Under the pieces are notes generated by a model, which was given only the letters and a program-made list of their open reading frames with translations, was not told the origin of the DNA and made no database searches. Below are positions 1-64,000 of a stretch of 64,000 nucleotides of DNA, piece after piece. How positions within the stretch are numbered: the stretch's first letter is position 1; each line of letters opens with the position of its first letter. Location of the stretch: assembly GCA_001247695.2 (NCBI GenBank), contig LGRX02003595.1, forward strand, positions 1-64,000. Reading direction: 5' to 3'. The position numbers and the translations under genes were made by a program. The stretch is from Cymbomonas tetramitiformis (taxonomy: Eukaryota > Chlorophyta > Pyramimonadophyceae > Pyramimonadales > Pyramimonadaceae).

Positions 1-126
1 CCTGCTCCCTGGACCACCAGAGCCCATGACCGAGCCTGCTCCCTGGACCCCCAGAGGCAGCAAAGGTTTCCTTAGTTCTCCCTGAGACTTTCCTTACGGA
101 AGTGGCACCACGTGAGGCCGAAGAGG

Positions 127-3100
127 ATGGGCGCTGAGGCACTGCAGGAGCAAGTAGACGCCAAGGAGGCGCAGCTCTTGGGGAAGGAGGCCGAGCTGGC
201 AGCCCTAGACGGGGAGCTGACAACGGCAAAGGCCGCAGTGGCGGCGAAGGAGAGCGAGCTGGCGGTGATGCGCTCCACGCAAGACGGAGAGCTGGTGGCA
301 CAGCAAGCATCGATGAGCGGGCTGCAAAGTGAGCTGGCGGCCAAGAAAGCTGAGCTGGCAAGCAAGAATACCGAGCTGGCATATGCCAACAGCATGGTGA
401 ATGCTACGGAAAGCGAAATGGCAGCAAAGGCTGCGGAGCTCGCCTCAAGGGACGCCGAGCTGGGTGCTGCCAACCGTGCGCTCTCTACCAAAGACAGCGA
501 GCTGGCCGTGAAGGCAGGGGAGGTGTCGGCGAAGGAGGGCGAGCTCGAAACAGCAAAAGCTACGCTTACGGCGAAGGAGGGCGAGCTCGAAACCACGAAG
601 ACTATGCTTACGGCGAAGGAGGGCGAGCTCGAAGCCAAAGCTGGGGAGCTGGCGGCGAAGGAGGGTGAGCTCGAAACCACGAAGACTACGCTTGCGGCGA
701 AGGAGGGCGAGCTCGAAGCCAAAGCTGAAGAGCTGGCGGCGAAGGAGGGCGAGCTTGCAACGGTGAAGAGCACCCTGGCGGCGAAGGAGGGCGAGGTGCT
801 GGGCCTGCAGGCGGCGCAGCAGGGGGAAATCAGCGGAGCTCAGCAGCAAGTGAGTGCCCTGACCGCCCAGGTGGCCCATGGGCTCGCCGCACTCGAGGCG
901 AAGGAGGGCGAGCTGATGGCCAAGGCTGGGGAGCTGGCGGCGAAGGAGAGTGATCTGGCGGCGAAGATAGGGGAACTGGGTGCGAAGGATGGCGAGCTGT
1001 ATGCCGTGAAGAGCACGCTGACGGCGAAGGAGAGTGAGCTGGCAGCGGCCAGGAACGCACTGAGCAGTCAGGCGAGCGAGCTGGGAGCGAAGGCGGGAGA
1101 GATGCACGCGAGGGATAGGGAGCTGGCCGCATCGCACAGCGCTGCGGGTGCGAAAGACCAAGAGCTGGCTGCGAGGGCTTCGGAGCTGGCCGCTCTGGGG
1201 AGTGAGCTTGCTGCAGCCAAGAGCGAATTGAGAGACAGGGAGGCGGAGGTGGCAGCGAGGTCCCGTGAGTTGGCGGCAGCTCAGAGCGGCTTGCTCGCCA
1301 CGCAAAGCGAGCTCTCGGCGGCGAGGGACGCCCAGGACGGTGCGGCAGCAGAGGCACAGCAGCAACTGGGGTCCATCACCGCGCAGGTGGCCGAAGGGAA
1401 AGTGGCGCTGGCGGCCAAGGAGAGCGAGCTGACGGAGGCCCTGAAGGCGCTGGAGGCCATGGAGGGCGATCTGAAGACCACCCGCGCTGAGCTGGATGCG
1501 AAAGGGGCTGAGCTGGCGTCGTTGCAGGAGCAACTAACAGGAAGTGGCATTGAGGCGGCAGCCACGGTGGATAACATAAAGAAGGAGCTGGCAGGGACGA
1601 AGGGTGAGCTGGTAGAGAAGGAGGGCGAGCTGGCGAAGAAGGAGGGTGACCTGGCAGAGAAGGAGGGCGAGCTGGCCAAGAAGGTGGAGGAGCTAATGGC
1701 CGCGCGGGAGCAGCTGACGGCAAAGGAGGGCGAGCTGGCGGCGGCCCAGGCGAGGGAGGCGGAGGGTGTAAGCGCAAGGGAGGGGCTGGAGGCGCAGGTG
1801 AAGCAGCTGGAGGCTGCGGGGGCCGGGCAGAAGGACACGCTCACGGCGGAGCTGGCCGCGGCAAAGGCGGCCGCGGCAAAGGCAGGGTCCGATAGTGTGG
1901 CAGTGAGGGAGCAGCAGGAGGCGCAGATCGCGGAGCTGGAGCAGGAGAGGGCGGCCGCCAGAAGCGCCCTGGCCGCGGCGGAGACCAGCCGGAGTGCGCA
2001 AACGGAGCTGGTGAGTTGTTGCCCGCGCTGTTGCCACCCGGAGCACGCGAGCCGCTGTGTGCACCCATTCCCCGCTCACGATGCTGTGACCCTCCCACCA
2101 GCAGGCAGGCAGGCAGGCGCGCGCGATGAGGGCGGTTCCTCACGCTGGCGGCGGGCGGTATGCAACGCTGCCCGAAATCGAGAGGCGCGCAGGCAAATGT
2201 GCATTTGGAAGATAGCTTCATTGCGGGGACTCGGGAGCATCCTCGGCTAGCGCGGCTTGGCTTTGAGCGGAGAATGGCGTTGAGGCTATGTTGAAGATGC
2301 GAGGGTGCCGTGGCCCAGACTTGGGCTCTCCCCGGCCGCAGCACGCTGACCTGGCATGCCAAGCAGGCTCCGAGCAGGCCGCCGGGACCGTAGGCGGGCG
2401 CGTGGCGCAGCGGAGGTGGGAGCAAAAGCGCTGGCCAACCAGAGAAGAGATTGCTTTTGTGAGGCGGTGCCGGGTGACGTGGTGAGCGCGGCGGGGCCCG
2501 GGAATGGTGGAAGTTGGGGGGCGGATGGGCGTTGATTGGGAGGGTGGGGAGGGCGGAGGGCTGCAGATGGCGGCAGAGCATGCAAGGGCGCTGGATGAGG
2601 CGCGGACGCAGACTGAAGCGGCTCGGGGTGAGAAGGCGGGGCTGGATGCGAAGGTGGGGGAGCTGACGACGCAGGTGCAGCGGCTGCACCCGCTCGCCAT
2701 GCAGGCGACGGAGCTGGCGGGGCAGATAGAGGGCTTCCGGGGCCAGGCCGCGGCGGCGCAGGCGGCGCAGGTGGAGGCGGAGCGGCGCATGCAGGAGAGC
2801 CTCGACCTGCAGCGCAAGGTACCCGCGCCGCCGCACTCCGCAGCTCAGCATCGCATCGCCAGCTGCGCCCGCCGCGCGCGTGACAGACCCGCGCCACTGC
2901 TGTCAGCACACCAGCGCGCCTTGTGTTGAGAAGCGTCGCCCCGCCGGCGTCACCATATTGCCAGTGTCATGTCACACGCCAGCCCTCACTGAAACCCGTC
3001 CCAGTCCAGCCGCGCCTTGTGGATCTCCGCGGTGAAGCCTACACATTTTATCGCAGCGCTGTGAACAACAATATGGGGGGAAACAGCGGCATGGCGTGTG

Positions 3101-6100
3101 AGCACCCTCCCTCTCCTGCACCGGCCGATGGTCGGGAGTTGTGTCCCAACCGTTGCGCCTGGTCTCCGCGGATCGCCTCAGGGCGCGGTTGTGAGGTGAA
3201 GCAGCATGCCGCATGGTCTGTGGGGCGCCGCTAATGAGGGCTCGCATCAGGACCGCCGCTGGTGGGGGGAATATTTATACCCTCCTGGAGCAGCTCCAGC
3301 CGTGGAGAAGCAGACTCGGGCATTGGTCACCGGGTGGGGGGAGAGGAGGGTTGTGTGGCGAGCAGGGTGAGGACATGCGACGCGCTCTGCACAACCAAAT
3401 ACAGGTACCCTCCCCCCCTCCTTACGCACTAAGTGCGCTGAGCTTGGCAGGTGTGGAGCGAGGGTAGCGATGGTCACAGAGGTGGACACCGGAAAGGCCC
3501 GTGCCCCGGGTGTCTGTGTGGAAGCGAGGGTAGCGATGGTCACAGAGGTGGGCACCAAGCCGAAGCCCACGTGCCCCGGGTGTCTGTGTGGAAGCGAGGG
3601 TAGCGATGGTCACAGCAGTGGGCAGTAAGCCGAAGCCCACATGCCCCGGGTGTCTGTGTGGGCGTGCTGGCAATCCCATTGGAGGCATGGGACTTGGGCA
3701 CCGACGCAGGCCGCGCGGAGAGGAGTGCAAGCCGGGTTTGGCATGGCGGTTTCAATGTGTGGGTGGAGTGGTCACAGCTGGCGTCAGACGGCTCGGTGGG
3801 GCAGCGTGGGGAGTCTCGGTCTCCACAGAGTCTCGGAGAATCCGGGGTGACCCTCTGCGGCCAAATTCTGTGGCAATTTGGTGCCAAAGGAGTCGGTCCA
3901 AGGATAAGCCACACACATCACAGTCCAGCGCCAAGGCTTCAGTCCCATAAGTGTTGGTGTTGGGGGTAAGGGGGTTGCAAGCGCCGTTCGATGGCGGGCG
4001 CGCAAGGTCAGAAGCAAGCTATTCAGTCGATCATTCTCAGCCGCTCGGCACAGCCCTTTGGAACACCGGACCGTCGTGGGTGGGGCACGCTCTCTGGAGA
4101 CCGGGCTTTGGGGCAGGCAGGGCGCAGGGTGGTGGTTCTGAGCGCAGGCTTGGTGGTGGGGAGATGGCTCGGGCAGCTCGGGGGCTAGAGGTGGGCCGGC
4201 TTCAGTGGCATGGCTTCAGTGTGCAGACAGAGCAGTTGCAGAGGCACTCAGGTGCCCAGTGAGGCCTAGGGGTTCCCGTTCTCCACTAGCTTGCTCTGGA
4301 GCCCCGGCGAACTGTCCTGGAGTGTGTGCCGAGTCTTTTGATCCCGGGTGTGGGTATAGTTATAGTGCAGCCGATCTTCTGTGGCTAATTGGTGCCAAAG
4401 GAATCGGTCCACGGATAAACCACGCACATCCTGAAGCGTATGCTGAGTCCTTTGATCTCTGCTGTGGGTACATAGTGCAGCCGATCTTCTGTGACAAAAT
4501 GGCGCCAAGGCAACCGGTCCAAGGATAAGCCACACACATCATCCCATTTGCGGAACTTAGCACTCCCGAACCAAATCAGGAGGCCCTAAGCCCACAGCCA
4601 AAACTCTAAAACCCTCCAGAGGCCGCCTGTGGAAGTATGCGAGGCGAGGCGGGGTGGGATGTGGTCGGGCACCCCTCAGGAGCTGAAGGGCAACATTAGG
4701 GTGTACTGCCGCTCCAGACCGCTGATGAATGGGGAGGAGGGCACCACAGAGATGGTTGGTGAGTCTCTATATCATGCCACCCGTCTCAATTCCGCCCCTT
4801 CATGTGTCACAACAGCCACACACGCACACGTGGATTCCGGATAAGTGTCCCGAAGTGTGTGCTGAATCCTTTGATCCCCGGCGTGGGTACATAGTGCAGC
4901 CGGTCTTCTGCGGCTACGGGATGCCAAAGGAGTCGGTACAAGGATAAGCGCACACGTGGATGGATTTCTCGGCACGTGTTCCTTCTTCCGCTTGCCGTCG
5001 CAACTCCGCTGAGGGGGAGATTCGGTGGTCGCCGATCGGACCTCGGCCTGCCGAGCTTCAAGGTCGGTGGCGGAAATGAAACAATTTTCTAGATGGTAAC
5101 CAGATGCGCCGCATGCCGCCAAGTCAGAGGGTCGTGTCAGAAGATCTCGCTCCGCCAAAGAGATCGAGTCGCTGGTGAAGGAGATCCGGGGTTGGGCCGG
5201 GCACGCCGCGTCCGAGTGATTTTTAGGGCAACAAAAGTGCTCGGCTGAACAGACTCTTGGGCGTCATCCATGCTGCTGAGCTCGCATGAAAGACCTGCGT
5301 ATCCGGGCCTCCTCTCACGCCCCGCCCTGTCCAAATGGTCGGTAGAGAAGTGGCCCCGGGCGCGTGTGAGGCCGCCCGCTGCAAGATCCTCGCGCAGGCA
5401 CTGAGGTGTCGGCGCCATGGGCGATGCGGGGAGGATGGTCACAGGGGAGGGTGTTTGCAGCGTGCTCACCTTCCCTGTGGGTGCCTCGAGCCATCCCAAC
5501 CTCACCATGCAGGTCAGCACCCCTCCTGCCTCAATTTTGTCCTCCGTATAGAGTTGTTGGTTGTTGTGACCCTAGGCCAGGAGTTGAAGCGGGGCGGGGG
5601 CGGGGGAGGGGGTTGAGGGGTTCGGGCTTGTCTTGGGCGTCACGCGCGAGAAGCCTGGATGTGACGAGCAAAGCCCATCACCTAAAGGAAGGGGTCGGGG
5701 GTCTGTGGTCGCGCAGGGCAAGCAGGTGGTGGAGCTGCGCATCCCTGGCCAGAGCGGGGTGCACCCCTTCGGGTTTGACCGGGTGTTCCCTCCACAGACG
5801 GCCCAGGCGGAGGTGTTCGAGGAGGTGGGCGGGCTGGTGCAGAGCGCCATGGACGGCTTCAAAGTGTGCATCTTTGCGTACGGGCAGACGGGAAGCGGCA
5901 AGACGCACACGATGCTGGGCAACCGGAGCATCCCGGCGGAGCGCGGGGTCATCCCGCGGTCCCTGGAGCACATCTTCTCGCGCACGGAGGAGCTCAAGGT
6001 ACGGGCAGCATCCCCGAGGACGGGAGCCACGCGCAGTTGGTCGTGGCATTTGCCCCATACGCCAAACATTCTGCAGCGCGTGATGACGCGCCGGATAAAG

Positions 6101-8559
6101 TATGAGTGCTGGATAAAGTATGACGTGCTGGATGAATTATGACGTGCTGGATGAGTTATGACGCGCATGCTGTGCGAAGGTTCCTTCACCTCAGCACTGG
6201 TTTCGTGGCGAGGGTCACGCAACGGCTTCTCCACAGCTTGGGATGAGCCTCCGTCATATGGAGGTCGGGAGGAGAATATGAGATAGCGATTGAGGTGTTT
6301 GCCGCATTCACCGGGGCCCAGGGGGCGCCTCAAGTGCCTCCCTTGGCAGCCACTCAAACCAAATAGCGGGGCTTGGGGACGCAGGACAAGGGGTGGACAT
6401 ACACGATGCGTGCATCCATGCTAGAGATCTACAATGAGAACATCCGGTGCGCCACTCAATGCCCAAACACTGAGTCCCTTCATGGATGGGGTGATGGTCG
6501 GGGTGATTCCATTCAGTGCGCCTCTCACCACTTGGTGTGCACGTTTGTGTCTCTGTCGTGTGCGCTTTGTTTTTGGTAGGGGGCACTCCGAGGCCTGCCT
6601 TTGAGTACTCGTATAGCTTTTCCTTTGGCATGTCCGCTGCCGCCTATTTTGCAGAAGCCGGGTAGGCATGCCTCGTGCTCCGGTAACCCCGTGAAGGCCT
6701 CTCGTGCAATTTGAGACGGTGCTTTTGTATCATCGATGCGTGTTGTAGTCACCCCCCGGTACCGTCGATGCGTGCTGTAGTCACCCCTCGGTACCGTCGA
6801 TGCGCGTTGCAGTCATCCCCCTGTACCGTCGGATTGGGCACTGATGCGCGTGCACCTGGGAGGCGATCATTGCCCGGCGATGAGCAGGAGTCAGCACTGA
6901 GTAAGGCGGCGGTGGGGCTGCAGAGATCTGCTGGGTTCTGGAGCCAAGTCGCCGAAGGGCAAGGAGCCAGCATACAACATCCAGCACGATGCGGCCGGAT
7001 ACACAACCGTCTCCGACCTGGTTGTGGTGGAGGTCCGCGCCCTCCTCTGCGTGGATGCGGGAAGCGCGGCGGACCTTGGAGACCCTAGTGCCCACGCAAG
7101 GCCTTCCTTGGCATGAGAGAGTAAGCCGCGGAGAGGGTGGGTGCGGGGGGATGGGGGAGTACAGGTGAGCAATGCGGCGGATGTGGAGATGCTAATGGCG
7201 CAGGCAGAGGCTAGCCGCAGTGTGTCGAGCACCAAGATGAACGAGCAGTCGTCTCGGTCGCACTGTATCTTCACGATGCGCATCTCCGGGGAGTTCCGCA
7301 GCCCAGAAGGGGGCACTCGCTCCACCCAAGGTGCAGCCCATATTTTATGTCCCCCCTGTTTGAGGCATGTGCCTGAACACCTCTCAGATTACGCTGGGAT
7401 GATTATGGAATTCGCCTTCACGCCGGTTTCCCGTCTGCTTTTGTCAGTGCGTGCCAGATGAGGATGGCGTGACCTCAAGTCCCTGAGGGGCCAGAACGTG
7501 GATCCTCGGGGCCGGACTGCCTTCCACTATCAGTTGACCTCCAAGGCTGTATCTGCCAGAGCTCGGCGCGAGCTTAGAGCTTGAGCTTAGAGCCTAGGTT
7601 CTCAACTCGCAAGAGCGGGGTCCTAGAGAGCTCTCAAATCTGCATTCTCCTCATCCCTCCTCGACCCTACACCACTCATGTGGATACCCAGTGCATGCGC
7701 TCGCAGGTGAGCAGACTCCCGACCACTGATAAGCCATGAGCGCAAGCGGGGCGCCCCTGGGGCCATACTTGAGAAAATGTCGCATCAGACATCAGATATT
7801 GTTGGGGCCTGAGGCATCGGCGCCTGCTTTGGCCATTGCAATTGAATTGAGCCACGAGGCGTGACGAGGTGGAGACGCAGGCGTCCTCAATTTGATCGAT
7901 CTGGCTGGGAGCGAGCGGCTGTCATCCAGCGGCGCGACAGGCGACCGCCTCAAGGAGACGCAGGTGCCTTCTTTACCCCCTGCATGCTGCGATGCTATCC
8001 AGCTCAGACGCCGGCCATTTGCGTATTTTAGAGTACGAAGGTACTGGTCTTCAGGTGATACCTGCGACTGAAGTCGTGGAGCGTGTGCGGAGGAAGGAGT
8101 GAACAGGTGGCAGGGACCTGGTTGCTGAGGTACTCAGAGATTGGGGGAGGGGATCTCAGGCAATCAACAAGTCGCTGAGTTCTTTGGGTGACGTCATTGC
8201 GGCGATGGTGCGTAAGGACGCCCATGTTCCCTATCGCAACTCGAAGCTCACCTACCTGCTGCAGCCGTGCCTTGGAGGGAGTGCCAAGACTCTCATGTTC
8301 CTCAACGTGTCTCCATCTATGCGGTCTGCCGGGGAGACCCTGTGCTCCGCTCGCTTCGGGGAAAAGGTGAAGCTCTTACCCACTCGTGCTGCCCATTGCC
8401 TGAGCGTTCACAATTTGTATGTGATGCGACAAATGGCTTAGCCCAATTGTGGGGGGTTGGCATCTCGGCCGTTCCCAACAGGCAAATCAGGCCGAGTTAA
8501 ATGTCAGGCGCGGTGGTGGCGGAGCATCTAGCAGCCCGGGCTCCCGAAGCAGAGGATGA
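127..8559 (+). CDS. Kinesin-14 family C-terminal motor protein, 12 exons
   Basis: Predicted minus-end-directed microtubule motor. Exons: 127-2010, 2567-2818, 3366-3404, 4680-4758, 5445-5512, 5717-5998, 6385-6446, 6924-7032, 7165-7330, 7881-7963, 8160-8366, 8482-8559. All introns are GT-AG, phases match at every junction, and the total is 3309 nt (1102 residues plus stop). Residues 1 to about 715 are an Ala/Glu/Lys/Leu coiled coil. The kinesin-14 neck [11 protein letters not shown] follows at about residue 726, then the motor: P-loop [18 protein letters not shown], switch I NEQSSRSH, switch [10 protein letters not shown] and [10 protein letters not shown], all intact. A short Gly/Ser/Arg tail ends in TGA. 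The neck directly before a C-terminal motor is diagnostic of kinesin-14. The start is the least certain part: the frame is open back to position 76, so ATG 127 could be internal and the 5' end may lie outside the window. Exon 3 (13 residues) is placed by phase and by the typical LHNxIQ pre-neck motif. Confidence 0.9.
500..830 (+). repeat. 42-bp (14-residue) coding repeats in the kinesin stalk
   Basis: The stalk is built from near-identical two-heptad units of the type [14 protein letters not shown]. The densest run is here and more diverged copies continue to about 1750. Nucleotide identity between neighbouring units (for example gcgaaggagggcgagctcga) suggests recent in-frame expansion. Each unit keeps the heptad register, so copy changes would lengthen or shorten the rod without breaking it. 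Confidence 0.85.
3453..3660. repeat. 66-70-bp minisatellite in kinesin intron 3
   Basis: Three tandem units, each with agggtagcgatggtcacag followed by a segment ending in gccccgggtgtctgtgtg. The unit starts are 66 and 70 bp apart. The array is intronic, just after the 5' splice site at 3405. Confidence 0.85.
4318..4541. repeat. Two adjacent copies of a ~110-bp dispersed intron repeat
   Basis: Each copy runs from a gagtc-tttgatc segment through gtgcagccgatcttctgtg and a gccaaaggaatcggtcc-like segment to ggataa-ccac-cacatc. A further full copy lies at about 4848-4955 in the next intron and a partial one at 3862-3925. Copies differ by scattered substitutions. No terminal inverted repeats or coding potential are visible; it is probably a small local or genome-wide repeat family. 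Confidence 0.75.
4848..4955. repeat. Third copy of the ~110-bp intron repeat (intron 4)
   Basis: Same order of blocks as the pair at 4318-4541: a tgctgaatcctttgatcccc segment, gtgggtacatagtgcagccg, then ggataagcgcacacgtgg. It lies within kinesin intron 4, between the exon starting at the neck and the next exon. Confidence 0.75.
6086..6168. repeat. ~20-bp minisatellite in kinesin intron 6
   Basis: About four tandem variants of gctggataaagtatgacgt. Wholly intronic, about 90 bp after the 5' splice site at 5999. Confidence 0.8.
6722..6835. repeat. ~33-bp minisatellite in kinesin intron 7
   Basis: Three tandem units containing gtaccgtcgatgcgtg and gtagtcacccc variants, about 90 bp before the exon that starts at 6924. 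Confidence 0.8.
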
Positions 8560-11500
8560 TAGGTATACTGCGAATCGTTCATGCTGTTAGTGCGGTAGCG
8601 AAACGTGCATTAGCGACATGCTGCATGCTGGATATGTTTCAAATACACAAAAAGGATACGAGGATCCGTGTCACTTATACTTATTTTGGCGGTGAGAGAG
8701 ATTGCATAAGTTGTAAATTGATTTCTACTTCCAACAGCATTTCCCGTGCCTTATTCGTGAGTAAATAGTACCGAGTTAAACAAGTCTCATCTGGGTGATC
8801 GTTGATAACTTGTGTGAAACTACAGGTCAGCGATGGGTTTTTTGCAAGGTTGATATTCAGGAACAAGGAATAATGGTGTCAGGTCTCAGGTACAGCTTCG
8901 AGAGAGACCTAGACGGAAATCGAGCTATCACATTTACGATTAAGCATTTAATGGTATTCATTGAAAAAGTGTGTGGTGTAATTTTTTTGCGATTTATGGG
9001 CGAACTATCCTTGGGATGTATTTCGGAAATTTTGCGGGAGGCCGTAATATTTTGCGGAATATTTTGTAGGAGGTCGTATGGGACCATTGTCAGTCAACGG
9101 TTGGGATTTTCAAACCGTAAAATGTTGGCATACATGCATTTGTATGATAGGTATACGTATCTGAACGTCGTACGTTTGTTCCGACACGACGACCGGTGCA
9201 GATAATCACGAGCAGCCGGTTAACATATCAATGTGGTCGTCTTTTTCGTGAGTGTCATTCGCAGCGAGGCTCGTGTGTCACGTCAGAACTTTCGGCAAGT
9301 TGCTCTGCCTGCAGATCCGGAAGTACGGAATTTAGAGACGAAAAAGAGTTTAGACCATCATGATAGAGCGATGCATAGGTGATAGTGTGTGCTCTTAAGA
9401 AAACATAGGAAACACGTTATTCGATTCAACCGGTTCACATCGCCTACGCTAACGGGGACTACGTTACTTCACCACCCGTGGCTCATCACCGCGGTACAAA
9501 CCAGGGCTTATTGATTGTTGCACCAGGTTGATGTGCTAAGATGATTTTAGTCCGCAAATTCAGAATATGGGTATCAACATGTATACGTATTACCGCTGGT
9601 ACTGAGTACTACCATGATCGACCTCGAGAAGACGTGTGAGAAATTTAGTTGCGAACACGCGGCTGACTGCAGGCCGCCTCAATATATTGGGAAGAGGCGT
9701 ATTGGAACTTTGCTTCAACATACATATGCGCATGGTAGCTGCAATGGCGGAGCTAAAAATTAAAACCTCGTGCGCGTGCACCGTACAGAACGATTGCTTC
9801 AGCAGCGCCGCTGTACAGTATCGATTATCTGCGAGGTGGGGTGAAAGTATTCGTCTGTTCTAAAAGCCATCTACTGCGTATATGTGTACACGTGTGCATA
9901 ATTACAGGTGAGATCCGCAATACATAGCGAGCCAACATCCGAGTGAAACACATCAGCAGTCTAGTTGGCATTTTAGTGTGTCTACGTTTCTATGTACTCC
10001 CCATGGCCATAGATCGTCTATCTGTTGATCCGTACAGCTCTACAGAACGACTGCTTCAGCAGCGCCGCAGTACTATATCGATCAGCTGTGAGGTCGAGTG
10101 ATATTATTCGTCTGTTCTGAAATATCTACTACGTATCTGTGCGCACGTGTGCATAATTACATGCGAGATCCGCAATACAGAGCGATCCAAAATCCGAGTC
10201 AAACAAATCAGCAATCTAGTTATTATTTTATTATGTCTATGTATACACTATACTAACCAACTTTTCATGATACGTATCTACTATACTCCTCATGGCCATA
10301 GATGCGTTGATCCATCGTACGTCTATCCGTACAGGACTTCAGCAGCACCGCCATTTCTATTATTTAATAATTACGATGCATCTGCTAGGAATTTGTGAGA
10401 ATATGAAATGACTTGCGTGAGGCATGCTTGTTAGCAGGGATCAGTGGGAACGTGTGTCCATCCACAAGCAACAAGGCGCGATACATAATGACGATGTTCG
10501 CTCGGGGTGCAGACCGATTATGCACATGATCGATGGTGGGCATGGCCCGCTTCCTCGAAGTAATGCCTGTGTTTCGTGAGGGCCGTGCTGTACAGCTGAG
10601 TGCAACAAAAAGCATGTGGAAATCGTACTTGACGCTGTCCGTCATGAGTGCGCGTACGGTTTCGATGACAATTTCTTGCACTTTACGTATGCCTCCATTA
10701 TCATACAGATTTCGCTTCTGGCCGCTGGCGATATCGCGTCTGGTGAAATATATTATGCGATTGCATGTAGCTATGAGCTGGTGCATCCTACACTTTGCAC
10801 TCATACGCTGGAGCCAAGGAAACCAGCCTGAACATTTGAACGCTGATCTATCTAGCTGTGTGCGTATCGTAGCGAGCTCTCGCCTGCGGCCGGTGGGTTA
10901 TATATAGGCATACGTTTACATTCTGTCTAATTTATATATGTATAGCATATACAATGTTTTGGGCTATGACGCCATGCAAGGAAGAGGTATCGACTCGTTT
11001 CATATAATGAACGGTCATTGCTGGACGACTATAGCGACGTCTTGGCATTGCCTGGCGCAAAGTATATAGGACTTAGTATGTTAGTGCGCGCTAATTGGTT
11101 ATGCCGTTTCGTTGTGAAATGAGGCTGCAAGCTCGTGTATATTGTGACATATATCAGCAACATGTGCCGAGCTACTGCTTTACATGCCATGTTATCCTAG
11201 CACACAACTGACGACCGGGGACGCATTTAACCGGAACAAACGTCGCATCGCCGTAACGACAGAAATCGCCGTTGTGCTCATCCCCACAACAATTTGGACC
11301 ATAAGTGCATGGATTCCATATCTCTCCTACACGAAATCGTGCGTGGTATACTAGCTGTTCGTTCATTGCCTGTATGCGCTCTGGACATCGTCACATCGTA
11401 AGCACGTCCGTGGTCGCCTGGCGATATATCGCTACGAACGATACGTAGCTCGTAAGGCAAAGAGCGTCACAAATGACGACAGCGTTTTCGGTACACCTTT

Positions 11501-11850
11501 GTCATTGGACACAAAAACAATCAGCATCTCGTGCATAAACTATCAGCCCTGCCAGTCGAATATTGATTCTTTATCTGCTGTGGTCCGGCGGGGTCGTGTG
11601 TCAGCTAGACGATGACTTTCAGATTGTAATACGTGTTTAAGAATAGACGTCGTGGTTATCCGAAAGGTGTGCATTTACGGCGATATCGGCGATCATGCAC
11701 GTGATATAAAACCATTCAATCACGCGCACAGAGTATCGATAGGGCGTCCGTCTTTGTGCTTCGCTCATCGGACCTAAGACATTACTCGCTGCACATTGAG
11801 GGAGACGTTATTAATCGCAGGGCACAGTTGTTGTGATCCCAGGAATAAGT
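8560..11850. other. Intergenic spacer between kinesin and ABCG genes
   Basis: No reading frame here looks like a protein, and base composition shifts abruptly to AT-rich after the kinesin stop. The only clear structure is the tandem duplication at 9784-10350. The kinesin 3' UTR and terminator and the ABCG promoter must lie here, but no specific signal could be assigned. Confidence 0.6.
9784..10350. repeat. ~257-bp tandem duplication with partial third copy
   Basis: The block tacagaacga-tgcttcagcagcgccgc recurs at 9784 and 10041 and, truncated, at 10330. Between the first two starts the full units align, including the shared cgtgtgcataattaca, gagatccgcaatac and catggccatagat blocks. Divergence is moderate, so the duplication is not very recent. 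Confidence 0.8.
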
Positions 11851-14800
11851 ATGGTGAGTACCGGTGATAGTGTTAACTGTGAAACAAACAAAAAGACTGT
11901 TCGCGGCGGACTTCAAATATCCCTTCACGATTTGTGTGTTGGTGTTGCACCCCCACGTCAAGAGACAAAGCGAAATGCGGGGCATGCAAACGACGACGCA
12001 TCGGGGATGGCGACAACAGATGGGCGATCTTCGCCGCAATCGCGAAAGCAAAAACTGCTGCTGAGCCAGATCACTGGAGTCATACACGCAAATAAGTGTC
12101 ATGCTATGATGGGGCCCTCCGGAGCTGGAAAAACCACTCTGTTGGATGTTATCAGTCGAAGAAAGCGCGCTGGGTCAATTCGAGGCCAATGTCTGTTCGA
12201 CGGGCGCAAACCTAGCATCAAAGACGTGAAGAGCACCACAGCCTACGTACAACAGCACGATGAGTTGAGTGGCCATCTGTCCGTGAGAGAGACCCTCCAA
12301 TTTGCAGCTGCCGCAAAAATGGCGCATTGCGACTCCGTGCAAAGAGAAGTGCTGATTGATCAGGTCATAATTAATGTGGATTTACAAAAATGCCAGCACA
12401 CAGCAGTCGGAAATGCGTTCCTAAAGGGCGTCAGTGGTGGCGAAAAAAAGCGAACATCGATTGCATGCGGTCTGTTGACAGAGCCACGCTGCATGTTCCT
12501 CGACGAGCCCACCTCAGGTGCGTGCGTAGCCGATGGCAATAGTGTAATTATTTCTGAGCATTTTGTGGTTCATTGTTATTTTACTTCACACAATCGACTT
12601 CGTCAAACTACCTTATATTGCATTCAATCGATTCATGACAAACTTTATATACATGGCCGAATCACGTGTGATGCACGATGATAGATTGCAGTGTGTATGA
12701 CATAGTAGCAGTAATCATACATCATTACCGCCCTTTCATGGGAACAACATGATGTATGGACCCAAGATCACTTACGCAATTCGTGGATTCTTGGTACTTG
12801 CGATCCAGTGACGATGTCACTGATATATAATGTCCATGACTCGGTCCTTTGAGGTACCCAACCACTCGCGTGTTTATGCTCTTTGATTGATCAGTGAGGT
12901 TAGGTGGAGCTTGTCTGAGTGGTGATTTTCAGTTTTGTTGTAATTTCTCAAAGGCCAAAATAACCATATGGGTATATCAAATGTCTGTATCCCCATATAC
13001 GTACACTCAATGAAAGTAATGGCCAATATCGATCATACCAACGTGTTTGTTGGATAGTTGCATTATACACGAATGGTCAATCAGTATGCTTTATGTAAAC
13101 AGTGGTAAACATTGCAACATATTGGCAGTCATAAGTTGCATCACGTATGCGAGCGCATGATTTGTCTGTATGTCACAAAAGTATGCCACAACTATTGAGT
13201 GCAGCAGGTTATGTTTACAGGATCTCTTTCCCAAAGTAACTTTTAGCACACATAAAAGGTGTAAACATTTCACGTTCAGCCCGTAAGTCTTTTGCCGCGT
13301 GTCAACGCTTTGAGCTTGATGGGCCTTCATGCTCAAACAAACCAGCAGCGCACCTACTTGCTCGTGAGCTCACGACGTGCTTGGATAATCTACTTCTATG
13401 ATACCTATATATCATCGAAGGACGTGGAACCCGCGAAGTGGATATTCGAGCAGACACAAGGCAAATTAGGGGGCGGGGGGCTTTGCGATGTCCAAGTGAT
13501 TGAGTGATTGTCTGAGCACAGACACCGAATAATTGTGCGCAGAGCAAAAGTCCAGGAACATACAAACGCGATGAGAAACCAATTTGAACAACATGGACAA
13601 AACACGAAATGAAGTTTTTATTTCGTTCACGGTATTTGCCCAAGCTTGCAAAGATGTACGCATGCCAAATCTTTAACGTACATATAGCATAATGGCATGT
13701 GCACCACCGACGCACCGAGTCAGGATCCACATGTCACATGCCCATGGTGTTCCCGGCTCGGAAAGTCTAGTTTTTTCATAAATGATGTGCATAAGGCGCA
13801 ACACAAAGCCTTTTGCGCGCATCCAACGGGGGGGACCCAGAACCCCTCAACGGGGTGTACTCAGAACCCCTCAGAGGGGTGCACCCAGAACCCCTCAGAG
13901 GGGTGCACCCATAACCCCTCAACGGGGTGTACCCAGAACCCTCAGTGGGTGCATGATCATGTGCCACAGGGCAATGGCCATCGTAGCAAGGTCAAAACAT
14001 ACAGTGCCACCGTCAAATCGTGTATTCACAAATCACACAGCGAATGTTGCAGTCAGAACATGTTATGCAAATTGATTAGTTAGATTATAGTAACAACAAG
14101 GACCAGTCAGTTTCTCCGGGAAGCTATAACTAATTGGCAATCCTGCGACAATTGACATGACCTTGCAGACATTTGGCAACTGCTTCCTTGTACACCGCCG
14201 TAGTAGCAATGTGAAGTGCTGTATTTGCTAACACGTAACAAAAATCAGCACGCTAACATGTGCATCTTTTTTATTTGTCCGCGCATGCGGCTTTTGCTTC
14301 CCCACCTTTTTGTTCGGATGCTTCATGGATCAAACACTACTCACAAATCCGAGGGCGGCATACTTATTGTATATTGTTGCGCTCAGGGACAACCACTGGG
14401 TGATGAAGGTTGTGTGTCCCTGTGGCGCCACCTTCTTTGCTTTGCGGCGGGCGGGTACCGCCTCTGGAGAAGCACTGTACACTATAATATCTTTGCATCA
14501 AGGTTGAGAGTCGGGGGATGGTAATAGACACACGTTGCGTCCTCCCTTGATTTGTGCATGGCGCTCTTCCGTGCCAACCTCGTTTTATTTATGCTTCCTT
14601 TGACAAACCCATGCTGGCAATCCTTGCTCTGCACGTTTAGCGATCTGCCAGAGGTCATGGTCATGCAAAGTTTGATTTGACACAAAAGATCGGGCAACTG
14701 GCAAGCTTTTCAACACCGGTTCCAAAAGTTTGATTTGAGGTACCCGGTGTCGCCTAGGATTCGGTTTTATGGTCTGCCAGCTGGACCAACACGATTTTTA

Positions 14801-17800
14801 TTATTTTCAAACGCATAGACTGAAAGCGTGCGCTTTAAACATAACCCTCGGGCAACAATTGATGGAACAACCCTACATGAGAATACGGTCCTTTTACATA
14901 AAAAATATTATACGAAAAACATACATAGGATGCAAAAGTGTGTTCTTGCCATCGAAATGATCATTGATTAACGTCGAAATCCGATAGATTTACCTACTTT
15001 GTTCCCCTTACTTTCCCAAAATAATGCATTCTTGTTACTATACTCCCTACTTCCGTTCTACTGTACTTCCTCCTATCCCCCCCCTCCCCGCCTCCCCATA
15101 CTCCCCCGTACTTCCCCATATTTATTTACTATCTCCCCCTACAACCCAATACGTCCCCGCTGCTCGGCCCCACCATACTACTCCCCCTACTCCCCGCCCC
15201 TACAGCACGACCAGCCTTGGCTTAGATCAGGTATCAGATGCACTATAATATGGCGGAGGTGTGTTCATGCGCGCTCATGTCAAAATAACGACCCCCATGT
15301 GCCAAAACAATCGGCGCGGATGTGCGCGCCATGCGCTCGTGGGACGATAGTGATTACAAGCTTGGAGCGCTCATGCTAAAAGGTGTGTGGCACGCTCATA
15401 ACGTAGCATGTTTTTTGTATACAGCATGCCATGTATGTAAGGTATCACACATCACAGTGTGTTAAACAGCAGAGGCGCCCGCTAAAACAGCAGAGGCACC
15501 CGTTAAAACAGCCCGCCCCGGAAGACTTCAGGACAGTATCACCCACCGTCGTGAAGGGAAGAAAAGTAAATATTCCGATGAGATGCAGGATTGATTATGT
15601 CCCTAACAATCTCAAGAGATGCAACAAGTGGGCACACTCAATCCTTGCGTATAACGTAGCATATATATACTAAGTTGTGTGTATATATATATATATAAAG
15701 GTATGGTTTACCGGAGGTCAACATTAGCATAAAAATTCCCAGATCTAGATCTCGAGATATGTGTGTTTTTAATTAGTGCTTAAGTATGGTTAAGTATGGG
15801 AGATCGCGGAACGGTATCGACCATAACTTCTTTGTGCCTTAACTACTTGACTCCCCGAAGTGCATAATATGTTTAGTTAGGTTCAGCCAACCTATTTATC
15901 AAATAAAAAGTTTTGGAAATTTTTATGCTAATGTTGACTTCCGGTAAACCATACCTTGATATCTATATATACATATATACATATGTGTGTGTGTGTGTGT
16001 GACTAATCAATCAAGTTGCGTGCATTTCCAGGATTGGATTCAGCCACATCTCAGGGGATCATCAGCGCGATAAAGAAGCAAAAGGGATGCACACTGCTCA
16101 TGACCATTCATCAGCCATCTTCAGCCATTTATTCCGAATTTGACCGAGTTATACTGCTTAAAGCGGGCAGACTTGTTTATTTTGGGCCTGGACACGAACA
16201 GCCTGTTGACTTTTTTGCTGCTCAGGTGCAAAATCGATGCTTATTATTTGATGTACTTGATATTTCTTCTCATCGAGTATAATCATGAGAGAATAATGCT
16301 TGTGGAATTGTTAATCATCTACATTTGGTGTGTGACAGTATTAAAATAGTTATTACAAAACTCGCGTGAACTCGCTTATCGCTAGTCTCTCATTAGGCGA
16401 GTCTTGAACCACCAGATGATTTTCTTAAATATGGGTTGTTCGCTATATTGAGCTCAGCGTGTCGATTTTCTTTACAGCAATGCCGCTTGATAAATTCATA
16501 TTGGAGTTTGGTTCAAAATCAATGCAGTGTTTTCTTTCTTATGATCTGCCCAGGCACGATTGCAAAGTTCCCGTTTCAGGGGGAATGAATTTATTTGTCA
16601 TTTAGGGTTTTTAATGACTTTGTTCTGCGCCAAGTCAGCGAACACTTTCGTGATGCTCGGATTAATACATGGGTAAGCATGTCATGCTACTGACGGGGTG
16701 CTGTGAGTGGGATGGGGTGCTCTGGAATGAGGGGTCCTGCTGTTGTCATATGCATGACGGATCTTTGTTGGACACTCCGCACCGTGATGTGCGCGGTACT
16801 CAAATTATGAAATTTGACCACATCAATATAATCATACCTACTATATATAACAGGGGTACTTGTACCAGCCAGGTTACAACATCTCCGAGTTTTTGCTGGA
16901 CGTCATTGTGGGTACAACGCTGGCTGACAACTGCCTCAAAGGCACTAGTGTTGACACGCGGTCCGCCAGCACCGGAGACATGAGCGGCGCGAGTGCTCTG
17001 CCGTTCACGCTTGACAATGATGACGACCATGTTGTAGCTTCTACACATAGCTCCACTTACGATGACCACGGCTTAATTGACATTCAAATCGGTGATGACG
17101 ACCACGACGAGACTGGTGCAGAAACCTGGAAGCAGCTGAACCACAGTAATTTTCCCAGATCAATGCTGGGCATTGACGGCGCCGAAGCAGGACCCAGAGG
17201 ACATCTCGAGACGATTGCAGAGGTTGATGAAGTTCGAGGAAGTCACCAGCCTCAACTCGATGGTGCATGTCTAAGAGAGATGAGTATGGTAAGCTTCATT
17301 CTTGATCAAACTGCTCAGAGCCGGCGCTGTGTCACAATCAGCGTCATCTGCGCGCATCAGGCATGTTGCAACTGCTGCACACGAGGTGCTCCTAATATAG
17401 AACTGCAGCATGCGCCATGTGGTAATGTAGTGCAGCACGGGCAATCACCGGTTTCGCCGCGATTGGTGCCCAATGTGTTACTATAGTATGTGGTTTGATG
17501 ACTTCCCATACAATGGCTGTGCATACCTACAGTGGGCATATCAAAGGAATCAAACCCCAGCAAACAAACTTGATTTAGGTCATTACCGCTAGTCTCTCGT
17601 ATTGTTTGTTCCAACTTGCGCCACTTAGAATCTGCATTGATATACAATGCACTAGGAGCATTTGGTGGATATGTCGTCATGGCACCATGCATCCAAGCAT
17701 ATACTGGGATGGGGCGGTGTGTTGCGGCCACTTGGCACGCCAACATTTCCATCAGGCTGATGCGGACGAAGACTGCGACGGACGATTGTGCCAGCCGACA

Positions 17801-20800
17801 ACTTTGCCGAGATCAACCCGGCTGCCGAGATCAACCCGGGCTCATTTTGGTAACGTGGGTGAAGAGATCGGGAACACTACGGCTGCAAAAAACGCTCACG
17901 GTCAATCATGCGCATTTGCAGACTTCTATGTGCAGTCGGATCTCGCCAAGAAGAACTGCTGGGAGGCTGCATTGGCGCAGGGTATGTACAAACACAACCA
18001 AACAAGCACCTCCTCCGTACCTGCCATTTGACTATCACAACCACCCGACCTACTCATCTACCCTAACACCCTACGCAAGCAGCAGCAGTATAATTATCAT
18101 GGCCATGTAAGCGTCACGAGGGCTTGCGAATGAATTTTGATCCTGCGCAAGTATTTGTCACAATCATGCGCTGCCCACCTCTGCTTCTCAGGGGTGGGGG
18201 TAGCACAGGTTGCACGTTTGAGAGTCGGGGCGGGGGCGGGGGATGCCACTCCTCCCAAGAGCCGAGCTCAAACTCTGGGAGGGGGTCAGAACCCTACGGC
18301 AGCAAAGTAAGATCGGGGGGTTCTGAATGACCCCACCATCAACCTGCAGTTGAAGTCCGGGGGGGTGTGATTCCCTCCACCCGCTACGAAAATCCCCCCA
18401 AACATACTCAAAATACCAGAGAAATTTTGAATTTTTTAGCGCCTACCTGCGGCTTTTTCATAACGCCGTGGTTAGAGTGCATCCCGGCTGACTCCCATCA
18501 AGCCCACAAGACTTCTTCCCCTGCACTCGCGCCCGCAGCATGAAGCGCACCAGACACTCCCGCCCCCGCACGCGTCATGGTGGTATCCGCGTGTGGGCAC
18601 GATCACATTATGTCATCCTTGCTTCATGTCATACTGTCATTCTTGCTTCCTGTCATACTGCCATCCTTGCTTCCTGTCATACTGCCATCCTTGCTTCATG
18701 TGGCTGCACCACGCACTTCCAGATGAGGTCTTCTTAGTCCTCACATTTCATCAACATGTATGCACCAAAGTCAAAGTCAGAAATTCTACCCGTTGGCCTC
18801 TTTCTGTCGTATTCTGGCATTGCAGATATAGACAGGAACAGACAGATGATTGTCTCCATTGGTGCTGCATGCCAGTCGTCTTGTGGTAAGCCAGAGTGTA
18901 ATTAAATTATGTTCTCCATTGCACCATCAACTGTGTACCCCCCGCTTTTATTCTTATGACAATTGAGTTTTGCAGATATCTTTTATATTAGATTTTTGCT
19001 GGATTTGCCTTTGCCATGAATGATCGGTTAGTATGCCAAGCATCTCAGCCGCACAAAATAGCGCCATACTGCAGGAAACCCTGAGTATGAGAACTGCATG
19101 CTATGCACGGTCTGTTTTGAATCACGGGATCAGGCGGTCATGATTGTGAAGTCTGCTGTTGCACTGCGCTCACATCAGATGTATCACACCATGGCGTCCC
19201 TGTTGCTGACCTTCAATATTATTTATTGCAGAAATACGCATATTGCGCGTTCAATGTCTAGCAATGTACATCGATCGGAACTGTCCAGCGGAAGTTATGA
19301 AAGTTTCTTCGGGTTGCGTCAAAGGCCGTGAGATTCAAGCTGGCAGGGGCTTGCCGTCAGAAATGCATGAACAGAAGGAGGGCATCATTATATTTTCTTC
19401 AATATACCGTATTGCCATTCACTTCAATAGCAGATCACTATAATCAGTTCAAAGACCGCAGCGCCTTCTCGATAATAACTCGAGGTGTGTGTGTCTGCCA
19501 GGTGACGGCGGCACACAGCTTTGCAATGGTGGGGTGGAGGGCACTGTGGAGCACACTGCCACTGACGATACCATGCCTAACCCTGGCGGCGGCTGTGGTG
19601 ACGATGTATTCCCAGGCACAGCTGAAGATTTAAGTTTCTCCAAAGAGATGTATCCGCACTCAATGTTGCGAGAGATGTGGATTCTGCTCCGATACCGGTT
19701 CAGATATTTCAAGTTCCCAGCATACGTGGCTTGCCATTTCCTTCTGCCGGCGGTGTTAGGCGGCCTGCTCTCCTCCATCTACTTCGACCAGAAGCATGAC
19801 GACATCGGAATCCTGAACATCATCTGCGTCTTGCAGATCATCTTTGTCATCTCCATCATGCTGTTTGGCCAAGTCACTGTCGAGCAGATGGCGATTGAGC
19901 GGTTAGATTTAGCTTTCATATTGTCCCGGTTGATTTGTCCTCAAAGCTTACTTATATTGAATTCAACCACTCTGCCACTTGTCGCGGCCGTCTATCACGA
20001 CTGCACAAGCTCTGCATGCGCCAACAACACACACAAGCATCCAGCATAAAACCTACCGAATGATGCATGTGTTCCATCAGTTTGCTGTTAGTAGATGACA
20101 CGTTGTATGTGCGTCATTCGATATCCATATGCTAATAGAGCAAGATAGAGCCACATGCACCATCCAGGGTGTTGACATCCTTACTAGGCATACCTGACCT
20201 GCTGTAGCTGAACAGTTGTTGGTGCTTCACATGGACACCGGACTGTCCACAAGCAATGATCCCATTTCAATCAACCCTGGGAAGCTAGATAGATAATAGT
20301 GATAGTGACAGGGATGCTAGCTTTACCAAAGAATGAGTGCACGTTTGTTGGGCCAATTACGGCGGCTGGATGCAGGCCGGTACTCATCCGAGAACGACAA
20401 GATGCGTACTTCAGGTGTGAGGAGCGCCGCCTTCGTTTGAGCTGCATGTTTGAATAGTTGGCGGGTGGGTGTGCCATATTTTCATTTCCTCACTTGAGGA
20501 CACGACAGCAGCTCCCTGTCAGCACCTTTGCAGCTTGGTTGTCGGAGTCGACCGAGTCCGGACTTTCTAAGTGGATACGATATCGGTCTGCACACTATAT
20601 ATAGAGCTATTCGGCTGGGCAGGTTGTTTGAATTGATGCTCGAGTTTGTAGCTGTTGTAGAATTATCAAGCGTCATATACCGTTGATGCAAAGACAGTAT
20701 GCTGCTGCATGTGAGAATCTCAACAACAAACAAGCTTCGCATGTAATAAGGTCTCGAGAGCGGTCCATGTGACATGTCGGTCACAGTACACGCCGTGCGT

Positions 20801-23800
20801 TATCTCAATATATGCATTAACCCCTATGGAGCGGATGGAATTTTTTACCAAACGCACCAGTTTCACAAATGTGCCGTTTTCACAGTACATGATATCTTGG
20901 TAAGTGTGGGCGATTCGTTAAATGTTCCATAACTCAGTGAAGTGATCTTTATCTATAAAATACATGATCGCATTATATATACAACGATATATCGGTGATA
21001 TACAAGCCAAAAAACACGTTTTCCAGGAATCAAAAGTGCCAACATTCAGTTCTCACAACCGCTTATTGGAGTATTAGGTCGCCCCTCGACCATAAAACAA
21101 TCGCCTTTACCAATGCCTTGAAATTGGTAATGGTGGCTGTAGTTAAACGCACCAATACATCGAAATATTCAAGCAATAAGGTGAAAAAAACAACAAAAAA
21201 CAACGAAAAAAATATCATTTGTCAAATGTTTTCCATACTTAAGGCCATTTTGTGTGTTTTTGGGGGAAATCGACTGTTGAGAAAGTAAGTATTGCCCATA
21301 TGAGGTGCATGGTCATTTTATATGATGGTGGTCACTGAACCAACAAATCCTTGTCGATGAGTGGCATATACACCGCGATTTTGCACACTTTAAGATACTT
21401 TTGACCCAAATTTAATGCCTAGAAATAAGCAACTTTGGGGATTTTACTACAACGAAATTGCCCTTGGGTGAGATATATATACTAAGTATATGTGTAGAAT
21501 AAATTGTTGAGTATTAGATATACATATTATTGCAACGGGTGTGCGAAGCTTGTATGGCCGATTCCGACAAGTGCGATCGGGCTGAGAAATGAATGCAAGC
21601 TTAGAGTTTGAAGAGGTTGTACCGTATACGGTACAAACGCTCCATAGGGATTAACTCTGTCGTGAGCGCCCGCTGCAGGCTGAGCACGTACACCATGGTC
21701 TGGATGCTGCACACGGCGCTGGTTGGACTGCTATCGGCTTTGATGTTCTCGTGCACCTTGTATCCATTCATCGGCCTGAGAGAGGACTGGGGCGCATTTG
21801 TGTATTTCGTGCTAAACTGGTACGTCGCGGTGATGATAGCCGAATGCATCGGCCACGCCCTCGCCGCTTTGCTCAAGGTAAGTGTTCTATATCCATGCCA
21901 TGGTGGTATTATTATCCAACGTGGGTGCGCCATGGACACTGCACTGCTGTAGTACTCACTCTGGCTTACCACCACCCATTGTGTGATTTGTGCCAAGCAA
22001 CAGAGGCATCCGATTGGTAAATCAGACCGTGATAATCACTGCACTGCTGTAACTATGGGGTGAGCAGTAGTTGTCGAGTATAGCATTAGGGCATGCGCTT
22101 GTTTAACCCCTATGGAGCGGTTTGTACCGTATACAAACACTTTGACCGCTCAGAGCATAGTACATTCACAGCTCGAACTGACATGACTCGTTGCAATCGC
22201 ACATCCAAGCTTCGCACGCCCACCGCGATAGGTATCATCAATGCTCAAGAATGGATTTTTGCACATATACCTATCATATATACCTTACGCACGGGGCATT
22301 TCGTTGTGAGCGAATCCCCAAAGTTGCTCGAGTCATGGGATGTAATATGTGTAAAATCTATCCTGAAGTGTGAGAAATCGCCGTGTTGGTGGCATACATC
22401 GACATGGGTATGCCGGTTCAATGGTTTGTATCATATCACATCACCATGCTCTTCATACGGGCCATATATACGTTCTCGATATTCATTTATTGCTAAAAAC
22501 ACTCCATTTACGCCTTAAGTATGAAAAACATTGCAAAACTAATGTTTTTTTCTTGTTTTTTTGTGTTTTTTCGCCTACTTGCTTGAATATTTCGATATAT
22601 CGACGCGTTTGACCAAAAAGATCATTACCTATTCCAAAATATGAATAAAGGAGATTGTTTTATGGTCGTGGGATGACTTATTACTCGATTACGCGGTTGC
22701 GAGAACTCAATTTTCACAAATTTGGTTCCTGGAACGGCGTGTTTTTTGCTTGTATATCGTCGATATATCGTTGTATATATCATGTGCACATGCATGCAAT
22801 AGCTCAACATGACCGTCTATGGGTTGTGGAACGTATAACGAATCTCGTGCACCTAACATGATACCATACAGTATACCACGAACACAGTGCATTTGTAAAA
22901 TATATGTTTTTCGCAAAAGGTTCCGTCCGCTCCATAGGGGTTAATAGACTTGATATCAGCAGTGGTTTGGATTCAAGACTGCTTACGAGAGGCACACACA
23001 CACACATACACGATTATTGTGCATCGATGCACGTGAGGGGTTCTGAATGCCGCTAAGAATAAATGTGTGTGCGTGTGTGTTATGAGCCTTGATGGGCCTT
23101 GAGTCATTGCACCTCTGCACAGGAGTACCCGGTTGACACCTTTGATGGCACACACGCATACACTCCGTATATAATAAAAATACGTTGGTGCATGGCTGTA
23201 ACCCAATCACGGTTGCCTGTAGTACACTTGTTGTCCTCGGATGTGTGTGGCTGCTCCATTGCTGGGAATGATATGACAAAGTATAGTGATGAATTACATT
23301 GTGGTCATCTGAAATGACCGCCACGCGTAATTCGTGGATGGCGATGGTCGTGCAGGGGGAGCTCCCAAGTGGAATACTGCCACTGGTGATAGCGGTGTGC
23401 ATCTTATCCAGCGGGTTTTTTATCAACATTGACACGATGCCTGTTTGGTGGAGGTGGTTGTATTGGATATCGCCTCTTCAGTGGCAATTTGCAGGTGATG
23501 ACATGTCACCGACACACGATCGTCCACCTTGAAGTGCCTTGTCAGATTGAATCACAACAAAGGCATGTGCCCGTGCTTAATAAAACGGACATCAACCTCG
23601 TTTCAGGGGAGTTCAGGGTATATGATTATCTTGCCGTGACGGGCCGGCCCAGGAACGTAGCTCGCCACTAATCCGAGCCACATACTAGCTGATGGCGCAT
23701 CGATCTGGGTGATGCGGGCCGCAATGTTAAATATACAAATTGTGAAATTCGTGCAAAATTGTGCAATTTGTGCAAGATTGTCATACTCCTAATTAATTTT

Positions 23801-26800
23801 TTGCGCTTATGCTGGGCAAATTTGGAGGCGTTTGGCCGAATTGCTCAAAAGCAGGCCACTAACATGTATGCTTGCGGCCCGTAAAGATAAAGATGAGATA
23901 AAAATCCTAGGGCGGTTCGTTCGGGATGGGTCTGCTGGGACACTTGCATACTTGCACTCGTGGTAAGACGTAGGTAGGTAAGAATATAGGTGTATGTATT
24001 TGCGACAATTTTGTTCTATGAGCTCGGCTGCGGAATACTTGTGAACTATATTTCAGCATCTATGAAGTCTGTGCTGGATTCAACAAGACCGTAAGATACA
24101 TATGCGTCACCCGGTGCTGAGGTCGGCGCTTGGTCATAATCTGCTGGTCTGCGACCGACGCGTCAAGAGTTCTCTTACGCTTGGTCGACTTTGCACAAAC
24201 CCTCAGAATTTCTAGATCGTGAGATATAGGTGATTTAAGTATGCTCTTAAGTATGCTTGAGTATGGGAGGCAACTGAGCAAGCGGATTCGGCCACAACGT
24301 TTCGATGCTGTGGCCAATTCGATACTTGAAGTGTGCAGTATGTTTATATTGCTTTGGACAACCTATCGAATAAGCATATTTTCGGAACTGTTGTGTAAAA
24401 TTGATCAAGCGTATGGAGAGAGATCTTGACATTCTAAATGTCCTCGGCCGGTCCCAATATTCAATTGGAAACAGTATCGACAAGGCGCATGTAATCGTAC
24501 AAAAATCGATAATTTTAGATCGCAACCTTTGGACACTCTGGTACAAATAAGTGGTTCATATCCACAGGGCGCAGTGCAAAGAGAAATGTGTGTTTTGCAC
24601 GTCAAACATCGGTAATGACAGTGTGCGTCATTATGATAACTTATTCAGGTTTTGGTTGGCCTCAAACAGCTGTCACAAGTAAGTGCGCCAGCACCCCCGC
24701 GTGGGGATGGCATGTACAATATCCGGAGGCCACCCTTCTCTAGTTTCCCGCATCGAAAGGAATCTGATATGCCTGTAATTACATTGGCGTGGCCCCTTTA
24801 CGTTCACACCTGCGTAGGGGGTTGCCGTAGACTTCCTAGTCTCAGATCCAGTGCCAGGGAGGACCATCAATCTCCGCGGAAGCTATGATGCTTCCCAGCT
24901 GGCAAGACGGGGATGCATTGCGGAGTTTTGGCAGTGACTTGCGCATGCGGCACAGTGCGCGCAAGTAGCAAGCCGTCACATGCGGGTTTGTGTGGGCATA
25001 CACAGGAGCAATCATAAATGAATTCCAGGGCCAGAAGTACACGGATCATTGCGCCAACACGGATAGTGTGCTGTATGTGCCGCACATGCTGGAGCACATG
25101 TTCCAGCCCCTGGTGGATGAAGGAGTTGCAGCCCTGGGTACGCACATTTGGCCGTGTCACCATGAGTCCTTGCTTGCTATTCTTTGTATGTTTTTTAAGA
25201 AAACGTTCGAAGCAAAATACCTTACATATTGTATACCCTGTCTGGCTGAAGCAAACAAACCGTCGTATGTATGTGTAATTTAGTGCAACGTAATTATGTG
25301 CAAATTTGGTGTTTTGCTTTGGTAAATCATGGCTTGATATATATATATATATGTACATATATGCTCCTATTTTGCTTATCACTTTCCTGAACGTGGTACG
25401 ATAGGAAGTGTACAAAAAATATATGTACATATATATATATATATATGTCCACATGTCGTTGCTTTTGAGACTGGCAATTGGTCATATTTGTGGAAATGCT
25501 CGGGACACTGTCTTACTATTTATATTGAGTTGATATATCTGAACTACTTGTCATTCTGTCAAGTCGTGATCAGAATGACACGGGATCTGACATGTGTCAT
25601 TCCCCCCGCGGTGGATGATACCGTCCTGAAGTTTTCCAGGGCCTGCATTTTTTGTGGGTGCCCCTGTTTTGGCGTTGCGATCCCGTGCGTGTCGCCGCAG
25701 GGTGTATACAAAATGCATGTGCATTGAAAACCCTCAGTGCGTTCAGCTCAATAACAGTGTTTTTCATAATTGATGACAGCGAGTCTCATAGTTTGTGACA
25801 TTTGTTGCCCTCCTTTATTTATTTTATTGGTCCGTTTCCTGTTGGCATCTTCATATTGGAAGGTATATCTGGACCGTGAGGGCAAAACTCCTTTTGATAT
25901 TGGGCACATTTTGTGGCACTCAGTACGCAAATTCCTCGGAGTTTTGTAAGCGTACATTCAGATCCCAAGTTCTGAACAGATATACATTTACTTACTTTGA
26001 CACGTAGCTTGGACAGCTAAACTGTTGCATGGTGTTGTAATTTTCTTTTTTGTATATTTTTGCAATAGTTCTTTTATATTTTCTAGTTTTTAATTTTCAT
26101 CTGCCTCTTCTGTCTCTTTTGTCTATTTTGTCTCTTTCCTTTTCTTTTCACTTTATATTCCCTCTTTTCTCAGTTTTCCTTTTGTTCTTTCTTTCTTTCT
26201 TTACGACATGATGCAACATTTATTGTCCGCTACTGTTGTTCAGCTAACTTTGATGGGTATAACATATGAGTGCGATTTGAGGATAAATTGAAGTATGCCC
26301 ACATGTCGTTGCTTTTGAGACTGGCAATTGGTCACATTTGTGGAAATGCTCGGGACGCTGTCTTACTATTTATATTGAGTTGATATATCTGAACGACTTG
26401 TCATTCTGTCAAGTCATGATCAGAATGACACGGAATCTGACCTGTGTCATTCCCCCCGCGGTGGATGATACCGTCCTGAAGTTTTCCAGGGCCTGCATTT
26501 TTTGTGGGTGCCCCTGTTTTGGCGTTGCAATCCCGTGCGTGTCGCCGCAGGGTGTATACAATATATATATATATATATGTACATACATATATTTTTCAGG
26601 GCCCTATTTTGGGTGCCCCTGTTTCACGTTGCGTGCCCGTAAGTGGTGTGGCAGGGTGTATACAAAATATATGTACATGCATATAGAAGAATATACCAGA
26701 GATACATCGCCAAATTGATATTGTGTGACGCCCCACGCACGGTGGTTGATACCATTCTGTCTCCAGCAATCCCTCCCAGCAGGGTCTGCCTGTGGCGCTC

Positions 26801-27506
26801 GGGGCTTCCTTTACACTATACAAAATTCACCACAATTTGGTTTAAGATACAAAGAAACTTCCGAAATTTTAGCACCTGCTGCAGCGCGGGCAAATCGAGT
26901 GTAGGCGAGTGAGCCCCGTGCTGACTCTCATCAAACACGTGCGATATTTTCTTTCGCATACGTGTTATGTACCTCGCGGCGGGGGTGCTATGTGCCCCCT
27001 CGCGCATGTGATGGCGGTATTCATGCATGGGACACCCCCGCCCCCCCACACGCGATGGCGATATCCACGGTACTGATGCCATCAATTGATGGCACCGTTA
27101 CCCTGGCAGTGTCCCACAGATGCAAGATATCCAGGTCTTAGGGGGAGGGAGACTAAACCCCCCACACGCAGATACCGGAGTCTAGTAGGGGAGGGGGATG
27201 TGAACCCCCCACAACCAAAAGTAGGAGTCTCAAAGGGGTTTATGCATATTGACCCACTCACCACCTAATATCAAAGTCCATCCAGGGGTGACACATTCGA
27301 CGTCCTATGCTTCCCCCCCCGGCCCCTAGGAGCAAAATGGGGGCACCCTAAGCATTTCTATCAGCATTGTTTTGGTGATATGGCAGCTAGCAAAACCCCA
27401 GCCAACGGCTTTAAAGCTCAAATATGGAGCATTCATTCACCCGTGGAATTCATATGTATTTGTAATAACCAAAGAAATTCAAGTATGAATGTTGTTCAAG
27501 CCCCCA

Positions 27507-27541
<35 letters not shown>

Positions 27542-29935
27542 ATTATGATCACTGCTCTACCCCAGTGGATGATACCCTCCTGATGTTTCCCAAGCAACAT
27601 ATTATTTTATTTAAAATGTGTGTTCAGGTGATTTGGTTCGCATCGATGAAGATGACTTGAGGACTCGCAAGGTTACTCATATATCTCCATTCGTCTTTAA
27701 TATACCCCAGAGTAGTAAATGGGCACTTACTATAATAGTAAGTCCGTTTGCCATCAAAAAAACTAAATAAGTTGGCCAATGTCGTCATACCTATGTTTTG
27801 GGGTCACCAATATGACCCAAACTTGTCCCCCAAACAATACGGTATCGAGTGTGTGGGTATGTAGCGCACAAGTTGTCGACATAAGTCCTCAATCCAGCGG
27901 TTTGGCTCGGATCCTGCGGAAGTATCAGGCTCCAACAGAGCCCCAGTAGTGAGGTATGGGCTAAAGTCCGGATTAGCGGAGCCGGAGCCTGAATATTTTT
28001 GCCTCTGTCAGAGACGGGACACGGCTGAGCCTCCAGATTTTGGGTTCCGGCAGAGACGGACCCTGAATTGTCAAGGCTCCAACGGAGACGGGGAACGTCG
28101 GATCAATCATCGGACTTTTGAGGATCCATCGGAGACGGAGCCTTGTGAAATAAACGGATTCCGTCCATCGGAGACGGGTTGGCTCCGTCTTCGTTGTCGA
28201 CACGTTGCCCGAATGAGGCGCCATCAGACACAATGAAAATAATGTATATCATATGCATAACCCGTATATCATAACCGAGTGCTACGAAAGTATGAAGAAG
28301 TCGTCAGTAGCAGCAACAAGTGCAGCATGCACCAGGCCACTCAACTAGAGATAAAATATCAAGGTGTATACAAAATATCAATTGGAGGTGGCAATCGATG
28401 GGAGCGTGGCACGCCGGGCGGACCGAGGAGAGTATTTACGCACAGAGGAATTTGAAGTTATGTTTACCTTGCGACACGATTGGCTTTGCTGGTTAATGTT
28501 TACTTTGCTTGACGATGCACGTGAGGCCGCGCAGGCCGTTGTTTGCTGGGGGATAGTAGTTAGGGTTGCCGCTCGCGTGGGTGGTGTCGCGCGTTCGTTC
28601 TTTCGACTGTCTAGACGACGTGACGAACGCGACGCATTTTTTACTATGGCTGGTGGGACGACGACGACGCTGGTGCTTGGGAGACTTGGGGTCGACGACT
28701 GGTTTTGGTGGTATGGAGTGGTGCGTCGAGGGCGTCAAGGGCACGAGCGCCGTCCACCTCTGCAATCTCGGGAGCAAGCCGGTGGTGAAGCACGGTGTGC
28801 TACTGAAATTACTGAGGTGTTGTTATTCTACCTGCAGGTAATTAATTCGTGGCGTTTACCTACTTGTGATTTTTTGTTGGTCTATTTTTTCCGCTTCACC
28901 GCTGGCAATTCCCGGCTTCCCTTGACGTGACGGCTGGCGTCAACGAGATGAGCTGCGGCGAGGTGACGAAGGGAATGGAGCTTAAAGAGGAAGTAAGTAT
29001 GCTACGTTTGTCTGGAAATTTCTCGAGTTTGACTGAGGATGCTGTGGAGCCGGCAGTTTTCAAGGAGGTTGACTTGGGAGATGCAAAAGCACGCACGATC
29101 GACGACGTTCCACGGAGGCGGCAGGCACACAGGAGGTTCATAGTCAGATCATATGACCTGTGCCATGAATTGTGGTTGGTAGCACGTTAAAACTACTACT
29201 CACTAGTATGAATTGAAGTAAGCTAGGATTATGAAGATCTCTGCTATGTGATGACTTGGGCTATGTTGTCCGAATTGCGAAAGAAGACAGGGCTTGCGCG
29301 AAGGTGATTTGAGACAAAACTTATAACTCGTCATTTTGGCCTGTTGACTGAGTATGGAAAGCTTGGAAGTTAGTTACTCAAAGTTTCACCCGTAGGATAT
29401 TCAAAATACACCATGCCGAAGATATCTGGCCGATAAAGGTGTCATCCGCCGTGCACTTAGTCTACAATGCACAGTCAACGGACTAGGGGCAAGCGTAACA
29501 GCTGTGCACCTTCGAATATCACGCTTCCAGTAGGAAGAGTCACATTTTTTTTTGGCTATTTTTTTCTTTTCACTCAACGGACCAAAATAACGAGTTACAA
29601 GTCATGCCGCAAATCACCTTTGCGTAAGCGATACCTTGATATGTGACCCAATCTTACTTCAGGCGAGGAAATATGATGGCTGTCGGCCCAGTAACTTATA
29701 AATTTTGCTGTGTGGTGATGTGGTGTTTGCAGGTCAAGACTTGTTTGAGGACATCATGACATCATTCTTAGATTTGCAGACATGTTCACCAATATCCGGA
29801 AACGATGTTCTGGAATCTTATACACTGCTCGGAAGAAACAAATGGATGTGCCTTGCATACGCCGCGCTCTCCGTTCCAACACTGAATTTGGCTATTTACT
29901 TGGGTTTAAAGTTTGTACGCCATGATAAACGATGA
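11851..29935 (+). CDS. ABCG (white/WBC-type) half-transporter, 10 exons
   Basis: ATP-driven membrane exporter subunit expected to dimerise. Exons: 11851-12517, 16032-16225, 16854-17288, 17756-17981, 19502-19901, 20376-20414, 21679-21877, 23356-23494, 25006-25137, 29733-29935. Junctions are phase-consistent and sum to 2634 nt (877 residues plus stop). The nucleotide-binding domain comes first: Walker A GPSGAGKTT (about residue 88), signature VSGGEKKR, Walker B MFLDEPTSG split by intron 1, and the H-loop IHQPSSA. A long acidic linker (exons 3-4) follows, then about six hydrophobic helices in exons 5-10, including SSGFFIN and the conserved INEF in exon 9. NBD-before-TMD order is the ABCG hallmark. 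At 877 residues it exceeds the usual 600-700 of half-transporters because of the linker. The exon 4 start (17756) is the weakest boundary; exon 6 (39 nt, LIRERQDAYF) is placed by phase and motif. The substrate cannot be inferred. Confidence 0.9.
13828..13953. repeat. 24-bp minisatellite in ABCG intron 1
   Basis: Five tandem units of the type acccagaacccctcagaggg plus gtgc. Each contains a small palindrome, cccctcagagggg or ccctcaacgggg. The period is a multiple of three, so it reads open, but it lies inside an intron and is not part of the transporter. Confidence 0.85.
15698..15957. mobile_element. 260-bp foldback (MITE-like) element in ABCG intron 1
   Basis: The first and last ~43 bases are inverted copies: the left end reads aaggtatggtttaccgga and the right end tccggtaaaccatacctt, continuing through gtcaacattagcataaaaat. 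The 170-bp interior has no ORF. It sits in TA-rich sequence, so a TA or TATA target duplication is possible but cannot be separated from the flanking microsatellite. Non-autonomous DNA transposon is the best call; the superfamily is unassigned. Confidence 0.8.
18609..18702. repeat. 22-bp minisatellite in ABCG intron 4
   Basis: About four tandem copies of tgtcatactgccatccttgc with small variants, inside the intron between exons 4 and 5. Confidence 0.85.
20821..21650 (+). mobile_element. piggyBac-like non-autonomous element, copy A
   Basis: An 830-bp unit bounded on both sides by TTAA. The left terminus is CCCCTATGGAGCGG and the right terminus is its inverse (GCTCCATAGGGA). TTAA target duplication with termini starting in CCC is typical of piggyBac-class transposons. 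No transposase ORF is present, so it would need one supplied in trans. It lies in ABCG intron 6 and ends only 28 bp before exon 7. It aligns along its length with copy B (22107-22940) in reverse orientation. Confidence 0.8.
22107..22940 (-). mobile_element. piggyBac-like non-autonomous element, copy B (inverted)
   Basis: An 834-bp unit flanked by TTAA (22103-22106 and 22941-22944), with termini CCCCTATGGAGCGG and CCGCTCCATAGGGG. Its left end (followed by tttgtaccgtatac) matches the right end of copy A, and interior blocks such as gaccataaaacaatc match in inverse orientation. It lies in ABCG intron 7, on the other side of exon 7. No transposase ORF is visible. Confidence 0.8.
25449..25711. repeat. 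263-bp duplication in ABCG intron 9, first copy
   Basis: Nearly identical to 26299-26561; about seven substitutions were counted by eye. It ends in gtgtatacaa next to AT microsatellite in both cases. The interior contains ggatgataccgtcctgaagt and ttttgtgggtgcccctgt. It has no protein-like ORF beyond a short open stretch and no terminal inverted repeats, so it is probably a dispersed repeat or segmental duplication. Confidence 0.85.
26299..26561. repeat. 263-bp duplication in ABCG intron 9, second copy
   Basis: Direct repeat of 25449-25711, offset by 850 bp. A diverged partial third copy of its 3' part (agggcc, gggtgcccctgt, gcagggtgtatacaaaatat) follows at about 26596-26670, again bordered by an AT-rich tatgtaca microsatellite. 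Confidence 0.85.
28623..29190 (+). other. Possible coding relic inside ABCG intron 9
   Basis: Three partly overlapping open stretches on the + strand (28364-28930, 28566-28841, 28927-29190) have protein-like composition and GC-richer codons than the surrounding intron, but they lie in different frames and none shows a recognisable domain. A decayed mobile-element gene or a nested host gene would both fit. No function is assigned. Upstream, 28006-28190 contains degenerate repeats built around cggagacgg. Confidence 0.25.
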
Positions 29936-30970
29936 TAAAACGTTACTCTCCTACATACCATATATGCTTTATATATGCATTGTATTTTCTGGGGCCCGCT
30001 GTATAGTGGATGCACCATACATGTTATATTTGAAATGCTCAGGCCATATCCGCGCCTTACTTTGGCCACGGCGCATGGCCGATCATCAATGTATATGCAA
30101 CGGCGTATCGAATATGTTTTTAAGGCAATTGTATAATGTTCCTGCTGAGGCTACAACGGGCATAGAGACTCTAGCTAATCAGAGATCCTGATAAAGTGCT
30201 ATGAGCGAGTGCTGCTAAGTTCTTGCTCTGTAATCCGATATTACACGTGCATTTGACATGTCAAGGTCTTGGGGCGGACGAACGTTGCTCCTGGGGGGGC
30301 GCGGGCAATGTGAAACATGGAATCCTCCCATATGGCCCTAGCTGCAGGCTTTAACCGCTGGGGGGGTCCATCCCCCGCCTAGCTGCAAGCTGGGGGGACT
30401 TCCCCGCAGCTGCACGCATTTAACACTTTATAACACGCCAAAATTTATAAAAGAAAAAATAAAAGCGCCGAAATATCTGCCCCGATGAACAGTATGTATT
30501 CACCAGTATTCATGTATTTTTGGTCGATCCAAGGAAACGGGATCTTTTTATCATATATGACCACTTACACGCCTCAGTTGGGATGGATTTGTACTGGGAA
30601 TTTGTAGATATCGTGAAAGTTGCGGCAAACTTGCGAAAAAAGTGCAAGCGTATTTGTTTAGTTTATGGAACGGGAAAATGTCGTCAATGTGCCCCATTAT
30701 GGTGTTAGATTTGTAATTTGGCAATGGTCGAAATCGCCGAAATTGCATATATCGGGTATTTTACCCGATTTTCGACCTAAAATTCCCGATCAAGCTTAAA
30801 ATTTCACACGATGGACACGCGGGGGCATCAAATATCGGATTCTCAACATGGAAATTAGTTCTCCAAAATCTTAAACTATAGGACTTGTGATCCATATGGG
30901 CGGGTACAAAAACATCAGTCAATCCATGCCATATGAGTCGCGGAAGTGGTCATACATGCACTGAACGAAA
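29936..30970. other. Intergenic, no gene recognised
   Basis: AT-rich sequence after the ABCG stop. The only local structure is a G/C-tract block at about 30285-30415, where ctagctgca recurs beside runs of G or C. No coding or RNA gene is supported. Confidence 0.5.
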
Positions 30971-31442
30971 TGTCAGGTAGGTTTGTTTGCAAACTGTAAA
31001 CTGAATTATGAGGCCGGACACGTTTTCGTCTACACCTTTATCGATTGTCACAGCACAACCCCGTGATCCGAAATGTACAAATCTGAATCTTCCATCACAT
31101 ATCGATTCTTCATCAATTCCAATCTCGATCTTGAATCGCATTCGTTCTGTCGAAACCGGACACGATGCCAGACTGTCATACTGTCACGATATCATAATGT
31201 CATACGATCATCGTGTCATTGATACTGGCATACTTGTCATTTTCACGGGACTTCTACATCTCTCTGTCAAATCTTGACACGATGCTAGGCTGTCGTACTG
31301 TAACGATGCCATACTGGCATCGTGGCATACTGACATACACGCATGTCATTATTATGCATCTCTCACGTCTTAAATCACACTATCTGCCGTACGCATGACC
31401 CATCACGTTCGAGATGTCATAGCCGTCGTGCCCAACGGCACA
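30971..31442 (-). mobile_element. Probable diverged LTR of a Ty3-type element (remnant)
   Basis: The right edge reads cggcaca followed by a polypurine tract (AAGGGGGGAGT on the - strand), the same LTR/PPT junction as in the intact element at 34911-34932. The left edge, starting tgtcagg, would give a 472-bp LTR, close to the 463 bp of the intact element. Internal identity is low and no partner LTR is present, so it is an old relative, truncated at its 5' side. The left boundary is a guess. Confidence 0.45.
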
Positions 31443-31980
31443 ACTCCCCCCTTAGGAGTGGATTTGCTCCGTGACCACTCCTAACATCAAAGTCAGGGCT
31501 GGCTATCTTCCATAATAGGCTCCTAATCACATCGTTCCGCAGGATGTGTTTTTAACTTTAGTCCCATGCGCTCACCGAAAGTCCCAGAAAGGCTTCCCCC
31601 CGGTCACGCTGCCAACGCCAACCTCGGGTTCCGCGCGATCCTTGACAGACAGTGTCTAAGGCGGGTCTCCAGTCTTCAGTCGCTGCTTGCCATTGAACTC
31701 CAGGTGATGAAATAACTGCCGAAGGAGCAGGCGATGCTCCGACATCATACGCCATGAGCGAGCCCATGATCGACCTACCTGCGGACGGCATCTCCCACCA
31801 TGCGTGGACCCCCGGTGCCATCAACCTAGCGCTCGCCACATCGGTGATGAGGACGACGCTGACTGGCCGGCTTTCTGCGATGGGCCGATTTATATTCCGC
31901 GTGCGGCTTCCAGCGGCAGTGCGGGTGTCAACCACGATCGTGCACCCTGCACCGCCGTCTGGTGGTGCACCATGAGCTCC
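31443..31980 (-). pseudogene. Possible 3' end of a decayed retroelement ORF
   Basis: This follows the LTR/PPT junction on the side where the pol 3' end should be. Both elements have a TAA immediately before the polypurine tract. A 125-codon open stretch lies at 31558-31935 on the - strand, but it shows no recognisable integrase or methyltransferase motif. Assignment rests on position only. Confidence 0.3.
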
Positions 31981-32495
31981 ACTAATGTTTCCTTAGCTGC
32001 ATTAGCTTTGCATCTTGCTATACGGACCAACGTACATGCGGAGAGCCTCCTCTAGTTGGACCGAGAAAGGTCCCTTTGGGCCCAGTAACATTTTGTATTG
32101 CTAGGGTTTAGTCTTTGTGTGCTTCAAAAGGCTTCTCTGACCCCTCACTTCTTCTTGGTGAGGTGGTGTCATGCAGACAATGCCTTTTGCCCCCCAGGGG
32201 ATCCGGCAGCTCTGTCCTCGTGTCACCCCTCGATCAGAGGTGCCGGTTTTTGTTTCTCTGCTGTCTCAATAAAACACCTAAGTAATTTATTTCATCATCT
32301 GGCTTTTGACTGTGAAATACGTGGCTGCTGCTGGACGGCTTTGTGTTCTCGTGTGAAATATATATTGATCTCCCCGTGAACGAGTAGCAGGAACGAGAAA
32401 ATGCACGTTTTGGGGGAGTCGGGGGTTTCGGATCCCCCAATTTAAGTAGGAAACATTCGAGAATTAATGGGGTACCCCCCTACACCCATATCCCT

Positions 32496-32750
32496 TACCG
32501 GAATATCCTACTTCACTAGATATCAGAGGTCCCGAACTGTGTGTGGATAAACTCTCCGTAATAGATAAACCCTAAGCTAGATATACCCGGAACGGTCTCG
32601 GACGGTCTCGGAGTCTAGCCTACCTGTGACACAGCGTGTGTCACAGCACGCACCTATAAATCAGTCAGCAGTCCAGTGTTGGTCCTAGAGTTCTGTCATA
32701 GGGGCCTGCACCGGGACTCCCGGTCAGGGCTGTATATACAGATTTCAGCA
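32496..32750. repeat. 255-bp dispersed repeat, copy 1
   Basis: It begins taccggaatatcct and ends gatttcagca, and is nearly identical to 57669-57921, 25 kb away. It contains gtgacacagcgtgtgtcaca, a short palindrome, and caccgggactcccgg. Both copies have sharp edges, so it is a mobile or LTR-like repeat, but it lacks clear TG...CA ends and target duplications. Confidence 0.8.
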
Positions 32751-32984
32751 CACCACCCCAGCACTGTGGGCGGTGACTGACTAGGAGAGACAGAAAATGT
32801 AAGATAAGATGCTAGGGCAGGAGCCAGGGTGACAAGCCCTAACTGCTAATCCAACTGTGCTATTCTGACACACAAATTGGAACCCTCTAGCTAGCACGTG
32901 AGCAGAAACATACGGGCAATTAAGGCGCCGCTAAACCACTGAAAAGAATCGTGCCAGCAAGTCAGATTGAAGAATGCAAAGGTG

Positions 32985-33731
32985 TCAAAGTAAATCATAA
33001 ACCAGATTGAAGACCATGTTGAGGTCAAAGCACATCTCAGCATACCACCATGAAAGTGGTGTACTGCCAGAATCAGCACCAGAACCAGAGCTAGCCGACA
33101 GCAGACTCGTCATCGTCAACGTCGGACGGAGGAGGGCTGTAGTCAGGCGAGACGGTGGAGGGCCAGGCAGCTGGGCTATACCAGGCAGATGGTGAGGGCC
33201 GGGATGGAAGAACCAACCCCTAACCCCCTGCTTCCACCATTCCCGATCGTAGCGGTCAGGCGGCACAACAGAGGGACCACAGCCACCGAGAGCTGTAAGC
33301 ACCGCGTCCAGAGTGTCAGGGCTCAGCTCCTCAATGCCTCGGTAGACACACAGGTCCCCCATGCACAGCACAGGCTGCGGTGCAGCCTGAACCGATACCT
33401 GCACAGGCTCGTCGTCATTGGCCGCCGTGAAGGCGGCAGCTCCCACTCCCATGATGGACATCAAGAGGATAAGAGAGACAAAGAAGGGAAATCCCCACGT
33501 ACCCGCGTGTGCGGAGAAGCCCCAAGATGGCGGCTTGCCACAACCGTAGGTGCGGGAAGCACCACCGGACTGAGGCACGTAGGCTGCGGACTCCGACGCA
33601 TGATTAGCCGAGATGACCGGAGTCCGCGGCTTCACCGTGAAAGTGTCGTCGGCGAAGTCCTCGTAGTCATCCGTGTCGTATCCAGTGAGGTCAGACGGCA
33701 GGACGACTGCGGCGTGATTAACTGTCTGCAC
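32985..33731 (-). CDS. Hypothetical protein with one predicted transmembrane helix
   Basis: A 248-codon intronless frame. It has an acidic N-terminal part (DTDDYEDFADD), a hydrophobic segment near residues 85-105 (FPFFVSLILLMSIMGVG), a Cys-containing middle (CMGDLCVYRG) and a Pro/Ser-rich C-terminal part. No family is recognised. A + strand frame covers nearly the same interval (33189-33833), but it is Arg/His-rich and looks like the shadow. Position beside retroelement remnants raises the possibility of an element-borne, envelope-like or accessory protein; this is inference from location only. Confidence 0.45.
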   Translation of the reverse strand: MQTVNHAAVVLPSDLTGYDTDDYEDFADDTFTVKPRTPVISANHASESAAYVPQSGGASRTYGCGKPPSWGFSAHAGTWGFPFFVSLILLMSIMGVGAAAFTAANDDEPVQVSVQAAPQPVLCMGDLCVYRGIEELSPDTLDAVLTALGGCGPSVVPPDRYDREWWKQGVRGWFFHPGPHHLPGIAQLPGPPPSRLTTALLRPTLTMTSLLSASSGSGADSGSTPLSWWYAEMCFDLNMVFNLVYDLL

Positions 33732-33839
33732 GAAGCCTCCGAACTCACCGCAACCATGTCGCCTCCGTGGTGGTCAACCGCGCCGATTGTTTTGGCGAGG
33801 GCTCCACATCGTCCACCTGCGAGACAGGGATAATGTCCA

Positions 33840-34205
33840 CTACCCTTCGGTACATGGGGATGTACCCAAGGGCCTTAGGTACAGAACGATGTACCTAAGC
33901 CGTACATATTACATCAAGGCCCAAATCCGACGTTTTGTGCCCCTTGTAGTGACAATTAACCAATAGGCACCCTCTTCTATCGATATTATGATCCAACATT
34001 CGGATCCGATCCGTACAATATACGCTCTGATGCATTCAAAATCACTCTTTTTGAAGAAAACAAAAAAACCAGGTCAAAATAAATGTTTTCCCGCCATATT
34101 CGGCAAGCTCGGCATTGTTCTCTCTGTGAACGTTCGGCTGGATTCTGGTAGTAGAACTTGATAAAATATAATTCATATGTAGTTAGAGAATCCAAAAAAT
34201 CCGCG
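33840..34205. other. Intergenic stretch
   Basis: AT-rich. It opens with a cluster of gtacc/ggtac motifs (ggtacatggggatgtaccc, ggtacagaacgatgtaccta) that can form short hairpins, then shows nothing recognisable. A - strand open frame of about 100 codons (33986-34291) overlaps the interrupted gene and is not supported. Confidence 0.4.
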
Positions 34206-34454
34206 CTATTGACCTTGCTCGCGGTACGTATCCAACATGGCCGCTCGTCGCGCAACAGGGCAGCTTCTCCAAGGACGCAAGGTGAAGGCACACGCTGCAG
34301 CCTTCAACTCCAAGTGGAGTTCCGCAAGCGAACGGCAACCCAAAAATAAAGAGTGCAGCTTGTCCTTGTCCTCAAGGGTCAACTTACAAGTGGACTGGCA
34401 AAACACTTGACCTTCACCACCCTCCGCATCGAACAACTTCATGAGCTTAGTAAA
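34206..34454 (-). pseudogene. 3' half of a small gene split by the Ty3 element
   Basis: On the - strand this continues, in the same frame, the reading frame that begins at 48408. Removing the element and one GTAAA copy gives one uninterrupted frame of 447 nt (148 residues plus stop). The 3' part contains Cys/Leu/Lys-rich stretches such as KLTLEDKDKLHSLFLGC. A possible 5' splice site (caag|gtcaat) lies just before the stop, so the original gene may have had further exons. No family is recognised. Confidence 0.6.
34450..34454. other. 5-bp target-site duplication (GTAAA), left
   Basis: Identical to 48206-48210 on the other side of the element. Five-bp duplications are normal for Ty3/gypsy integrases. 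Confidence 0.95.
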
Positions 34455-34917
34455 TGTCACGGGCATACAAATGCATATACGAAGTTTCAGAGTAATCGGA
34501 TACGAATCGATATATATCACAACCAGTGATTATGCAATACGGCCCGTGTTACGAAAACATTTTTATTCTGTAACAAAGCTCCCAAAGGAATCGTGTTTCA
34601 TCACTATATAGCACAGGCTGTTCGGCTAGTTTCTCTCGTCACAGGAATCCCTGTTTTTCCCCAACCTGCGCCGCCATAAATGTCATCTCTATTGTCATCT
34701 GTCACGGTATTGTACCAACACCGTTGATTCTGTCATAATCGTTCCTAATAATATTTCTATCGTTCACGATTCTGCCAGAGAGATAACATTTACTGATTTT
34801 GCATTCTTCATCCACGATCTCAGATTCCCTATCAATATTTCTCCCAATATGCCGGTAATCTGAATCGGATCCCCCTTCCGTGGGGGTAATTGGCAGTCTA
34901 TCGTGCCCCCTGGCACA
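34455..34917 (-). repeat. 3' LTR of the Ty3 element
   Basis: 463 bp, from tgtcacggg to tggcaca in + orientation. It differs from the 5' LTR at accagtg versus accggtg and at gtcataatcg versus gtcttaatcg. It lies on the 3' side of the - strand coding region. Confidence 0.95.
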
Positions 34918-34932
34918 ACTCTCCCCCCCTTA
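34918..34932 (-). promoter_or_regulatory. Polypurine tract
   Basis: On the - strand AAGGGGGGGAGAGT abuts the 3' LTR, where plus-strand DNA synthesis is primed. It overlaps the TAA stop of ORF4. Confidence 0.9.
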
Positions 34933-37900
34933 GGGGTGGCTTTCTCCTGATGTCACCCCAGCATCTTCATCACCTGTATTCCTGGGAAATAACCGCTGAA
35001 ATAAGGTTCTCAGTAACTTAGCAGGTATAGGATATACTGCGCGAGAATTCTGCATCCCCTGCTGATCTGGATGAGGCCCTAGTTGAGCAGTAAGGGGGTG
35101 CACTCCAGTTGCCCATTTACATGGACACGGAGTCTGCGAGGTACATTCTCGCAGTGGTACGCTGGGCGGCGCATTAGTCCAGATACAAGTAGGTTTCTTA
35201 TACTTCTCCCCGTACATACAATATGAGCAAAACAAGGGGGTAGGTAATTGATCCACTACAGGTCTGAATCGCAAAGCATTGGGATATCGCCCTTTTGGAT
35301 TTTCCAGAAACCAATAGCGTGGTCTGAGATATTCGATGATGTCAAGGGTGCGTTCTACACAAGCATCTGCAGATATTAAATCTGGTGGTCCTCCAGTAGT
35401 TCGCGCTTGACTATATTGGGTACACGGTGGACTCGCCCATATTGCATCAAAATATCCAGGAGGGTAATAGCTCCAATATTCCCAATCTTCAATTCTGGTA
35501 ACATGCGTAGATCGCCAGAACTTATCAGAATCTAAAGATACTGTCTGTGCCTGAGGAAAGCATTCTGAGAAGGATCTCTGAACTGAGCCAGTGCCACTGA
35601 AGAGTACCAGTATTCTGATAGGTTTTACTGGAGCTGGCGATAACTCAGTCACATACGCCACTTCTCCAGAATCGGTAAAGTGTTGTTCTTCCCATGGAAG
35701 ACACGCACTCGCAGAACTATTAGACATACCCCAGAACTGCGCTGATAATTGCTGCACTAATGTCCCACTGTCCGCTGTCATTATTGACGCAGCATTCTGG
35801 TGCCGTCGATGTTCCCTTCTCCGCGCAGCTGAATCCCTGACCTGCTGTTCCATTGCTAGGCGTCTCTCTTCAAAATCCCGCAACTGTTGTAATGGGGCAC
35901 CGCGCTCTAACTTATCACGCGTTCTCCACTGGTCATGGGCTTTAGAGAACCCGGTCCATCGCACCTTCCATTCCTCTATTTCTTTGCCCCTGCTCACGCG
36001 TACGCGTCGGCTCAAGATTTTCTCTACATGAGCCTCCTTCTGTCCGTCCACCATCACTGCTTCAGGTGTCACTGTCTGCTGTCGCAGAGCGAAAGTGTCC
36101 TCTCCACCTGTGTAGGGTTTCAATCTGTGCTGCGCGAACACGTCATGCACTCTCCAATGTGGGGGCAACTTCAGTCTATACGCCACTGGTGCCCCTCTGT
36201 CTGCCTCAGGCATCTCCGCCTGCAGATCGCTGTAAAAGCGTTCCGTAACTGCAACTGGACCATGCCACCGCTTGCTCAGCTTGCGGCACAAGGCTCTGTC
36301 CATCAACTTCTCTGTAAGATGTTTAGCCTCAATCCAGACCAAGTCACCTACCGCATACTCCCGCTGCGCGTGTCGCTGATCAAAAGCGTCTCGTTGCCTG
36401 CGTTGTGCTAGCTCAAGTTTGCTGCGTGCGTCCCGCAACTGCGACGAAAATCTCGACGCCCATTCATGTGCAGTCCCCACCCCTCCTTTTCGTTGCCCGC
36501 TGTGCAATTGAGCGGCCTCCAAGAAGATGTCAAGCTGCGACATGGGCGACACACCACAACATAATTCAAATGGAGTGAAGCCTGTAACATCATTACGCGA
36601 ATCGTTGATTGCGAACTCCACGTTCGTAGCGTATAAGTCCCAGGACTCTGGATTGTCCTCCACAAACGATCTCAACATGTCCTCCACCACCCTGTTAGTG
36701 TGCTCCGCTTGACCATCAGAGCGAGGATTGTAGGGCGTAGTCATCGCCACTTTCACACCCATCAATCTCATCAACTCCTTCCAGAAGGTATCCTGAAAGC
36801 GTGGATCACGGTCACTGACTATTTTCATCGGAGCTCCATGTTGTCTCCACACCGTGTCAAAGTAGATACGTGCCACTGTAGCAGCAGAGCTGTCCCCAAA
36901 ATTCATAGGAACCACATGTACCATTTTAGACAGTTTGCATGTAAATGCTACAAATGCGTCATTGCCCTGCTCAGTCAAGGGTAGGCCTGTGACGAAATCC
37001 ACTCCCACACCCTGCCATACCCGAGTTGGAATAAAATGCGGGTTCAGCAATCCATCTGGGAAAGATGATCTGGGCTTCACCGCCTGACAAACTGAACAGG
37101 AGGCAACCCATTCTCCCACATCTTGGTGTGCATTCCTCCACCAAAACCTTCGCAGAACACGCTCCAGCGTTTTATCTCGGCCAGTATGGCCAGCTGTCGC
37201 CGACTCATGCGCTTCGCGCATAATAATCTCTCTCAGCGGAGAGTCCTCTCCCAGCACCAACTGAAATCTTCCCGATGCAGTTCTCCACAGTACTTCACCC
37301 ACCAGACAGAACTCTTTGGTGCGGCTGTGAGGAGCACACTTTACCTTAGTGCGTAGCTCATTGAGAGGTCCATCTCTAGTATATTCGGACTTCAAGGCTT
37401 CCAAGAAAGCAGCATCAGACGCTTCTTCCTGAGAGTCACGCAATTTGGCTGCTTTGCCTGCGTGTATTATGGGTACTCGTCCTCTTGGTTGACGTACTCT
37501 TTGTACTCGCTGCTTCGATGGAGGCGCATACACTACCAGCATAGGCTGCTGTAAATCGACTAATTTCCCATTGGAACCTTCCATCAATTGTACTGGTTCA
37601 CCTTGCGCATCATGCGTGGGGATCACCTCCTCCTCAATACGCATTCCTGCTCGCCTGAACAGGGATCTCCACTGCGGCATTCTGGACTGTATATCAGGCA
37701 GTAGAAACACAGCAGAAGTGTTCTCGGGGTCACATCGCCACTCCTGCACGTATTTACGCAGCAAGGCCTCCACTGTCAAGTGTTTGTCTGAGAACGAGGG
37801 TTCGCACCACACATGCATCCCTCTCCACTTTTCCTGTAAGCAGTTGTGCCAGAACCGCTTTACACGCCGATTGTTGCCATGCTCATCGCAACAGGCGTCG

Positions 37901-38901
37901 ACGTCGAAGTTGCCATATTTAGCCTGGATACGGTCAAACACGTCCTGCCGCACACGCATACCGTGCCAGCCAACTGCCTGGAACCGTACAGACTTCTTTG
38001 GCTGCCTCTGTGATGGCAGTGGAGCTTCTGCAGACTGTTTCTGCACTTCTGAGCACTGGTCTTCCTTCACATCCCCTTTCAGGGCAGAAGGCACAGAACG
38101 CCTGTTCTGCGGTTCACCCTGCTTGGTCACTTTGGTGTTCACATCGCCTCGTTCTGAGGCGGCATCCCGCAAAGAAGTTTCTACATCCTCCTTCACTCGC
38201 AACACTTGGGAGCGGGGACTCCTCCTCAATGTGCGTTCCAGTCCACCCGACTTCTGCTGAGTCGTCTGAGTGTCCTCGGTGCGACTGCTCACCTCCGCGA
38301 CTTTATCTGATACCCCCTTCACTTTAGAAGTGATGCGCTTGTCCAGCGTCTTGGATCTCAGATACTTCCCCCGACTTTTAAAGGCCAGGGTAGCCTCCAT
38401 AGCTTTCTCCGCTATCTGTAAAGTGTCCACCGCGTGAAGATAAGCCTGCTGCTCTGCATGCCATGCAGGATAGCTCTTCGAGGGCCCCTCTTCGAAGATG
38501 TGGGAGGTGTCCATCGCAGCGAGCGAAGTCTTGGGTAAATCGGATTTGTCGTCCAATACCCCCGCCTCCTTCAACCCGTCTCGTGGCGACTTGACCACAT
38601 AGTCAGGTCGGCGAGACAAGGCGTCAGGTACCAGCAACAGAGCCCCCTTTACATATTCCATACGGGGAACACCCACCTCCACCAAGTCCATGTACCATCT
38701 CGCCTGTCGCCTAGATAGCTCACGCCCCGGCTCCATTAACCACTCTAATGGGCGGTGATCACCTTGAAGTTTGAACTCTGTAAAAATCAAATAATGCCTC
38801 CACGTCACTGTACAGCAATGATGTAGAGCACCCAGCCAGTTCTCGCTCTCCAGTATGGTAATTCTGCTCTGCCGCTGAAAATTGTCGGCTCTCATATGCA
38901 A
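34930..38901 (-). CDS. pol: Ty3 ORF4: RNase H end, Dam-like domain, integrase, chromodomain-like segment, C5 cytosine methyltransferase
   Basis: About 1323 codons. Residues 20-100 finish RNase H (WRHYL, GDHRPLEWL, DALSRRPDYV). Residues ~315-440 resemble the Dam-like fold of DIRS elements and phages (FDVDACCDEHGN, RFW, W-x-CEPSFSD, FLLPD); the usual NPPY/F catalytic motif reads CEPSF, so activity is doubtful. Residues ~565-800 are integrase: an HHCC zinc finger ending CSVCQ, then catalytic acidic residues in VDFVTGLPL, SDRDPRF and NPRSDGQAEHTNR. Residues ~957-1000 look like a chromodomain (W-KVRWTGF). Residues ~1092-1300 are a C5 cytosine methyltransferase: motif I LFSGTGSVQRSF, motif IV ASPPCTQYS with the catalytic Cys, motif VI WFLENP, then YCMYG-x-x-YKKPT-x-IWTN. 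It has no obvious start of its own and would be expressed by +1 frameshifting from ORF3. The stop overlaps the polypurine tract. Confidence 0.92.
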   Translation of the reverse strand: MHMRADNFQRQSRITILESENWLGALHHCCTVTWRHYLIFTEFKLQGDHRPLEWLMEPGRELSRRQARWYMDLVEVGVPRMEYVKGALLLVPDALSRRPDYVVKSPRDGLKEAGVLDDKSDLPKTSLAAMDTSHIFEEGPSKSYPAWHAEQQAYLHAVDTLQIAEKAMEATLAFKSRGKYLRSKTLDKRITSKVKGVSDKVAEVSSRTEDTQTTQQKSGGLERTLRRSPRSQVLRVKEDVETSLRDAASERGDVNTKVTKQGEPQNRRSVPSALKGDVKEDQCSEVQKQSAEAPLPSQRQPKKSVRFQAVGWHGMRVRQDVFDRIQAKYGNFDVDACCDEHGNNRRVKRFWHNCLQEKWRGMHVWCEPSFSDKHLTVEALLRKYVQEWRCDPENTSAVFLLPDIQSRMPQWRSLFRRAGMRIEEEVIPTHDAQGEPVQLMEGSNGKLVDLQQPMLVVYAPPSKQRVQRVRQPRGRVPIIHAGKAAKLRDSQEEASDAAFLEALKSEYTRDGPLNELRTKVKCAPHSRTKEFCLVGEVLWRTASGRFQLVLGEDSPLREIIMREAHESATAGHTGRDKTLERVLRRFWWRNAHQDVGEWVASCSVCQAVKPRSSFPDGLLNPHFIPTRVWQGVGVDFVTGLPLTEQGNDAFVAFTCKLSKMVHVVPMNFGDSSAATVARIYFDTVWRQHGAPMKIVSDRDPRFQDTFWKELMRLMGVKVAMTTPYNPRSDGQAEHTNRVVEDMLRSFVEDNPESWDLYATNVEFAINDSRNDVTGFTPFELCCGVSPMSQLDIFLEAAQLHSGQRKGGVGTAHEWASRFSSQLRDARSKLELAQRRQRDAFDQRHAQREYAVGDLVWIEAKHLTEKLMDRALCRKLSKRWHGPVAVTERFYSDLQAEMPEADRGAPVAYRLKLPPHWRVHDVFAQHRLKPYTGGEDTFALRQQTVTPEAVMVDGQKEAHVEKILSRRVRVSRGKEIEEWKVRWTGFSKAHDQWRTRDKLERGAPLQQLRDFEERRLAMEQQVRDSAARRREHRRHQNAASIMTADSGTLVQQLSAQFWGMSNSSASACLPWEEQHFTDSGEVAYVTELSPAPVKPIRILVLFSGTGSVQRSFSECFPQAQTVSLDSDKFWRSTHVTRIEDWEYWSYYPPGYFDAIWASPPCTQYSQARTTGGPPDLISADACVERTLDIIEYLRPRYWFLENPKGRYPNALRFRPVVDQLPTPLFCSYCMYGEKYKKPTCIWTNAPPSVPLRECTSQTPCPCKWATGVHPLTAQLGPHPDQQGMQNSRAVYPIPAKLLRTLFQRLFPRNTGDEDAGVTSGESHP

Positions 38902-41900
38902 TCACCTTCAAGCCATTCCCACAGTCTTGCATAAGGACCCCGCCTAGCGCCACTCCGCTAGCGTCCGTCTGCACTAGAAAAGGAGCAGATCCATCAGCTG
39001 CCGCCTTCATATTTGGCAATGCCAGAATGGGCGCCTTAACCAGAGCAGCTTTCAACTCCTCAAAGGCCCACTGCTGCTCCGGTCCCCATGTCCAGGGTAC
39101 ATCCGTCTTGGTCAGCTTGGTCAAGGGCTGCGCTATCTCAGAGAAGCAGTGGATGAAACGCCTATAATATCCCGCCAGTCCCAAGAACTGCCGCACGTGG
39201 GTAACATTCTCCAGCGCAGGCCAATCGCGCACTGCCGCCACCTTATCATGTTGAGGTTGGCACCCTTCCTTCGACAGAGTGTGACCAAGGAACTTGATAG
39301 AAGACTTCAACATTTGTGCCTTAGACTTCTTCAAGTATACACCCTTCTCGCGGCATGTTAACAGAAATGTGCGTACCGCAGAGTAGTGCTCCTCCACGGT
39401 CCCACTGGTGTAAACACACACATCGTCAATGAAAATTCTGACGAAGGGTAAATGTCCCAACGCTCGCTGCATTCGCCGTTGATATTGTGACGGGGAGTTC
39501 TGCAAGCCTTGAGGCATTACCAACCACTCGTAGGCTCCCATCTGAGTAGTAAACGCTGTCTTCTCCACGTCCTCAGGTGCCATAGGTACTTGCCAGAACC
39601 CGTCTACAGCGTCGAAGGTGGAGAAATGGGTAGCTCCCTGCATCTCGTCAAACATCATTTGAATATCAGGTAGAGGATACCGGTCTCGAATTGTTTGTGA
39701 ATTCAGTTGCCTGAAATCACACACCAGCCTAAGGATATGGGGCTGTCCTGGCTTGGGTACCATTAAACAAGGAGCCGCATACGGACTCGAAGAGGGTCGT
39801 ATATATCCTTTCTCCACCAGTTGTTCAATGCGTTCTCGTAGTTGACGCAACTCCTCCACAGACATCTTGTAAGGTCTTCTACAGGGAGGTCCTCCTTCTC
39901 TGTCCGGCTTGAGGTTAATCTTCGCCTGATCTTCGTCAGCGTGTCGAAGGTTTTCCAATCCAGAAGGTAAAGAGTCCCGCAGCTCCTGCTCAAACTCGTC
40001 GAAGAGGTCCTTGAACTTCTTCTTCCACGCTGCAGTGGCATCCGCATCTTGCGAGTCCTGCTGCGACACAGGGTTCTTCGGTTCATCGTTGGCGCCAGTA
40101 GGAATCTTCGAGATGTCCTCCTTCTCAACGGCCAAATCCTCAGCTTCCACCTTGAAAGCCGACTCTCCGGTTGTGGTCCTCGCAGCCATCATCAACCATG
40201 CGGGCATTGAAGAAGCGTCTCCCGCGAGTCTCCGCGTTTCCGCGGCCACTAGATGTTTCTTCAACTGCACCGAAGTGAGGAACACCTCGTCAATCAGCCC
40301 GGCACAATCCACATCTCCTCGTCGCTTCCCTTTCCTTCCTCCAGGGGCAGCACTGATTCCAGGATTACACCCGGAAATGGTAACCCTCTCTGCACCGCCT
40401 CCTTTCCTTTTGTTAGAAAAGGACACTGCACCATTGCCATCATAGTCCAGCGTAATGGGAGATAAGCTGCGTAGCCATTTCCCTCCCAACACCATGTCCA
40501 CGGCGATGCCCAAGGGTAGCACCCGCATAGCCATAGATTGCTCAGTATAGGTCCCTGTCGTGGTCTTGGCAGTGAACTTAGAATAAGCCACATGACCAGT
40601 CGTCTTGACTGAGCCATCCGCCAGGGTCACACGCATAGCGGTTCCACTTCGCGTAGTCAACTTGCAGCGTCTGGCGCAGTCTTCAGATACGAATATATCT
40701 GAAGCTCCAGAATCCACCAGCACCTTGACACGATGTCCCTTCAAGTACGCGAAGAATACCAGAAGTAGGGGTCCATCTGGATCTTGTGCAGAAGCCAAGT
40801 ATTCAGTGGGTCCCCATCGTACACTACCATCGCTGCACACCCGCTCACATTTAAGTGGGTCATCATCATCTTCCTCATTATCATCCAATGGGTGACTTCC
40901 TCCAAGGTCATCATCATCCAGAGGGTGACTATCCAACACGGACAGTTGCGCGTCCATGGTGGTTGAAGGTGATACATGAGTAGTAGTTGCAGCATCGTTG
41001 TGGTCCGCAACTGGTTTCGAGTCTTGATCTCCCGCTGCCATCATTTGCTGCGTGAAGTTTAGGTCGTTATCGGGCGTGGACATCTGTTCATCCGCTGATG
41101 CATGCGTCGGAGATTCTGAAACCTCCGGTATCGACAATGGAGGAGTTGTAGCACCTACCGGCCCTCCAGAATCATCGCCTTCAGATGGAGTATCACCTGA
41201 ATTACTCGGTACCTCAGGCATATTCTCCGCAAACATCTCCTGATAAACTGTGGCTGGGTCTGCTTCTTGCTGAATCTCTCCAAATCGGTGTACTCGATAT
41301 AAACTACACCACGTATCAGGAATTCCAGGGATGTCCCCCCCAGATCCTGGTATCCTGCCCGTATCAGATATCGCCGCTGATGGGCGTACCACAGGAGATT
41401 GCAAGGATTCTAGCACCAGTAGAGTTCCAGAATCGTCACGCACAGAGATGGGCTTATATCTTTTCCTCACACGCTTCCACCCCTCCAACTCCCACTGTCT
41501 GCTGCCTCTTGGAGTGGAAGTCTCCTGAGACATAGCGTGTAGTTGCTCTTCCATAGACAACTCTTCCCAAGCATACCTTAAAAGGGTAGCTAGAGGCATC
41601 GCCAAATCCAGAGCTGTCAAACTCCGGCTGCGATGTAACTCACCAATATCCACCACACCTCGCTGAAGTAGATTATCAACATGTGATGTGATCATTGATT
41701 TCCGGGTACATACCGGTACCACACCCCCTGCAGCGTGATGTGCGAGAGGTAGGTCTGCCATTGTCCGCATCATATCCAGATTGCTCCTTCTGTTTAGGAA
41801 CCTGATTGGAATATTGCGTCGCCGCCGTCCATTAATAAGGTCCTTGTCCAGGTCCTTCTGTATATCAGCAGCAGATACTTTCTGTCGCAGCTGTTTCCGG

Positions 41901-42184
41901 ATCCGCTGCATCAGAGCCTCCATCGAGGTCGCCCTCCCCTTACTTCGCCACTGCCACGCGGGTAAACGCTGTGACTGTTCCGTCAAGAGGGGCGCGTACA
42001 CATTGTTGTACATCCATGTGCCCAACACTGCAAAGTGCCGAGGCATAGGATCACCTTCTTCAGGTGAAACTCTCAGCCTACTGCTGAAAGTCAGTGGCGA
42101 GCTTGTCGCCACCGAGAAGGGTGATTCATCACCCTTCCTCCTCGGAGATAGTGATCTCCTCGGAGTTGCGCAACTCCGCACCAA
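38759..42184 (-). CDS. pol: Ty3 ORF3: aspartic protease, reverse transcriptase, start of RNase H
   Basis: About 1141 codons. The retropepsin motif VDSGASDIF is at about residue 487. The reverse transcriptase spans about residues 760-1000, with CDFRQLNSQT, DAVDGFWQVP, LVMPQGLQNSPSQYQR and the catalytic FIDD (a YxDD variant) at about residue 916. The thumb and connection include FLGLAGYYRRFI. RNase H begins at QTDASGVALGG and reaches AYESRQFSAAEQNY before the frame is lost. The N-terminal 400 residues are acidic, with DDDD-rich stretches. ORF3 overlaps the end of ORF2 by 56 nt in the +1 frame, compatible with programmed frameshifting. The loss of frame inside RNase H is not where frameshift sites normally lie and may be a one-base insertion. 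Confidence 0.93.
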   Translation of the reverse strand: MVRSCATPRRSLSPRRKGDESPFSVATSSPLTFSSRLRVSPEEGDPMPRHFAVLGTWMYNNVYAPLLTEQSQRLPAWQWRSKGRATSMEALMQRIRKQLRQKVSAADIQKDLDKDLINGRRRRNIPIRFLNRRSNLDMMRTMADLPLAHHAAGGVVPVCTRKSMITSHVDNLLQRGVVDIGELHRSRSLTALDLAMPLATLLRYAWEELSMEEQLHAMSQETSTPRGSRQWELEGWKRVRKRYKPISVRDDSGTLLVLESLQSPVVRPSAAISDTGRIPGSGGDIPGIPDTWCSLYRVHRFGEIQQEADPATVYQEMFAENMPEVPSNSGDTPSEGDDSGGPVGATTPPLSIPEVSESPTHASADEQMSTPDNDLNFTQQMMAAGDQDSKPVADHNDAATTTHVSPSTTMDAQLSVLDSHPLDDDDLGGSHPLDDNEEDDDDPLKCERVCSDGSVRWGPTEYLASAQDPDGPLLLVFFAYLKGHRVKVLVDSGASDIFVSEDCARRCKLTTRSGTAMRVTLADGSVKTTGHVAYSKFTAKTTTGTYTEQSMAMRVLPLGIAVDMVLGGKWLRSLSPITLDYDGNGAVSFSNKRKGGGAERVTISGCNPGISAAPGGRKGKRRGDVDCAGLIDEVFLTSVQLKKHLVAAETRRLAGDASSMPAWLMMAARTTTGESAFKVEAEDLAVEKEDISKIPTGANDEPKNPVSQQDSQDADATAAWKKKFKDLFDEFEQELRDSLPSGLENLRHADEDQAKINLKPDREGGPPCRRPYKMSVEELRQLRERIEQLVEKGYIRPSSSPYAAPCLMVPKPGQPHILRLVCDFRQLNSQTIRDRYPLPDIQMMFDEMQGATHFSTFDAVDGFWQVPMAPEDVEKTAFTTQMGAYEWLVMPQGLQNSPSQYQRRMQRALGHLPFVRIFIDDVCVYTSGTVEEHYSAVRTFLLTCREKGVYLKKSKAQMLKSSIKFLGHTLSKEGCQPQHDKVAAVRDWPALENVTHVRQFLGLAGYYRRFIHCFSEIAQPLTKLTKTDVPWTWGPEQQWAFEELKAALVKAPILALPNMKAAADGSAPFLVQTDASGVALGGVLMQDCGNGLKVIAYESRQFSAAEQNYHTGERELAGCSTSLLYSDVEALFDFYRVQTSR

Positions 42185-45100
42185 TAACCGCCAGCTGCTC
42201 GGAGCACCCTACCAAGGCCGCCAAGGATTCCACGGCCTCTCCATCCATCTCTGCCAAGCTCTCGATCTCCGCCTTTAGCTCGACAGGTGCCCACTCAGTG
42301 TCCTCATTGCGCGACAACGCCCAGAACAACGCCGCCACTTGTTCTCGGTTTCGAGCTAAACGAGGGGGTGCGTTTGCCTTCCACGCAGCCAACTTCACCG
42401 CGTCCGTACAGTCCCGCACCAGATGGTCGGGACTTTGACACGCGTAGCAGTTTCTCACTCGCTTCGGATAGGTCGGGGTTGTTGTCGAGGCCGGGGGCGA
42501 TGGTCGAGCAGAGGTCGGCGCTGCAGCGAGCTCAGCGTGCGTGGCTGCCATCAATCGATGGGGCTCCCGAGAGCGGCTTCGGAAGAAGGACCTGGAGGGT
42601 GACGGAGATGTAGAAGGGGAATTCCAGGGGCGGCCAGTTCGTTCTCCACTTCTGTTGGATTGAGCCTGAGCCGCCTTCTTCTCCTTGCGCGACTCGATGT
42701 TTTTGGCAATCTCCAGCACTTTTAAGATTGCCTGAGTAACATCACGGGGCGTCGCCTCCTCCTTCATCTTCTCCTCCCACACATGCGGCTCGGAGAGGTC
42801 CAGTTTGATCCTTCGCAGCTCCTCACCCACCTTGTCAGTGTAGGTGAGTCCCCTCCAGAATATATATGAGAACTCAGACTCAGAGACTTGCACGCATCCT
42901 TGAACGACCTTTGCCATAAAGTTCACAGTCTTATGGCGATTGGTCAATCGCGAATGGTAGGCGTCAGCGGTCTCGTCTTTCTTCTGACCGATCTGGAGGT
43001 CATCTCGAAGGGTTTGAAGTTCCGCCACTGGAAGAGTACTCACCGCCAGATCCCCCAGAAAGACGTCTGGGTCGCTGTATCGGAGACGCCAGGCCTCCGA
43101 TGTCCCAGAACCGCCGCCAGCCCTCTCCATATACTCTTTCTGCTCCGTGCCCAATGCAGTTTCTGTCACGGTCCATAGCACCTCGGAGACCGAAGATTGA
43201 CGGCCCTCTCCCGCATAACAGCTCGCCTGAGAGAACGCCCTCAGTACCACCTTCTCGTTGAGGAGCTTGTGCAGATTCCTCGCAAAGGTTTCCAACTCAG
43301 TGATGGCCTTCTCTTTACTCAGCTTTTCCGCGGAAGGGAAGCGGGTCAGCTTTTCAACGAGGCGGTCAATGTTGCTCTGCACCTTGCTCTCCAGATAAGC
43401 CGCCTTGTCGCCAGGGTCGTGTTCTCCTTGTCCAGGAGGGCGTGGGTTAAAGACCTGAGCGTGTGGAGAAAGGCCTGGACGAGCGTGAGGATGTGGCGCA
43501 ACCGGTCCTGCGAAATAGGGACTCCGGTGTTGCGGCGCATGCGGTCCTGAATGAAGGGAATGTCCATGACCTCCTGCAGAAGATCCCGCTGCAGCCGCGC
43601 TGATCTGCGGAATCCCAGAATGAACAGCCACACCGGGATTAAGTCCGACGCAGGGCGTCCCAGGTTGCACAGCAATGCCCGAAGGATGTCCGACAGGAGG
43701 CACCCCAGATTGAACAGCGAGACCGGGTGGAACTCCAATGTTTGATAGTCCAGGAGGGGCAGCAAGGGCAGGAGGGACTCCAGCAGGTTGTACTCCAGAT
43801 GGTACAGATGAGTCTCCTGCGTGTGGTATCATTGCCGATAAGGTTGTCGAAGGGTTCGCAGTAGCCACCGGAATACGCGTTACCATCGGGTCATTAAGTA
43901 TAGGCGTATTGGTCAGAGCCACTGATAATGATGGCGCCCTGACCATTGATGAGGATGGCGCAGCCGAAGAGGATGGAGGCGTCGCAGGAGCTTCCAAGGC
44001 CGGAAGGTTCCTCTCTCTCCGGCACTCGTCTACGTACCATTGACTTCGCTGCACCTCGAACCAGGCTGCCAGACAATCTCGATCCAGCATGGAGATCTGC
44101 TCTTCAAGAGGCCAGTCTGGGATTTCCATCCAGCTTGGTGACACCACCCCCCTTCCTCCAGGACTGCGGTGATACTCGTGTAACACCGTGTCCACCGCAT
44201 CCTTGTTCACCATCATGACATAGGTGGGGACAGCGGGGGATAGAAGTAAGGCGGGGGAACCAGTTACCAACCCCCCAGCGGAGATGTACTCCGTGAGGGG
44301 CATACCGATCAACGTCAGGGCCTTGTAGAAGAGGTTGACGCCGAAGGGTCCCGTGGATGCCAATCCAGTAGCCGTGGGCATGTCAAACTGGAATTCTGAA
44401 TACCCAGGCGGCGTAGGCGTCCACAGGCTCAACCCCTCCGCAGTGACTAGCATCGCCCTTCCCCGGTGCGATCCACTGTAACCGCCAGGAGGATAGTGTG
44501 GGGGTCCAGAAGGAGGTCGACGAGGAGGTTCAGATTGATCTTCATCATCTTCTCCTTCTTCTGCTCCACCGTCTGGGGGAACGCCACTGGGACCTCCGCC
44601 CTCCGCTGATCTCCTAGGTGGTGAGTGTGCACTTGTCACTCCCATCCCGCCAGTTGACTTACGTGGCGCCCCATCGTACGCCTTCTTGCGATCCACTGCC
44701 TTCCACTTCTCCTTCGAGATACGCCGCCATTGCTCCTCCTCGGTCCCAATGCTGTCATTCGCCACCGCTGGAGAGGAATCACTTCCATCAATGACGATGG
44801 TGTCGAGGGAAGACCGCCGCATCCTGGCCAACTGTCGACATGCTACACCTGATTGTGAGTCAGAATGTACAGGGTCAATACTCTCACGCAATTTTCGAAG
44901 CTCCTCCACCGACATCTGGTAAGGTCTTCTACTAGGAGGAGGATCTGCATGGTTGTCCATCTCGAACGAGACCTTGGCCACACGTCCTTCCGCCCGCTGC
45001 GTCCCCGATTTAGGGTTAGTCGAGTCACACACCTGATTCGAGGCTCCCACCATCTCAGTTACCACAGCCGCGTGGTGCGACTCACTCAGGAAACCTAGCT

Positions 45101-45833
45101 TGGTCGCCAACTCCATCGAGAGCCCCTGTGGCTTGCTCATGTCATCCTTCATCGGGGGAAACTCCACAGTTAGAAAGCCCAGCTTGATCGCCTCCTCCAT
45201 CGTGAGCCCCTCAGAGGACTTGCGCCTGGCCTCCTCAACTCGGGCGATCTGCGACAAGCTATCCTCAGGTGAGGGTGGTGGTTGCGATGTCCGCGTCGCT
45301 CCTGGCGTCTGACCTAGAGATACTTCGGCAGAAGGTTCTCCATCTTCAGCGTTTCCAGGCTGTGGCTGCTGCGTCTTAGCAACCACCGCGGGTATGGATA
45401 AGGATTGCGAGCTCTGCGTCGCTCCTGGCGTCTGACCTAGAGATACTTCAGCAGAAGATTCTCCACCAGCGTTTTCAGAGTGTAGCTGCTGCAACTTAGC
45501 AACCACTGCGTCGCTGATGGTCTGGGTAAGGTCCGCCACCCCCTGTGACCCAGCCACACTGTGATCACTGCCCGAGCCCGAACCTGCGCGTTCCGCCAGC
45601 CTGCGCTTCCTCGCTTTGGCGTCCCTCCTTGCTCTGGATCTCTCCGACATTTCAGAATTCGATGACGACGGTGAATTCGAGTCATGTCGATAAGGAAGAT
45701 CGTGGCGGTTCCAGCTGTAGGGTCCCAATGCAGCCCTCGAACGTCGGCGTCTGAGTGGAGGATGTCCATCCTCACGCGGCAGTGCGTACGATTCATTGCT
45801 GTCGTTGTCCGGGTACTGCGTCGCGTAGAACAC
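42129..45833 (-). CDS. gag: Ty3 ORF2: Gag with CCHC zinc knuckle
   Basis: About 1234 codons from the first sense codon after the UGA region. The first AUG in frame is the Met of MSERSRARR near residue 62. It contains a low-complexity N-terminal half with duplicated SAEVSLGQTPGAT units, a Pro/Gly/Val-rich central part, a helical capsid-like region in the last third, and the nucleocapsid knuckle CYACQSPDHLVRDC at about residue 1127. It would package the RNA genome. It is in the same frame as ORF1 and ends in overlap with ORF3. The capsid assignment rests on position before the knuckle. Confidence 0.85.
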   Translation of the reverse strand: MFYATQYPDNDSNESYALPREDGHPPLRRRRSRAALGPYSWNRHDLPYRHDSNSPSSSNSEMSERSRARRDAKARKRRLAERAGSGSGSDHSVAGSQGVADLTQTISDAVVAKLQQLHSENAGGESSAEVSLGQTPGATQSSQSLSIPAVVAKTQQPQPGNAEDGEPSAEVSLGQTPGATRTSQPPPSPEDSLSQIARVEEARRKSSEGLTMEEAIKLGFLTVEFPPMKDDMSKPQGLSMELATKLGFLSESHHAAVVTEMVGASNQVCDSTNPKSGTQRAEGRVAKVSFEMDNHADPPPSRRPYQMSVEELRKLRESIDPVHSDSQSGVACRQLARMRRSSLDTIVIDGSDSSPAVANDSIGTEEEQWRRISKEKWKAVDRKKAYDGAPRKSTGGMGVTSAHSPPRRSAEGGGPSGVPPDGGAEEGEDDEDQSEPPRRPPSGPPHYPPGGYSGSHRGRAMLVTAEGLSLWTPTPPGYSEFQFDMPTATGLASTGPFGVNLFYKALTLIGMPLTEYISAGGLVTGSPALLLSPAVPTYVMMVNKDAVDTVLHEYHRSPGGRGVVSPSWMEIPDWPLEEQISMLDRDCLAAWFEVQRSQWYVDECRRERNLPALEAPATPPSSSAAPSSSMVRAPSLSVALTNTPILNDPMVTRIPVATANPSTTLSAMIPHAGDSSVPSGVQPAGVPPALAAPPGLSNIGVPPGLAVQSGVPPVGHPSGIAVQPGTPCVGLNPGVAVHSGIPQISAAAAGSSAGGHGHSLHSGPHAPQHRSPYFAGPVAPHPHARPGLSPHAQVFNPRPPGQGEHDPGDKAAYLESKVQSNIDRLVEKLTRFPSAEKLSKEKAITELETFARNLHKLLNEKVVLRAFSQASCYAGEGRQSSVSEVLWTVTETALGTEQKEYMERAGGGSGTSEAWRLRYSDPDVFLGDLAVSTLPVAELQTLRDDLQIGQKKDETADAYHSRLTNRHKTVNFMAKVVQGCVQVSESEFSYIFWRGLTYTDKVGEELRRIKLDLSEPHVWEEKMKEEATPRDVTQAILKVLEIAKNIESRKEKKAAQAQSNRSGERTGRPWNSPSTSPSPSRSFFRSRSREPHRLMAATHAELAAAPTSARPSPPASTTTPTYPKRVRNCYACQSPDHLVRDCTDAVKLAAWKANAPPRLARNREQVAALFWALSRNEDTEWAPVELKAEIESLAEMDGEAVESLAALVGCSEQLAVIGAELRNSEEITISEEEG

Positions 45834-45845
45834 CTCGGTGCGCCC

Positions 45846-47093
45846 TCACTGTCCAACTTCCCCATCAGACTCCACATCGGGCGGTGACATCGGTACACCA
45901 GAACGGACCTCGCTGATCTCGGACGCCTCCGAAGCTGATACCATAAAGACGCCCGAGGTGGCGTTGCCCAGCTCCGACGCACGCACTGCTGACGCATCCT
46001 TCATGTCCTCCTCCGCTGCAGCTGATCCACCATCTGCTCCCGGCATCCCGTCAGCACGCACACTATCTGTAGCGTTTCCGTCATCAGTTGTACGCGTAGA
46101 TAATGTGTGCGCACGCACCTCGCCCAGCCCCGGCATTCCGTCCACACGCATACTATCTGTAGCGTTTCCGCCATCAGTTGTACGCGCAGATAATGTGTGC
46201 GCACGCACCTCGCCCAGCCCCGGCATTCCGTCCACACGCATACTATCTGTAGCGTTTCCGCCATCAGTTGTACGCGCAGATAATGTGTGCGCATGCACCT
46301 CGCCCAGCCGCAACGACGGTGAGTGTTCCCACTCCACACGCATAGGCAGCGGGTTCCCATAAGGAGGTCGGCCCTGTGTGTACCAGCCTTCACCCTGATA
46401 GGGTGTTGGGAATTGAACATTCCTGAAAGGGTAATGTCCAGTCCAGGTGTGTAATGGTAATGGCGCCGCTGCATCGGTGGGTGCAGCCGATGGTGTCATA
46501 TACTGCACCGGCTGATCCGCTGTCCACGGTGGTGGTATTGGCCCTCCTGGATATAAACTGCCGGGTGCAGCAGCTGGGAGGAAGTTAGCTGCTGCCATTG
46601 GTGATGCCCTATACATAGGGACTGCGAAGGCAGCAGGATCAGAGAACTGCGCACCATATTGCCCCGTTGTAGGCTGCCGAACATACCGTTCGGCAGTAGC
46701 AGCTCCCATGCCTGCGCCCGAAACTGCTGCTCCAGGATACCCGGACGATGGTGCAACGTGCCCTGCTTCAGAATGCGCCCAAAAGGGCGCAGCAGCAGCA
46801 GGATCAACAGCAGGTTGAGAATATGGTGCCACTGGCTGTGCTCCCGTCGGTGTGCCAAGGGAAGCTGCCGGCAGGTGGTGAGGATAATGGCTTACCGGAG
46901 GTAACCCAATATATACTCCTGACGAACCGACGGCTGAGGTGTGCTGTCCGTGTTGCATATAGTGTGCTCCAGAGGGCGCACCAGAACCGAGATATGGTAT
47001 CTCGGCATTAGCTTGATAAGCAGGATTGGTCTGTGGTGTGCCCCTGAATATACCACCCGACGTCTTATATGTGTACACGTCTGTGCCACTCAT
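45846..47093 (-). CDS. gag: Ty3 ORF1: N-terminal Gag-like protein
   Basis: 415 residues from ATG 47093 to the UGA at 45846-45848. Rich in Pro, Ala, Gly, Tyr and Gln in the first two thirds, then three tandem 30-residue repeats (REVRAHTLSARTTDGGNA type, 46080-46300) and an acidic end. No catalytic domain. ORF2 continues in the same frame directly after the UGA (CAG UGA GGG), so a readthrough Gag of about 1650 residues is possible. Alternatively, ORF1 is a separate protein or the UGA is a mutation. Confidence 0.75.
   Translation of the reverse strand: MSGTDVYTYKTSGGIFRGTPQTNPAYQANAEIPYLGSGAPSGAHYMQHGQHTSAVGSSGVYIGLPPVSHYPHHLPAASLGTPTGAQPVAPYSQPAVDPAAAAPFWAHSEAGHVAPSSGYPGAAVSGAGMGAATAERYVRQPTTGQYGAQFSDPAAFAVPMYRASPMAAANFLPAAAPGSLYPGGPIPPPWTADQPVQYMTPSAAPTDAAAPLPLHTWTGHYPFRNVQFPTPYQGEGWYTQGRPPYGNPLPMRVEWEHSPSLRLGEVHAHTLSARTTDGGNATDSMRVDGMPGLGEVRAHTLSARTTDGGNATDSMRVDGMPGLGEVRAHTLSTRTTDDGNATDSVRADGMPGADGGSAAAEEDMKDASAVRASELGNATSGVFMVSASEASEISEVRSGVPMSPPDVESDGEVGQ
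46080..46300 (-). repeat. 90-bp in-frame tandem repeats within Ty3 ORF1
   Basis: Two and a half to three units, each with ctatctgtagcgtttccg, cagataatgtgtgcgca and cctcgcccagcc (+ strand). The period is a multiple of three and the frame is kept throughout. Confidence 0.9.
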
Positions 47094-47727
47094 AGCCCGA
47101 GTCCAGATATATATATACGACGTCAACTACACAGAACGGTCCACCCAGTAGGTTGTCGTTACGTTGAAAACAGTCCCAACCCGTGCAGGATGGGTTTGTG
47201 TGCGCCACACACGAAGCCGTTTTTCGTTTCCGACCACTAAGAATACTATACTAGAATGATATTCTGTGTCCAGAAAAGCCGTTTACGTTTGCTAGACGTC
47301 ACCGTACGAATACCGTGTCCTGAGTATTAAGAGCTGAAGGAGACGACATACTGCATACTACCGTGAGTTTCCGTGCATTCCAGATAATTTCCGTCAATAT
47401 ACATATTGTCCAGGTATAAGTAAACGTCGTTGCAGGGTTGTATTGCCGATCTGAGCATATTTTTCAAAAACCGATGAACGACATGTTTGACCGTCCACAG
47501 TGTGAAAATAAGCGCCGAACCTGTCCTGAACGATATATGATCTCTAGAGGCTCGTAGTCGTCAGAAATACTTTTCCATGGATAAGTTTGACATATACAAA
47601 CGGAAAATAATGACTAAGAGCTCATCTCCCCCCCAGAACATACTGTGCGCATGGAAGTCGCTTACGCTGAAGAAAGCCGAGTGCTGTTATCCCGCGCGAA
47701 TAGCATAATTGAAGGCAGCACTCGCCA
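47094..47727 (-). other. Ty3 5' untranslated leader
   Basis: A roughly 630-nt AT-rich stretch between the primer site and ORF1, without a convincing ORF. In related elements this part carries packaging and dimerisation signals; none can be pinpointed here. Confidence 0.6.
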
Positions 47728-47739
47728 CATCTGATACCA
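47728..47739 (-). promoter_or_regulatory. Primer-binding site, initiator-Met tRNA type
   Basis: On the - strand, three bases inside the 5' LTR, the sequence TGGTATCAGATG matches the complement of the 3' end of eukaryotic initiator methionine tRNA (TGGTATCAGA). This fixes the - orientation of the element. Confidence 0.9.
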
Positions 47740-47742
47740 ATT

Positions 47743-48205
47743 TGTCACGGGCATACAAATGCATATACGAAGTTTCAGAGTAATCGGATACGAATCGATA
47801 TATATCACAACCGGTGATTATGCAATACGGCCCGTGTTACGAAAACATTTTTATTCTGTAACAAAGCTCCCAAAGGAATCGTGTTTCATCACTATATAGC
47901 ACAGGCTGTTCGGCTAGTTTCTCTCGTCACAGGAATCCCTGTTTTTCCCCAACCTGCGCCGCCATAAATGTCATCTCTATTGTCATCTGTCACGGTATTG
48001 TACCAACACCGTTGATTCTGTCTTAATCGTTCCTAATAATATTTCTATCGTTCACGATTCTGCCAGAGAGATAACATTTACTGATTTTGCATTCTTCATC
48101 CACGATCTCAGATTCCCTATCAATATTTCTCCCAATATGCCGGTAATCTGAATCGGATCCCCCTTCCGTGGGGGTAATTGGCAGTCTATCGTGCCCCCTG
48201 GCACA
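47743..48205 (-). repeat. 5' LTR of the Ty3 element
   Basis: 463 bp, the same length as the 3' LTR and nearly identical to it. It should contain the promoter, but a TATA box could not be chosen with confidence in the AT-rich sequence. Confidence 0.95.
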
Positions 48206-48210
48206 GTAAA
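48206..48210. other. 5-bp target-site duplication (GTAAA), right
   Basis: Matches 34450-34454. Confidence 0.95.
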
Positions 48211-48408
48211 GGGGTGGAAAGCACTTTGATCATCCGCAGCGAATACAGTAGTATCACTCAATAGTCGAATACGGCCGCCCACAACGCTCTTGCCACAAAC
48301 GGTAGCCCCGTCTGCCCCTTCCAAGACCTCACCAAAACCTGAAAAATTAACAACAAACATCCTAAAATTATAACCTGAAGTGCCCAATCGAGTTAAAGCT
48401 TCAAGCAT
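48206..48408 (-). pseudogene. 5' half of the small gene split by the Ty3 element
   Basis: The ATG is at 48408 on the - strand and the frame runs to the insertion point. It encodes a hydrophobic-rich N-terminal part (NFRMFVVNFSGFGEVLEG) with no recognised family. The remaining codons are at 34206-34454. The upstream neighbour is the 88-bp tandem array, whose first degenerate unit lies just 5' of the ATG. The interruption probably inactivates the gene unless another copy exists elsewhere. Confidence 0.6.
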
Positions 48409-48419
48409 TTGCGATCCAG

Positions 48420-49850
48420 CGTCAACGGGCTACTGCTTCGCGTGAAATCAGGGCTCAGGCCAAAGGACTGGAGGAGAGGGCTGCCATCGATCCCAAGGGA
48501 ACTGCACAGTGAAGTGCAGCCTAAGGCGGTCGCCAGTAAGGCGCAGGCCGAGGGACTGGAGCAAAGGGCTGCCATCGATGCCAGGGGAGCTGCACTGTGA
48601 GGTGCAGCATATGTAAGGCGGTCGCCAGTAAGGCACAGGCCAAGGAACTGGAGCATAGGGCTGCCATCGATGCCAAGGGAACTGCACTGTGAGGTGCAGC
48701 CTAAGGCGGTCGCCAGTGAGGCGCAGGCCGGAGGGACTGGAGCAGAGGGCTGCCGTCGATGCCAGGGGAGCTTCACTATGAAGTGAAGCCTAAGGCGGTC
48801 GCCAGTGAGGCGCATCCCGAGGGACTGGAGCAGAGGGCTGTCATCGATGTCACAGTAGCTGCACGGTTAGGTGCTCTATTCTCATTCGTCAGGTCATGGG
48901 TGTCCCGAGTGAAACGGCCGAGTGACACGGTCGAGTGACACGGCCGAGTAACACGCTGCGTGGACCCAACTGCAATGCATGAACTGGAAGAGAGGGCTGC
49001 CATCGATGCCAAGGGAACTGCACTGTGAAGTGCAGCTTAAGACGGTCGCCAGTAAGGCGCATCCCGAGGGACTGGAGGAGAGGGCTGCCATCGATGCCAA
49101 GGGAGCCGCACTGTGAGGTGCAGCCTAATAAGGCGGTCGCCAGTAAGGCGCAGGCCGAGGGACTGGAGCAGAGGGCTGCCATCGATACCAAGGGAACTGC
49201 ACTGTGAGGTGCAGCCTAAGGCGGTCGCCAGTGAGGCGCAAGCCGAGGGACTGGAGCATAGGGCTGCCATCGATGCCAGGGGAGCCGCACTGTGAAGTGC
49301 AGCCTAAGGCGGTCGCCAGTGAGGCGCAGGCCGAGGGACTGGAGCAGAGGGCTGCCATCGATGCCAGGGGAGCCGCACTGTGAGGTGCAGTCTAAGGCGG
49401 TCGCCAGTGAGGCGCAGGCCGAGGGACTGGAGCAGAGGGCTGCCATCGATGCCAGGGGAGCTGCACTGTGAGGTGCAGCCTAAGGCGGTCGCCAGTGAGG
49501 CGCAGGCCGAGGGACTGGAGCAGAGGGCTGCCATCGATGCCAGGGGAGCTGCATTGTGAAGTGCAGCCTAAGGCGGTCGCCAGTGAGGCGCAGGCCGAGG
49601 GACTGGGGCATAGGGCTGCCATCGATGCCAGGGGAGCTGCACTGTGAGGTGCAGCCTAAGGCGGTCGCCAGTGAGGCGCATGCCGAGGGACTGGAGGAGA
49701 GGGCTGCCATCGATGCCAGGTTAGTTGCACGGTGAAGTGCAGCTTAAGACGGTCGCCAGTGAGGCGCAGGCCAAGGGACTGGAGGAGAGGGCTGCCATCG
49801 ATGCGGGAGCTGCACTGTGAGGTGCTGTCTAAGGCGGTCGTGGTTTGGTC
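48420..49850. repeat. 88-bp tandem array, about 16 units
   Basis: Each unit contains gaggcgcaggccgagggact, ggagcagagggctgccatcg and gcactgtgaggtgcagccta. Outer units are degenerate; units between about 49120 and 49720 are almost identical. In + translation most units read AQAEGLEQRAAIDARGAAL then stop, and the least repetitive edge unit (48410-48510) extends this as an open helical stretch, so the array may have grown from coding sequence. The 88-bp period is not a multiple of three, so it cannot encode one continuous repeat protein. Confidence 0.95.
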
Positions 49851-49992
49851 TTATATTTAGAGTGGCAGTTAGGTGGTCCCTAGTGTAGCGTGGCAGTTAG
49901 TTGGTGCTTGATGTTGCGTGGCATTTTAAAAGCCCCTGGTCGCACAACGCACCCAGGACATACACCGCACCTTGTCACCCTTTCCCACTATC

Positions 49993-50208
49993 ATGGTTCA
50001 ATTTCAACTTTACTGGTTCACTTCACTTTCTACACAGCAGCTTGTGTCGGTTTCCTTATTGGGCTACATTGTAATAGCTATAATGATTATTACCATGATT
50101 AGATTCATGAAAAGTGTCGTTAAGGTCGCCTATCATTATAAGCCTGATATCGTTATAGGACTTATCATTATGGGTCTTACTGTATTGTACACACCTTCCA
50201 CTGGCTGA
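49993..50208 (+). CDS. Small hypothetical membrane protein
   Basis: 71 codons from ATG 49993. Two strongly hydrophobic segments (SLLGYIVIAIMIITMI and DIVIGLIIMGLTVLY) are separated by a short basic loop, the layout of a two-helix membrane protein. No family is recognised. Its last 73 bases overlap the 3' end of the - strand frame at 50136-50953, so only one of the two may be real at that end. Upstream is the 88-bp array. Confidence 0.4.
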   Translation: MVQFQLYWFTSLSTQQLVSVSLLGYIVIAIMIITMIRFMKSVVKVAYHYKPDIVIGLIIMGLTVLYTPSTG

Positions 50209-50953
50209 AGGTTTCCATTGATACGCGCTATGTTGAAGCTGTGGGAGACTACATCGTTGATGAAATAGAAACGACCGCCTTGACCACGAGTAGCCAGGCG
50301 ACTCAGCTTAACAAGTCTCCCAAACATTTCCACATTGAAGTTTGCAGCAATCTGCTCCAGGAATCTGCTATCAGCGCAAAACTCGATAATCCAAGTTTCA
50401 TGTAGTTGACTTTCAGGGGAGTTTCGTGTCGGTTGCTTAGCCGCAACATCCAAGACCACGTTCAATATGTCACTAGCACACTCAGTCGCACAGTCGCCAC
50501 ACAAGGCACACAGTTCATCTCGGACATGCCGTTCTGACATCCCCACAGGAATCTGAGATAACCTGATGCTCCACACCGATGATACTTGAGTTCTACCCTC
50601 TTGGCCGCATAAGTACTTGAGGGGTACTGCGTGCTGAAGTTTCAAGCTGCTGTAGGACTGAAGCAAACGCTCTGCAGAAGCGTTGATCTCTTTGTTAATA
50701 GGAAGCCTGGGCATGGTGACCCCTCGGAATATGCGGACCATTTTACGGCGGTTCACTACTGCTGTGAATCGGACTTGCATACCGAAGATATCAAATGGCG
50801 CACGAGAAATACTTGCCACAATAGAGGAGTTTCGAAACGTGCAAATGAAGCTGTTACCAAATCCATGTTGACGATGCACAACGAACTCGCACTGTCCAGC
50901 AGAAAAGCCATAACTTGTAGTCAAGTGCTCAAGGATTGCGGAAAAAAGGTTAT
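50136..50953 (-). CDS. Hypothetical protein, probably the 3' part of a broken gene
   Basis: About 262 codons from the first possible start; open upstream to the edge of the DNA element at 50957. Protein-like composition with a CALCGDCATEC cysteine cluster. A segment with alternating hydrophobics (SVWSIRLSQIPVGMSE then ILNVVLDV and ETWIIEF) loosely resembles an RNA-recognition fold, but the match is weak. No start codon in good position is seen, which supports its being the downstream part of a gene interrupted by the element at 50957-54536; the upstream part may be 54537-55668. The two frames do not join directly (offset by one base). Confidence 0.45.
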
Positions 50954-51479
50954 CGAGGAATAGAAAACTCCAAAATGGGGAATAGAAATTTCGATCTGTT
51001 TTTGGGGAATAGATTATATGTCACATGTAACCATGCTTAAATCGAGCGCCAAAAAAAAAAATACAAGCAGTCTGACTAGCGTACTCGGTACCCCGGAGGT
51101 ACAAGCGCAAGCGGTTCAGCGTGTGCAATATTTTGCGTCTGGCACACACCCTTCTTCTAAACAATTTTTTGCATGTAGCATGAGACATAATTTTTTCCAC
51201 CATTCGATTCTAAAGCGTTTGTATTCATTAGGTGAATACCTTTCGTTTGAGCTATCGATTGGCCCCATCCGCAACCGCATCAGCTTAGCCTTCGCGACTG
51301 CCAGCTAAGTTGGTGCGGTGTGAGATGGTTTCAACCACTTGCGGCTTTGCATAATAGGGGTTTTCGTGAGAATCTTCTCACGAAACTTGGCAGTGATATT
51401 GTTCATATCAATATCAGTGCACCCTCAAGAGCATATGGCAAGCCGTTGAGTATATTAAAGACGGCCGCGTGCTGGCATG

Positions 51480-52360
51480 ATGCCTTTTGGGTTTGAAACC
51501 CAAACCCAAACATGCCAAACAGCGAAGGGCTTCCCGTGAGTTCCAGCGCACGTAACTTTGCAAAATATAATGATAAGATGCATATATTTCACTTTCCTGA
51601 AGTGCAAGTTTGGCGATAGCTTGTGCGCGAAGTTAACATATTATTTCTTTGACCCAGATTTATGAGTTTGTATATCACGCTAAAATCTGTGTCAAAGAAA
51701 TAGTAATACCATTTTGCGCACAGACTTTCTTAGACCTTGTGCTTCGAATATATCAAAGATAATTATCTTGGCAATATTTCTACGCAGTTACGTGCGCTAG
51801 AACGCACGGGAAGCCCTTCGCTGTTTAGCGTGTATTGGATTTGGAAACATTCGAACCCAAGCCCAATAGATCTGCCAAAGAAATAAATTGATGGTTTTGC
51901 CAACAAGTTATCTCAAACCTTGAGCTTCTGAGAACTGAAAGATATGTGTCTTGTAAATATGTGTGCATAGTTTCGCGCGCTATAACGCACGGGAATTGCT
52001 TTTCAGTTTGGCATGTATTGGGTTTGGGTAAACTCGAACACAAACCCAATAAATCTCCAAAGAAATAAATTGATGGCTTCGTGCACAAGGCTTTTGAGGC
52101 CTTAGGCCTTTGGCAACTAAAAGATATATATCTTAGTGATACTTTTGCAAAGTTACGTGCGCTGGAACTCACGGGAAGCTCTTTGCTGTTTGGCATGTTT
52201 GGGTTTGGGTTTGCATGTACCCAAACCCATTATGTGTAGCACGCGTTTTGCGCATAGCTTACATCAGAGGTTGTGCGTTTGAGGGTGCACCAATATTGCT
52301 GTTAGCAATATTGGTGCCAAGTATCGTGCGCTAGAACGCACGAGAACCCCTCCGCTGTTT
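51480..52360. repeat. ~180-bp repeats with one inverted member inside the DNA element
   Basis: A motif of the form cgtgcgct-gaac-cacgggaag, ctgtttggcatgt, gggtttggg occurs at about 51789, 51972, 52155 and, shorter, 52328 in direct orientation (spacing about 183, 183 and 173), and once inverted at about 51485-51560. Between them lie related AT-rich segments with caaagaaataaattgatgg. Confidence 0.75.
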
Positions 52361-52586
52361 GAGTTTTGATGCGATGTGCATGAAAGTTATAAGGGCCTCT
52401 CAGCTTAGCTCGCAGTCGCGACTGCAAACTGAGCTGATGCGGCCACGGATCGGCTCAGTCAAGAGCTCAAAAAACTCCTACCTAAGAGTCTAAATGATAT
52501 ATCTATGTGCATTACGAACGTTGGAAAATGTTTTCCCAATCTAATTTACTCGCAAACAGTGTGGGGTATACATACGTGCAGTGAAA

Positions 52587-52646
52587 TATTCACGGCCGTG
52601 AATTTAATATTCACGGCCGTGAAATTAATATTCACGGCCGTGAATT
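52587..52646. repeat. Three consecutive copies of the palindrome ATTCACGGCCGTGAAT
   Basis: Perfect 16-bp palindromes separated by a few A/T bases. Such a spacing could bind a dimeric protein in series; this is inference. Confidence 0.9.
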
Positions 52647-52741
52647 CCAGATTCGGGAGGGCGTAAACCGTACAGTACGTTTATGTGAGAACTGAAGTCG
52701 GCTTGGTTGCAAAGACCTGTCTGGTATTTTCTCCAGGTATT

Positions 52742-53222
52742 TTCAGACGTGTTCCCAAAGTGACCAAAAACCGAACGATCGGCGATCGAACGGTTTTGGT
52801 CACTTTGGGAGTGAGATCGTGAGTTTAGGCTTGGTGACAACACGCGAAACAACACTGAGTATTTTCAGACGTGTTCCCAAAGTGACCAAAAACCGAACGA
52901 TCGGCGATCGAACGGTTTTTGGTCACTTTGGGAGTAAGATCGTGAGTTTAGGCTTGGTGACAACACGCGAGACAACACTGAGTATTTTCAGACGTGTTCC
53001 CAAAGTGACCAAAAACCGAACGATCGGCGATCGAACGGTTTTTGGTCACTTTGGGAGTAAGATCGCGAGTTTAGGCTTGGTGACAACACGCGAGACAACA
53101 CTGAGTATTTTCAGACGCGTTCCCAAAGTGACCAAAAACCGAACGATCGGCGATCGAACGGTTTTTGGTCACTTTGGGAGTGAGATCGTGAGTTTCTAAG
53201 GCATGGTGACAACACGCGAGAC
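52742..53222. repeat. Four 123-bp tandem repeats, each with a long palindrome
   Basis: Each unit contains cccaaagtgaccaaaaaccg, a central cgatcggcgatcg and then the inverse of the first arm, so each can fold into a ~55-nt hairpin. The rest of each unit reads gtttaggcttggtgacaaca. The first unit has one T fewer in the right arm. Units 2-4 keep an open + frame (52819-53199, 126 codons of a 41-residue repeat), because 123 is divisible by three and the palindrome lacks stops. Confidence 0.9.
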
Positions 53223-54007
53223 AACACTCAGTGTTTAAGTATTACCAGTGTTTAAGTATTACCGTCTGAAAATACTTAGAGAAAATACTCACTGTTTGAT
53301 TTGTTAAATATGCAATTTTAACTAAAGGCGGAAGGCTTTCTCTCCGGGAGTGTGCCCCTGTCCAGCGAAATAAAGATCTCTAAGATTGAATACTAATCTG
53401 AGTAATCTTTTGCTTCAAAATATTATCACATATTCCTACTTAGTATGATGTAAGTACCCGTTTCGCTTCAAAGAAGATGAAACCCCATAGCGCAACTATT
53501 GCGGGTTTCAAATTCCTTAAATTCCACCCGCTTCCGCCAAATGAACGCGTCATCCCACAACGAGATGTGTGGTTGACCGTTCAGTTTGTGCAATTTGTTT
53601 AGGGAAAACAACGCATACGAAATACTATTTTTGCTAACGCTTCCCTCATCCGTTGCCCAGGCTCTCTTGCAAACGAGCGCGCGAATGAGGGAAGAAACGC
53701 CTAGCGGAAACGTGGACGCGGTTGACATCCGCGTTTCCGCTAGAGGTGAAATTGCACTGCCAAACGGTCAGTATGTGTTTATTATGCTTATATGATATGC
53801 GTGATATGTTCATGCTGTGCAGGATGCGTCCCTGTTGGGCGTGAGTCGAGTTGGCTGGCTCGAATCACGCCCATGATTACCCCCCTCACAAGAACCGTCA
53901 AGCATCCTAGATTCCGAACGGATCTTGCTTCCAACCCATTCTAATTTGAGCAGAATTGCCTGCACACTCGGTATCGTGGTCAGGAACTCGCGTAGAATTA
54001 CGTATCC

Positions 54008-54142
54008 GGTTCACTGAAAGCCCCATATCCGGTTCAACGAAAGCCACGTATCTGGTTCAACGAAAGCCCTGTATCTAGTTCAATGAAAGCCCCGTACCTG
54101 GTTCAACGAAAGCCCCGTATCTGGTTCAATGAAAGCCCCGTA
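54008..54142. repeat. 23-bp minisatellite near the right end of the DNA element
   Basis: About six tandem units of ggttcaacgaaagccccgta with small variants. Confidence 0.85.
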
Positions 54143-54536
54143 ATCTTGCTTGCGCAAACAAAGTTGTTCCTAACACTTATTATGTAGTCAACTGTACAAG
54201 GGAACCGTGGAAAGCAAGGGCAACGCACCTTTCATTTTTGATGGAGAATCTTTTACCCTGTCCTCTTTCTTGAATAGAGGACAATAAAATGCATACCATC
54301 AGTGTGTTCAACAGTACAACGATACCCGCCGTTGTCGCAAGAAAGGCACACCCTAGTGTACTTTTTCGGAGGCTTCCTCATGTTTGCAAAACGAAAGTGA
54401 ACAGATGGGTGGGGGGAAAATTTAAACGCAATTAAAAATTTAAACGCAAAATTTTAGACGCATATGCATGTGTCACAAACCTATTCCCCAAAAACAGATT
54501 GACATTTCTATTCCCCATTTTGGAGTTTTCTATTCC

Positions 54537-55668
54537 CGAATCATTATGCTACCAAGGATTGCTGCTCTCCATTGCTGAATTTCGGTAAGGGCAATCGTGC
54601 GGTAGGTTTGAGTAAAGCCTTTTTTTGTCGTAGTGAATAAGGGTGGGACTTCCACACCTTCTGGCACACTGTGAATCACCAACCGCAAGCACAATTTCTC
54701 GGAAATGACCACCTCTGTATTCGTGACAAATGCGGGGAAACTAAAAGGCTTCCAAGGCTCGTAACACATGAAGATTCTGAGGGCTTTATAACAACTTTTT
54801 GAAGCACAAGAGACCCAGCACATAAATAAAGCAACAATTTGGAGATGTGCCGAAATTTCATCCCGAAATTTGCGGGCACCCTTTAAGATCATACGATCTC
54901 CATATTTTCGCAATGCCTTCGATCTAGTTGGCTTTTTGCCCAAGTTGTAAACCACCTCTGAAGACTCTGAAATGTCCGTCTGAAAGGGCTCAGTATTAAC
55001 CTCGAAATCTGGCCGATTTTCGCCGGAGTCAGAGTTCTCCTCAGCGGATAACGTCTTCTCTTCGTTATCGTGCAATAAATCCTCCTCGTCAGTCGAGGAT
55101 AGTGAATCATCATCACCCTAAAAAACAAAACAAGACAACCACTCTTAGGTTCAAAGCTCACGTTCACCTTCCTTTTCTACAGGCGCGAGCCGGGATGCAG
55201 GAACACGCGCGAAAAACACGTGAGATAGGAGGGAGAGGAAGGAAGTAGAAAAGCGAGAGAGTTATGGAGGTGGGAGCGCACCGCGTTCTCAAAATGCCAC
55301 ATTGAACACGGCTCCCTGTCTATCTCATCCCAGGAAGGCTCCAGAAAATGCGAGCGCCCAACGCTGTTCACCCTGGATAGAAACGCGTTCCGATTCTCCA
55401 CACTTCTCGCGGTATCACCCTCAGAGTTAGCACACTCAAGATGCTTCGCTCTGTCGAGTAAATAGGTTTGCCAGATGAAGTCATCATCGAACCCGTTGAC
55501 AACCATGTCACTCCCAATAATACGCGCCCAAGCATCTTCATAATTATTGGGAGGCACGTTGTAGGTCACCTCCCAACAACGACCCAAAAATACTTCGCTA
55601 AACACGAGCTCTCTCTTCCGAGAGCTGCGGTAAAACTCAAACAGCCTTTTCAGCATAACGTATCGCAC
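54537..55668 (-). CDS. Hypothetical gene, two exons or two ORFs, 5' part of the possibly broken gene
   Basis: On the - strand a 163-codon open frame (55668-55177; starts MRYVMLKRLFEFYRSS, Trp- and Asn-rich) is followed by a ~60-bp gap. A second frame begins after a good 3' splice site (ttttttag) at 55117 and stays open to the DNA element. The second part starts acidic (DEEDLL, EENSDSGENRPD), then has a basic stretch and a hydrophobic Cys-rich middle (IVALFMCWVSC). The 5' splice site joining the two could not be fixed. No family is recognised. It ends at the border of the DNA element, and 50136-50953 on the same strand is the candidate continuation. Confidence 0.4.
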
Positions 55669-56631
55669 TAGGTTTTATGTATTCACGATCCGGTATCTTG
55701 GCAGAGCATCTGTGACAAGCGCACACAACTCATGTCAAGCGACAACAGGACGTTCCCTGCAAATTCCAGAAACGCCAGCGCAAGAGTGAAAGCTGAAACC
55801 GAGAATTCATAAGTTGACTGTCAAGGGTCCGATCCCTTCAAGCGACTAAGACCTATCTATAGGGCAAAATTTCACCTCGTCCAACTGCGAAAATATTCGC
55901 TATCCGTTGATGACGCTTGTGACTTTCGTACAGCTAGCTGCGGTGCGAGATACAGACTCTGCGTAAAAACAGCGAAACATATCAAAATACAACATGGACT
56001 TTCAAGAAAATAGGAGAGCGGGAGACGTGAATAGGTTTCATGACTTCGCTCGTCAAGCTAGCAAGTCAACGGCGTAGTTACGTACCTGTTCACGAACCGC
56101 TACAACCATAGATACTTCAGTGGAAGCTCAAGAATGTATTTGGATCAAGAAACTGTCATTTTAAGTGCGTAATCTGCAGTAAATACTGAACTACAGCGCG
56201 CAAGAACGTGTTCCGCTTGCAGTGAGGAAACCGACATTACTTCCATGAGCTTTGAGTGTCGTTTGGCGAATGCACCGAGGTGCGACGTGAGGTCAGACCT
56301 GACCACAAATCGAGTTTCATTGGCCCATGGAAAGACATGGCTGGGAGCATGCATGCAGATCGCAGGATCAATCGTTGCGGATTCACATGGACCTCGATTC
56401 GCCCAGCACATCTCATGGCCACGACCAATGTGGACGTGGCCACCGGATAGTGTGGACCATTAGCCATTGCACCGTAGATATGATGTGTGGTACAGTCGAA
56501 CGGAGTCATGCAAGTTATGACCTACGGTGCACTGAATCCAGCAGATGTCACTCACCTTAGGTGGATGACAGACATTATGATTGTACATGTCATAGCCGAC
56601 CGTACTGACAATACTTGACGACTGTATGTCA
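55669..56631. other. Intergenic, no gene recognised
   Basis: Several overlapping open frames on both strands at 56145-56560 have no protein-like features. The promoter of the - strand gene starting at 55668 should lie here. The right end grades into a tgacatgacatgg-type simple sequence (56630-56710). Confidence 0.4.
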
Positions 56632-57075
56632 TTATGACACATGACATGACATGGCATGACATGGTATGACAGGTTTGGCAGGTATGCCATGTATGACACA
56701 TATGTCATCGGTCATATCCCTGACAAGCCCAACGGACTGAAACTCGGTCCGAAGCTGCACCACCAACTTGGAGAGGCGGTCGGTGTCGTCAGTACCACGA
56801 TAATGATGTTTCTTGGAACCAAGGATATCCTCGCGGATACCCTTGGCCCAAGCCCGATGTAAGCGCCCCTGGTAGACCGCGTCAACCGCTGCATGCTGGT
56901 CGACAAGGTTCTTCCGCAACGCGACAGTAGCGTCGGTGTTGATGGAAGTAGCAGGGGGTACCACAGGCGGGGTGCTAGCGGTTGGGGTGTCCCGAACCGC
57001 ATCCAGAAGCCGTATTGAGGCGTCCAAGTCGGAATCCCCCAACAGGCGCTTGCGAGCTCTTGTAGATGCCGCCAT
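56632..57075 (-). CDS. Hypothetical protein
   Basis: 147 residues from ATG 57075 (MAASTRARKRLLGDSD). A hydrophilic Ala/Thr/Pro stretch is followed by a helical Arg/Asp-rich part (HRAWAKGIREDILG, RLSKLVVQLRTEF). The frame is also open upstream to 57216. The last ~15 codons run into a tgacatgacatgg simple repeat, so the natural C terminus may have been replaced. No family is recognised. The tRNA-like foldback element lies just upstream. Confidence 0.4.
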   Translation of the reverse strand: MAASTRARKRLLGDSDLDASIRLLDAVRDTPTASTPPVVPPATSINTDATVALRKNLVDQHAAVDAVYQGRLHRAWAKGIREDILGSKKHHYRGTDDTDRLSKLVVQLRTEFQSVGLVRDMTDDICVIHGIPAKPVIPCHAMSCHVS

Positions 57076-57187
57076 ACTCTTGAAAGCCAGAGAAAAGATA
57101 CGAATGCGCGGTTGCACGTTTGGGTGTTGTGGCGGAAATGGAGGGTAGGCGTAATGGCAGAACGTGCGGAGAGGCGAAACGAGCGTG

Positions 57188-57372
57188 GTGATGGAGGAAG
57201 TGATATTGATAACCACTAGAGCTATGGCGTCTAGGGCGTCCTCAATATCATAGCGGACACCGGGAGTCGAACCCCTGGTGCCCCGGTTGTATAGGTTGGA
57301 AACAACCGTCTAGACCATCTAGCGCTAGATGGCCGTAGCTCTAGTGGTTAGCAATATCACTTCCTCCATCAC
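57188..57372. mobile_element. 185-bp foldback element enclosing a tRNA-like sequence
   Basis: The two ~42-bp arms (gtgatggaggaagtgatatt inward from each side, continuing to ccactagagct) are inverted with about two mismatches. Between them lies the tRNA-like core at 57251-57328. The arms themselves carry tagctctagtggtta, which resembles a tRNA A box. A SINE-derived or MITE-like element is likely. Confidence 0.65.
57251..57328 (-). ncRNA. tRNA-like sequence with pol III A and B boxes
   Basis: On the - strand, an A-box-like TGGTCTAGACGG (57306-57317) and a perfect B box GGTTCGACTCC (57263-57273) have tRNA-like spacing. The ends pair over only five bases (TAGCG/CGCTA), and the anticodon arm folds as CGGTTGT/ACAACCG with an 11-nt loop. 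It is therefore a degenerate tRNA or SINE head rather than a working tRNA, and no anticodon is assigned. Confidence 0.5.
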
Positions 57373-57668
57373 GTGGGGCACTTGCAGATGTCGTCGTGGT
57401 CGAAGGTGTCCGGAGCACCAACCCAAAATACGTAAACCAGCGGGATCAAGGCAGGTAAAATAACGTAGATGAACATCGCCAAAATCGAGCAATAGCAACG
57501 CGCGGTGCCCATGACTCGCAGCCTCAAAAGACGTCTACCGTAAAGCCATGTCTCAAATCCTAGTCGCACCCAAACGCGCAAGTGCGCACCACCTCTTCAA
57601 GCGGCTGCTTAGCCAATCATGGCCAGCAAGATAGCAAGTGGAATAAAAGCGTGGATGGGGCCACGACC

Positions 57669-57921
57669 TACCGGAATATCCTAGTTCACTAGATATCAGA
57701 GGTCCCGAACTGTGTGTGGATAAACTCTCCGTAATAAATAAACCCTAAGCTAGATATACCCGGAACGGTCTCGGACGGTCTCGGAGTCTAGCCTACCTGT
57801 GACACAGCGTGTGTCACAACACGAACCTACAAATCAGTCAGTAGTCCAGTGTTGGTCCTAGAGTTCTGTCATAGGGGCCTGCACCGGGACTCCCGGCCAG
57901 GGCTGCCTATAGATTTCAGCA
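57669..57921. repeat. 255-bp dispersed repeat, copy 2
   Basis: Same edges (taccggaatatcct to gatttcagca) and about 95% identical by eye to 32496-32750. Flanking sequences are unrelated, so it was copied as a unit. Confidence 0.8.
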
Positions 57922-58478
57922 TCCCTGCACCGCTATTACATGTTACGCCTCTTGATGACATTGATATGACACTCATCGCATCGTCGCGTCGCGTCGCGTC
58001 GCGTCGTCTTCGTTCTCTCGTGTCTCTCCCGTCACCCGTGCGCGTGGTCTCTCCTCTGAGCTCTGACCATGTATACATTCCGTTGGTCGGGTTTTCCGAT
58101 CGAACGCGATGAAATTCGCGATCTCGAAACTCAGATTTAGGCCTGAAAACCTTGCGCAGCTCCAGAAGCGCTCTGCAAACTTGCTTGAACGGTGCTGTTC
58201 AGCACCTTTTTCAAGGATATATCACGAATATATTATTCTATCTTGAACATTTTTGTATATTAGAACATGTTCCTGAACATGCGAACATGAGGTTTGTGCG
58301 TGCCTGGAAACTCTGAGGTTCGCTACGTGAAGATCTGAACGCGATTTTCCGAGAGGGGTTTTCCGGTTTTGAGGCTCCTCCCTGAAAATTTTTCATCGGT
58401 CTTAGGCGTTTGATTGCGCTTGATTGCGCTCGGTTTATTGTTCCTTGGGGTCTGTTTGAAGGTAAAATTTATCATAAG
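57922..58478. other. Spacer with a short gcgtc repeat
   Basis: Contains a cgtcgcgtcgcgtcgcgtcg run at 57979-58008. It is otherwise AT-rich, with ttgaacatttttg and gaacatg motifs near 58240-58290. No gene is supported. Confidence 0.4.
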
Positions 58479-58745
58479 ATGAGCCCGCACGGTGTCTACG
58501 TGCGTGAACGCGACGATCCCGGCTTGTGCTCAAAGCGGGCACAAGCCGGTATCGGCAACCATCCGCATAGATGGCAAGGCGTACGAACGTACGTTAAGTT
58601 GCAGCACCTTCACGAAATTGATACTGCGCAACTTATGTACGTCGCACCCACTTTCTTAGCAAAATTGCATGACTCAATGTGTGAAGGCAACCCGTACTAT
58701 TCCTTGAGCCGGAAGTACGGGATCACACCGCCCGAATCGCGCTAA
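58479..58745 (+). CDS. Hypothetical protein
   Basis: 88 residues from ATG 58479; the frame is open upstream to about 58410, so an earlier start or an upstream exon is possible. Composition is protein-like (HRWQGVRTYVKLQHLHE, YYSLSRKYGITPPESR). A 12-bp inverted repeat (cccggcttgtgc / gcacaagccgg) lies inside the coding sequence at about 58518-58553. No family is recognised. It ends 34 bp before the miniature LTR element. Confidence 0.35.
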   Translation: MSPHGVYVRERDDPGLCSKRAQAGIGNHPHRWQGVRTYVKLQHLHEIDTAQLMYVAPTFLAKLHDSMCEGNPYYSLSRKYGITPPESR

Positions 58746-58779
58746 ACTCAACCTCCACACGCGCTGGGAGCATATATAT

Positions 58780-59012
58780 TGACAGAAAAGGCTAATATAT
58801 GTTATATATTAGACTGGCGGAAGCACACGCAGGGAGTGACACCGTAATTCACTGCAGACTAAGATGAGATAATAAAATAACTTTGGGGTTTTATTATCGC
58901 GGAACGAACTGGCGGAAGCAAGCTGACGTGGCACCTCGGGTCAAGGGGTGATCAGAGAGAGTGTGACTGCCCCCCACCTTATGGGGGGGGCTGAAAGTCT
59001 CATCTCACATCA
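58780..59012 (-). repeat. Left LTR of the miniature element
   Basis: 233 bp. Contains taatatatgttatatatta, an AT palindrome, and a run of G near its end. Confidence 0.88.
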
Positions 59013-59161
59013 CACCACCTCACCCCGAAGGCGTGAGGTGCCACAACAAGGCAGGCAAGCCTGCATCCCAAACCTAAACCCTAGGCAAAAATAGGCAGCA
59101 GTTACAGGCCCAATGGGACCTCTTGCAGTCCGAAACTACTGCACTACATAGCTAGAGCCGT

Positions 59162-59698
59162 TCATTGCAAGTGTCTGTCTAACTCAGTGTTGCACACCAC
59201 CAGACCGTGATGCGTCTGGTGGCAGGTCGATTGCGGCATTGGCGACGGGCTGCGACCCCATGAAAGGCGGTTACAAGATCGGCCCATCAGATACCAACCA
59301 ATACCTGTGCGCGGCCATGGCGTAACGTGGCCAAGCACCACCAGAGGCAAGTGGCAGAGGGGGAGGAACGCGGGAAATGCGGAAAGTGGCTCGAACACAA
59401 AGGTGTCGAACGCACGAGGAAGTGGGGGTGGGAGACGAAAGGCGTTCTCAAGCACCACCACATCGTAGTGAGGTAGCACACAACGCGAAGGCGAGGAATG
59501 CGGTGAGGCGCTCTCGTAGGAGTCATAGCACTCGTTGTCGATGGCGAAAATGTCGGAGTCGCGCTTGGTGTCTGGTGCGCAAGCACCACCAGACACCACC
59601 AGACCAAAGCCAGAGGCAGAATGTTGTCGACGTAATCGAAGAGACTCCAACGCTGAACGAACAGCGGTTATGCGCGCATGCTGGCGGTCAGTATACAT
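59162..59698 (-). CDS. Hypothetical ORF carried inside the miniature LTR element
   Basis: 178 residues from ATG 59698, with the frame open a further 30 codons upstream. The N-terminal part is Arg/Leu-rich (ALESLRLRRQHSASGF), followed by acidic and hydrophobic stretches (VLPHYDVVVLENAF). It has no zinc knuckle, protease or reverse-transcriptase motif, so it is not a shrunken gag or pol. It may be captured host sequence or an accidental frame. Confidence 0.3.
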   Translation of the reverse strand: MYTDRQHARITAVRSALESLRLRRQHSASGFGLVVSGGACAPDTKRDSDIFAIDNECYDSYESASPHSSPSRCVLPHYDVVVLENAFRLPPPLPRAFDTFVFEPLSAFPAFLPLCHLPLVVLGHVTPWPRTGIGWYLMGRSCNRLSWGRSPSPMPQSTCHQTHHGLVVCNTELDRHLQ

Positions 59699-60327
59699 GG
59701 TCGCTGACCGCTGGCTGCAGAATTCCGCGAACGAAGAGTTAGGGTTCCCAAGTGAGGAGGTATCTTCTCGTAGAATCAAGCAAATCAAACGATGAAAGGG
59801 TCAAATTGGGCTAGATTTTTGCGGGGAAAACGGTGGTGTAGTCAAAAACGTCGTGCGGGAACCCGTTTTCACGCCAGAAGGGGTACTGCTGGCCAGAAAG
59901 TCAAGAGCGCGTTGGGGTTCTTGTCGATAACGTAACTCCCCGTAAAATTGCCCAAATCCGGCAACGAAAAAGCCTAATTGGGGTCAAATTCCACGGGGAA
60001 AGCGTTGATGAGGTCAAAATAGTCGTGCGGTAAGCCAATTTTCCGGCAGCAGAGGTGCTGCTGGCCAGAGTGTTGAAGGCGTAGATGTCGGTATTTCCAG
60101 AATGAAAACGCAGAGATGTGGCGAAACCAAAAAAACGCCGATAAGACGGGGTGAAGGTCTCGTTAAATCCAGTTGAAGTTGGTCGAAAAAAACACAATTT
60201 TCCGAGGTACGTGCGGAGGTACGTGCGGAGGTACGTGCGGGTTACGTGCGGGTTACGTGCGGGTTACGTGCGTGATCAAAGTAGCCGAGAAAACGGATGC
60301 CACACCAAAGATGGTGGACCGATAACC

Positions 60328-60561
60328 TGACAGAAAAGGCTAATATATGTTATATATTAGACTGGCGGAAGCACAAGCAGGGAGTGACACCGTAATTCAC
60401 TGCAGACTAAGATGAGATAATAAAATAACTTTGGGGTTTTATTATCGCGGAACGAACTGGCGGAAGCAAGCTGACGTGGCACCTCGGGTCAAGGGGTGAT
60501 CAGAGAGAGTGTGACTGCCCCCCAACTTATGGGGGGGGGCTGAAAGTCTCATCTCACATCA
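60328..60561 (-). repeat. Right LTR of the miniature element
   Basis: 234 bp, nearly identical to the left LTR; cacaagcagg replaces cacacgcagg and the G run is one base longer. Confidence 0.88.
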
Positions 60562-60995
60562 TATATGTAAGGGATATATATCCCTAGCTCATATATGCTC
60601 TCAGTGAGTGAAGACTTCTTCCACAGATGCTTGCGTAGGAATCATTAATTTGCTGGAAAAATTAGGTCTAAAGAGTAAAGTCAACGGAACGGTCAACGCT
60701 CGTAGCGGTCGATCCAATGGTCCAAATCCAATTCCGAGACCAGTTTTCCGGGGTGCCGTGTCACCCCACTCTATATCCTTAGGGCGCCCCTTTTTACAGT
60801 GTAGAAGTACGTGACCCGCCCGCCCCTGTTGTACGGTACATGGCACATGTCACGCAGGATTCTGACCCCCAGTGTTAAGAGTACGATCGAGAGTCCAGGA
60901 GAGCTCCAGGGAGGAATTTTCAAGAGAATTCTTCAGTTCTTACGGTTTGGCAGCATGGACAGCAGCGTTTTCTGAACGCAATTAATTTTGCGGAT
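60562..60995. other. Spacer
   Basis: Begins with the TATAT duplication and a short palindrome (gggatatatatccc). No convincing gene; a frame open into the next CDS reaches back to about 60930. Confidence 0.35.
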
Positions 60996-61439
60996 ATGTC
61001 GCACATTGTATGTGGTTTTGAAATGGTTTGTTTTTACACGTGCATCACAATTTGCGTGGGATCCAAGGCGATCTTTGGTCCCGAGTGGGTTCAAATTAAC
61101 GACGAGAACACCACGTACACCGACATCACAAACACGGCGATACGAACGCTTGAGGTGGAATATCACCCATACGTGGACAACACTAGCGTCAAACTCGAAG
61201 TTTCCAAAAGTCCTTTTCTTCAATCGAACACTAGCTCCATCGCATCTATAAGTTTTAGTGTTGCCAGTTTCGCGCAGCCCACTGGAAATCTGCACGGGAA
61301 GATAACTTTTGACGCAGCCAGCTTGCCACCTCGTGCGATGCCCATCACGGACAGACGCTTTCGCAGTAGTTTTGAGTGCAGCCCAGGTGGAGAATTTTCT
61401 GCCGGACCCTATTCTTTCCCCACACAATGGCAAAGATAA
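60996..61439 (+). CDS. Hypothetical protein
   Basis: 147 residues from ATG 60996. Rich in Thr, Ser, Asn and Val with a beta-strand-like pattern (TLEVEYHPYVDN, VKLEVSKSPF, ASISFSVASFAQP) and a hydrophobic Cys-containing N terminus. The frame is open upstream, so the start may be internal to an exon. A - strand frame over the same interval (60933-61454) is Arg-rich and judged the shadow. No family is recognised. Confidence 0.4.
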   Translation: MSHIVCGFEMVCFYTCITICVGSKAIFGPEWVQINDENTTYTDITNTAIRTLEVEYHPYVDNTSVKLEVSKSPFLQSNTSSIASISFSVASFAQPTGNLHGKITFDAASLPPRAMPITDRRFRSSFECSPGGEFSAGPYSFPTQWQR

Positions 61440-61454
61440 GTTGAGGAACGCCAT

Positions 61455-61930
61455 TATCGACTATTTGCGCCACGACACGAAGACTGGTTTTTCGAAAGAG
61501 CAATGCCGCTACCCGCCTACTCGCAGGGCGAGAGAGGGGGCTACCGCGCCCTCCCGCCGTGGCTGCTGCACCCACTGCAGCTCCGCCCGGCGTGGCAGCT
61601 CCAGCCGCCGTGGCTGCTCCAATCATTGCAGCTCCAGCCGCCGTGGCTGCTCCAACCACTGCAGCTCCGCCCGGCGTGGCTGCTCCACCCAGTGGCGCCT
61701 CGGCATCCAAGATCATGGTGGGCGCACGCATCTCGGATGACATTTTCGGGGCTGGTACGGTGCTATTACTGTGTTGCACTCATTCCATAGAGTGCAGCCA
61801 GTGTGCCACATGCGACAAGAATGCCTACGCATTGGTGAGTTATGACTCGGGCAAGGTGCTGAGCGCCGAATCTGGGCATTCTGGACCGAATGCCCGGCGA
61901 GGAATCGAGCATTTCCAAACATTAGTGTAG
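61455..61930 (+). CDS. Ala/Pro-rich hypothetical protein fragment
   Basis: A frame open from about 61455 to the stop at 61930. An Arg-rich start is followed by about four tandem Ala/Pro units (AAPAAVAAP type, 61559-61700), then a compact C-terminal segment (VGARISDDIFGAGTV and ALVSYDSGKVL) that recalls small beta-barrel reader domains. No start codon is seen, so it is probably an exon. It may belong with 60996-61439 by splicing (GGCAAAG at the end of that frame), but the junction is not established. Confidence 0.35.
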
Positions 61931-62776
61931 GTAACACTGTTCTCAAGCTAAGAATTAATGGCAACCGATGTAGCTGAACATATATGAAATGGCTCGACGG
62001 TTGTGGCGACAGCTGGACAAATAGTGCATTATATATCACTCCTTGCAGTGTAAATTAATGGGGGCAAGTCCCTCCCGGAAATATTGGACCCTACTGCAAT
62101 GAACATGTGTCATGTTGCTGCAGTAAACATGTTACCCTGCTCCATTATAAACATTTTACCTTGCCGCAGTAAACAATTTACCCTGTTGCAGTAAATATTT
62201 AACCGTGCTGCAGGGTGCCATCGTAGTGCTGCAAGGAATATGTCATCCTGTTGCAGGGAATAAGATGGCCATGATATATATTGCAGTGAATAATACAACA
62301 TTCGGCTTTAAAATGTATGATGCACAATGTACAAATATTAGAAGCTGCGGTAGCTAAAGTCATGCAATCATGCTGTATATGCCATCCTGCCACATCCTAC
62401 TACCACCGTGTTGCAGGGAGTATGTCATTGTGCTGCAGGAAACGAATACAGGCACAATATATCTCGATGTGAAAAATACAACATGCTGCTGAAAATTGTA
62501 TCCTGCTGAATGTACAAATATTTTAAGTTGCGGTAGGTAGAGGCATGGTGAATATGCTGCTGGATTCAGTGACCCGTAGGTCATAACTATTCTGACTCCC
62601 GTTAGCTGTACCAGTACTCGTACAGTACTAGGTGACAGATCCCTAGGTCACGGACACGTTATATTCGTTTATCTCTTATAATCAGTTTACACTTGTATGA
62701 AAGATATTCAGTGACCGCACCCGATATAATACGTTATATTATATCTCACAGGTTATGGGGTATTACCCCGCTTTTA
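61931..62776. repeat. Non-coding stretch with degenerate ctgcag-type repeats
   Basis: From 62080 to 62570, short units such as ctgcagtaaacat-ttaccctg recur about every 30-50 bp, with some copies as gttgcagggaatatgtcatc. They are too degenerate for a fixed period. From 62590 to 62776 there is an AT-rich segment with gtaccagtactcgtacagta, possibly LTR or leader of the retroelement that starts at 63122; no LTR boundary could be fixed. Confidence 0.5.
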
Positions 62777-63121
62777 TCACTGCTGACTTTGCCATGACTG
62801 GCTAAGCTTTTCCGCTTGGCGGGGCGTTGGGGCCTCGCGAGATGTTGAATTGGCCACTTTAGGGCGCGCGGTTTGCGCTATGTTGCGGTGAGATTGCGAG
62901 TTGGGATTTTCGGCAACTTCTACGGGTGTCCGCGTTGGATTTTGTTTTAGACTGGACTTGATCACCCCTGTCAACAACTCCTTGGCCGCCGCGTATTCGA
63001 CTTCGTTGATTTCGTTCGACCCCTTCTTCTCCTCACTCCGCAACTGCATTACGGTCGCCCGCCACCTTACAATTTGACACTCGCCTTTTCCCCAACCCCC
63101 CTCCTATAGGAATTTATTCTG

Positions 63122-64000
63122 ATGACTTCATCCTCAGTTGGGACACCGGCCATGGGCGCTCGTATGCGCCTAGATTCAATCTTTGCTAGGAACGTGGGTG
63201 CTCGCTACAAGAGCACCCCGCAGTCAGCGCATGTTGCACTCGCTGCTGCTGACAAAACACGTAGCAATGCCGTTTTACAATCGTCTTGGGACATTGACGT
63301 TGTGAAGCGTGTTGCGAAGGACACCTTAGGGACGAAGGCGTCCTCCTTTTCCGGAAATGAACCTCATCGACGACTTCTTTGGGACTCCTTGGTGACTGCC
63401 TTGGAGGCTTCTTTTGTCAACAAGGACAACGCCAACGAGGACATCTTTGACCTCGTGGACGTCACCAAAGAGGTTCACCCGATCTTCAACGACATCTTAC
63501 TTCGTGCGTTGGTCTCTTTGACCACGCCCCACTCTCCAGCTCGAAGGTGGGTTGACGCTTCGTCTCGGATCTCTCCGCGCGACGGTAAGCGTGCCCTCCT
63601 TGAGGTGACCAAGCGGTTGCTGCCGCCTGGGCATCGGCCGCTCCGCCATCACGAAGAACTCTTAAGCATTTCTTTTGGTTCATGTGATGACCCTGAACCC
63701 TTGGTCGCACAATTTGACGAGTGTCTAAAAGCCATCGCGGCTAGCGGAGCGGGCCCCCTGGACGACGAGGCCGCCAAGAGGCAGCTGCTGGCGGCACTGG
63801 ACGTCGAGTTCTACAAGGAGGTGGTTACCCCACTTCGCCTCGACACTGAGCTGGCTAAGGTGGGCATTGAGGAGATTTACACACACGTCCTAGAGGTTTG
63901 GTGGTGTGCGAACCCTAATGGCCCTCCCACCCGCCCCAAGACGGCCGCGCCTATCCCGACGCACACGCCTCTCGGATTGGCTTACGCAGGTGACGGGCAG
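63122..64000 (+). CDS. gag: Retrotransposon Gag-like polyprotein, 5' part (runs off the window)
   Basis: An uninterrupted frame of 293 codons from ATG 63122 to the window end. The helical pattern and motifs match gag capsid domains of copia/gypsy type: RRLLWDSLVTALEASF, LLEVTKRLLPPGHR, LVAQFDECLKAIAASG, LLAALDVEFYKEVV and EEIYTHVLEVWW, followed by a Pro-rich linker. No zinc knuckle is reached. Which superfamily it belongs to cannot be said without the downstream pol. It is not related in an obvious way to the Gag of the element at 34455-48205. Confidence 0.6.
   Translation, partial: MTSSSVGTPAMGARMRLDSIFARNVGARYKSTPQSAHVALAAADKTRSNAVLQSSWDIDVVKRVAKDTLGTKASSFSGNEPHRRLLWDSLVTALEASFVNKDNANEDIFDLVDVTKEVHPIFNDILLRALVSLTTPHSPARRWVDASSRISPRDGKRALLEVTKRLLPPGHRPLRHHEELLSISFGSCDDPEPLVAQFDECLKAIAASGAGPLDDEAAKRQLLAALDVEFYKEVVTPLRLDTELAKVGIEEIYTHVLEVWWCANPNGPPTRPKTAAPIPTHTPLGLAYAGDGQ

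Follow-up and report, generated by a model that had tools for sequence, protein, structure and literature searches.

A Ty3/Gypsy retrotransposon of Cymbomonas tetramitiformis with a virus-type C5-cytosine methyltransferase domain behind its integrase

Structure of the element

The DNA analyzed here, a stretch of 64,000 nucleotides from the green alga Cymbomonas tetramitiformis (contig LGRX02003595.1; hereafter, the window), holds an element that, judged from its sequence, is a young chromodomain-bearing Ty3/Gypsy retrotransposon (Table 1), provisionally assigned to the chromoviruses by the position of its chromodomain, C-terminal to the integrase. The LTR pair was found by a direct-repeat search of the whole window; a search limited to positions 26000-42000 gave none. 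An earlier sequence-only reading had proposed a Ty3/Gypsy element carrying a C5 methyltransferase, which was borne out by the LTRs, the target-site duplication, the primer-binding site, the polypurine tract, the domain order and the C5 motifs, and its suggestion of a recent insertion agrees with the near-identical LTRs. Of the two positions at which the LTRs differ, one is an A versus G at CCAG/CCGG, an anecdotal observation compatible with methyl-CpG decay. The primer-binding site, TGGTATCAGA, resembles the site by which plant elements bind initiator-Met tRNA. Rfam and tRNA scans across the window were empty, and NCBIfam returned only IS481-transposase and clan-AA-protease matches, both far under their cut-offs.

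The order PR-RT-RNaseH-INT is present with an rve-type integrase, the rve core scoring below its own cut-off. In ORF3, Pfam matches were obtained to PF13650 (7e-11), PF00078 (3e-28) and PF17919 (5e-22), while the upstream ORF of 426 residues had no Pfam match; three 90-bp repeats within it (46039-46309) encode a repeated unit of 30 residues. The Pfam matches to the element's four ORFs include no tyrosine recombinase family, the mark of DIRS elements; an rve-type integrase and direct LTRs are present instead and speak against DIRS identity.

The sequence-only reading had placed the C5 domain in frame with the integrase as a genuine fusion, and indeed ORF4 holds both, with the same architecture in relatives. 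Absent from that reading were the Dam-type domain, the virus-type nature of the C5 domain and a frame change within RNase H, where positions 3-57 of the PF17917 profile match ORF3 and positions 60-103 match ORF4. In relatives such as P0002, a single ORF runs from reverse transcriptase to C5. As the RNase H halves lie in two frames, this recent copy is either disabled or mis-sequenced there: the split RNase H probably deprives it of autonomy, unless a sequencing error mimics the frame change. The C5-methyltransferase frame is open in this copy.

Table 1. Features of the element, in window coordinates. Residue counts, like the trees described below, refer to alignments from which rows under 150 profile positions (including cut gene models, and among them 14 integrase-bearing rows labelled C5part) and viral loci under 85 bits had been left out.
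Feature	Position	Strand	Remarks
5' LTR	47743..48205	-	463 bp, TG...CA; 461/463 identical to 3' LTR
3' LTR	34455..34917	-	463 bp
Target-site duplication, 5' side	48206..48210	.	5 bp, TTTAC in element orientation; direct reading
Target-site duplication, 3' side	34450..34454	.	5 bp, TTTAC; direct reading
Primer-binding site TGGTATCAGA	47730..47739	-	3 nt after the 5' LTR
Polypurine tract	34918..34931	-	directly adjoins 3' LTR
Upstream ORF	45846..47126	-	426 aa; same frame as gag-like ORF
gag-like ORF	42129..45833	-	1234 aa
Weak CCHC zinc knuckle in gag-like ORF	42405-42452	-	PF00098 E 5.5e-4, 20.4 bits vs cut-off 20.8
ORF3	38759..42184	-	1141 aa; aspartic protease, reverse transcriptase, RNase H start
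ORF4	34930..38901	-	1323 aa; RNase H end, Dam-like, integrase, SH3, chromodomain, C5-methyltransferase
ORF3/ORF4 overlap in different frames, within RNase H	38759..38901	-	frame change in this copy
Dam-like N6-adenine methyltransferase domain	37465..38025	-	Pfam stretch 37696-37947; between RNase H and integrase
Site of NPPY/F motif of Dam	37792..37803	-	EPSF in this copy
Integrase zinc-binding domain (H2C2)	37069..37242	-	PF17921 1e-19
Integrase core (rve)	36724..37002	-	PF00665 1.1e-6, 29.3 bits vs cut-off 32.6
Tf2-1-like SH3 domain	36112..36192	-	PF24626 1.8e-8
Chromodomain	35866..36030	-	PF00385 26.1 bits vs cut-off 25.1
C5-cytosine methyltransferase domain, virus/phage type	34972..35622	-	ORF4 residues 1094-1310
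Motif I LFSGTGS	35587..35607	-	first Gly in 158/158 tree rows having a letter there
Motif IV ASPPC, catalytic Cys	35425..35439	-	Cys in 165/165 tree rows, 34/34 retro rows
Motif VI ENP, catalytic Glu	35299..35307	-	Glu in 165/165 tree rows, 34/34 retro rows
YCMYG..KPT..W block, typical of short C5 family	35182..35226	-	Tyr, Cys, Lys in 165/165 tree rows

The C5 domain, its Dam-like neighbour and their relatives

Motifs I, IV and VI and the YCMYG block, named in the sequence-only reading, are present and kept across the tree rows; motif I presumably serves in SAM binding. The HMM check against PF00145 proposed in that reading gave a mixed outcome: similarity is significant at the family level (E<=0.01 in 76 of 82 aligned C5 family members) and in fold, but the window domain taken alone reaches 17.5 bits, below the gathering cut-off of 22, which is a detection threshold and not a biological feature. 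The predicted structure has a C5-methyltransferase fold, the nearest fold being DNMT3A; neither a target-recognition domain nor motif VIII was identified in the C5 domain. At the level of sequence and predicted fold, the C5 fusion, its occurrence in relatives and the retention of catalytic residues in near-complete domains are established, and we infer that the domain would methylate cytosine in DNA and is akin to the short phage and giant-virus enzymes.

The second methyltransferase-like domain of ORF4 matches PF05869 with 33.8 bits, above the cut-off of 28.1. Its NPPY/F motif is kept in 27 of 39 Dam-like rows and missing in the other 12, this copy among them. The Dam-type domain probably once wrote 6mA within the same complex as C5; because its catalytic motif is changed, only the C5 activity would remain in this copy. 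In four further proteins (P0184, P0187, P0188 and P0191) a Dam-like domain lies ahead of the reverse transcriptase; the motif is degenerate (NAPF or DPPD) in P0184, which comes from the green alga Tetradesmus obliquus, P0187 and P0191, and P0188 is flagged as lacking NPPY/F/W.

A search with the C5 region under ORF4-length limits returned 34 proteins. Pfam domains of retroelements or of the chromo type are present in 32 of them, and PF05869 in 15; the 13 matches with an organism name all belong to Cymbomonas tetramitiformis. Eleven of these 13 gene models cover no more than 61% of the C5 query, which may reflect gene-model error or decay, and P0155, whose integrase is the closest among the models (90% identical over 195 columns), departs from C5 just ahead of motif IV. 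In the domain-order table (120 proteins: ORF4, P0001-P0034 and P0155-P0239), RT-Dam-INT-chromo-C5 is a repeated arrangement, found in close kin and in relatives down to about 45% integrase identity (P0024, P0180). Identity in C5 is lower than in the integrase both in P0001-P0008 (55-68% and 76-83%, respectively) and in P0163 (50% and 68%). Moreover, a scan of prokaryote genomes gave seven loci, one of them close (L034, NHEN01000032.1), with RNase H-Dam-INT-chromo-C5 in a MAG of GTDB that bears the name Verrucomicrobiaceae bacterium TMED86; being itself a Gypsy pol fragment under such a label, it is probably a misbinned eukaryotic contig.

Other arrangements were also met. The same C5 type lies ahead of the protease in the Gypsy pols P0033 (residues 58-211) and P0034 (4-156), and is C-terminal in P0222, P0224, P0225 and P0227, where neither Dam nor a chromodomain was detected. 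P0025 has a full C5 domain at its N terminus (5-216) and a decayed C5-like remnant at its C terminus (2020-2088), possibly by domain relocation or through an ORF across a repeat. In addition, precomputed SET domains (PF00856) and PHD fingers (PF00628) are found in the Gypsy pols P0189, P0197 and P0203, and in P0019, P0023, P0235 and P0236, as further chromatin writers and readers borne by retroelements.

Viral kinship of the C5 domain and known retroelement methyltransferases

The closest viral structure is a 'putative cytosine DNA methyltransferase' of Tetraselmis virus 1 (E 4.1e-23, TM 0.81/0.88, 35% identity), a giant virus that infects a green alga. Near-full-length relatives (93-96% cover, 26-32% identity) occur in six of 15 phage records, and the viral contig L001 carries a C5-type gene together with a phage terminase gene. 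By annotation, Bacillus phage BM15 (L041) has three adjacent cytosine-C5 methylase genes, with a short-type gene in the middle. A profile search in which 8000 candidates were scored found 6465 proteins, the best 120 of which were, besides evident element kin, mostly short environmental proteins of about 36-50% identity. Only 47 of the 84 'standalone' rows are convincing standalone genes (Met start, at most 225 aa, motif I within 12 residues), and the label is safe only in part because many 'longN' and 'standalone' rows look like short-contig fusion fragments. Homes for the standalone enzymes were sought in viral contigs with three queries, which gave 0, 1 and 0 relatives.

In the tree of 165 rows, retro, 'longN' and 'standalone' rows are intermixed. 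In a tree of 63 rows hand-chosen from these, the window domain falls within a group of 25 rows (97/96), 18 retro and seven standalone, while the N-terminal retro type (P0032-P0034) groups with phages (99/94), apart from it; the starred branches force at least three changes of the retro label. A single origin for all 23 retro rows was not rejected in an AU test (p 0.17), and recurrent capture of C5 by retroelements was accordingly dropped as a demonstrated result. Still, Gypsy pols may have taken up virus-type C5 domains on more than one occasion, as these also occur ahead of the protease (P0033, P0034) and C-terminally in pols without detected Dam or chromodomain.

The novelty that the sequence-only reading placed in lineage and architecture is smaller than proposed: Gypsy and DIRS DNMTs have been published (PMC5890265), and similarity to cytosine DNA methyltransferase in Cymbomonas was noted in 2015 (PMC5741210). 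Gypsy, DIRS and LINE elements with DNMTs were described in 2018 by de Mendoza et al. (PMC5890265). In KnitGypsy-Dnmt3 of Klebsormidium nitens, as in the window element, a Gypsy pol ORF includes a C5 DNMT with conserved catalytic residues, and for the Klebsormidium enzyme purifying selection has been reported; that element is, however, Dnmt3-related with a DIRS-like repeat layout (PMC5890265), whereas ours has direct LTRs, a short phage/giant-virus-type C5 domain, an intervening chromodomain and a Dam-type domain. SymbioDIRS-Dnmt3 and SymbioLINE-Dnmt are likewise retroelement-borne cytosine methyltransferases, but on DIRS (tyrosine recombinase) or LINE backbones, the SymbioLINE enzymes being of an orphan type (PMC5890265). 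In a yeast assay by the same authors, SymbioDIRS enzymes methylated CG, while a Gypsy-borne DNMT gave no methylation, a result they considered inconclusive (PMC5890265).

For Cymbomonas itself, Burns et al. in 2015 mentioned three scaffolds at >10,000x with similarity to a chromodomain, RNase H and a cytosine DNA methyltransferase (PMC5741210), which probably belong to the same element group; the part of their account used here gives neither element structure, Dam-type domain nor origin, nor does it say if the three domains share a single scaffold (PMC5741210). Chlamyvir-like chromovirus pol genes of Cymbomonas are Ty3/Gypsy with a chromodomain-containing pol, as here, but the words methyltransferase and methylase have 0 occurrences in the text describing them (PMC10675990). 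Dam-type N6-adenine methyltransferases are also known in DIRS retroelements (PMC6338049, PMC5890265); those elements use a tyrosine recombinase, whereas the window Dam is flanked by RNase H and an rve-type integrase and accompanied by C5. In the open-licence PMC literature we recognised no description of a Gypsy pol with both Dam and C5, which is weak evidence of absence, nor did we meet a virus-type C5 enzyme in a Gypsy element there. What appears to be new is the combination of Dam and C5 in a Gypsy pol and the virus-type C5 enzyme, retroelement DNMTs being already known. Plant chromomethylases are host enzymes that combine a chromodomain with a C5 methyltransferase and BAH domains, without an integrase; the likeness is one of reader-writer design, and no link of descent is claimed.

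Possible function and alternative explanations

Because the C5 domain is C-terminal to the integrase and no pol domain follows it, it would, by domain order alone, remain on the integrase-chromodomain product, which would enter the nucleus together with the cDNA. There the enzyme would methylate the cDNA and/or the chromatin of the insertion site, with the chromodomain as the reader supplying targeting. Such a self-applied 'own DNA' or heterochromatin mark would shield the copy from nucleases and damp its later expression. We see about an even chance that an integrase-chromodomain-C5 protein accompanies the cDNA and writes 5mC in this way; methylation of cDNA by element DNMTs is an idea of de Mendoza et al. 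(PMC5890265). More tentatively, and with doubt outweighing confidence, a widespread group of chromodomain Gypsy elements of marine algae may run a self-delivered two-base epigenetic system in which one polyprotein combines C5 and Dam-type 6mA writers: with the integrase-linked chromodomain as reader and a C5 writer shared with algal giant viruses, integration would leave both bases marked on each new cDNA or at its insertion site.

That the fusion is an assembly chimera or a private rearrangement has next to no likelihood: it is enclosed by LTRs and a target-site duplication, and the same architecture is found in other assemblies, as in P0036 (JGI set), which has a chromodomain and a C5 domain 90% identical to that of the window. 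As to the private rearrangement considered in the sequence-only reading, relatives from other assemblies speak against it, having the domain at the corresponding position, although the partial C5 cover of most Cymbomonas gene models may reflect gene-model error or decay. An origin of the C5 domain from a host Dnmt3, as in KnitGypsy-Dnmt3 and SymbioDIRS-Dnmt3, is unlikely on sequence grounds, and we would give it very little weight: the family profile matched 35 PDB sequences up to E 10, and DNMT3 is not the name of any of them (9baq and 9bap are named unspecifically), whereas phrog_757 is matched by all 82 C5 family members, and full-length relatives occur in phages, in a giant virus and among short standalone genes from the environment. 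By fold, on the other hand, DNMT3 is the nearest.

As to function, the C5 domain could be a passenger, folded but catalytically idle, and either kept for DNA binding or structure or in the course of being lost. The Dam-type neighbour indicates that methyltransferase folds can persist here without their motif, since NPPY/F is missing in almost a third of its rows, and most Cymbomonas gene models cover C5 only partly; unlike the Dam motif, however, the C5 catalytic residues are kept in all near-complete retro rows (truncated-C5 rows having been dropped beforehand), and we regard this alternative as unlikely. Methylation of RNA (element RNA or the tRNA primer) instead of DNA seems rather less credible still, because the profile matches DNMT1 chains almost equally well (E 8e-4 and up), M.HaeIII gives a weak profile match (E 0.09), DNMT3A is the nearest fold and several phage relatives carry a DNA methylase annotation. 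An active C5 enzyme could also be directed mainly against competitors or invaders, such as giant viruses or other elements. This defence-type role has been hypothesized for retrotransposon-carried methylases in general (PMC6338049), the closest viral model belongs to a virus of Tetraselmis, a green alga, and Cymbomonas has numerous endogenous viral elements (PMC10675990). Nevertheless, in the fused relatives C5 is part of a pol with an integrase and, as a rule, a chromodomain; this arrangement suggests action on the DNA of the element itself or on the insertion site rather than a diffusible defence, and we consider the chance of a defence role slim.

Retrotransposons are normally targets of cytosine methylation, and here a lineage has its own virus-type C5 domain together with an integrase and a chromatin reader. 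With its kin in an alga from which such sequences have been reported at very high copy (PMC5741210), this lineage offers a natural system for asking whether self-methylating elements gain. Moreover, the shared enzyme family links algal giant viruses and retroelements, and the partly worn Dam domain next to C5 provides a built-in comparison between an often-lost writer and one keeping its catalytic residues.

CpG depletion was set aside as a sign of self-methylation: in this single copy the observed/expected ratio is 0.82 in the element versus 0.92 and 0.96 in the adjoining flanks, a slight difference equalled by window positions 1-8000 (0.80). Elsewhere in the window, an 88-bp tandem array of about 16 copies (48452-49840) begins at a distance of some 250 bp from the 5' LTR, while a GC-rich stretch (112-2250) holds a long repetitive coiled-coil-like ORF. 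The only recognisable host gene among the ten ORFs scanned is a piece of an ABC transporter ATPase (11833-12681; PF00005, 1e-25).
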